Of a stretch of DNA of 64,000 nucleotides, positions 1 through 64,000 are shown one piece after another. The stretch's first letter is position 1; each line of letters begins with the position of its first letter. The notes under the pieces were generated by a model. The model did not search any database. It was not told where the DNA came from and was given only the letters and a program-made list of their open reading frames with translations. The stretch lies in the NCBI GenBank assembly GCA_963402885.1, contig OY727098.1, forward strand, positions 3,405,001 through 3,469,000, given 5' to 3'. The translations under genes were made by a program, and so were the position numbers. The stretch is from Antedon bifida. Its lineage: Eukaryota; Echinodermata; Crinoidea; Comatulida; Antedonidae.

Positions 1-1600
1 AAGAGGGTTGCCCAAAGACTCCAGGGCTGTAGACACTGAGTATTTGAGCAAGCAAATTGTTAAATGACACCCCTAGATGGCCGCAAATGGTACTCTCGCA
101 CGTAAAATTCATGATAAATTTTTTTTCGTTCAATGCGAACGTCACGGGGAAGTCCCCGATGAAGGTACTTTTGGTACGGTAATACATTCTAATAACTGTA
201 CTCAATTAATGTAAATTAATTATAAATTAATAATTTTAAAAAGTTATACAAAAAATATGAAGCTGTTGCTATAAATATATTGAGCGAAAGGTTAAATTGT
301 ATAATTTGGAATTTTAATTCATTTAAAAATGCTAAATAAAGTCAGATGTTAAAACCACAATTTCCAAAAATTCATTTTTATTTATCCACTATAAACTTTA
401 CAAAAGTGTTGTTTTAAACCACACTCCAAATAAAACAAAGAAAATAATGATAGGACATTAAAGAAGCAAACTTTGCTCTGCTACCTGTATAACATGGTTC
501 AAATTTCGGAACGTCTATAAATTACTACGGAAATTCGGCCTAATATTTACGAACGTACGGAAATGAAGATAAATAGGGTACTACACGCATCGGAAATACA
601 AAACTATACGCACAATTATGATTTGGCCTAAAAATTGGCCTTAGATTATGGAAAACCCCCGGCAAAACGCTATAATTATGGACAAATCGATTATTAGCCT
701 TGGCAATATGCCTAATATTTAAAAGGAATGAATATAGGCTATATTTCGTTTGTCGATAAATTTTTGAATTCATGTGTGAATGATTGATCCATTAGAGGTA
801 ATCTGTGATGGCTCTAGTAACACTGCTATGCGTGGGTACTTTGTGACTAACGTAGTATGCTACATACACGAGCCTAGATAGGGAAGATCTGTACTGTCGT
901 TCATTGCGAGAGGAGGGGGAAGTCCGGTAATGTGTCATGAAAAATGTAACAAGTCAGAGATGAAATAAAATCACTAACATTTAGCTGATTGTCGTTGTTT
1001 TAGTCGTCGTCAGAAGTTTATCGACCGACATCTATTTCTCATGTGTAGTAGAGCGTTTCTTTGATTGAATAGTGTTGTTTGTATTATAACAAAAGTTCAT
1101 TTTGGATTTTCAGTAAATTACCAATGGTTTATTCAAAGTCAAACTGTAACTAATCCCTCACTATTCATTCAAAATGTTATTGTTATACTACTATATTGTT
1201 GAAAAATGGATTGCGTGATATGAAAATGGATTGATAGTAAAATGTAATAAAGATACGTTCTTGTCTGGTTATTAGGTATTCATGCTCTGATGAAGCAGAG
1301 GATTATTTTTGTAGCGTTCCATTTAAAATAAATTTTATTACAAAGAAATATTTTGGTTGTGAAGGTCGTTTTAACAATTAGGCTAATATCAAAACATTCA
1401 ACAATGATAAAAAGAAACATAAGTGTGTGAAATGTGAGCACGTACCATTCAGCGGTTTCGGAGGAGATACGTAAAATTACTAGACAAATTTAGTAGCAGC
1501 AATATATATATATCCACCAGTATACAGTAGGCACAGCTATGCCACCGTATACAGTAGCCACCGAGAGTCTGTCCAATCGAATTGGAACAATACAATGAAA
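1..1600. other. Left flank without a recognisable gene
   Basis: No supported coding exon. About 530-720 is a diverged inverted copy of sequence found inside each duplicated unit (about 8530-8680 in A; AGGCATATTGCCGAGGCTAA on the other strand). Confidence 0.6.
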
Positions 1601-1765
1601 GCCCCAGTGGCCTAATGGTTAGAACATCTGCATATCAAGCAGAAGGTTCCGGGTTTGAATCTCAGTTAGGGCTTTCTCTCATTCTCACAGGTTTCGTCAT
1701 TTTTATTGTTTCTAATTAATTAAATTTCATTATATCACCGGGCGGATTAGAATTTATTCTGTGCC

Positions 1766-1803
<38 letters not shown>
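1601..1803 (+). mobile_element. tRNA-Arg-like SINE, full-length head
   Basis: The head starts GCCCCAGTGGCCTAATGG, which matches the start of metazoan tRNA-Arg(CCT). A box A-like region follows, then a box B-like GGGTTTGAATC. The acceptor and T stems are imperfect and there is no intact arginine anticodon loop, so this is not a working tRNA. A body follows (CTCATTCTCACAGGTTTC ... TATCACCGGGCGG), then a TA-rich tail. The same body occurs at 6621, 16563 and 26361. Confidence 0.7.
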
Positions 1804-1804
<1 letters not shown>

Positions 1805-1809
1805 TTAAA

Positions 1810-2300
1810 ATAGGCGTCATATTGGATTTCAACATGGCGGCTGTTTACAACTTTAATAACAATATATTTGGAATCCTCAGTCTCACAAACATAGACATCG
1901 TTTTTAACTTTCTATGTTACTTATAAGTCAAGTTATAAGCCAAAATACGTGTTAAATGGCGGCCATCTTGGATTTCAACATGGCGGCTGAAATAGAATAT
2001 TTACAACTTTTTAGTAACAATATATTTAGAATCCTCAGTATCACAAACATAGGTAAAGACATCATTTTTAACCTACTATGTTACTTAAAAGTCAAGTTAA
2101 TAAGGCAAAATATGTTTAAAATGGCGGCCATCTTGGATTTCAAACATGGCGGCTGAAATAGAATATTTACAACTTTAATAACAGTATATTTGGAATCTTC
2201 ATATCACAAACATAGGTATAGAAACCATTTTTAACTTGCTACGTCACTTAGAAGTCAAGTTATAAGCCAAAATAAGTCTGAAATGGCGGCCATTTTGTTT
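1810..2300. repeat. Minisatellite with about 160-bp unit containing ATGGCGGCC
   Basis: Three to four diverged units. Each carries ATGGCGGCCATCTTGGATTT, then AATAGAATATTTACAAC, then a TATCACAAACATAGG stretch. Motif starts lie near 1813, 1956, 2120 and 2283. Confidence 0.85.
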
Positions 2301-2674
2301 TTCACATTTTAAGGGTGAAGATCTAAAAATTGAGCCTAGTAAACAGCAGATTTGAATTCAGCACCCCGAAATTACCCTAAAACACATGTTTTTTTGCTTT
2401 TAACACGAAATGCCTACAGCATTTCATTTTTCTCAAATCTGGACTAGTCTATATAGCAACATCTAGACACTTTTTATTTAAATAAAATTGTAACATAGTC
2501 ATAATAATAATAATTTACCAATTTGGCCTTTTATTAGTTTTCCAGATCCAGATAACATTGCATGGGCCTAGTTGAAGAATCTGATTCCCTCAATCAGCGC
2601 CATGTTACGCCACCAATGTTTTCATGGATTAGGGCCCTATACTTTTTTCAAACGTTCTTGGCTCCACAAACCTT

Positions 2675-9423
<6,749 letters not shown>

Positions 9424-11178
9424 CGTTATTGATACTGGAATTTAACTAAATAGAAAGAAAGAAGAATAATAATGATAAAAAAAATATCAACTCTTTTATT
9501 TTTCAGAAATAAAAAAATGGAAATTAAAAATGGAAATATAACTCAATATATCGACTTTTAACATTAAAACAACATTTTTTCTAAAGATCTAGGTCTATCA
9601 AAGGACAGTACGGTCCTTTTATTAGGACATAATATTTATTTAATTTTTCTATTTAAAATCTCAAAAAGAGTGATGTTGTTACTGTTCTTATTTATCATGA
9701 CGTCATTTGATTTCATCAAATTCATTTTGTTTTATGCAACAAAAAAGGTATGTTTATCCAGGAAAGAGTGAAATTTCTCTCTTCCCTGGGTTTATCTATA
9801 ATTTATTGTTGATTATTATCGGCCTAGTGTAATTAGGCTTTAATAGTAGACTACCATACGGTACGGATCAATAATTATTTCTTAGACAATAGTCATCTTT
9901 GAAGATTTTGTTTTGAAAATTAATTATTCATGTGTATTAATGTATTAATCGTATTAAGCAAATAGTAATCACCGCTTATAGAGAAGAGTGAAATTATTAA
10001 TTTTACTCTTCCCTGATATACCATTGTTTTGTGCTGTGTTGTAGGTCTAGAATTGTAACAAGTCCATATACATAATGGCTACAGTCGCGTGCTCAAGTTA
10101 GTGTTTACCGACCAACCGACCGACCGACATAGTAAGCTGTAGAGTCGCGCTTGAAATTAAATGCAAGTAAAGTGTCATGCCAAAACCTTTCAGAATACAA
10201 CTACTGTACCAACAATTCCACGACAAATTAAAAACAAATCTTAGAAGAAAAACTTTATGACCCTTTTAGATAAGTAACCATTCGAGTGGTGATTTGTGGT
10301 AGGATATTATACTCAGTATCACAGTCTTTCCTGATTTACCTGATTTGAACAACTTCGAATCTTCCAGAGAATTTGTGTTAAGGATCATTCTGTGAAATGT
10401 GCAAAAGGTCACACTTGAACCATGGAGAAATTTACAGTATACCTCCATGGTTGAACTGATTTAAATTTAAACATGGTGTTCATGAAGAATACTTTATGTA
10501 ATCATCTAGTGTGACCGATTCTTTTTTAAATTGTAATATTATAACAATAGCATGCCTAACAAAGTTAGTTTCAGTTCCGTTTTAATGAACGGTTAAATAC
10601 ACTGAAAAACTAATTCCTTTGACATTGAATTTTTGTCTGATTATAGTGCCTTAGCGTACACGTCAGATTACTCAACCAATAATTATTGTTAACAAGTCTT
10701 CACAATAATGACCTTAAATTAACGCTAGCAAAATTGAATATAAAAATGTTCGCATAAATGTAGATATTTTATATATAAATGTTCGCATTGTAGAATACTG
10801 TAGTTATAGGTGTCAAGTCAAGCAAATACACCATTTAAAACTTTCCATTTGATTTCGAATGTTTCCAAAAACCAAAGAAAATAATGTTGTCTCTGAAATT
10901 GGAAGTTAGCCTTACACTTGTTGATATGTTTTAATCCTAACCAAAATGTCGAAACTGGCTTACTTATTTACACAAATATGTTCCACCGTTCAATCTGTTT
11001 ACAATTGGGAAGTTTATTTTCCTCTTTCCCAATTAACTTCAGGAATTTTTTTTGTGATTTTGTGTAATTTAGAAATATTCCTCCCAATTGATATAGGCCT
11101 AGCTGTCTTTCTATTTCCTCCCATTAACAAGGCTTGACAAAATGTATACATATATATCGTATAGCTCTGCTAACTTTT

Positions 11179-11625
11179 CTGGCTGTTTACTTTATCGTTT
11201 TGATTTAGCTTTTCGCTTTTTTTTTTTGTATCTCCATTGAGATCCAGCCACTGATACCCACAGCATTGTCATTTTTTTCAGTAATTTGCCTTTGGATTTA
11301 TATATCGTATTCAATATAGAAATATAGATAATGTTACTTACTGTACTGTTAAATATCCGTTTACACTTCTCGCAGACTTACAGATGATATGCGTATCCTG
11401 GGTGAAAACAGAAATGCTTTCGGTAGATCAAGACGCATGCGCACAAATGTATTGTGTATGTGAAAGGAACCGTGCCATCGCCAAGCTATCATGGGGCTAT
11501 CATAAATTTTATAAAAATCCAAAGGCAAATTACTGAAAAATGACAATGCTGTGGGTATCAGTGGCTGGATCTCAATGGAGATACAAAAAAAAAGCTAAAT
11601 CAAAACGATAAAGTAAAACAGCCAG
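11179..11625. mobile_element. Foldback/MITE-like element with 110-120 bp inverted arms (unit A)
   Basis: Left arm 11179-11300 (CTGGCTGTTTACTTTATCG ...) is closely repeated in inverse orientation at 11515-11625, around a unique 210-bp centre. No coding capacity was seen. Copies lie at 20945-21392 and 32491-32891, and a related solo arm at 46095-46222. Confidence 0.75.
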
Positions 11626-14202
11626 TAAATATATATATTATGCTTGATATTTGGAAATTTAAAGACAACTGGCTCATTCTCATGACATAAGGATAGTTTG
11701 GGCCTTTATATTAATAATGCTTCAGTCTGTCATGGCCTGCATGATGCCGTCGCCAAGATTGGCAAAACTCTATAAAACAGTGAAACACTTACGGAATACT
11801 TAATATTAGGGCCTACTCTCATTGTACTTATTTTATTTGTGTATTTTCATTTGATTCTCTATGCTACAGTTAACCCAAACTGAGATACCATAGTCCATGC
11901 ATGGTTGTATTATGGTTAGATATACTTTTATATTGGTGACTTAACAAAAGCTTATCTTATTAAAATCTCGAGTTTGTGTATAATCTTCAATGGAAATATT
12001 AAATAGCAACCCCTCTAATTCTCTCATTGTACTTATTCAGATCTGACATTAACAATGGTCATAAATGTTTGGCTGGAGGTGGTTTTAACAAAGGTAGTTT
12101 ATAGAAATCAATGTGCAAAGCAAACCCCACTACTATGTAACGAGAAGCACGTGAGACAAGACAATAAATTGTCGGCTGTTTAAAAATGTGGTTTGTGGCG
12201 TAAACGGGTATGCTCCGTTTTGAGTAGGGCCTACTCTCATCTATAGACTGGGTTCGAACCTCCACGGATATATATATATTTTTGTTATTATTATGACGAA
12301 ATCGACAACGCCTAAAGGTGAAATCGACAGCAGAGTTTCAGTTATTTTACAAAACGTTATTTGAAATACAACATCGATTTTGTTTTCATATTTTATTTCA
12401 TTCATATTTTCTATAGAAAAGTGTGAACTATAATACGAAAAAAAAGACGCACGTATCGCGCGGGTTGTGCCAAAACATGTGAAGTGGACTGTTACTTGTC
12501 GTTAGCTGAAGGGTATTGTCGGTATTTGCTGTCAGGAGAATAAATGCAACAGCGCCACCAATATGCAGTTGACGTCTCAATTTCTAATTGTTGTATTTAC
12601 TTGTTCTTCTTGATATGATTATATACGTTACTTGTTCGAGTATGGTTTTAACCTCAAACCTACGTTTATTCATAAATTATCCTATACTATAAAGTATTAT
12701 AATATTAGACATTTTTTTAGTACATCTGAACGTAAATCACTTTATTATTCGAGAACTACTTGTCCAAAAAGCTTCTTGTACAAGATTTAAAATTTGTGAT
12801 TTGTAATTTTAAATCATAAATTGATTTAATTTACAGGTTTTTTTTATAGGAGTAGTTTTAAAAAAACCTATTTCAAAATCACCCGTTTGTTTTTGGCGTT
12901 GCTGTTCTATTGTTAGTCAACATAATCTATGGTTAGTTAAAAGGGTTACATATTACACCAAATTCGCATACACATGCTTGTAGTGAAATTAGTCTAAATC
13001 ACACACAGCAATAAGACACACACAAATATTTTCTCGGAGAAATCTTATGTAGGAGAATTTTGCAGTAGGCGGAGGTATGCACTCTCGGAGTGGCTTTCTA
13101 GTTTAAAAATAAAACAAACAAAAATGACTAAAAGAAATCGCATAATTTATTTTAGTATTCAGTAGATTCAATAATTTTGTACAGAAACCTGATGTAATGT
13201 TAAACATGTTAAATAAAAATGTTCCCTTCACAATTATCGATTTTATAAACAATAAGGCTTTAATATTCAATATTTCAAACCATAGCAGTTTCCTGTTTGA
13301 GATGGAAGCAAAAAAAAGTAACAACGGTACTTACATGAAAGTTGAGGGCAGCATACTGACATTAATTTGGGACGAGAACTGAATTGAAATGACTCAACCA
13401 AAAGTCGAGAGCAGTATAATGCTATGTGAAGAAGGAGTAGGCCGTATACCAATGTGACTTATTATCTATAATATTGCACAAACCTAAGTCATTTTGTTTA
13501 AACTAGTTAAAAATATAGCTAATGTTATTAAGCCAATTATGCTAAAAAATATAACTAACAAGAACTGAAAAAAAAACCATAACTAACATTGTGCAAGAAC
13601 TGAACAAAAAACAGACATTGTGTGTAAAAAGGCCTATCACCAGAAATTGTGAGAAATGCTTATACATAAACGTAACTTGATTGTAAATCAAGTAAAATTG
13701 AGTTAAAATCAAATAAAATCTAGGTGCGATATCAAAGTATAATAGTTTAAAATTAAATTAAAAAACGTACTGTGAAAAAAAACCAAATAAAGTTATTGTA
13801 TTGTGAGCCGCACAATGCAACGATAAGATTTTAAAGGATATTTTGAAATTCTAAAACTCCTTGGTATGAATAATTTAATTCAATCAATTAAATAAGTAAT
13901 CATTTTATCATTTTTTAAATTAAAAAAATAATGTTTTTAATCAATAATTTCTTCAGAATACCTTCTACTATTATAGGTATAGCAACATCTAGACACTTTT
14001 TATTTAAATAAAATTGTAACATAGTCATAATAATAATAATTTACCAATTTGGCCTTTTAGTAGTTTTCCAGATCCAGATAACATTGCATGGGCCTAGTTG
14101 AAGAATCTGATTCCACCAATCAGCGCCATTTTACGCCACCAATGTTTTTCATGGATTAGGGCCCTATACTTTTTTTCAAACGTTCTTGGCTCCACAAACC
14201 TT

Positions 14203-19090
<4,888 letters not shown>

Positions 19091-20944
19091 CGTTATTGAT
19101 ACTGGAATTTAACTAAATAGAAAAAAAGAAGAATAATAATGATGATTCAGAAATAAAAAAATGGAAATTAAAAATGGAAATATAACTCAATATATCGACT
19201 TTTAACATTAAAACAACATTTTTTCTAAAGATCTAGGTCTATCAAAGGACAGTACGGTACTTTTATTAAGGACATAATATTTATTTAATTTTTCTATTTA
19301 AAATCTCAAAAAGAGTGATGTTGTTACTGTTCTTATTTATCATGACGTCATTTGATTTCATCAAATTCATTTTGTTTTATGCAACAAAAAAGGTATGTTT
19401 ATCCAGGAAAGAGCGAAATTTCTCTCTTCCCTGGGTTTATCTATAATGTATTGTTGATTATTATCGGCCTAGTGTAATTAGGCTTTAATAGTAGACTACC
19501 ATACGGTACGGATCAATAATTATTTCTTAGACAATAGTCATCTTTGAACATGTAGATTTTGTTTTGAAAATTAATTATTCATGTGTATTAATGTATTAAT
19601 CGTATTAAGCAAATAGTAATCACCGCTTATAGAGAAGAGTGAAATTATTAATTTTACTCTTCCCTGATATACCATTGTTTTGTGCTGTGTTGTAGGTCTA
19701 GAATTGTAACAAGTCCATATACATAATGGCTACAGTCGCGTGCTCAAGTTAGTGTTTACCGACCAACCGACCGACCGACATAGTAAGCTGTAGAGTCGCG
19801 CTTGAAATTAAATGCAAGTAAAGTGTCATGCCAAAACCTTTCAGAATACAACTACTGTACCAACAATTCCACGACAAATTAAAAACAAATCTTAGAAGAA
19901 AAACTTTATGACCCTTTTAGATAAGTAACCATTCGAGTGGTGATTTGTGGTAGGATATTATACTCAGTATCACAGTCTTTCCTGATTTACCTGATTTGAA
20001 CAACTTCGAATCTTCCAGAGAATTTGTGTTAAGGATCATTCTGTGAAATGTGCAAAAGGTCACACTTGAACCATGGAGAAATTTACAGTATACCTCCATG
20101 GTTGAACTGATTTAAATTTAAACATGGTGTTCATGAAGAATACTTTATGTAATCATCTAGTGTGACCGATTCTTTTTCAAATTGTAATATTATAACAATA
20201 GCATGCCTAACAAAGTTAGTTTCAGTTCCGTTTTAATGAACGGTTAAAAACACTGAAAAACTAATTCCTTTGACATTGAATTTTTGTCTGATTATAGTGC
20301 CTTAGCGTACACGTCAGATTACTCAACCAATAATTATTGTTAACAAGTCTTCACAATAATGACCTTAAATTAACGCTAGCAAAATTGAATATAAAAATGT
20401 TCGCATAAATGTAGATATTTTATATATAAATGTTCGCATTGTAGAATACTGTAGTTATAGGTGTCAAGTCAAGCAAATACACCATTTAAAACTTTCCATT
20501 TGATTTCGAATGTTTCCACCAAAGTTGCATTTTTTTTAATAAATAACTTTCTATATTAGATTTTGATTTAATACAATTAATTAGGTCTTTCGTAGTATTC
20601 TTTAACTCTACGTCGATGTATTGCTTAAAGTAAAATGTGATTTAAAGCACTATAAAACGGATCAAAACCAAAGAAAATAATGTTGTCTCTGAAATTGGAA
20701 GTTAGCCTTACACTTGTTGATATGTTTTAATCCTAACCAAAATGTCGAAACTGGCTTACTTATTTACACAAATATGTTTTATTTTCCTCTTTCCCAATTA
20801 ACTTCAGGATTTTTTTTTTGTGATTTTGTGTAATTTAGAAATATTCCTCCCAATTGATATAGGCCTAGCTGTCTTTCTATTTCCTCCCATTAACAAGGCT
20901 TGACAAAATGTATACATATATATCGTATAGCTCTGCTAACTTTT

Positions 20945-21392
20945 CTGGCTGTTTACTTTATCGTTTTGATTTAGCTTTTCGCTTTTTTTTTTTGTATCTC
21001 CATTGAGATCCAGCCACTGATACCCACAGCATTGTCATTTTTTTCAGTAATTTGCCTTTGGATTTATATATCGTATTCAATATAGAAATATAGATAATGT
21101 TACTTACTGTACTGTTAAATATCCGTTTACACTTCTCGCAGACTTACAGATGATATGCGTATCCTGGGTGAAAACAGAAATGCTTTCGGTAGATCAAGAC
21201 GCATGCGCACAAATGTATTGTGTATGTGAAAGGAACCGTGCCATCGCCAAGCTATCATGGGGCTATCATAAATTTTATAAAAATCCAAAGGCAAATTACT
21301 GAAAAAATGACAATGCTGTGGGTATCAGTGGCTGGATCTCAATGGAGATACAAAAAAAAAGCTAAATCAAAACGATAAAGTAAAACAGCCAG
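20945..21392. mobile_element. Foldback/MITE-like element (unit B)
   Basis: Same element as 11179-11625, duplicated with the unit. Confidence 0.75.
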
Positions 21393-24300
21393 TAAATATA
21401 TATATTATGCTTGATATTTGGAAATTTAAAGACAACTGGCTCATTCTCATGACATAAGGATAGTTTGGGCCTTTATATTAATAATGCTTCAGTCTGTCAT
21501 GGCCTGCATGATGCCGTCGCCAAGATTGGCAAAACTCTATAAAACAGTGAAACACTTACGGAATACTTAATATTAGGGCCTACTCTCATTGTACTTATTT
21601 TATTTGTGTATTTTCATTTGATTCTCTATGCTACAGTTAACCCAAACTGAGATACCATAGTCCATGCATGGTTGTATTATGGTTAGATATACTTTTATAT
21701 TGGTGACTTAACAAAAGCTTATCTTATTAAAATCTCGAGTTTGTGTATAATCTTCAATGGAAATATTAAATAGCAACCCCTCTAATTCTCTCATTGTACT
21801 TATTCAGATCTGACATTAACAATGGTCATAAATGTTTGGCTGGAGGTGGTTTTAACAAAGGTAGTTTATAGAAATCAATGTGCAAAGCAAACCCCACTAC
21901 TATGTAACGAGAAGCACGTGAGACAAGACAATAAATTGTCGGCTGTTTAAAAATGTGGTTTGTGGCGTAAACGGGTATGCTCCGTTTTGAGTAGGGCCTA
22001 CTCTCATCTATAGACTGGGTTCGAACCTCCACGGATATATATATATTTTTGTTATTATTATGACGAAATCGACAACGCCTAAAGGTGAAATCGACAGCAG
22101 AGTTTCAGTTATTTTACAAAACGTTATTTGAAATACAACATCGATTTTGTTTTCATATTTTATTTCATTCATATTTTCTATAGAAAAGTGTGAACTATAA
22201 TACGAAAAAAAAGACGCACGTATCGCGTGGTTGTGCCAAAACATGTGAAGTGGACTGTTACTTGTCGTTAGCTGAAGGGTATTGTCGGTATTTGCTGTCA
22301 GGAGAATAAATGCAACAGCGCCACCAATATGCAGTTGACGTCTCAATTTCTAAATGATTATATACGTTACTTGTTCGAGTATGGTTTTAACCTCAAACCT
22401 ACGTTTATTCATAAATTATCCTATACTATAAAGTATTATAATATTAGACATTTTTTTTGTACATCTGAACGTAAATCACTTTATTATTCGAGAACTACTT
22501 GTCCAAAAAGCTTCTTGTACAAGATTTAAAATTTGTGATTTGTAATTTTAAATCATAAATTGATTTAATTTACAGGTTTTTTTATAGGAGTAGTTTTAAA
22601 AAAACCTATTTCAAAATCACCCGTTTGTTTTTGGCGTTGCTGTTCTATTGTTAGTCAACATAATCTATGGTTAGTTAAAAGGGTTACATATTACACCAAA
22701 TTCGCATACACATGCTTGTAGTGAAATTAGTCTAAATCACACACAGCAATAAGACACACACAAATATTTTCTCGGAGAAATCTTATGTAGGAGAATTTTG
22801 CAGTAGGCGGAGGTATGCACTCTCGGAGTGGCTTTCTAGTTTAAAAATAAAACAAACAAAAATGACTAAAAGAAATCGCATAATTTATTTTAGTATTCAG
22901 TAGATTCAATAATTTTGTACAGAAACCTGATGTAATGTTAAACATGTTAAATAAAAATGTTCCCTTCACAATTATCGATTTTATAAACAATAAGGCTTTA
23001 ATATTCAATATTTCAAACCATAGCAGTTTCCTGTTTGAGATGGAAGCAAAAAAAAGTAACAACGGTACTTACATGAAAGTTGAGGGCAGCATACTGACAT
23101 TAATTTGGGACGAGAACTGAATTGAAATGACTCAACCAAAAGTCGAGAGCAGTATAATGCTATGTGAAGAAGGAGTAGGCCGTATACCAATGTGACTTAT
23201 TATCTATAATATTGCACAAACCTAAGTCATTTTGTTTAAACTAGTTAAAAATATAGCTAATGTTATTAAGCCAATTATGCTAAAAAATATAACTAACAAG
23301 AACTGAAAAAAAACCATAACTAACATTGTGCAAGAACTGAACAAAAAACAGACATTGTGTGTAAAAAGGCCTATCACCAGAAATTGTGAGAAATGCTTAT
23401 ACATAAACGTAACTTGATTGTAAATCAAGTAAAATTGAGTTAAAATCAAATAAAATCTAGGTGCGATATCAAAGTATAATAGTTTAAAATTAAATTAAAA
23501 AACGTACTGTGAAAAAAAACCAAATAAAGTTATTGTATTGTGAGCCGCACAATGCAACGATAAGATTTTAAAGGATATTTTGAAATTCTAAAACTCCTTG
23601 GTATGAATAATTTAATTCAATCAATTAAATAAGTAATCATTTTATCATTTTTTAAATTAAAAAAATAATGTTTTTAATCAATAATTTCTTCAGAATACCT
23701 TCTACTATTATAGGTATAGCAACATCTAGACACTTTTTATTTAAATAAAATTGTAACATAGTCATAATAATAATAATTTACCAATTTGGCCTTTTAGTAG
23801 TTTTCCAGATCCAGATAACATTGCATGGGCCTAGTTGAAGAATCTGATTCCACCAATCAGCGCCATTTTACGCCACCAATGTTTTTCATGGATTAGGGCC
23901 CTATACTTTTTTTCAAACGTTCTTGGCTCCACAAACCTTTCATACACATGCATCGAAATTCATTTTTAGGACTCCTTTACGATGCAAATCAGAAAGTATT
24001 TGAAATTCCTCTCCAAAATGATGTGTTTTTCTTGTCATTTTCATTATTTCAAAATAATGATATGGTAGGCTGCGATTATGATAATCATTATAGAATGGCC
24101 AAAATCCATACAAATTGACGTTATCACACATTGATAATGCTGCATTAACTACGAAAAAACCTACAAAAATAAACATAAACAATTCATGGTATACATTGTT
24201 ATAATCGTACAAAATAAGTATAATATTTGAAATTGGCAAACTGAGGTTAATATGTGGCTACTTAAACATAATCAGGATGTTTGGAAAAAATTTAGAAATT

Positions 24301-25363
24301 CCGTAAGTTGGGACACTTGTTATCGACCATGAAAATGCGTATTCATTTAATCATTCATATAACCATAGACCTGAAACAATAACTCAACAAAACAAAATAC
24401 AGAAAATAAATTAAGCGCTCAAAAACTGAGGAAAATACTACGACAGAGGACGTGCTAATGACACAATATTGAAGATAACGAGTTTTAAAAAAAGTTTGTG
24501 TGCCAGTATATCGAATTCTGATAATCACTATGAGGCATAGTCTGTTGAATAGCTATTTGCAAGAAAGAAAAAAAAGTCTAGATAAACATACAAAGCAAGT
24601 AAACATACTTGGCAAATACTTGGCAAGTAAGGTCTATAGACCTATTTTGCCAAATAAATAACAAGAAAACACTAACCTGAACTTAAAACCGACGTCATAT
24701 TAAACCGACGTCATATTCCAGAACTTAGCAACTGCAAGATAGTTATCTGGTCGCATAAAGAGTGAACGATCGGCTAACGTGGCATTTTTGGAGAGGAGAT
24801 TCGCAGCACCGAAACATAGCTTTGTACTACCACCTTCATGAAAGCCAGGAAACAAAAAGTAAGCCCGGTCGTATTGCATTAAATAGTCCATAAATTTATA
24901 TCCGTTTTCCGTCGTACCATTTACATCTGAAATCTGCCTAAATCTTTAAACCAAAATGAAAATTTGTGAGTTGCATTTTCACCCAATTCCCAGTCCTGTA
25001 TCTCCATATCCTACTATTTATTTAGATACAGCATCTCATTTATATCACATTCAGTGCCTGTATGATGTAAGGTTTAGGGTTAGGTTACTCCTAAACAACA
25101 CCTGTGATGTTGTATTAACAAATATTCCTATGATGGTTCGGAAATAGATACAGTACCGAGAACAAACTAAATTGTAAAATATTATAGGTTTACAGTAGTC
25201 TAGGGTGATTGTAACATACCGTTTTCTAATGAGTGACCCATTCACTGTGGTAAGATTGGTCTTTCTCCCAGCATCATTCGTGAATGGTTTGATTGGTGGT
25301 GCATTAAATCTAATAATTCAAACAATATTTAGTAAATTTTTGTCCTTCTAATCTACTAAGAAT

Positions 25364-25601
<238 letters not shown>

Positions 25602-26360
25602 TGATTCATTTCAGTATATAATTCCATGATCTTTTTAAGTGTGTAATTCAAAAAAAGTTGAGTCTGTTGTAAGAGTAAGTGACTGCTCCTCTTTTAACGC
25701 CATCCTACGCCTATTTATACCTATCTAGAATGTCCAATTCAAAGCCTTTACCTAAAGACAAATTCAGCCTGATCGATGGCTTTTCCACAGCTTGAGTTTA
25801 TTATGATACCACTATTGCCGACAACAGAACAACTTGAGTAGCGCTTTTTAAACGGCAATTTCTATTTTAAAATGAAATATTATTTTGTATTAAAATTATA
25901 CACTCAATTACATTATTTGTATCGATTTGTTATTGTAAGCAAACGTTTAGACCATACAATTATAAAGAAGAGAGTATGGTTTATTTGTATCGATTGGTTA
26001 TTGTAAGCAAACATTTAGACCATACAATTATAAAGAAGAGAGTATGGTTGAATGAATAAGAATACTGTAGTATGTTATACCAGGGAAGAGTTAAATTACA
26101 AGCTGTTATTTCATTTCCACAAGCTAATTCAATTTAACTCTTCCCTGGATATACATTAATACCTCATTGTGTGAATATTATTATTATATTATTATGTAAA
26201 TATAGTGTGTGTGGAAAATCAATAAGAACAAAACAGTATACATTCAAGATACCGCATACCTCATTGTGTGAATTAGGCCTTTTACTTTGTGATATTCTAT
26301 TTATCTATCTCAAATACATTGTGTTCCCCTGTTGAATATCCAATAGTGTCACATAATATA

Positions 26361-26516
26361 TGGCCAAATATGCATATCAAGCAGGCGGTCCGAGTTCGAG
26401 TCTCGGTTGGGGCGACATTTTCTCATTCTCACAGATTTCCTCATCCTTATCGTTTCAAATTAATTAATTAAATTTCAGTATATCACCGGGCGGTTTAGAA
26501 TTAATGTTCTTTGCCT
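26361..26516 (+). mobile_element. 5'-truncated copy of the tRNA-Arg-like SINE (unit C)
   Basis: Same insertion as 6621-6776, carried along by the segmental duplication. Confidence 0.65.
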
Positions 26517-28143
26517 AATGTGTTTATATATATATAATATATTGTATTAAAAATGAAGGCCTAATGAATATGATCAAAACTTGGATGAAATATTAAATTT
26601 AGCATATAGTGTTTATTACTATATTACTATATTATATATTTCTATTTGGGGGGGGGGGCGGGGGTTTGGGAGGGTCTTTTTATAAAATGAAAACTTTTTA
26701 TAAAATGAAAATGACCTATGGCCCAAAGTATGATATTATTAATTTTCATTTGGGGGGATGTGGGGGAACAATAGATATTTAATGGTGAGAAAAAAATAAG
26801 ATACTTGCACATTTTGGAATTATTAAGACGTATGTCCTATACTATTACTGTATTCACTCACTAAATCATATTGCGGAATTTTAATACGGAAAAACAACCT
26901 AATCCTAGACCCATCAACATTAAATTGGTGACAGGAACTATGTTCAAAATGTGTAGGCCTACCCTGTCCTTTCGTAATGGAATCCAAGTGTCGTAACGGT
27001 GTAAGCACGTAATACCGATCAGCACTGATAACTAATATTTCTTTCTTATTTTTATGGCATTGAATATTATAATAGATTGAGTAAGCGCGTAATACTAATC
27101 AGCAGTGATATTTAATATCTCTTTCTTATCTTTATGACATTGAAATATTATAATAGATTGAGTTTTTTTTTTCTTTGGTTTCTTTATTTGATTCCACACC
27201 AAGATCATTGATCCATCAAGGCGTTTAATGAAACAAATTATGAAGATATTGACTAATTCCAAATGCTGCCATTTACCTTCCTTAATTAACGGATAGATCT
27301 ATTATCCAAACATAATATATTGCAATTGTAATAATGCTTTGTTTATGTAGAGCATCTTGTATATTATTATGTTTGTCTTGTAAACAGGATTGCCACCTTT
27401 AAGAAGGATAGTGAATGAATTCGCTTATGGATATCCTTGGCAATTTCCCTAAATATATAATAAAAAATAAAAATATTATGTGTATTATTAAAATAAATAT
27501 AATCACACCTTTATCAACTGACTATGTAGTTTACCGGTCAGTGTATGCAATCTTTGTTTTAAAAACACGTATGGTATTTTTTGTCTTGGTTTCAAATTTT
27601 CTTGACTGGCAAACATGGCATCAGTAATATTCGGGTCGTTGTAATTTGTTCCATACATTCGTTTTCTGTATCATCAAAAAGAAAAAGAAAACAGTAAATT
27701 GATCTAAATTCCTGAAAAGATAATTTGGCAACAATAAACCAATTGTAAATCTGGAATTAAGAACATTGCCTAATCACCATATCAAAGTACCAAATAAATA
27801 CTCAGGAATGAATACACAGGGGCAAATGAGTTAAGCTTTAAGTCCTAGGATCAAGGTAAATCAAGGTAAAGTTTTTTTTCTTTCTGTTAATTGTATGGCA
27901 TGTTTTAAATGTCTATAAACAAAATATTGGAAGCCTATTTCTAGCCGAAATACTAAGCGTACAGTACATTGTTTCTCGCATTCACCTTAGGCCTACACTC
28001 TCTCTGGGCTAAACCATTGAGACTTTCTACTCATGTGTATTTTATTATATTGTTATGTTTTAATGTATACTACAGTACCGTATATGTTTCCATATTATGT
28101 ATACTAGACAGCTAGTTTGCAATTATTGTATTGATGTAATGTA

Positions 28144-28993
28144 TTAGTATTTAGAATTCCGTTTTTTTTAATTCTAATTATATTATTTATATGTTCTTTA
28201 TTTGTAAATAGATGCACTATTAATGTATAATGTGCCACCAATATAAAGGTGATTTCTTTGAAACAATAAAATAGCATTTAATTATTGTGTTTGAGATCGT
28301 TAAAGTCAGGATCAAACAATGTAAAAAATTAAAGAAACCGAGGTTGAAAGAGTAACCCAATACAATACTTAGGTACTATAATTGACAACAAATTAAAATG
28401 GGAGTCAAACTCTCTCATGATTTCCAAGAAGGCATCTCAAAGGCTTTACTTTCTCAGAAAACTCAAGCAAATTAGAGTTGATAACACTATTTTAATTCTA
28501 TTTTATCAAAGTATTATTCAAAGTATTTTATCTTTTAGCATTGGATGTTTTTATGGTAACTTTACTGAAAATGTTAAGAAAAATATTGCGAGACCACGTA
28601 CAATTGCACAACGTATTATTAAAGCTGATCTAACGCCTTGTTGATTTAGACCCCACTCATCCGTTACATTACTGTTATAACTTAAATAGATCAGGTATTA
28701 GGCTACGACCTCCAAGAGCAAATCTTTGTAGAACTAGAAAATCCTTCGTTGTAAATAGCATTCATATTTTAATTCTAATGTAAGACGATAATGCAATTTT
28801 TAAATAGTTTTACATTTTAAAAAGTTTTTTCTACTTTTAACTTTTTATTTTGTATTTTAATCTGTTATAATACTGCACGTTTTAAATTGTTGCAACATTT
28901 TTTATGTTTGTTTTTTATTGTTGTTTTAATCTACCAAGCAAAGTGAATTTCCATTTTTATGGACAAATAAAATTTCTTGAATCTTGAATCTTG
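28144..28993 (+). mobile_element. Non-LTR retrotransposon 3' fragment in unit C
   Basis: An insertion of about 850 bp relative to unit A (which reads GTATTGATGTAATGTAATTC). The frame ending at 28644 encodes a reverse transcriptase C-terminal piece: YLGTIIDNKLKWE, then SQRLYFLRKLKQIRV and LILFYQSIIQSILSFS, both typical of LINE RT thumb regions. The 3' end is AATAAAATTTCTTGAATC with tandem TTGAATC copies, as in CR1/L2-type tails. Heavily 5'-truncated and dead. Confidence 0.75.
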
Positions 28994-29339
28994 AATGTAA
29001 TTCTTTTACTTATTTTACACGCCGTAATGTTGGTTTATTCTGTACATTAAGCTTATTTCAATACCCCTTTTCTACACTAGTAAAATAAAATAAATACACA
29101 GCAGTATTTAAAGCAGTTAATTCTTTTACCAATTTTATACACAAAACATTCAACAATGATAAAACGAAATACAGTCTATTTATTCCATTTCCTTAGGCAT
29201 ATTGCCGAGGCTAAATAATCGATTTGTTCATAATTATTGCATTTTGCCGGGGGGTTTTCCATAAGTTAAGGCCAAATCATAATTGTAAGAATAGATTTGC
29301 ATTTCAGTGTAGTACCCTATTTATCTTCATTTCCGTATT

Positions 29340-29835
29340 GATTCATTCATTCATACAAACTTTATTCACATCATCATACATAATTTAGTACAATACAATA
29401 CAATATGTATGTGTGTGTGAAAAGGAGCCAAAAAATAGCTTTCGCTAATCAAGGTTTGACTCCTGTCACAAAAAATAAATTAGTCGTAATGCATACATTT
29501 TTATCTATCAACAATAATTCAATAAGAAAGAAACAGCAACTATATGAAAGAAATATTAGGCCAAATTTCTATAGTAATTTATGGACGTTCCGAATTTTGA
29601 AATACTTGAAACTTATTGTGTGTGGGTATATATTACAGGTTGCCTCTTGTGACACACAGTCAGTTATGCTTTGAAGCCTAGAATAGTCTTTATTTGAGCA
29701 ATACTTGTTCAATTTTCCTTCAAAAACGTTCACAGATGTTGCGTTTACTAAGTCATATGCCAATAATGCGTTCCAATTATTAATTATTCTCTAGCTAAAA
29801 AGGTGTTTCCTCAATTCCAAACTTTTTCATTGCAG
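29340..29835 (-). mobile_element. Antisense LINE 3' fragment in unit C
   Basis: Insertion in the intron between sialyltransferase exons 1-2 and 3 of copy C. The minus strand reads NNWNALLAYDLVNATSVNVF and then EGKLNKYCS, the typical C-terminus of CR1/L2-like ORF2. It ends in AATAAAGTTTGTATGAATGAATG at 29340. Truncated and not functional. Confidence 0.7.
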
Positions 29836-32490
29836 GCTTATATAATTTCAACCTACCTAAGTTCGACGAGATTTGAGTGATTTTTTGTCCATGGTTGTAA
29901 CAGTAATTCTATAAGGTCTTGTTTATTTGTAAAATTGTGGCCCAGGTCTTCAATAAAAACATATTTTTCCTTTTTTTTCGGCAAAGAATGTGTGTACACT
30001 GCGTTGACCGCATGTGCGGTGCATTGCTTCTCGGCTGGTGTATTTCGGGTAATGGCATTTCTGTATTTAGTAATAAAAAAAGATACGACATTGATCTAAT
30101 TTTCTTATCAATATTCATTTACGTAATTACACTGAAGATAAAGAGTCAACCACCCATCATCACCAAACAACCTTTAACAGCATTATGCCTAACCGTCCAA
30201 ACCCAATACTTTTACTTTCGTCCACGTGCTGTTCTTGGCCCATACTGAACAACATGTCAAATTCCACCAATTATCCAGAAACTCAGACACGGTGCTTGGC
30301 AAAATATATTGTTTTTCGTAAAACTTCGTATTTCAAACAAATTTATTGAAATAATTATGTCTTATTTCTTAAATTTTATTTTGATATAATATATGTATTA
30401 TATGCCCTATACAGCTTACTCGTTCATTGCCACTTTGTAGACGATAATAATGACTCCAATTAATATAACACCATTCCTTATATTACTTGATTTCTTTAAA
30501 CAGCGTGCCATCGTTATTGATACTGAAATTTAACTAAATAGAAAGAAAGAAGAATAATAATGATAAAAAAAATATCAACTTGTTTTTCAGAAATAAAAAA
30601 ATGGAAATTAAAAATGGAAATATAACTCAATATATCGACTTTTAACATTAAGACAACATTTTTTCTAAAGATCTAGGTCTATCAAAGGACAGTACTTTTT
30701 ATTAAGGACATACATTTTATATTTATTTAATTTTTCTATTTAAAATCTCAAAAAGAGTGATACAGTGATAACAAAAATATCTACAAATCATCCGTATGAA
30801 CTAATCGTTACAAAAACGGCTTTCACAAATTCAATACAAAAATATGACTTAATACACAAAATGACAATGATCGAAGTACACAGACTACATAGTCATCAAA
30901 TTCCTTTTGTTTTATGCAACAAAAAGGTATGTTTATTTCACTCTTCCCTGGTTTATCTATAATGTATTGTTGATTGTTATCGGCCTAGTGTAATTAGGCT
31001 TTAATAGTAGACTACCATACGGTACGGATCAATAATTATTTCTTAGACAATAGTCATCTTTGAACATGTAGATTATGTTTTGAAAATGAATTATTCATGT
31101 GTATTAATGTATTAATCGTATTATGCAAATATAAATCACCGCTTATAGAGAAGAGTAGAATTATTAATTTTACTCTTCCCTGATATACCATTGTTTGTGC
31201 TGTGTTATAGGTCTAGAATTGTAACAAGGCCATATACATGACTGCAGTCGCGTGCTCAAGTTAGTGTTTACCGACCAACCGACCGACCAACCGACCGACC
31301 AACCGACCGACATAGTGAGCTGTAGAGTCGCGTTTGAAATTAAATGCAAGTAAAGTGTCATGCCAAAACTTTCAGAATACAACTACCAACAATTCCACGA
31401 CAAATTAAAAACAAAACTTAGAAGAAAAACTTTATAGGCCTAATCCCCATTTTCTACCAAATTTACCATGTTACTCACACATGACCCTTTTTACTTACTC
31501 GGTTTAATACCTTTAGTAGAGCTTCTTTCTTTGATTTACGTATCATTAACACATGGAACTCATTACTCTTTCACATTGTTTCAAGCCCAACACTTAACAC
31601 TTTCAAGCAGACACACACATAAACACTATGAGAGGAGGCAGCCTCTACGAGTAAATACTCTTTGCCTCCTTATTTCACTAAGGTAAGCATCACTAAGGTA
31701 AGCACCAATTCTCTGGAAGATTGTTCGAAGTTGCTCAAATCAGGTAAATCAGGAAAGAACGGTTACAAAAACACTGAAAAACTAATTCCTTTGACATTGA
31801 ATTTTTGTCTGATTATAGTGCCTTAGCGTACACGTCAGATTACTCAACCAATATTATTGTTAACAAGTCTTCACAATAATGACCTTAAATTAAAGCTAGC
31901 AAAATTGAATATAAAAATGTTCGCATAAATGTAGATATTTTTTATATAAATGTTCGCATTGTAGAATACTGTAGTTATAGGTGTCAAGTCAAGCAAATAC
32001 ACCATTTAAAACTTTCCATTTGATTTCGAATGTTTCCACCAAAGTTGCATTTTTTTTATGAATAACTTTCTATATTAGATTTTGATTTAATACAATTAAT
32101 TAGGTCTTTCATAGTATTCTTTAACTCTACGTCGATGTATTGCTTAAAGTAAAATGTGATTTAAAGCACTATAAAACGGATCAAAACCAAAGAAAATAAT
32201 GTTGTCTCTGAAATTGGAAGTTAGCCTTACACTTGTTGATATGTTTTAATCCTAACCAAAATGTCGAAACTGGCTTACTTATTTACACAAATATGTTCCA
32301 CCGTTCAATCTGTTTACAATTGGGAAGTTTATTTTCCTCTTTCCCAATTAACTTCAGGAATTTTTTTTGTGATTTTGTGTAATTTAGAAATATTCCTCCC
32401 AATTGATATAGGCCTAGCTGTCTTTCTATTTCCTCCCATTAACAAGGCTTGACAAAATGTATATATATATCGATAGCTCTGCTAACTTTT

Positions 32491-32891
32491 CTGGCTGTTT
32501 ACTTTATCGTTTTGATTATACCCACAGAATTGTCATTTTTTTCAGTAATTTGCCTTTGGATTTATATATCGTATTCAATATAGAAATATAGATAATGTTA
32601 CTTACTGTACTGTTAAATATCCGTTTACACTTCTCGCAGACTTACAGATGATATGCGTATCCTGGTTGAAAACAGAAATGCTTTCGGTAGATCAAGACGC
32701 ATGCGCACAAATGTATTGTGTATGTGAAAGGAACCGTGCCATCGCCAAGCTATCATGGGGCTATTATAAATTTTATAAAAATCCAAAGGCAAATTACTGA
32801 AAAAATGACAATGCTGTGGGTATCAGTGGCTGGATCTCAATGGAGATACAAAAAAAAAAGCTAAATCTAAACGATAAAGTAAAACAGCCAG
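32491..32891. mobile_element. Foldback/MITE-like element (unit C, left arm deleted in part)
   Basis: As in A and B, but about 50 bp is missing from the left arm (TTTTGATTATACCCACAG junction). Confidence 0.7.
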
Positions 32892-33689
32892 TAAATATAT
32901 ATATTATGCTTGATATTTGGAAATTTAAAGACAACTGGCTCATTCTCATGACATAAGGATAGTTTGGGCCTTTATATTAATAATGCTTCAGTCTGTCATG
33001 GCCTACATGATGCCGTCGCCAAGATTATTATTATTTATTTTAATTGGATGGACCATCAGTGATGGTTCCATTGTTATTAGAAATTGGTTGTCACCACAGG
33101 GCAGGTGTCTTCTTATTGCGCTATAATATAAACTGAATTACATACACATGGCTGCATATTGAATTTCAGGAAATTGGATATATTTTTTATTTTATTTGTG
33201 TATTTTCATTTGATTCTCTATGCAACAGTTAACCCAAACTGAGATACCATAGTCCATGCATGGTTGTATTATGGTTAGATATACTTTTATATTGGTGACT
33301 TAACAAAAGCTTATCTTATTAAAATCTCGAGTTTGTGTATAATCTTCAATGGAAATATTAAATAGCAACCCCTCTAATTCTCTCATTGTACTTATTCAGA
33401 CCTGACATTAACAATGGTCATAAATGTTTGGCTGGAGGTGGTTTTAACAAAGGTAGTTTATAGAAATCAATGTGCAAAGCAAACCCCAAACTATCAACAA
33501 CCAACAAATGTACCTGAGCCATCGTAATACATAATAAACAATAGAAATACAAAAATCCATACATTATTTTTGTCAGTTTTATTTTTGTTGTATCATCTCT
33601 AAAATGCAGTGAGCATCCTTATTCAATTATTTGTACATTATATCCAACTTAAATATTACAAAAGTGTTGAGTTTTAATGATAGTTGTGT

Positions 33690-36600
33690 TTATACTAGTA
33701 GAACAGCATTGATACAGCCATCATTTTCAGGATTGTTAGTAACTTGAGCATATTTACCTAAAAAATACAAAGAAAATCTGTAATTACTATCTATAGTTTC
33801 AGGTTATTTACCATTTCAAATACTGTAAAGATAAACAATAAATGCTGGTATGAATTTCATATTGATATTCAAAACTTCAAGTTTAAACAAATCATGACTA
33901 AGTTAAGAAGAGGAATTTTAGATCTTGAAAACGAAAAGGGAAGATGGAAAGGAATTGAAAGGGAAAAACGAATTTGTAAAGTTTGCAAATGTAACGAGGT
34001 TAAAAATGAATATGAATTTGTTTTAGTATTTCCATACTACAACGAAATTAGGGTTAAAAATTATTATTATTATTTTAATCAATTAATAAAAATTACTTAC
34101 CCCATACTACCTTTCCACCTTGGGTTACTAGACCTAATTCACTAACATTAACCTGTGAAAAAGAAGTAAATTTAGTGTTCAAATGCACTTGCAATCCACA
34201 ATAAACAAGTATATATATATATATAAATGAAAAAGTTAACTAGGTCATTATCTCAATCAAAAAGTAATCAATTAAAAAATTAAAAAATACCTCAACAACA
34301 GTTCCTTTGGTAATTACACCGAGTGATGTATACATTGGTGATGTTGGGTTTTTCTTGACGCCAATAATAGGAAGATGAAAGGTTGCTTTAAGTTCTGGGT
34401 GGGTCACATGGGCTTTCTTGAAACGTAATGCCTTAACAATAGAAACAATGATAAATATTTTAATGATGCAAAACAGATTTAAATACCAAAAACGTAATGT
34501 GTAATAATAAAATACAGGCTTTCTAGTCTCATAGAGTAGAACTACAGGACCCCCCCCCCCCCTCCCCTCTCAAACTCTTGAGGGTACACCGTCGGGGACC
34601 AACAAAGTGTCCCCTTAATAGGAGTGTCTTTTGAAAGGGTATGGCCATAGTGTAAAACATATATTGCCCTTTGTTTGTTTTAAAGTGTCACCTTATTAGT
34701 GGTATCCAAAAAGAGGGGTTCTACTCTATCTCCATTTAAATCATTTTAAATAGTAACATTGTTTAGATACTGAGAAAACAACATGACCAAACCAAGGATT
34801 GTTTAACAAGCCACTAATTATTCTACAGTGCTACAACAAAACCTAATTCACAAGTAGTATACTGTATGTTCCTAAATAAAATCTTACCATTGGTCTGATA
34901 AATCTTTCAAATTTTGGAGGTTTCCTTGTAAATCCTTCTCCAACATACGTAACCTTTGTGACCATTCTTTTCCATGCTTTTTCTGGAGATTAGATTTATA
35001 GAAGTGTTGAAAAAGGTTTTTTTAATGTACAACAACAACAAATATTACATGCAAGTTGAAATAGAATTATAACTGTGTGCTTTCCCTAAAACAGTTTTAA
35101 TCAACTGAGGATGTCTGAACACCCGGCCTTAGCTTTTTAAAAACTCAGAAATAAGCGCTTTTGACACCTCTGTAAACCCCTGAAATAAGGCCTCTTTACA
35201 CCTCTGTAAACCACAGAAATATAGTCGTTTTACACATCTGTAAACGCCAGAAATAAGGCCTCTTTACACCTCTGTAAACCCCAGAAATAAGCCCTTTTTA
35301 CACCTCTGTAAACCCCAGAAATAAGGCTTTTTCCACCTCTGTAAACCCCTGTACTTACTACTTCTTTTTCCAGTTCTGATAACTTTAAAAACTTCATTTT
35401 CTCCAACCCCTCTGACTTTTGGAATTGGTACATCCCATTTACCAGCTTTTTCTTTCCTTTTTTGTTTGATCATATTTGATAAAACCTTAGCCCTTGTTTG
35501 TCCTTCTCGGTCCAATAAATAAGCTGGAACAGCGCCCTCTGGTACCTCATCATTTGTTTTCTTCTTTGTTTTGCGTTCTTCATGCATTTTAATTCTGAAA
35601 ATAAAATGTTATGTCAGAAAATGTAAATTTAATAATCAAGAGCAATTTTTAAACAAGTATCAACAATGTTGTTTAATAATTACAGTAATAATGACCAAGT
35701 CTAAAGCAATGCTTGTGTTTTATCCCACCGTGGGCTAAATTATAAAGAATTTGGTACCTTCATTGTTAATTCAAGTAAACACTCAAATTTAGTACCCAGG
35801 CCCCTGGAACTATATTCGGTCATATATATTATTGTAATACAATTTTGTATAGTTTTGGGTTTTTTAAGGATACATCATTTCACTAGAAAACTATTTTTAT
35901 GGAAAATGTAAATATTTCACTCTCATCTTCAACTTACGTTTTCTTCATTTGTATTTTTTCTGAGTGTCTCTTCTTATTGTACATCTTTGCTCTACAAAAA
36001 AAATGGATTAATAACATTTCAAATTTAAGATAACTATGAAATTAGTGGAAAAAACATTCTGTAATAATAATTTTATTCCAAAATGTACACTAGTGATCTC
36101 TCCCTAAGAATGCAATGGCGGGGGAAAATAAATACAAAGTATGGGCAGCCATAATGATCAAAATATAAATGTGTACAAACTTAAATTTATGCAAAACTAA
36201 AATGTTGCATAAACATACATACAACTTAACAACATGAAAAATGATACCAAATGCACAACAAGTCATTATATTAGAAAAGTATCATACAGATTAAAACCAG
36301 ACTTACTTTATACCAGTTAGCATTTTGGCTTTGTGTGCTCTCTCGTGTGGTTCACGGGCTTCTTTTTTCCTCCTTTTAAAAAAAAAATTCACAAAATATG
36401 CAATTGTTATTTAAAGATGTATTGTCCCTTAAAACACAAAAAAATGAAGGTCAAAATATTCTAAATTTAAATTGGCCATATCAAAGTAATATTAAAGTTA
36501 TTCACTTTAAGTCGAAATTCGAGCCAAAAACAACAAGTTTACGTAATTAACAGGTAAATTAGTTATTTAATTAGTAGATTAAATTTCGTCTGGAAAATCG

Positions 36601-37655
36601 TCACGAGCGAAAGTAAACAAAGATTTCAAACCACGAGTACGCATTATGCATATGCTAATTAGGATTGTTTACAACTCGTCACAGTTGAGAAGGTATTTTC
36701 ACACAGATCGTGAGAAAGTTTTATGAAATATGCATACAGAGTAGCCAAACAAGCGCGTTTCATTTTGGGATATGTTTTGATCGAAACAAAAAAACGTCTG
36801 TATTTCAGTTAAATGATTTTTTTTCCAACAAATTTTTGGTGAAAGTTAATAACTATTATGATACTTCAAAATGACCCACCTTTTTTTGAAATATTTTATT
36901 TTTTATTTTTTTTAAGTTAGTCAAAGGGACAATACATCTTTAAACAATAATTAATTTTTATTATAATATTAATAACATCTTTAAACTCTTTATGAGAACA
37001 CAGACATCATCATGTAACATAAAAATGCTCAAATTGACCAGAAGATTTATTTTGATGCAAATTAATAAAGTATTTTTGTAAATAAACACTGGGATGTTCA
37101 GATCTAAATCGGATGTTATTTATAATTTATTTATTGCTAAATAATAATAAACTCTTTTTTAACTCTTGATCATAATGGAAAAAAATTGGTAAAATTAACT
37201 TACTTTTTTTCATGGTAGTCCAGGCGATAACCATGCCTCTTCCGGTGAAGTTCTATGTGTTCGTTTTGAGGCTATTTAGTATTAAACATAAACAAATTTT
37301 CAATTTTTAGACGGTGTCATATCATTTGTAGCAATTAATATTTACCAGCATTATGTAATATATTAATTCCGCTATTAATCTAGTACCAGTAGTTAAAAAG
37401 CAAAAATCATTGAAAAAATAAGTAAAATGATACTACTTCAACATTTTCTAAGCTAGGCCAATGGTCCTCCTCCTAGCTAGAGACGCTGCCCCATCGTGAT
37501 TAGTAGGCCTAGTTGGTACGGTACGACCAGGATAGCCTAACTAGGCCTACATATTTTATTGTACAAAATTGTTGGATATCAAAAGGACATCCGATATTTA
37601 AGACTTAAAACATAAAGTAAATTAATTCTTAAATTATTTGAATTATTCATACCAT
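33690..37655 (-). CDS. NSA2: Ribosome biogenesis protein NSA2, complete (9 coding exons)
   Basis: Nucleolar factor needed for 27S pre-rRNA processing and 60S subunit assembly. Exons 5' to 3': 37655-37653 (ATG only), 37271-37204, 36372-36307, 35991-35938, 35594-35359, 34982-34888, 34431-34291, 34152-34101, 33757-33690. All have GT/AG ends and consistent phases, 783 bp in total, encoding 260 aa plus stop; from memory human NSA2 is also 260 aa. It begins [20 protein letters not shown] and contains [42 protein letters not shown] and the C-terminal [14 protein letters not shown], all highly conserved in the family. The start ATG as the last codon of exon 1 rests on an ATG|GTATGA donor and is the least certain part. 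It is divergent from the C19orf25-like gene. Confidence 0.95.
33833..34075 (+). mobile_element. LINE ORF C-terminal fragment in NSA2 intron 8
   Basis: The plus-strand frame reads [20 protein letters not shown], then [16 protein letters not shown]. This resembles the CxxC...H zinc-knuckle end of LINE ORF2 proteins, where the usual form is EDEFHFLF.CP.Y. The His is replaced by Tyr. A decayed, very short remnant, antisense to NSA2. Confidence 0.55.
34531..34729. mobile_element. MITE in NSA2 intron 6
   Basis: Ends are ATAGAGTAGAAC and GTTCTACTCTAT, a perfect 12-bp inverted terminal repeat. It has a C-rich stretch after the left end and internal repeats of the form AGTGTCCCCTTAATAGG. About 200 bp, no coding capacity. 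Confidence 0.65.
35136..35350. repeat. 36-bp minisatellite in NSA2 intron 5
   Basis: Six diverged units of the form ACACCTCTGTAAACCCC followed by AGAAATAAGCCCTTTTT. They lie directly downstream of the exon 5 splice donor. Confidence 0.9.
36411..36943. mobile_element. MITE with TTAAAGATGTATTGTCCC ends in NSA2 intron 2
   Basis: The left end TTAAAGATGTATTGTCCCTT is matched by an inverted right end (GGGACAATACATCTTTAA). The terminal TTAA on both sides suggests a piggyBac-type family. About 530 bp, no open frame. Confidence 0.7.
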
Positions 37656-38325
37656 TTTGAAATGATTCACAAATTACAAAACTTGACAAAATAATGAGTG
37701 TTTACTCAACGCGATGCAATTTTGGCAACGCATGAGATTTTAAAGGCCGACCACTGGTTTGCGATAAAACTGAAATTAAACCCTGAAACCATACGATATA
37801 TCGTGCCATACCGCAATTTTCCCACATTTTTGGTATACGCAGTTGTCGTCGTGTCCGACGACATCCAGCTAATCCTGTCGCGAGAGAATACAGGCCTTGA
37901 CGTAGTATAATAATGTAGGGCCTAGCTCTTTCAATTTCGAGTTTCTAAATACAAATAATACATTGTTTAGCGGGATTTTGTGTTTTCATGGCTATAGCCT
38001 ATTATTACAGTAATAATATAGTTAGGCTAGTCTAGTTTCGTTAGTAAAGTAGGCCTAGACTAGATAGGAGAGGCTCTATAGACTAGAGAGCTGAGGCCTG
38101 CCCTATCTATGCTTATAGGCTAGTATTAGTACTACTACAGAGTAGTAGGCCTAGAGTAGAGTAGTAGTAAGTAGGCCTAGCCCTACTAGACTGCATTTGT
38201 GTGAACCATTTAAAGACAAATACTATTAATAACAATGAGGCCTATCAATTATTATTTATTGTTATTTTTTAACTGACATTATTGTTTTCTGTAACTTAAA
38301 TTTAAATGTTTTTCTTTTCAACAGG
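37656..38325. promoter_or_regulatory. Probable bidirectional promoter between NSA2 and the C19orf25-like gene
   Basis: The two start codons are divergent and about 700 bp apart. The stretch is rich in TAGGCCTA palindromes and has no coding exon that I trust. An acceptor (TTTTCTTTTCAACAG, ending at 38325) implies a noncoding first exon of the plus-strand gene in here. Inferred from geometry only. Confidence 0.4.
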
Positions 38326-38369
38326 AATCAAAAAGCTTAACAAGTTACAGGTTGGATTAAATTGTGATA

Positions 38370-39256
38370 ATGTCGCACACTTCCAAAGACCAGCAGATAG
38401 CATTACCAGAAAGACCGAAGCCACCATCCACAGAGGAAATGCTGGAGGATCTGCAAACAGCAGATGACAAAGACGTTGCCTTTACAGTACTTCAAAATCT
38501 TGTTAATGATATGGATGATGATGATAGAGGAAAGGGTACTGTACAGGTTTCAAAAAGATTGCATCCAGGGGCGGATCCAGGAATTTTTTTTAATGGGGGA
38601 GCGCTAACATTTATAATATGCAGTATAGACGGTCAAAAATAGATTGCAAGAAGTAGTTCATAAATTAAATGTAATTTTTCTTTTAAAGGTGGGAAAGCAG
38701 GGAGCTAGACACTATAATACCCAAGTGTTCGTATTCACATTCACACTTAGCCTAAGGGAAACTCTTACCATTCAAATTAAAAACAAATATTCTATCTAAG
38801 TGCAGAATACAGTTTAAGTGAAATGGAAGGGAAATTTAAGGGAAATATCTCACTTAAGTTTGATTGGTGAATTTGGCTACTGGATCTTACCTTGGCCTCA
38901 AAGAAAATTTGTACTTGATTGATTGATTGAAGGATGTATTTGAAAAAATTTTTTGTTGTTTAATATTTATTTTTTTATTGAGTAAATATCTCTTTTTTTT
39001 TCTAGTGGCAGCAACTAATAATAAGAAGCTTAACAAGAACTTAGAAGAAACCCATGCATCTATAATAAATGAAAATACAAATGAAAACACTGACATTTCA
39101 AAAGAATATAACAAAGTTAAGAAATATTTAGAAGCAAACGAATATTTAGAAACAAATCAAGAAACTCTACAGGTGAACTTAAATAAATTGATCTCGGCTA
39201 AAGTTGACATAGAGAATGTCATGAAGCAATTGCAAGAAGAGCTTGGAGGGAGTTAA
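38370..39256 (+). CDS. C19orf25: UPF0449 / C19orf25 homologue (2 coding exons)
   Basis: Function unknown. Coding exons 38370-38535 and 39006-39256 (acceptor TTTTTTTTCTAG|TG), 138 aa. The N-terminus PERPKPPSTEEMLEDLQ matches the PTRPAPPTVEQILEDV-type signature of C19orf25. The second exon (EYNKVKKYLEANEYLETNQE ...) is a predicted coiled coil like the family C-terminus. The first ATG is preceded by a 5' splice acceptor at 38325, so a noncoding exon lies upstream. The exon 1 donor (AAGG|GTACTG) is the phase-compatible choice but is weaker than average. The intron carries a CAGGGGCGGATCCAGG transposon-end-like sequence at about 38567. Confidence 0.75.
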
Positions 39257-39290
39257 AAGTGTAAAAGAAGTTGTTTTCATCCATCTGCCG

Positions 39291-39420
39291 CATCTATTTT
39301 TATTTAATTTTATTTGAACCATATTTAATGAGGGTGATCCATCCAGCAATTGCTGATCATTTGGGACTCTCAGAACAGATACAATACACAAAATACAACA
39401 AAAAGAGAAAAGTTAAAGAA
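39291..39420 (-). repeat. Dispersed LINE-3'-end-like repeat
   Basis: The plus strand reads ATTTAATGAGGGTGATCCATCCAG, closely related to 40760-40800 (ATTTAACGAGGGCATAGTCCATCC). It looks like antisense LINE 3' tails, but no coding sequence is visible. Confidence 0.4.
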
Positions 39421-40130
39421 AAAAAAAGCCTATAAATAAAATAAATTACATGAATTAAAAATCTGAATAAGATTTGAAATATAGAAAATAACTGATATGT
39501 TAAATTAAGCAAAAATAAGAAATATAAATATTTAGGTCTAATATTTTACAATTTAAAGTCTGGAAAAGGATTACATAGTTTGAAGAAAAGTCTAGTCTAG
39601 TTCATTGTAGAAATGAGGGGCCTTGTAGGTGAAGGCTAGAAAGGCAGCGATACCATTAAGAAACTTCGCCAGGCGACTGAAACTGATCTAGGCTAATTCT
39701 CTCCAACTCCACTTCTTGTTGAGTAAATAATAATATTTAAAAAAAGAACTTATGCGCTGATAACAAGATACTTTGAGTCGAATTATCTTTTCAGCGATGC
39801 AACTTATTCGTTGCTTGGTACATTATTATTTGTACAGTATGAAGACAATTCTGTAATACAGTAGTCTGGAGATAATTTAAACCGAAAAAAAAAATATATA
39901 TATACAATATATATTAAAAGAAATGAAAATAAAGTAAACAGCTTAATAAAGACATTCAGTAATAAATTATACAAATTAATATTATTGGAGTATTTTGTAC
40001 TATTTTTAGGTTATTCCATAATTGGACACCATGATACGTTGAAACCTTTCTCAAATTCCATGTTGAGCTTAGGTAAATAATGTTGTTTGTCGAGCGAGCT
40101 AAATGCTATTAATCTATGCATAGATTGATT

Positions 40131-40281
40131 AAAGCTCTTTCTTCACTATCAAACTAGTTTGTGTGTGATGTGCCCAATTATGGTAGTGATATGCCCAAAT
40201 ATGGTAGTGGTCATCATGTCCGATATATGGGCACATCACATTTTTTTGTCACATAAATCTTGATAGTGTAAACAGAGCTTT
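40131..40281. mobile_element. 150-bp MITE with about 45-bp inverted ends
   Basis: AAAGCTCTTTCTTCACTATCAA ... GATGTGCCCA at the left pairs with TGGGCACATCACA ... TTGATAGTGTAAACAGAGCTTT at the right. A related right half is at about 62896-62961, inside ubiquilin. Confidence 0.7.
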
Positions 40282-40422
40282 AGACAATCATATATCAAAT
40301 TTGCAGTATCTTGGAATTTCGCTTCAACCTGTGCATTGTCAAAAGAAAGCTCATGTAATCGCTTTAGACCATATGGCTCATCTCCCACCATATGTATGAG
40401 TGACGTCAACATGGTGCCTAAA
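40282..40422 (-). pseudogene. Orphan exon-like coding fragment, unknown protein
   Basis: The minus strand has a splice-acceptor-like TTCAATTGGTTTTAG followed by an open stretch containing LIHMVGDEPYGLKRLHE and AKFQDTANLIYD. Its composition looks like real protein rather than AT-rich noise. I do not recognise the family. The frame runs straight into the end of the 40131-40281 MITE, and no neighbouring exon was found, so it may be a captured or broken exon. Confidence 0.3.
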
Positions 40423-41417
40423 ACCAATTGAATAAAATGCTTTGATAATTACCACATCTTACACTCGTTTTAACCCCACTATCAAAGGCGGTGATTATCT
40501 TTTCTTAAGTCAGGAACTTGCTTACTTGTAGCTCTTATTTTGGTCATGTTTCACAAATAGCAGCGGAAATAGATAATATCTCTCCCATCTTTAATTCATT
40601 TGATTGTGGTAGGCCTACTTCAAATAACAATGCGTCATGATATTCACAAAAATATGAAAAACCACCACAAATTATTTATACGTAGAGGCATCAAAACATC
40701 AAAAATGGACTTTAAACTCCATCACCAACTCTCTCCATTTATTCGTTTATTTATTTTCAACAATATTTAACGAGGGCATAGTCCATCCAGCCGATAAATT
40801 AGAGAACCTCACAGCAATACCATTTATAAGATAAATAAATATTAACTAAATAAAATAATGGAAGAATAATTAGAATCAAAGAGAAATCAATTAAAACAAT
40901 GACAAAATTGAATTTAATCAATTTTTTTTTTTATTAAAATTTATTTTCAATTAAATTAAGTAAAATACTACTTTTTAGTTTGTTTTTTTAACACTAATTG
41001 CCTAAATGTCTTCTTCCCTAGACTCCTGTTCTAGGGAATTTATTTGTACAATAAATAAATATCAAATTTAGCAATAATTATTCCACAATTCTGACTGTTT
41101 TATGACGTTAACAGAGATTGTTAGGTGCTATCTATTTCTATAATATATTAATAATTTCTTTGCGGATGTTACTAATCTTAATATTATATAAGACCCTTTA
41201 CCTGTAGAAACTATAATGTCTAGGTCCTTCAACTAAGTACCGTACTTGTATCTTTTTATTTATGTAATAATAATCTTTTATTACAAACTCCTTTAATTAT
41301 GTTAAGCACATATAAAGATGAGACACTCGAAGACGTCTTTGTGTACCTCACTGTTATTCTGGTATAAATTGCTTGGTCACCAGCCAACTCGTATATTATT
41401 CTTCAGGACAGATCATC

Positions 41418-44400
41418 ATGAAATTGTTGGTAAGTATAACTAATTTATTCTTATTATCAATATTGTTTTTTTAATGGATTTAAGTTAAAAATGATGTTGC
41501 ATAATTCACGGTCAATGTAAACGATAAAGATTGTAAAACGCCGGGGAAAATGTAGGAAAATTTAGGCATACGCCGACCCTATATTAAATTGTTTTTGTTC
41601 TTCTGAATTTACGTCGGTTATTTTAAAAAGACTTTAGTTCCAGTAATTCACCATTTTTTTTATTTCGAAAGTTGTAGAAAACTTTAGGCTTACTTTTTAA
41701 GCTCTGAACTCGATTTAATGAGAAAATCGGGCTAATCGAACTCGAGGATTAAACAATACCTTTTGAAGAAAAGAAAATAACTAAATATTCCATCCTTATT
41801 AGAAACAGCATCGATATGTTACAATTATACTCTGCTTCAGTCCATCCTCATCTCATTTTATTTATTATCCAAGTTTTGATTGAACTGTTCCGTTCCTACT
41901 ATCCTGTCTTTTGATTTGTTTGGTTCTTGCCAAAGTAATCTGGAAAATATTTTCCCCACGCGTCTAAAAAGAAGCTATACACACAAGGTTGAAGAGAGTC
42001 CCATGACCTGTCAAGTTTATATATTTTATTTTTAATGTGTTATTTAAGAGGCCCCTTCACTTAAAAAATAGAATCCATCTATATGTTTAAACTCGGAGTT
42101 TTTAAGAATCCTATTTCAATTCATTTATTGTAATCTTGTGCGTCGAATTTATTGTTTTTTCTCTCTTTTTAACAAAACGAAAATTATTATTATTATTTAT
42201 AAGCTGTGTGTAATTGGTCTAGTGATATTTAGCCGTGATGTTTCTGGAGAGGCGGTTTCATTTTCCCTAAATGATGCTGCTCCCTCAGCAGCAGGAGGAT
42301 CTGCAATTATAGCGCCAAGATGCAGGTGAGTAGGCCTACACTAATATTATGACAACATACAGTTAGGTGACAGAAATTATTCCAATCGAACATAGGCTAC
42401 TGTATAAACAATTCTATACGACAGTAAAATTCTCATACATAATTATTAATATGTAGGTGAGTGAAATTATGTAAGGTGAGGGAAATATGATTATGATAGG
42501 ATGATAAGGATGTAGACCTACATCTGTGCTAACTGTCGAATACTTATGGAGGAACCTACATATCCATGGAATAATTAGACCTCTATTAATGGCGTCCGGT
42601 ACTTTTGCGTTTGGTGACGGTAATGATGATTATAATGAAAATAATAATTTGATTATTAACGTTTGATTTTATTACCCCTTCATAATTCTTTGTATACAAT
42701 TTGGCTGATAAGTAAAGCCTTTTCTTGCAAAAGCGGAGTTTAATCAAGTTTTGCAAACTAAATTTTGCTAATGTAAACATCATGTTTTCTAAAGTTTTAG
42801 TCGAAGTTTGTCAGCCACTGGCAGACTTTGGAAAACATTTCTTGACAAACTCGGATTTGCAAACAAACTCTGCCAGTGTAGGCTACTATCAACTGATTCA
42901 CTTACATTTTAAATTTTAGACTATCAACTACTGCAACGTTATCACAGAAGAGAATTGTCAACGACTTTGGATCAGTGTTGAAAGCTGGCGGTGAAGCTGT
43001 TGAAGATGTTGACGCAGATGATGACGATAGCGTCGTGCTTGCGTCAACATTTAACTCGCACCTTTCAGCTGCTGGTGTTGGATCTGTTAGCTTTGACAGG
43101 TATGGAAGTATTAGGATGTCATATAACATGACAGTACTATTATACTACTAAAACGAGTTTGCATTTCTACGCAAAAACGCGTTCTTTCCGTGCCACAAAT
43201 GTTCCAATTTGAAGGAAGACGTTTCACCGTTTGCCATATCGTTTAAGTTAATTCATCAAACGTGTTTATTCAAAGGCACATGGAAGATTGGCATACCGAA
43301 AACAATATGTTAAAGTGTTAAAACTTATTCAGTGGTCTATGCAGGAGTAAAAATTAATTTTATAATTTCTAAGAAACCATCAAAACGTTTAACAGGCCTA
43401 CATAATTTATATCTGAATATAGTTACTGTTCTAAACGACATCGTATACCAATGGACTGCCTGTATAGGCCTTGTTAGTAGTTATGCATGCGCGGGATTAA
43501 TTTCTTTTGAATTATGGTTTTCTAGCAAAATGCCAACAACAAATGTACAGTCGTCTTCTGGAGGGGGAGGAGGAGCCGGAGGAGTGGTAGGTGGTTCAGC
43601 AACAGACTACATTCCGGATTTCGCCCCTTATCCATATCCCGGTCCTATCTTCTCTGGTTATTGTCGATCCTTCCGAACCACAATCCAACCAACCTGGGCA
43701 ATTAACAGTCAACATCAATGGGTTCGAGTTTTCCAGGCTTACTATTTCAGACAGACATTCCCAGTTGTATATTGCACGTAAGTATTTGAGCTATTATGTA
43801 TTTATAACAAACATATTTCAAAGAATAAAACCGTATAAATAGTGATACAGTTCTACCAGTTTATATTATAATGTAACTTATGCTTTGGTTCGGTTAAGAA
43901 ATATTGTACCTTTTACGATATTGCTATCAATCATAATATTATCATTTTATGTCACTGGAGGGCAGCGCAAAGAGCCGAGAGAAAAAGAAAGCACACAACT
44001 GCTCCAAACATTTACCTTTTATCAAAAGCATTATTTATATATACCATGATGGTAGAACTATGTTTTTAGAATACATATATTATATAAAGAATTTCAAATT
44101 GCTTGACTCGTGTATATTTCGCTTTCAATCATTGGATTTTATTAATCCAATTCCAGGAATTCAAATATTTAATCTATAATTAGAGTTTATTTTTTAAATT
44201 TTATCTTTGTTCTAATGTTTTCATATTCTGTATTCTTAATTACGCAAGTAAACTAATGTTGTTTGTTTATGTTTATTAGATCAGCATATTGCAACAGTTT
44301 CTACGCCTATCCATTTGGACTCGACACACCCGGAACAGGCGGAGGAGCAGAGGGAGTAGGAGGACCTGTCGGAACCAGCTATTATCCTCAATATTACTTT

Positions 44401-44574
44401 CCATTTGGTCGCTGTTATGTTAAATACCGTTACTTTTATGCCCTTGTTGTAGCAGGGTGTGGAGGGGGTTACCCTTACTGGGGTGGCTTGAACCTTCAAG
44501 TTCAGTTAATTCGCCTACCAGGTAGTTGCAGCTGTAGAAACGACTTCATTTGGCCACCTATTTATAAAAAATAG
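41418..44574 (+). CDS. Secreted Spaetzle/neurotrophin-like cystine-knot protein (5 exons)
   Basis: Predicted secreted ligand precursor, 286 aa. Exons: 41418-41429, 42204-42325, 42920-43099, 43526-43777, 44280-44574, all GT/AG and phase-consistent. Exon 1 encodes only MKLL; with exon 2 it makes a signal peptide (MKLLLCVIGLVIFS). A prodomain with an acidic VEDVDADDDD run follows. The C-terminal domain (about 150-275) has seven cysteines at 151, 188, 193, 234, 249, 272 and 274. Motifs echo the Spaetzle domain: QPTWAINSQHQWVRV, QTFPVVYC, FGRCYVKYRYFYALVV and the end LPGSCSCR (compare the LPSCC.C ending of Spaetzle). Two Gly-rich inserts (117-128, 209-220) are unusual. A basic SQKR in the prodomain could be a cleavage site. 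Family assignment is inference from spacing, not an alignment. Convergent with the C3orf38 gene. Confidence 0.6.
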
Positions 44575-45381
44575 TTTTCTTCAAGGTTTAATTGTTGTGA
44601 TAAATGGATTATGTTTGAAGACACCATCATTAATGAAATTAAGTCTTATTATGTAAAATAAATACAAATAAAAAACTCACTAATGTACAATATTTGATTT
44701 TTATTTGTCTGTACAGATATTATAATTTGTTTTTACTGTATAGTTTATTATGAAAAGTTTTTATATCTATTCATACAAAATTTCGATCCCCTGCAAACAT
44801 ATTCCTCAAGCAAATACTAATACTATTGAACAATAAATGATGAATAATTAAAAGAAACTATTTTTGAATAATAGTCATAATATTTATTCGGTCATCAATG
44901 GAAAATAACCAGGAGTGAGAATAGGCTAAAGCTTAAACAGATTCTGCACTCACTCCATACATAATGTAGCACAATTTTAAATACTGTATTAATTTACAAA
45001 AACGTTTACTGAAACATACTTGTAAGTAAAATAAAATTTATTTGTTGAAAGAAAGTCATAAAACTATTCATTAACACAGTATAATAAATATATAGTAAAA
45101 ACACAATTAAAAGCTTTCTTTACAAATATATAAAACAAATATTTTTTAAATAATGGAAAAAATTATTTCTAGTTCTGATTCTGCACTATCCACATGTATG
45201 CAAATTTATACTATGCGCATTCATTCTTCCTATATGACCTTTGACAAAAACATTTTTTAGATACAAAAATCTACTTAGATGTTATATAAAACACATAATG
45301 CCACTGGAACAAATAATTTCATTTGGTGAAAAATTAAATGTTCTATTTTCTTCACCTCATGAAAATATTTGTACCATTGCA
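44575..45381. other. Intergenic tail-to-tail interval
   Basis: 3' sides of the Spaetzle-like gene (AATAAATACAAATAAAA at about 44658, polyadenylation-signal-like) and of C3orf38. AT-rich; nothing else seen. Confidence 0.6.
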
Positions 45382-47075
45382 CTATTTATTATTTGTATGC
45401 CAATCAAGTGCTTCTAATGATTCTTGACCAAGTCTTGGAGTTTGTTTCACATCTTTTGATTGGACGAACAAATTAGAATACTTTATTTTCCAATTGTTTT
45501 GGAATGCAGGATCTCTAATTAGTCCAAAGTTCTGCTCAAATATTCCTAAACAATTTGACCCCTGATGCAAGGTACCACACACACCAACCATCATCAATCC
45601 ATGCTTGTTCATTTTACCTTTAGTTCCGAAGTTTTCTAAGTTTGGATTAAATATCAATAATTCATCCTTTGACAGGTTTAGTAAACGTTCCGCTACCTGA
45701 TTAGCATCTATGAACTCTTCCCTTCTATATTCATCAGACGTTTTGATTGTTAAAACAAGTTTACAGTCGTACCAGAAATGTTGAGGCCCCCACGGTTCTG
45801 ACTGAACTTGGCTGCTTTTCGGGTTATTTGAGTTTATCTGCTTGTAAAACCATGAAGCAAATTGTAATGCTAAGTTCTGTTCTTCTGGTACTTTTTCAGG
45901 TACTTTTTCAAGCTGAAAAAACTAATGCATTTAACTATTTAATTCCTGCTATTCCTTCTTGAAAATATTTTTTTTATAAATTAAAAATTAATTTTCTTTA
46001 TTTGTTCAGTGAAGTGTAAATTTATGTATTAATATACATATACAATATATATATTTAGGGCTAGTGTTGCCCCGAAAGCTCTGCAATTTATTTATGGCTG
46101 TTTTACTTTATTGTTTTGATTTTATAGCTTTTTGCTTATTTTATTTGTAACTTCATTGAGATCCAGCTACTGATACCAACAGAGTTGTCATTTTTTTAGT
46201 ATTTTGCCTTTTGATTTATATATGAATGCAGTATATATAAATAAATAATAATTTTCAAAAGCACAAGGGGCAGTATTAAAAGCAAAGCATACAGCCCTAG
46301 AAAAATAATAATTAAAAAAATAAGGATACAATATAAAATAGAGAGAAAAAATATTAAATTATCTAATAATCATAATTGATGATGATGCATTACAGTTAAT
46401 GATATCTATAATTTATGGTAAACAATTTTGAAAAGTTCACAAATAACATCATCTTGTGGAAAAACCAAATGTACACAAAACAAAATGAAAATTATACCTT
46501 TTCTGGATTGCTCGAGTTTGGAGAATGAAGAATCTTGTCAACCAGATCTGATTTACTAGCACTTCCAGGAAGCGGCACCTTCTTGTTTGCCAAATATTGA
46601 AAAAGACATGACCGACTTATTTTCTTGCGGCTAAGTAGCTCAGATGCGCTTTCAGTGTAGGTAAGTATTGCATCAATGGTTTCTGCAAATTTGATTTTAA
46701 TGAAATTTAAAACATATGTGACGTGGCCAGCTTATTATAGTATAGGCCTAGTATATGTAATTTCAGACAAGTCAGACGTTTAGTGAATTAGCCTAATATG
46801 ATAAACTAAGAGCAAAGCAGCTAAGTTTGTAAGTCTATAAGCCTAGGCTCTTCTCTAGGCCTATTTGTCCGACCTGACCTGAATTAAACTTCCGATCGAA
46901 CTGCCTCAGAACCGAGTTGTTTGGGGAATTTCCCGCCCGGTACTGCTGCCTTACCTTCCACTGAGTGAGTTTTAATAAGCTTGCTTGTGATAGTATCCTT
47001 TAACGATATCAATTCTTTCTCTGGCAAAAACTTTAACAAATGTCTGAATTCCTCTTTTTCCTCTTCATTAAGCAT
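45382..47075 (-). CDS. C3orf38: C3orf38 homologue, complete (3 exons)
   Basis: Poorly characterised conserved metazoan protein. Exons 47075-46955, 46682-46498, 45912-45382 total 837 bp, 278 aa, with phases 1 and 0 at the junctions. Exon 1 begins [20 protein letters not shown]. Exon 2 has AILTYTESASELLSRKK, matching the AILAYSQSAEELLRRRK type of segment in the human protein. Exon 3 has the family core EPWGPQHFWYDCKL, FNPNLENFGTKGK, GLMMVGVCGTLHQGSNCLG and FEQNFGLIRDP. It is somewhat shorter than the human protein (about 329 aa from memory). It is the parent of the N-terminal halves of the two chimeras to its right. Confidence 0.9.
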
Positions 47076-49032
47076 ATTTGACTATGTCCTCCTACAGGGC
47101 AATTAAAATAAAAAGCCTAGGCCTAGGCCTAACTTGCAAACTAGCTAGGCCTCTTATTGTTATGAAGCTCTAATGAAACGTACGCCCTCTATATTGGTAT
47201 GAAATCTTCCTGATGTGATAAGGCAGGCGGCGTGAGGAAGCTAAAATTGCTGAAAGATTCCGTATTTTGATAGCTTTTTCTAAAGTAAATACTTTTTATT
47301 TAAAGGTCATCAAACAACTGCAATTTAAAGCAAAAAATATTCAGTTTTTTTGTTAAATTTACCCGTTTACAGTACAGTATTTTACTTTTTTTAACTGCAA
47401 AAATTGCCTATTCAAAGTCTAATTTTATTAATCTTCATTTTTCATGATTTTGTGGAGACACATCTTTAAAGCATGTATATAAAATTTAGTCCCCATGGTA
47501 CCTTAAGTTAAATGTTTAACCTTTGCTATCTTAGGTCAACATCCTTTAATAATCAAAATCATCAATGTGTTCCCCAATAAACTACAAGTAAACCTGTTTT
47601 CCTAATATTGTATTTTGTCATTTTTATTTTACAGTATGTAGGCGAAATTCAATGATTTGTGTTGGTAATTTATATGTTTGCAATATAAAATAACTTTATT
47701 GTAACTATTGAGCATGCACACAACAACAAAGATAACATCTAACTAACATCTCTTCTCTTTAAAACAGTCTATACTTTAAATGCTTTATCTTAAACAACAC
47801 TAACTAAAACTAGATTTAATTCGTCACTATGGCGAATTATAGGTTATATGCATTGATTTAAATACAGATAATTGATTTTTAAAAAGATATATTGATTGAT
47901 TTGATTGATTGATTGACTTTGTCTGAATTATTTATTTATAATATATGAACGATAGGATCTTGCTAATGCAAATACAATAGCCAGTATCACAATCCGATCA
48001 AAGATCCCTCCGCGTATAATGTCATAAAATACCATTGTTACATAATATATAATAATAATAAAGACATAAGTTACTTTTCTCTAGATTTCATTATACATCA
48101 TGCGTATAATCTATACGCTAAGAAGTAAAATTGAACAAATAATACGGATATAAAAAAAAATATTTCGTTTCGTTTCCCAAGACGAGACTCGATCTCGGTA
48201 CCTTGAATGCTATAGACGCGAGCACAGACCACCGAGAAATATATTATTAAAGTTGTAGAAATATTCCTCCGTGAATTTAGTATGAAGTCACTTTGGTGCA
48301 GATAGATTATTACATACCGCAATGAATCATAATTGAATTAAGATGAAATTATTAAAGAAAGGTTGTAAAACAGAAATTGAGCAAATAAAGTTTAACGCGA
48401 TGGCAATTTTTTAAACTCTTAAAATTGCCTGAAACGTACTCTAATTTTATCGAAAATCAATTTTAAAAATTGTAAGCGCGCGTACGCATGCGTTATATGC
48501 ACTACGCACGTAATTGTATTGCCATATGATGAAATATGACATGACATTTATGAGTACCAAATTTGGTTTAATTATGATACATGCTTGTAAAGATATGATT
48601 ACAAACGTGATTTAAATCGCGCGTAGACCGTGTAATTCTTAATTGCGCACCATGAAAAAATAACCAAAACGATTCCTGCCATAAGGAATATACTCTGAAA
48701 AATTAAAGATGAAATTGATCTAAAGATAATTGACAGACAAAATAGTGCTAAAGAAAGAATAAATGAATAAAGATTCAATGCAGGGCCGTACGCAGGATTT
48801 TATTTGGGTGGGTGCGGATTAATATATTTAGGACCATTTTCATAATATTGAGTACTTATTTATTTTAAGACCCTATAAAATGTGGACCTTTTGCAATTTA
48901 TGCGTAGACACCCGTCGCAATGAATTGTACCTAATATTTAAAGTCGAGTCAAAAAACGATATTACAAGCAACAGCTTTGTAACATACATAATCTATTTTT
49001 ACAAAATTTACCGAAACGATAATTATATAGAG
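47076..49032. repeat. Parental 5' flank of C3orf38 and first copy of the ubiquilin 3' flank
   Basis: 47.1-48.3 kb (CCCTCTATATTGGTATGAAATC ...) recurs at 52.1-53.2 kb and in part at 56.37-57.0 kb. 48920-49032 (GAATTGTACCTAATATTTAAAG ... AATTATATAGAGGA) recurs at 54640-54754 and 58045-58158, each time just left of a UBA exon. These shared flanks define the duplication unit. No gene was seen. Confidence 0.75.
48165..48245 (-). repeat. tRNA-like repeat remnant
   Basis: The minus strand has GGTGGTCTGTGCTCGCGTC and a box B-like GAGATCGAGTCTC. A diverged, partly deleted copy lies at about 53000-53070. No cloverleaf can be drawn, so it is not a tRNA gene. Confidence 0.4.
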
Positions 49033-49608
49033 GACTAGAGGGTACTCCGAGAGTACAAACCTCCGCCTACTGTAAAATTCCCCTACATAAAATGTCCCCG
49101 GAAAATATATACATTTTTTTTAATTAGTTCTAAATGTAAATAGACTAACTGCACACTACAACGTTGTGGATGAGAGTTTGGTGTAATGGTTATGTATCCA
49201 GCCTCTCACAGTTGAGATCGCAGGTTCCCGCTGAGATATTTTTTTTTTATTATTTTTTTATTTCTTTTTTTTTGGGGACCTTGATCTTTGACCCTGACCC
49301 TTCAAAATTTAACCACAATTATATGATGAGTCATTGATCATTGTGGCTAAGTTTGGTGAGAATCGGATAAAAACTGTGGTCTCTAGGCAGTAAAATAGTG
49401 TTTTGTTAGTTGTGACCTTGACCTCTGACCTTTTCCCCTCAAATTCGAACTCGTCCGAGCTTTTGAGGCATAGATCATTGTGTCCAAATTTGGTGAGAAT
49501 CGGATAAAAACTGTGGCCTCCAGGCTGTTCACAGACAGACACACACACGCACACACACACAAACATACAGGGGTGAAAACATAACCTCCTTGGCGGAGGT
49601 AATTATGG
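49033..49608. mobile_element. Composite repeat with tRNA-like segment, inserted in the ubiquilin 3' flank copy
   Basis: Interrupts the duplicated ubiquilin 3' flank (AATTATATAGAGGA). It starts ACTCCGAGAGTACAAACCTCCGCC and ends CCTTGGCGGAGGTAA. It holds a tRNA-like stretch (GTGTAATGGTTATGTATCC, then a box B-like GCAGGTTCCCGCTG) at about 49165-49235. It then has a poly-T run and two GTGAGAATCGGATAAAAACT repeats ending in a CA microsatellite. Related to inverted sequence at about 12890-13100 in the triplicated units. Confidence 0.55.
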
Positions 49609-50275
49609 TTCAGGGACGATTCGGCCCTGAGACGATTCAATAGTATGTAAATGAGATATAAAGATTCGGCAATACCGTACGTAAATTATTAATTCAATAC
49701 TGTATAACGATTCGACTATGTAAATGAGATATAAAGATTCGGCAATACCGTACGTAAATTATTAATGCAATACTGTATGAAGATTCGATAGTATGTAAAT
49801 GAGATATAAAGATTCGGCAATACCGTACGTAAATTATTAATGCAATACTGTATAACGATTCAATAGTATGTAAATGAGATATAAAGATTCGGCATATATT
49901 AATATATAATATTAAAAATAGAATATAAGATTCGATAGCATGTAAGTTAATATTAAAATACATATAAAATATACATTGATTTAACGGCCGGCAAACTTAT
50001 TATACAACTTGTTATAGAAATATAAAGAAGAGCTGTAACTCAACTCGCTATAGGCCATGTCGTTGACAACAACAACCCAAGATTAAAGCGCACACGGAGT
50101 TCCATACAAATGACGATATTAAATTGGCGGCCGCTTTGGTTGGCGGCCGCTTCGACCATACTGCGCCGAATCGTCCCGGGCCGAATCGTCCCGGGCCGAA
50201 TAGTCCCGGGCCGAATCGTCCCAGGGCCGAATCGTCCCGGGCCGAATCGTCTCAGGGCCGAATCGTCCCGTTACC
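49609..50275. mobile_element. Mutator-like MITE with 10-bp target duplication
   Basis: Flanked by GTAATTATGG at 49599-49608 and 50276-50285. Near the ends, GGGACGATTCGGCCCTGAGACGATTC (49613-49638) is matched by its exact inverse at 50245-50270. Internal 79-bp repeats (about 49640-49900) and six to seven 17-bp CCGGGCCGAATCGTCC-type repeats (50162-50270). No coding capacity. TSD length and structure suggest a Mutator-type origin. It lies just downstream of the chimera 1 stop codon. Confidence 0.75.
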
Positions 50276-50292
50276 GTAATTATGGGTAACAG

Positions 50293-52010
50293 TTAGCTGG
50301 CGCCACCTATCAGTCTTGCAAGGGCGGGTTGTATAAGACCATCTGTAGCTGTGAGTGCTCTTATGTTTGCTTCTCTATCTACAAAACCTATAGATGCTAA
50401 CTGTTCTAGTTGAGTCCGAAATTTAACCTCTGGAGCCTGAAAAGAGAGATTAATTGAACTTTAGTGTTTTTGCATCATGACTATATTCTGAAAATATTTG
50501 TTTTTTTCTAATTACTTTTCTGTATCATGTACAAGGGGCAGTATTATAAGCAAAAGATTTAAGCGTACAGCCCTAGAAAAAATAATAATTTTCAAAAGCA
50601 TGTACAAGGGGCAGTATTAAAAGCAAAGCATACAGCCCTAGAAAAAATAATTTAAAAAATAGGGATACAATATAAATATAAATAGAGAAAGATAAAATTA
50701 TCTAATAATCATAATCTAATTGATGATGATGATGATACTGATAATGATGATGATGCATTAGGCCTACAGTTAATGATATATATAATTATGGTAAACAATT
50801 TTGAAAAGTACACAAATATCATCATCTTGTGTGAAAAACAAAATGTACACAAAAGAAAATAAAAATTATACCACTGCTGAAGGTAGAGAATGAACAAACT
50901 TGTCAACCAGATCTGATTTACTAGCATTTCCAGGAATCGAAACCTTCTTGTTTGCCAAATATTGGAAAAGGCATGACCGACTTATTTTCTTGCGGCTAAG
51001 TAGCTCAGATGCGCTTTCAGTGTGGTTAAGAATGCTTTCAATTGTTTCTGCAAATTAGATTTTAGTGAAATTTAAAACAAATGCTTATTATAGTATAGTA
51101 TATGTAATTTCAGACAGGTCAGAAGTTGGATAAATTAGTCTATTTGGTAAACTAAGAGCAAGACAGCTAGCTAAGTTTTTAAGTCTATGCCCCTTCTAAG
51201 CATAGTTGTTGGACTTGACCTGGATGGAACCATGGAGGTAGGAGAGAGCTTAAATGCATGTAAGTAAGCAGTGGGTACTGCACCAACAGGATTTTAATTG
51301 TTTGTAACTGTGTGGAGTAGCTTTGCATCAGGGTGGTGCTGAGTAATTGGTCAGATGTTTTGCCCTACTCTGACGTAATTTGTACTACTAAGTACATTGA
51401 GAATATAATACGCAAGTAATTCTCGAAAACAAACCCTGTCAATATGTTTCTAGTCTTGAAACCAGACACTTTTAAGCAAAGTTTCCGGCGGCGCTAAGCC
51501 TGTGTGGTGTGAGCCTAACATTAAACATTATGTTTCCTGCCACACCTTTTCTCCAAATAAAAATTAATGCTGATTTGCTTGCGAAAGCTAAGTCAGCTAC
51601 ATACCAGTCATTGGTGACATTGTTCATGTTCTGGTACTTTGAAGAACAGTTTGCTATTATTAGTATTTGGTATGTTGAATTTTGTCTATGACTATCTTCA
51701 ACATTTCACAGAACACATTTTTTATTTTGAACATTTGGAAACTCAATTTCAAAAGTCAAATGTTGGTAGTTATTCTATATGGAGTTCATAAATTAATTTT
51801 ATGAGCATCATGGCGGACTACAGTAGGCCTACTACTACAAGATTTATCGAGTTGTTTCGGGAATTTCCCGTCCGGTACTACTGCCTTACCTTCCAATGAG
51901 TGAGTTTTAATAAGCTTGCTTGTTATAGTATCTTTTAACAATATCAATTCTTTCTCTGGCAAATACCTTAACAAACGTCTGAATTCCTCTTTTTCCTCTT
52001 CATTAAGCAT
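50293..52010 (-). CDS. Chimeric gene 1: C3orf38 N-terminus fused to a ubiquilin UBA domain
   Basis: Exons 52010-51890 (duplicate of C3orf38 exon 1), 51047-50872 (duplicate of exon 2) and 50436-50293 (duplicate of the last ubiquilin exon). Splice sites are kept (G|GTAAGG, GCAG|AAAC, GTG|GTATAA, TTTTCAG|GCTCC). Junction phases agree (1, then 0), giving 441 bp, 146 aa, with no stop. The N-part keeps [20 protein letters not shown] and ASELLSRKKISRSCLFQYLA. The UBA part reads [19 protein letters not shown] and ends RLIGGAS. The ubiquitin-contact MGF loop is IGF, and GGDVNAAIE has become DGLIQPALA. The WGPQHFW core of C3orf38 is absent. Transcription is inferred from the duplicated C3orf38 5' flank. 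It could be an untranscribed relic, but both frames and splice sites survive. Confidence 0.6.
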
Positions 52011-54765
52011 ATTTTACAGTCTAAGATAGACACTATATTTGTTTACAGGAAAATTAAAATACAAAGCCTATCTCGGCCGCGACTCTTTGTTATGTCATAG
52101 AGTAAAGGTTATGTTTAATGTTATGATGCTCTAACTCTAATGAAAAGTACGCCCTCTATATTGGTATGAAATCTTCCTGATAAGGGGGACTAAGTGGGAG
52201 TGTGGGAAGATTGCTGAAAGATTCCATTCCGTATTTTGATTTCTTCTTAGTTTCTTCTAAAGTACATACTTTTTATTTAAAGGTCATCAAACAACTGCAA
52301 TTTAAAGCAGAAATAGTAAGGTTTTTTGTTAACTGCAAAAATCGCCTATTCAAAGTCTGATTTTATTAGGCCTCATCTTCATTTTTCATGTTTTTGGGGA
52401 ACATCTTTAAAGTATGTTTATAAAATTTAGTCCCCATGGTAGCTTAAGTTCAGTTTTTAAACTTTGCTATTTTAGGTCAACATCCTTTAATAAATGTCTT
52501 GCTTTGATGATTACTTTTCTCATTCCAAAATAAATTATTTAACATTCGATAAACTGTTTATGTTTATAACATTCTTCTAGGCTGGATTCTTAATTGTATT
52601 TACGAGACGAAAACATAGTTACCAACCTCAGAGATTTGAAATGCGGGAGAGAATATTAATTGTAGTCACCACAGCCCCTCCCCTCCCCCTCATGGGGCAT
52701 GTGACGAAGCGAATTTGATTTGACGAATTGATTTAAATACAGATAATTGATTGATTGATTTTGTCAGAATTACTTATAATATATAAACGATTGGATCTTG
52801 TTAATTAAAATACAATAGCCGCTATCACAGTCCGATCAAAGATTCCTCCGCGTAGGAATGTCATAAAAGACTCTTGTTATAATAATAAAGACATAAGTTA
52901 CTTTTTCTCTAGATTTCATTATACATCATGCGTATAATCTATACACTAAGAAGTAAAATTGAACAAATACTACGGATATATAAAAAATTATTTCGTTTTG
53001 TTTCCCAAGGTGAGACTCGATACCTTGAATGCTATAGACGCGAGCACATACCACCGAGAAATACATAACTAAAGTTGTAGAAAGATTCCTCCGTGTATTT
53101 ACTATGCAGTAACCACTTTGGTGCAGATAAATTATTACATACCGCAATGAATCGTAATTTTTTACTATGATGAAATCTTTAACAATTTTAAAAAGTGATG
53201 CATGCACTGTCAAAGTATATACTTTTAACTTTTTTTAAAGAAGAAGGTTAATGTTAAGTGTTTTTATTGTCTTTCGCGGGAACAACCAACTTTTATTATT
53301 TCCACTGTTTTTCTTCTTTTTTTTTCATTACTACTTACAAATAAGTTGACACCATAAATAAGAATGTGTTAAAATGGTAAAAGGTCTAATTACTTAATTT
53401 ATAGAAATTGTATTCTAAGTATCACAATTAGTAGCACACACAAATACATATATACAGTACCTATGATTTTAAACAATGCATTAAAATATTGTTTTATACA
53501 TAAAAAAAAATTGGCTTATTAACGATACAAATGCTAACTATAAAAAATAAAACTTATATTAATTGGAATACAATAGATCAAAACAAATAAAGTAAAGAAA
53601 AAATCATTCAAATAAGTTTAAGTAAAAAATTAAGAAGTTTTTCTTTTATACGAGACCATTTGATCTCGACTTTAGTTAAATGACATGAATATTCATTACT
53701 AATTTGATTTTAACTTCAAGAAAGAGTAACTTCCAAATTAATTTTACATCATGTTTGCGTTTATCAATTTTATTTTTTTAAATACATTTTATAAATACAG
53801 AAAGTAAATAACGACAATAGTTCATTTACGTTCCGACAATAATGTTTAAAAACGTAATCTCTTGGATTTCAGGAAAACATTTTTTGATTAATTAGTTGAA
53901 TCGTATACATACTGGTTGCACAACAATACATAAATGTACGGGAATGTTAAGTTTATTATTTCGGCCCAAGAAAATGTCATAGTTTTTTTGATTGTCGAAA
54001 TAATTTAATCAACTTTTTTCTCTTATAAGCCTACATTTTAAGAAAATGAAATGCAAAATAGTTACCGAGCATTCTGACATTCTAGCATATTTTCACCATT
54101 GTTAACTTACACGTTATATGCACTACGCACGTAATTGTATTGCCATGTGATGAAATATGACATGAAATTTATGAGTACCAAATCTGGTTTAGTTATGATA
54201 CATGCTTGTGAGGATATGATTACAAACGTGATTTATATATATATAATATATAGGTATTTATTCATAAAAAAAACACATAAAATGTACAAACAGAAGGCAG
54301 CCAACGGCTGAAAAATTCTGTAAACAACGTACAAAGTAAAAATTTAAAAGACTCTAACAACAATAAAATATATACATACAATATAAAAGTACACAGTAAA
54401 TCAGATCATTAAAAAGCCGTTAAAATTCTTAAAATGCTAAAAGACCCAGATAAACCAAAGCATGCGGTAATCACTAATTCGTTATTATTATTATTAATGT
54501 TATAAACCTACAAAGTTTTAGTTTTAGAAGCTTCATTCATTCTATCAATAATGTTAGGGATGGTAGAGCGTTTCCAACGATTAGTTTTACACAAGGGGGC
54601 ATCCAACAAATTAAAATTTCTCAAATTTCGAATCAATACAATGAATTGCATCTAATATTTAAAGTAAAGTCAAAAAAAAATATTACAAGCAACAACTTTG
54701 TAACATAGATAATCTATTTTTACAAAATTTACCGAAACGATAATTATATAGAGGATTAGTAACAG
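52011..54765. repeat. Duplicated C3orf38 5' flank behind chimera 1, plus unique and LINE-like sequence
   Basis: 52.1-53.2 kb copies the parental 5' flank. 53.2-54.1 kb is AT-rich with nothing recognised. About 54240-54640 resembles the antisense 3' end of a LINE (TTATTCATAAAAAAAACACA ... GGCAGCCAACGGCTG) without visible coding. 54640-54754 is the ubiquilin 3' flank copy. Confidence 0.6.
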
Positions 54766-56296
54766 TTATCTGGCACCACCTATCAGTCTTTCAGTGGCGG
54801 CATTTACATCACCACCTGTAGCTGTGAGTGCTCTTATGTTTGCTTCCCTATCTACAAAACCCATAGTTCGAAATTGAATCTGAAAAGAGAGAGTAATTTA
54901 ACTTTAGTTTTTTTGCATCATGACTACATTCTGAAAATATTTGTTTTTCTAAATTAATTAATTACTTTTCTGTCGCATGTACAAGATGCAGTGTCATAAG
55001 CATACAGCCCTAGAAAAAATAATTTAAAAAATAAGGATACAATATAAATATAAATAGAGAAAAAAGATAAAATTATCTATAATCACAATCTAATTGATGA
55101 TGATGATGATGATATCTATAATTATGGTAAACAATTTTAAAAAGTACACAAATATCATATTCTTGTGTGAAACACAAATATACACAAGAAAGTAAAAATT
55201 ATACCATTGCTTTAAATAGATGAAGAATCTTGTCAACCAGATCTTGTTTACTAGCATGTCCAGAAATCGACACCTTCTCGTTTGCCAAATATTGGAAAAG
55301 GCAGTCCCGACTTATTTTCTTGCGGTTAAGTAGCTCAGATTTGTTTTCAGTGTGGTTCAGTATTACATCAATGGTTTCTGCAAATTTTATTTTTGTGAAA
55401 TTTAAAACATTTGTGATGTGGCCAGTTTATTATAGTATAGTATATGTAATTTCAGACAGGTCAGAAGTTAGATGAATAGTCTATTTGTTGGTAAACTAAG
55501 AGCAAGGCTATGTTTGTATGCCCCTTCTAAGCATAGTTGCTGGACTTGGACCTGGATGGAACTATAGACGTAGGAGAGAGCTTGAATGTATGTAAGTAAG
55601 CAGCGGGTACTGCACCAACAGGATTTTAATTGTTTGTAACTGTGTGGAGTAGCTTTGCATCAGGGTGCTGAGTAATTGGTCAGATGTTTTGCCCTACTCT
55701 GACGTAATTACTACTAAGTACATTGAGAATATAATACGCAAGTAATTCTCGAAAACAAACCCTGTCAATATGTTTCTAGTCTTGAAAGTTTCCGGCGGCG
55801 CTAAGCCTGTGTGGTGTGAGCCTAACATTAAACATTATGTTTCCTGCCACACCTTTTCTCCAAATAAAAATTAATGCTGATTTGCTTGCGAAAACTAAGT
55901 CAGCTACATACCAGTCATTGGTGACATTGTTCATGTTTGCTATTATTAGTATTTGGTATGTTGAATTTTGTCTATGACTATCTTCAACATTTCACAGAAC
56001 ACATTTTTTATTTTAAACATTTGGAAACTCAATTTCAAAAGTCAAATGTTGGTAGTTATTCTATATGGAGTTCATAAATTAATTTTATGAGCATCATGGC
56101 GGACTACAGTAGGCCTACTACTACAAGATTTATCGAGTTGTTTCGGGAATTTCCCGTCCGGTACTACTGCCTTACCTTCCAATGAGTGAGTTTTAATAAG
56201 CTTGCTTGTTATAGTATCTTTTAACAATATCAATTCTTTCTCTGGCAAATACCTTAACAAACGTCTGAATTCCTCTTTTTCCTCTTCATTAAGCAT
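54766..56296 (-). CDS. Chimeric gene 2: C3orf38 N-terminus fused to a shortened ubiquilin UBA
   Basis: Exons 56296-56176, 55377-55205 and 54879-54766 total 408 bp, 135 aa, and all junctions are in phase. Exon 1 encodes the same peptide as in chimera 1. Exon 2 has diverged ([31 protein letters not shown]) and lost 3 bp. The UBA exon has lost 30 bp, removing ten residues of helix 1, but keeps [19 protein letters not shown] and [10 protein letters not shown] before a stop. All length changes are multiples of three. Introns match chimera 1, including an insert of several hundred bp in intron 1 that C3orf38 lacks. The shortened UBA may not fold; expression is unknown. Confidence 0.55.
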
Positions 56297-58173
56297 ATTT
56301 TACAGTCTAAGATAGACACTATATTTGTTTACAGGAAAATTAAAATACAAAGCCTATCTCGGCCGCGCCTCTTTGTTGTACACCCTCTATATTGGTATGA
56401 AATCTTCCTGATAAGGAAGTGTGGGAAGATTGCTGAAAGATCCCGTATTTTGATAGCTTCTTCTAAAGCACATACTTTTTATTTAAAGGTCATAAAACAA
56501 CTGCAATTTAAAGCAGAAATAGTAAGGTTTTTTGTTAACTGCAAAAATCGCCTATTCAAAGTCTGATTTTATTAGGCCTAATCTTCATTTTTCATGATTT
56601 TGTGGAGACACATCTTTAAAGTATGTATATAAAATTTAGTCCCCATGGTAGCTTAAGTTCAGTTTTTAAACTTTGCTATTTTAGGTCAACATCCTTTAAT
56701 AAATGTCTTGTTTTTATGATTACTTTTCTCATTATTTAACATTAGATAAACTTGTTGTCACTAAAATAAAAAGTAGGTTTTTGTATGTTGTTTATTATTT
56801 TTAAAATACAAGAGCTGTACATGCTTATTATATTCATTTTTTTTTTGCTCCACGATAAAACAAAGTCATCAATGTGTTCTTCAATAAACTACAAGTAAAC
56901 CTGTTTTTCTAATATTGTATTTTTTTTATTTTATTTTAGAGTATGTAGGCGAAATTCAATGATTTGTGTTGGTAATTTATATGCAATATCAAATATACAT
57001 TGCAACAATTAACGGTATAACCTTAATATTTAATATTGTAATTAGCATATTGTTTACGCTATCAATATTGTGTGTATTACAATATACAAAGTACTTTTTG
57101 TGATAAAACATTTAATCAGGGTAGAATAATTGTACTGTATTTATTTAAATTCAAAGATTATTTTAAAGCCAAGAAAAGCAATAGTCTTATTATACTTTTT
57201 GATTAGGTAAAGAGTTGTTCAATAAATACACAACAAAAAAAAGACAAATACACGACCTGTCACCATGAATAAAAAATGTGCACATAGGGGGTTGGGAAAT
57301 CATCAATATTAAAGCTTTGTTCCCAATATCGACGCAACGCAAGGACAAAACGCAACGATTTTACCAATCACAAGCGATGGATTATTCCGACAGTAGCTTG
57401 TCATTGGTCAATTTGCTTGTTGTGCGTACGTCCTTGCATTGCGTCTCTAGTGGGAACCACGCATTGCTGTGAAACAAGGAATTCTTAAAAGATTCACATA
57501 TGTGTGGCCTTGAGAGTTGTCTACTGTACGAAAACGGGAAAAAAGAATGTCAACAATTTACAGTGAGTGCGGCCTAAGTAGGTAGAACTGTGATGCAAAT
57601 TTTAGGATAGTACACTATAACTTTTAACATCAAAAATAACTGCACTTCTGTATATTTGAATAGCTATTTTTCATGCTATACAAATAAATATGAATTCATT
57701 TACTTTTATAAAAATTACATATATAGTTATATATAATTATTTATTATTTGTGATGAAGTTAATACTAAAAACAGAGGAATCTTTAATACGAATGATAAAC
57801 ATTTTTACCGCTAAATTATTGGTCACATAAACCCACTGTTTCTGATCTGGCGGAAATAGTAATCATTTTTTTTAGAAAAATGATTAATTAATGCTATCTT
57901 CTTTTTCAGTAGCGAATATAAAATATTCATAATAAAATATTAAACCTAATTATTTAATCCATGTAATCACTTTATATCCCCCTTTGCTTAAAATCAGTAT
58001 GTATAGATAAAAACTATACCATTACCAATCTATACAGTGATCAGTGAATTGTACCTAATATTTAAAGTCAAGCCAAAAAACGATATTAAATTGTGTACAA
58101 GCAACAACTTTGTAACATACATAATCTATTTTTACACCAAAACGATAATTATATAGAGGATTATTGGTAACAG
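56297..58173. other. Flank of chimera 2 up to ubiquilin
   Basis: 56.37-57.0 kb is the third copy of the C3orf38 5' flank. 57.0-58.0 kb is AT-rich with one MITE (57308-57470). 58045-58158 is the genuine ubiquilin 3' flank. Confidence 0.6.
57308..57470. mobile_element. Short MITE
   Basis: Inverted ends: TTGTTCCCAATATCGACGCA followed by ACGCAAGGAC on the left; GTCCTTGCATTGCGTC, then TAGTGGGAACCA, on the right. About 160 bp, non-coding. Confidence 0.6.
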
Positions 58174-61100
58174 TTAGCTGGCGCCACCTATCAGTCTTTC
58201 AATGGCGGCATTTACATCACCACCTGTAGCTGTGAGTGCTCTTATGTTTGCTTCCCTATCTACAAAACCCATAGTTGCTAACTGTTCTAGTTGCGCCCGA
58301 AATTGAACCTCTGGAGCCTGAAAAGAGAGATTAATTGAACTTTAGTGTTTTTGCATCATGACTACATTTGTTAGTAGAAAACACCCCCACCACATATTAA
58401 ATATTTTCTATATATATATATGTCTGTCCTAAAACTGCTGCACAGTTCCCTAACAATACTTACTGGAAGAAATTGCAAGAGAGTTGGCCTATTTCCTAAC
58501 TATTACTGCACCTAACCCAAAAACTAAGGACATCGATAGATTTTGAAACTCTGGGCTCCAGATTCATAAGGTGAAGTCTAACCATTCAACCACAGAACTG
58601 GCTTGCTAAAAAACTGAGTTATCCCATAACTAAAGTCATGCATTATTCATTCATTAACACATTAGAAAAAAAAAACTATTCCTGCTCTTACCTGAACTGT
58701 ATTTGCACCTGTAGATAATGACTGCATCATTGTTGACATCATTTGAGACCACTGATCTGCATTGGGAGCTGAACCTGTAACGGTGGGGGCTGTTGATGGT
58801 GTGCTACTTGTAGTTGTACTTGTTGTTGATACATTTGCTGTACTAAGTGTTGGCATTGTCCCAGTCAATCTAACCAACCAATTAAACAAAATACTGTACA
58901 TTATATAAACTTTAAACAAGACTGGGTGATGTTACACTAGATATTAGTGGGTGTGTCTGCTTTATTTAAATATGCTAATTGGTATTTGCTGTACTAAGTG
59001 TTGGCATTGTCCCAGTCAATCTAACCAACCAATTAAACAAAATACTGTACATTATATAAACTTTAAACAAGACTGGGTGATGTTACACTAGATATTAGTG
59101 GGTGTGTCTGCTTTATTTTAATATGCCAATTGGTATTTGTTTATTTGTTATTATTTATTTATACTAGGCGACCTCTTCAGTCCAGAGGGCCAGCGGTTGT
59201 AATGTACTAGTATACCGTGGTAACCCCTACTCGTCTCAAAAGATGTACTAGGTTCTTTAAAAGTGCACATGAGCTAGATCTTGTGGCTAGCATTTAGTAT
59301 TCTTACTTTAGGGTATAATCACTTTATTAGTTATGATTCATTTTTAAAGGCAAAATGACTGTATATAAATGTACTGTATATAATATTTGTTTAAAATGAT
59401 AATGAAAGAGACGAGAAGTCTGTTGTTACCATTTTCAAATACCTGTACTTACCCAGGTAAGAGGCCTGGTGCTTCTTGTTGTAGCTGTTGCATTCCCTGT
59501 TGTATCTGCATGATTGCCTGCACTGCTCTAGGATTTGTCATAGCTGACTGCATCTCAGGGTTTTGCATCTTTTAAAAAGTAATAAAACATCATATCATAC
59601 TATAGTGCATGGTTCTTAAAAATGTTCCATAAGGATTTTAAATCATGCAATATTTATTAACATATTAAATTATCATTTAAACATGTAATGTACATAAATT
59701 TGGTATTTTTTAAATCCCTGTATTGCCTTTCTCAATTCTGTTCTACATGCATTCAAATACTCAATAATCAACCATGCTGTTATAATCGTTCAGACATAGA
59801 CATATTTTACTCTTTCTAACTAGTACTGCTTGATGAAAATATAAGTACCTGCTGTAGGAATGTTGGCATCATCTGCTGCATCTGTTCTTGAAGTTGAGAA
59901 TTTCCAGCAAACATTGGATTAGATGCTAATACCTAGTGTAGTAGAAAGAAATATCTTTTGATTTGAAATTACTGGTAATTTGAACTTTGATCCTTACTTA
60001 TCTTTAGTAAATCGTCTAGGAATGTATGTACTTCACTATACTGAAGACACTCTAATTAAGAAGACAAGGAGTAATACATGTTCTAACACTATGGCCAACC
60101 TCTATTTAGGGGAAAATCTTGTTGGATCCCGAAGCCGTCCCCTTGATAGAGGTGCTATGAATTGGCTAGTGCTAACCTGTGAAGCAAGCTGAGGGTTTTG
60201 GCTCATATTTTGCATCATGCTTCTCATGTATGGAGCCTGCATCATGTTCTGCATCAGCTGTGGATTGGCCGACATCTGCTGCATCATACTTTGCATTCCA
60301 GGACTGTTAAAGATACCTGTAGACAAGGAAATAAATACAGCTGTTAAAAAGTGAATCAGATTTATTAGCCTATGGATCACAGGTGTTAAATGATGAATCA
60401 CAGGTGTAAACTGATGAATCACAGTTATTAGCCTATGGATGACAAGTGTTATCTGGTGGATCACATGTGTTAACTGATGGATCACAGGTGTTAACTGATG
60501 GATCACAGCTGTTAACTGATGGATCACAGGTGTTAACTGATGAATCACAGGTGTTAGCCTATGGATGACAAGTGCTATCTGGTAGATTACAGGTGTTAAC
60601 TGATGAATCACAGGTGTTAACTGATGGATCACAGCTGTTAACTGATGGATCACAGGTGTTAACCTATGGATGACAAGTGCTATCTGGTGGATTACAGGTG
60701 TTAACTGATGGATCACAGCTGTTAACTGATGGATCACAGGTGTTAACTGATGAATCACAGGTGTTAAATGATGAATCACAGGTGTTAGCCTATGGATGAC
60801 AAGTGCTATCTGGTAGATTACAGGTGTTAACTGATGAATCACAGGTGTTAACTGATGGATCACAGCTGTTAACTGATGGATCACAGGTGTTAACCTATGG
60901 ATGACAGGTGTTAACTGGTGGATCACAGTTGTTAACTGGTGGATCACAGTTGTTAACTGGTGGATCACATTTGGTAGCCTATGGATGACAAGTGCGATCT
61001 GATGGGATCACAGGTGTTAACTGGTGGATCACAGTTGCTAACTGATGGATCACAGTTGCTAACTGATGGATCACAGTTGCTAACTGATGGATCACAGTTG

Positions 61101-63869
61101 TTAGCCTATGGATGACAAGGCATACAATCTGATGGATCACAGGTGTTAACTGGTGGATCACAGGTGTTAACTGGTGGATCACAGGTGTTAACTAATGGAT
61201 CACAGGTGTTAACTAATGGATCACAGGTGTTAACTGATGGATGACAAGACATACTATCTGGTGGATCACAGGTGTTAACATGTGGTTAACAGGTGTTAAC
61301 ACATGAATCAAAGGCATTAACAGGTGAAACTCAAGTGCTACCACATGTGGATATCAAATATGTAATCTCAGATGTTATTACCTGGTCCAGGTTGAACCCC
61401 ACTTAAATTAGGTGTTGTGGATGGTGTGGATGTTGTCGTTGACGGTGTACTTGATGCAGTAGTAGTAGTTGTAGCAGTAGATGGTGTTGACCTTGCACTG
61501 GGTGTACCCCATGGATTAGGTAGAGGTTCTGTGTTTTCCCTACCCTGTTGTGAGGCACTGCCACTAGATGAAGCTTTAAAAAAAACACAAGTTTATTATT
61601 ATTTACGTAATGATGTTTTATTAACTTATTATCTACTATCATACCACACAAATAAAATATATTACATAAACTTTCAAATTTGTGACAAAATGACATTAAT
61701 GTTATTAATAGTGTTCATTGTTACAGTGTACATTATGGTGTACATCGGTGACCATTCACCAAACGCGTCTCTGTAGGCACAGGAATAAAATAAAACTTTG
61801 CAAAAATAACTGTTACTTACTATTACCACTAAGAGCTGCAAATGGGTTGCCTCCAAGCTGTTCTTGAGCTGCATTCATCATTGGTTCTTGTATATCTGTA
61901 TACATTCTCCGTAGGGCATTGTAGCCTCCTGGAATACTCTACAATCAAACAAATAAACAGTTGAATATGGGTGATATCCTTTCAAAATATAGCAAAATTT
62001 ATTTATTGATTTCGCCATGCAAACCTTCAAACAATATAAAATTTATTTAGATGTAAGTTTTAATGAATCATTGGGTTGTCATATAACTGTATTATTATTT
62101 CATGAGCAAAATATGTGATTTAATGTTAAGATTAATTTAATAGGATTTCATAAATGATCATGTGACATACTTCTAGATTGCTTAGAGCTCTATCTTGGCT
62201 TCTCATCATCTCCTGCATCATAGATGGATTACGTGCTAGCTCCATGGTTTGACGCAGTAACTCTGGGTTATTTAACATGTGGGATAATTCAGGATTTCTC
62301 TGAAAAACAAAATCATAGTTATGATTGTTAATTTGCACAACAGATTGTGTCCAAACATGGTAGTGATATACCCAAATATTGTTGTAGTTTACGCATATTA
62401 TGTAATGATGCATTATTGTGTTTACGCGTATCAGATTAAGAACGTACGCTTATGTTTTAGTCGTGTGCGTTGTATTCAAACAAGTCTAAATAGCATTCTC
62501 ATAGTTGTTATGAATCAAGCATGGTAGTAAAGTACCAACTAGTCTGTTGCTAACCTGTTGCTAACCTGTTGTTAACCAGTATATGTAATGAGTTGATTGG
62601 CCCAAGGATAAGTTAACTAGATTCATATTGTAGATATATATTATATATAACATATTTTAATTAATTATTTTAACGTATCTTTGCATTATTAGTGAATGTA
62701 TTGTAAGTTATTAGAATGTTATATGTCTGTTTGTTTCAGGTTTTGAATTGTATTTCTTATCGTAGTAATTATATTATCTGTTTCATTTGCTGAGATTTTC
62801 ATGTGAATAAAGCATTTCTTTACAATACAAAAAGCCAAAAAACTCATTTGTTTTCACATGTCACATTCTCCCACAGTAGTGATATGACATCATCATGTCC
62901 ATATATGGGCACATCACATTTTTTTGTCACATAAAGTTTGATAGTGTAGACAGAGCTTTACTAACTTCCATCAATTGTTGCATTTGAGGATTACTCATCA
63001 ACATTTGTCTTAACATCTCTGGATTCTGCATCATATTCTGTACTAATGGATTCTCCATAACTTGTTGCAACATCTCTGGATTATTCAACAACTAAAAAAA
63101 AACACAAACAAAAACATTCAAAGATATGGTATGGTAACGTTTTCACATTAAACGCCATGATAGCGCTAGAACCACTCACATCGTCTAGAGAATCCGTAGA
63201 GATCTCATTCACCTTAAACCCTGCAACACCAGAGTTTGCAATAAAAAAAGCTTAAATACCCGTATTCTGCTATGGATGATGAATACAATACAACTAGAGT
63301 GAGTAAGTGGAACCGTAATTACGTAGCCATAACATAGACAAGGGTTCGAGGCTCACTCGCTCCATGGTTCTGGTGGTAGAACAAGTCTTCTGGGATAGGA
63401 CTATAAACTGTAGGTCCAGTATACACATCTGGCTCATGTTAACTTTAAAGAACCCAGTACATCTTTTGAGACGAGTAGGGGTTACCCCGGTGTACTAGTT
63501 CACACACAGCCACTGTCACAAACTCATCATATATATATATATATTCTTTAAGGCATCTGTAATTGGCGATATCGCTCTTGGATGTATGTGAAATAAAATA
63601 AAAAATAAAAGGGGAACACATCTAGCACACTTTAAAGAACAGTAGTACAATCTGTCATTTAGTGTTGATTTAATATTTACCTGGCTTTGCATTTGTTGTT
63701 GCATTTCCATAAAATTAGCTGATCCTAGGCCCATTCCTCCAAGGCCACCGAGTCCACCCAGCCCACTTCCAAATGGGTTTTGTTGTGCTTGAATAGGAGG
63801 TGGGGCTGCAGTGGTGGTTGATGATGATTGAGAAGATTGTTGTGCATGTTGAGCTGCTTGTTCTTGAGC
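58174..63869 (-). CDS. UBQLN: Ubiquilin, 3' ten exons (5' part outside the window)
   Basis: Shuttle factor that binds polyubiquitin through its C-terminal UBA and the proteasome through an N-terminal UBL. Exons seen: 63869-63681, 63091-62966, 62299-62171, 61938-61821, 61573-61382, 60316-60177, 59932-59849, 59568-59453, 58869-58692, 58317-58174. All are in phase, 1416 bp, 471 aa plus stop. STI1-type segments include [39 protein letters not shown] and [38 protein letters not shown] and [16 protein letters not shown] are family hallmarks. A Ser/Thr-rich linker precedes the UBA ([18 protein letters not shown], then RLIGGAS). The UBL and about the first 120-150 residues lie beyond 64000. The start is therefore absent. 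The last exon is the source of the UBA in both chimeras. Confidence 0.95.
58827..59130. repeat. 157-bp tandem duplication including a ubiquilin exon edge
   Basis: The block TTTGCTGTACTAAGTGTTGG ... TGTCTGCTTTATTT occurs twice, starting at about 58827 and 58984. The second copy repeats the acceptor and about 40 bp of the exon that starts at 58869, without the rest of the exon. Confidence 0.9.
59161..59290. repeat. Dispersed repeat, inverse copy of 63430-63520
   Basis: ACCCCTACTCGTCTCAAAAG and the following TGTACTAGGTTCTTTAAA are the inverse of TTTAAAGAACCCAGTACATC and CTTTTGAGACGAGTAGGGGT at 63445-63485. An old dispersed element in two ubiquilin introns. Confidence 0.7.
60350..61330. repeat. 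21-bp minisatellite in a ubiquilin intron
   Basis: About 45 units of GTGTTAACTGATGGATCACAG and variants, some with GGTGTTAGCCTATGGATGAC. Unit length is a multiple of three. The minus strand reads VIHQLTP-type heptads without a stop for over 200 codons, continuous and in frame with the ubiquilin exon at 60316-60177. Confidence 0.95.
62896..62961. mobile_element. MITE right half next to a ubiquilin splice donor
   Basis: ATATATGGGCACATCACATT ... TTTGATAGTGTAGACAGAGCTTTA matches the right arm of the 40131-40281 MITE. It ends at the splice donor of the 63091-62966 exon (GAA|GTTAG-TAAAGCTC), so the last donor bases may come from the insertion. Confidence 0.6.
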
Positions 63870-64000
63870 CTTTTAAAAAGGGTAAAATAAAGTTATTAAC
63901 ATTTATACTATATACTAACAGTTTAATTTCTTTACACCAAGAAAACTTCTGTAAAATATTTACTTTCAGTTGGAGATATAAATAATCATAATTGATTTTA

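Follow-up and report, generated by a model that had tools for sequence, protein, structure and literature searches.

Two short chimeric gene models lie one after the other on the minus strand of a 64,000-nucleotide stretch of the Antedon bifida genome (assembly GCA_963402885.1, contig OY727098.1, positions 3,405,001 to 3,469,000; hereafter the window, numbered from its first letter), between the two genes that would have given rise to them. Each model, here termed chimera A and chimera B, joins duplicates of the first two exons of C3orf38 to a duplicate of the last ubiquilin exon, which carries the UBA domain. Judged from its sequence, the locus appears to be another case of a chimera born by tandem duplication, with a new pair of parents, C3orf38 and ubiquilin; this mechanism of birth is of a known kind and is well supported by the arrangement of the copies. 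The likeliest reading is that A and B are young chimeras, possibly near-neutral, in which the UBA part is no longer under its former constraint. The explanation taken as a whole, with an origin by tandem duplication, a second duplication, a degraded UBA tail and perhaps near-neutral evolution, is regarded as probable. The locus would offer a clean natural case in which the tandem duplication of two neighbours gives an in-frame hybrid in one step, with the parents still adjacent as controls.

Layout of the locus and gene models

Read along the minus strand, the order is the end of ubiquilin, chimera A, chimera B and intact C3orf38. The parents flank both chimeras head to tail on one strand, ubiquilin upstream and C3orf38 downstream, and in each chimera the downstream gene supplies the 5' part and the upstream gene the 3' part, in the arrangement of a tandem chimera. 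Both parents are intact, ubiquilin being judged from the portion within the window and C3orf38 being complete. The last ubiquilin exon (58174..58317) matches the Pfam UBA family with 34.1 bits and has ubiquilin-1 as its top match in the PDB (E 4.9e-17), and a further exon upstream of it gives a Pfam UBQLN1 match of 65 bits. The donor preceding the UBA exon, read by eye at about 58692, is in phase 0. Intact C3orf38 occupies 45382..47075 (exons 47075-46955, 46682-46498 and 45912-45382) and encodes 278 aa that match Pfam DUF4518 with 274.7 bits over positions 1-270 of the 271 in the profile; a search of the PDB with this protein gave no matches.

Both parents also contain repeats. Ubiquilin has a tandem duplication of 151 bases (58833-59139, copies 98.7% identical) near or overlapping the putative start of its penultimate exon, and an apparent ubiquilin intron holds a minisatellite of about 45 copies of a 21-base unit (60372-61321) that contributes to an ORF of 288 aa (60102-60968). 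A repeat in intron 2 of C3orf38 (46077-46249) is found again at 11163-11332 and 20929-21098 and partly at 32518-32596. This repeat probably entered the intron later than the duplication, since among the blastn blocks listed none matches it in intron 2 of A or B.

Chimera A (56296-56176, 55377-55205 and 54879-54766, minus strand) would encode 135 aa and chimera B (52010-51890, 51047-50872 and 50436-50293, minus strand) 146 aa. Exon 1 (56176..56296 in A, 51890..52010 in B) is identical in the two copies and differs from that of C3orf38 at 7 of 121 bases. Exon 2 lies at 55205..55377 in A and at 50872..51047 in B. Exon 3, the duplicate of the UBA exon, has the full length in B (50293..50436) and is 30 bases shorter in A (54766..54879), and in both it keeps the acceptor and stop codon positions of the ubiquilin exon. 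All donors are GT and all acceptors AG; intron 1 is in phase 1 and the intron spanning the novel junction in phase 0, as are the exon 2 donors of C3orf38, A and B, the acceptor of C3orf38 exon 3 and the acceptors of the UBA exons. A disabling stop, a frameshift or the loss of a GT or AG was found in neither A nor B. The two three-exon models of the first-pass annotation were thereby reproduced in their coordinates, splice sites, matched phases and open frames, and the duplicated C3orf38 5' flank that it had placed ahead of them was borne out by alignment, with identities to the C3orf38 flank of 86% in A and 82% in B over aligned bases, the gaps (145 and 107 bases) being left out of the count. 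Its description as a gene family is overstated for what would be one founder and one duplicate, produced mechanically when a tandem duplication crossed two neighbours on the same strand.

The copies differ at their three-prime ends. Directly past the stop codon of B lies a repeat-rich insertion of about 1.2 kb (49040..50278), which combines two arrays, one 15-base and one 75-base, with a dispersed repeat some 565 bases long (49040-49606). A genome search with the latter, in which the best 40 of 1693 candidates were scored, gave at least 44 matches, namely the repeat itself, one more in the window and 42 elsewhere, the listed copies elsewhere being 88-95% identical. The first AATAAA or ATTAAA past the stop codon is found at +216 in ubiquilin, at +504 in A and at +1031 in B.

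Origin of the pair and probable exchange between the copies

The duplication structure is far beyond chance. Blastn aligned A with B at 82.5% over 1829 columns, ubiquilin with B at 91.9% over 209 columns and ubiquilin with A at 80.8% over 334 columns, and the second and third units have matching intergenic blocks as well. DNA searches of the genome, which score the best candidates only and thus give lower bounds, located C3orf38 exon 1 at three places at least, C3orf38 exon 2 (with a query 6 bases short) at three at least and the UBA exon again at three at least; all the places listed are in the window, together with two short flank pieces for exon 1 and one for the UBA exon. The search for the DUF4518 family found at least four places, which are C3orf38 exon 3 and three copies of exon 2. 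Stacked haplotypes, as an artefact of assembly, are disfavoured as the source of these copies: A and B are about 10% apart from late intron 1 on (about 3% in the 5' flank) and have distinct intergenic sequence and 3' context.

The pair would have originated by a tandem segmental duplication whose breakpoints lay in the last ubiquilin intron and in intron 2 of C3orf38. The copied unit would have comprised the ubiquilin UBA exon, the intergenic sequence and C3orf38 exons 1-2, both parents staying whole, and a duplication of this kind would necessarily set C3orf38 exons 1-2 before the last ubiquilin exon. Because both interrupted introns are in phase 0, the hybrid would be in frame without any further change. 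On the ubiquilin side, blastn homology to the duplicates starts at 58368. The novel junction, at which C3orf38 intron 2 passes into the last intron of ubiquilin, was placed approximately at 54925..54935 in A, with ubiquilin homology from about 54930, and the same join was placed approximately at 50482..50492 in B, with homology from about 50487 (minus strand in both). The junction sequence is common to A and B with one base different, which argues for one founding event and a later second duplication and not for two independent fusions. The founder unit would accordingly have been duplicated once more to yield A and B.

The two copies seem to have exchanged sequence afterwards over exon 1 and intron 1. 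A tract that takes in exon 1 and the greater part of intron 1 (55613..56332, minus strand) shows 2 mismatches in 720 bases and four indels between A and B. Past this tract there are 22 mismatches in about 224 bases, so that the rate jumps to about 10%, and the 5' flank upstream of it is about 3% different. Gene conversion or a recent exchange is the probable cause of such a pattern, and hence the identity of exon 1 in the two copies is no evidence of purifying selection on that exon. The divergence of exon 2 between A and B (16.4%) was also considered as a sign of selection and set aside: late intron 1 and intron 2 are about 10% diverged as well, and the figure is largely explained by the near-identity tract ending within intron 1.

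Fate of the protein parts

The N-terminal DUF4518 segment is little eroded in both chimeras. Its first 93 residues score 93.6 bits in C3orf38, 85.3 in A and 87.6 in B, and the first 97 residues of the chimeras match profile positions 1-96, which is the only part of the 271-position domain that they cover. The first third of C3orf38 is thus retained in A and B and the other two thirds are absent. The UBA part of both copies is eroded. The 30 bases missing from the exon of A, best interpreted as two in-frame losses (9 and 21 bases), take away 10 residues, most of UBA helix 1 among them. In the exon of B, 11 of the 47 residues are changed; they include the M of the MGF loop, which is now I, and most of those at loop 2 and the start of helix 3. 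As a result A keeps MGF and RLIGG, whereas B has IGF and RLIGG. Taken alone, the exon of A matches the Pfam UBA profile with 27.2 bits, from profile position 11, and that of B with 16.2 bits, against 34.1 for the parent; as whole proteins they score 23.6 and 13.2 bits, the gathering cut-off being 22.4. Chimera A is therefore above the cut-off, but with a match that begins only at profile position 11, and chimera B is below it. A scan of the genome for the UBA family found at least 11 places; the ubiquilin exon is listed, and A and B are absent among the matches listed. AlphaFold2 (AF2), run on the single sequence of each exon and with no native control, modelled one helix (11-34) for A with pLDDT 76.9 and pTM 0.36, and three helices for B with pLDDT 68.6 and pTM 0.31; Foldseek comparison of the low-confidence B model with the PDB gave no matches. 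These models lend weak support to the erosion. The ubiquitin-binding fold ascribed to the chimeras at first is consequently unsupported, given the loss of most of helix 1 in A and the score of B under the cut-off.

Transcription from the duplicated C3orf38 5' flank, if it takes place, would yield short proteins in which the first third of C3orf38 is followed by a degraded UBA tail. Any effect of theirs would more probably be exerted through the N-terminal part of C3orf38, perhaps in competition with the full-length protein, than through ubiquitin binding.

Open reading frames survived in a small part of the neutral simulations, 1.1% for A and 1.2% for B (20,000 trials each), and 2.8% for A when exon 1 was given no changes. 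The rates were those of A-B non-coding sequence (30 transitions, 29 transversions and 21 indels, of which 11 have lengths divisible by 3), with a stand-in ancestor and with some of the non-coding indels in simple repeats; moreover, A and B do not count as independent cases, and open frames were the reason for choosing the locus. The open frames thus argue weakly for coding constraint. Each of the four inferred length differences in coding sequence is a multiple of 3, but as 11 of the 21 non-coding A-B indels are so too, the argument that they would be strong evidence of coding is weakened. Pairwise dN/dS ratios involving the chimeras (Nei-Gojobori) range from about 0.5, for exon 1 against C3orf38, exon 2 of B against C3orf38 and the UBA exon of A against ubiquilin, to 2.3 for the UBA exon of B against ubiquilin (dN 0.135, dS 0.058), where 13 non-synonymous and 2 synonymous changes were counted. 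Tests on the branches gave no departure from neutrality for the UBA exon of B (P = 0.17), exon 2 of A (P = 0.27) or the UBA exon of A (P = 0.86), nor did the chimera branches when pooled, with 8.75 synonymous to 30.25 non-synonymous changes (P = 0.34). Over the 103 shared UBA positions the lineage-specific changes number 0 in ubiquilin, 3 in A and 12 in B, and these counts, like the pooled ratio, speak for relaxed constraint in the chimeras. The comparison of the chimeras with their parents that the first-pass annotation had proposed was thus carried out, and the ratios show no constraint on the amino acids.

Alternative readings and precedents

It is unlikely, although several results speak for it, that positive selection acts on A and B as functional young genes, with the frame kept while parts of the protein change fast and the UBA surface of B, above all, is rewritten for a new partner. 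The chance of an open frame in the neutral simulation is about 0.01 per copy, and the UBA exon of B has changed faster than its flanks (12/103 against 3/160, P = 0.0016, one of five uncorrected tests), with 13 non-synonymous to 2 synonymous changes against the parent. Coarser comparisons point the same way, namely B with ubiquilin directly (15/144 against 7/163, P = 0.046) and the coding sequence of A and B with adjacent non-coding sequence (46/282 against 54/541, P = 0.0097, counts carried by hand). Nevertheless, the ratio of non-synonymous to synonymous changes alone is not above neutral, and 9 of the 15 base changes in the UBA exon of B fall in 25 bases (clustering P = 0.005). With this patch counted as a single event the rate excess has P = 0.20, and with changes no more than 3 bases apart merged, P = 0.074. 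When a template for the patch was sought across the window with words of 10 and 12 bases, no 12-mer was repeated, and just one 10-mer was, with two occurrences in total. The rates in A show no such excess, either for exon 2 against its introns (14/159 against 32/402, P = 0.73) or for the UBA exon against its flanks (3/103 against 9/160, P = 0.38); the excess in exon 2 of B is non-significant (P = 0.086), the parent UBA exon gave P = 0.28, and these multiple tests are all uncorrected. That A and B are two functional young proteins evolving adaptively, with the C3orf38 N-terminus kept and the UBA exon turned into a new C-terminal tail, is quite unlikely; were it true, one could trace, between unaltered parents, how a deeply conserved domain gives rise to a new protein surface.

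The duplicated exons could also serve the parents: C3orf38 might use exons 1-2 of A and B as alternative first exons, or ubiquilin the UBA duplicates as alternative last exons. Every junction concerned is in phase 0, but nearer exons would have to be skipped and the UBA duplicates would be poor substitutes, and this use of the exons is deemed very improbable. The same low expectation attaches to A and B as unexpressed unprocessed pseudogenes that are open by chance. Ratios at the neutral level, the decay of the UBA part and the insertion past the stop codon of B, which displaced its 3' UTR, would fit such pseudogenes, but neither copy has a stop, a frameshift or a lost GT or AG, and the identity of the 5' flank to that of C3orf38 remains at 86% in A and 82% in B. 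A young pair of chimeras in which the constraint on the UBA exon was relaxed is the likeliest reading of the sequence comparisons. Against its near-neutral component, the open frames, the in-frame indels and the fast UBA exon of B hint at selection on the protein.

The closest precedent is Sdic of D. melanogaster, in which a segmental duplication over two adjacent genes, sw and AnxB10, was followed by fusion and by tandem expansion between them (PMC7475035). Both loci share the duplication of two neighbours, the chimera, the tandem copies and the parents flanking the array. The Sdic fusion, however, arose through a set of deletions (PMC7475035), while that of the Antedon locus would come straight from intron breakpoints, with two copies known from DNA alone. 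Sdic is further described as having an impact on sperm competition. In D. yakuba, one survey reports tandem duplications across gene boundaries that join the 5' end of one gene to the 3' end of another, with 76 chimeric genes in 15 lines, in 24 of which RNA-seq showed a gain of expression across at least half of a segment (PMC5460883); that was a population sample with RNA-seq, in contrast to the diverged copies read here from DNA. In the literature searched, no paper was found that names both C3orf38 and ubiquilin, nor one on DUF4518; for ubiquilin chimeras by tandem duplication only fish antifreeze chimeras and, separately, ubqln4 came up, and nothing relevant was found on echinoderm chimeric genes by tandem duplication. 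If expressed, the pair would allow one to study what becomes of a constrained ubiquitin-binding domain after its release from the parent protein; if silent, it would be an ordinary by-product of duplication.

Outside the window, the mitochondrial COX1 (contig C27) scores higher with ATA translated as Ile (490.3 and 490.0 bits under tables 4 and 9) than as Met (483.5 and 486.2 bits under tables 5 and 13); a mitochondrial code in which ATA is Ile and TGA is Trp would fit an echinoderm, as would the general look of the sequence. Elsewhere in the window, two ORFs at 43332-44574 on the plus strand are possibly a small secreted cystine-knot-like gene, the first having a weak Pfam Spaetzle match (18.7 bits against a cut-off of 27) and the second no Pfam match. 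Long simple-sequence arrays at 4012-4878 and 5386-6606 give rise to large repetitive ORFs.
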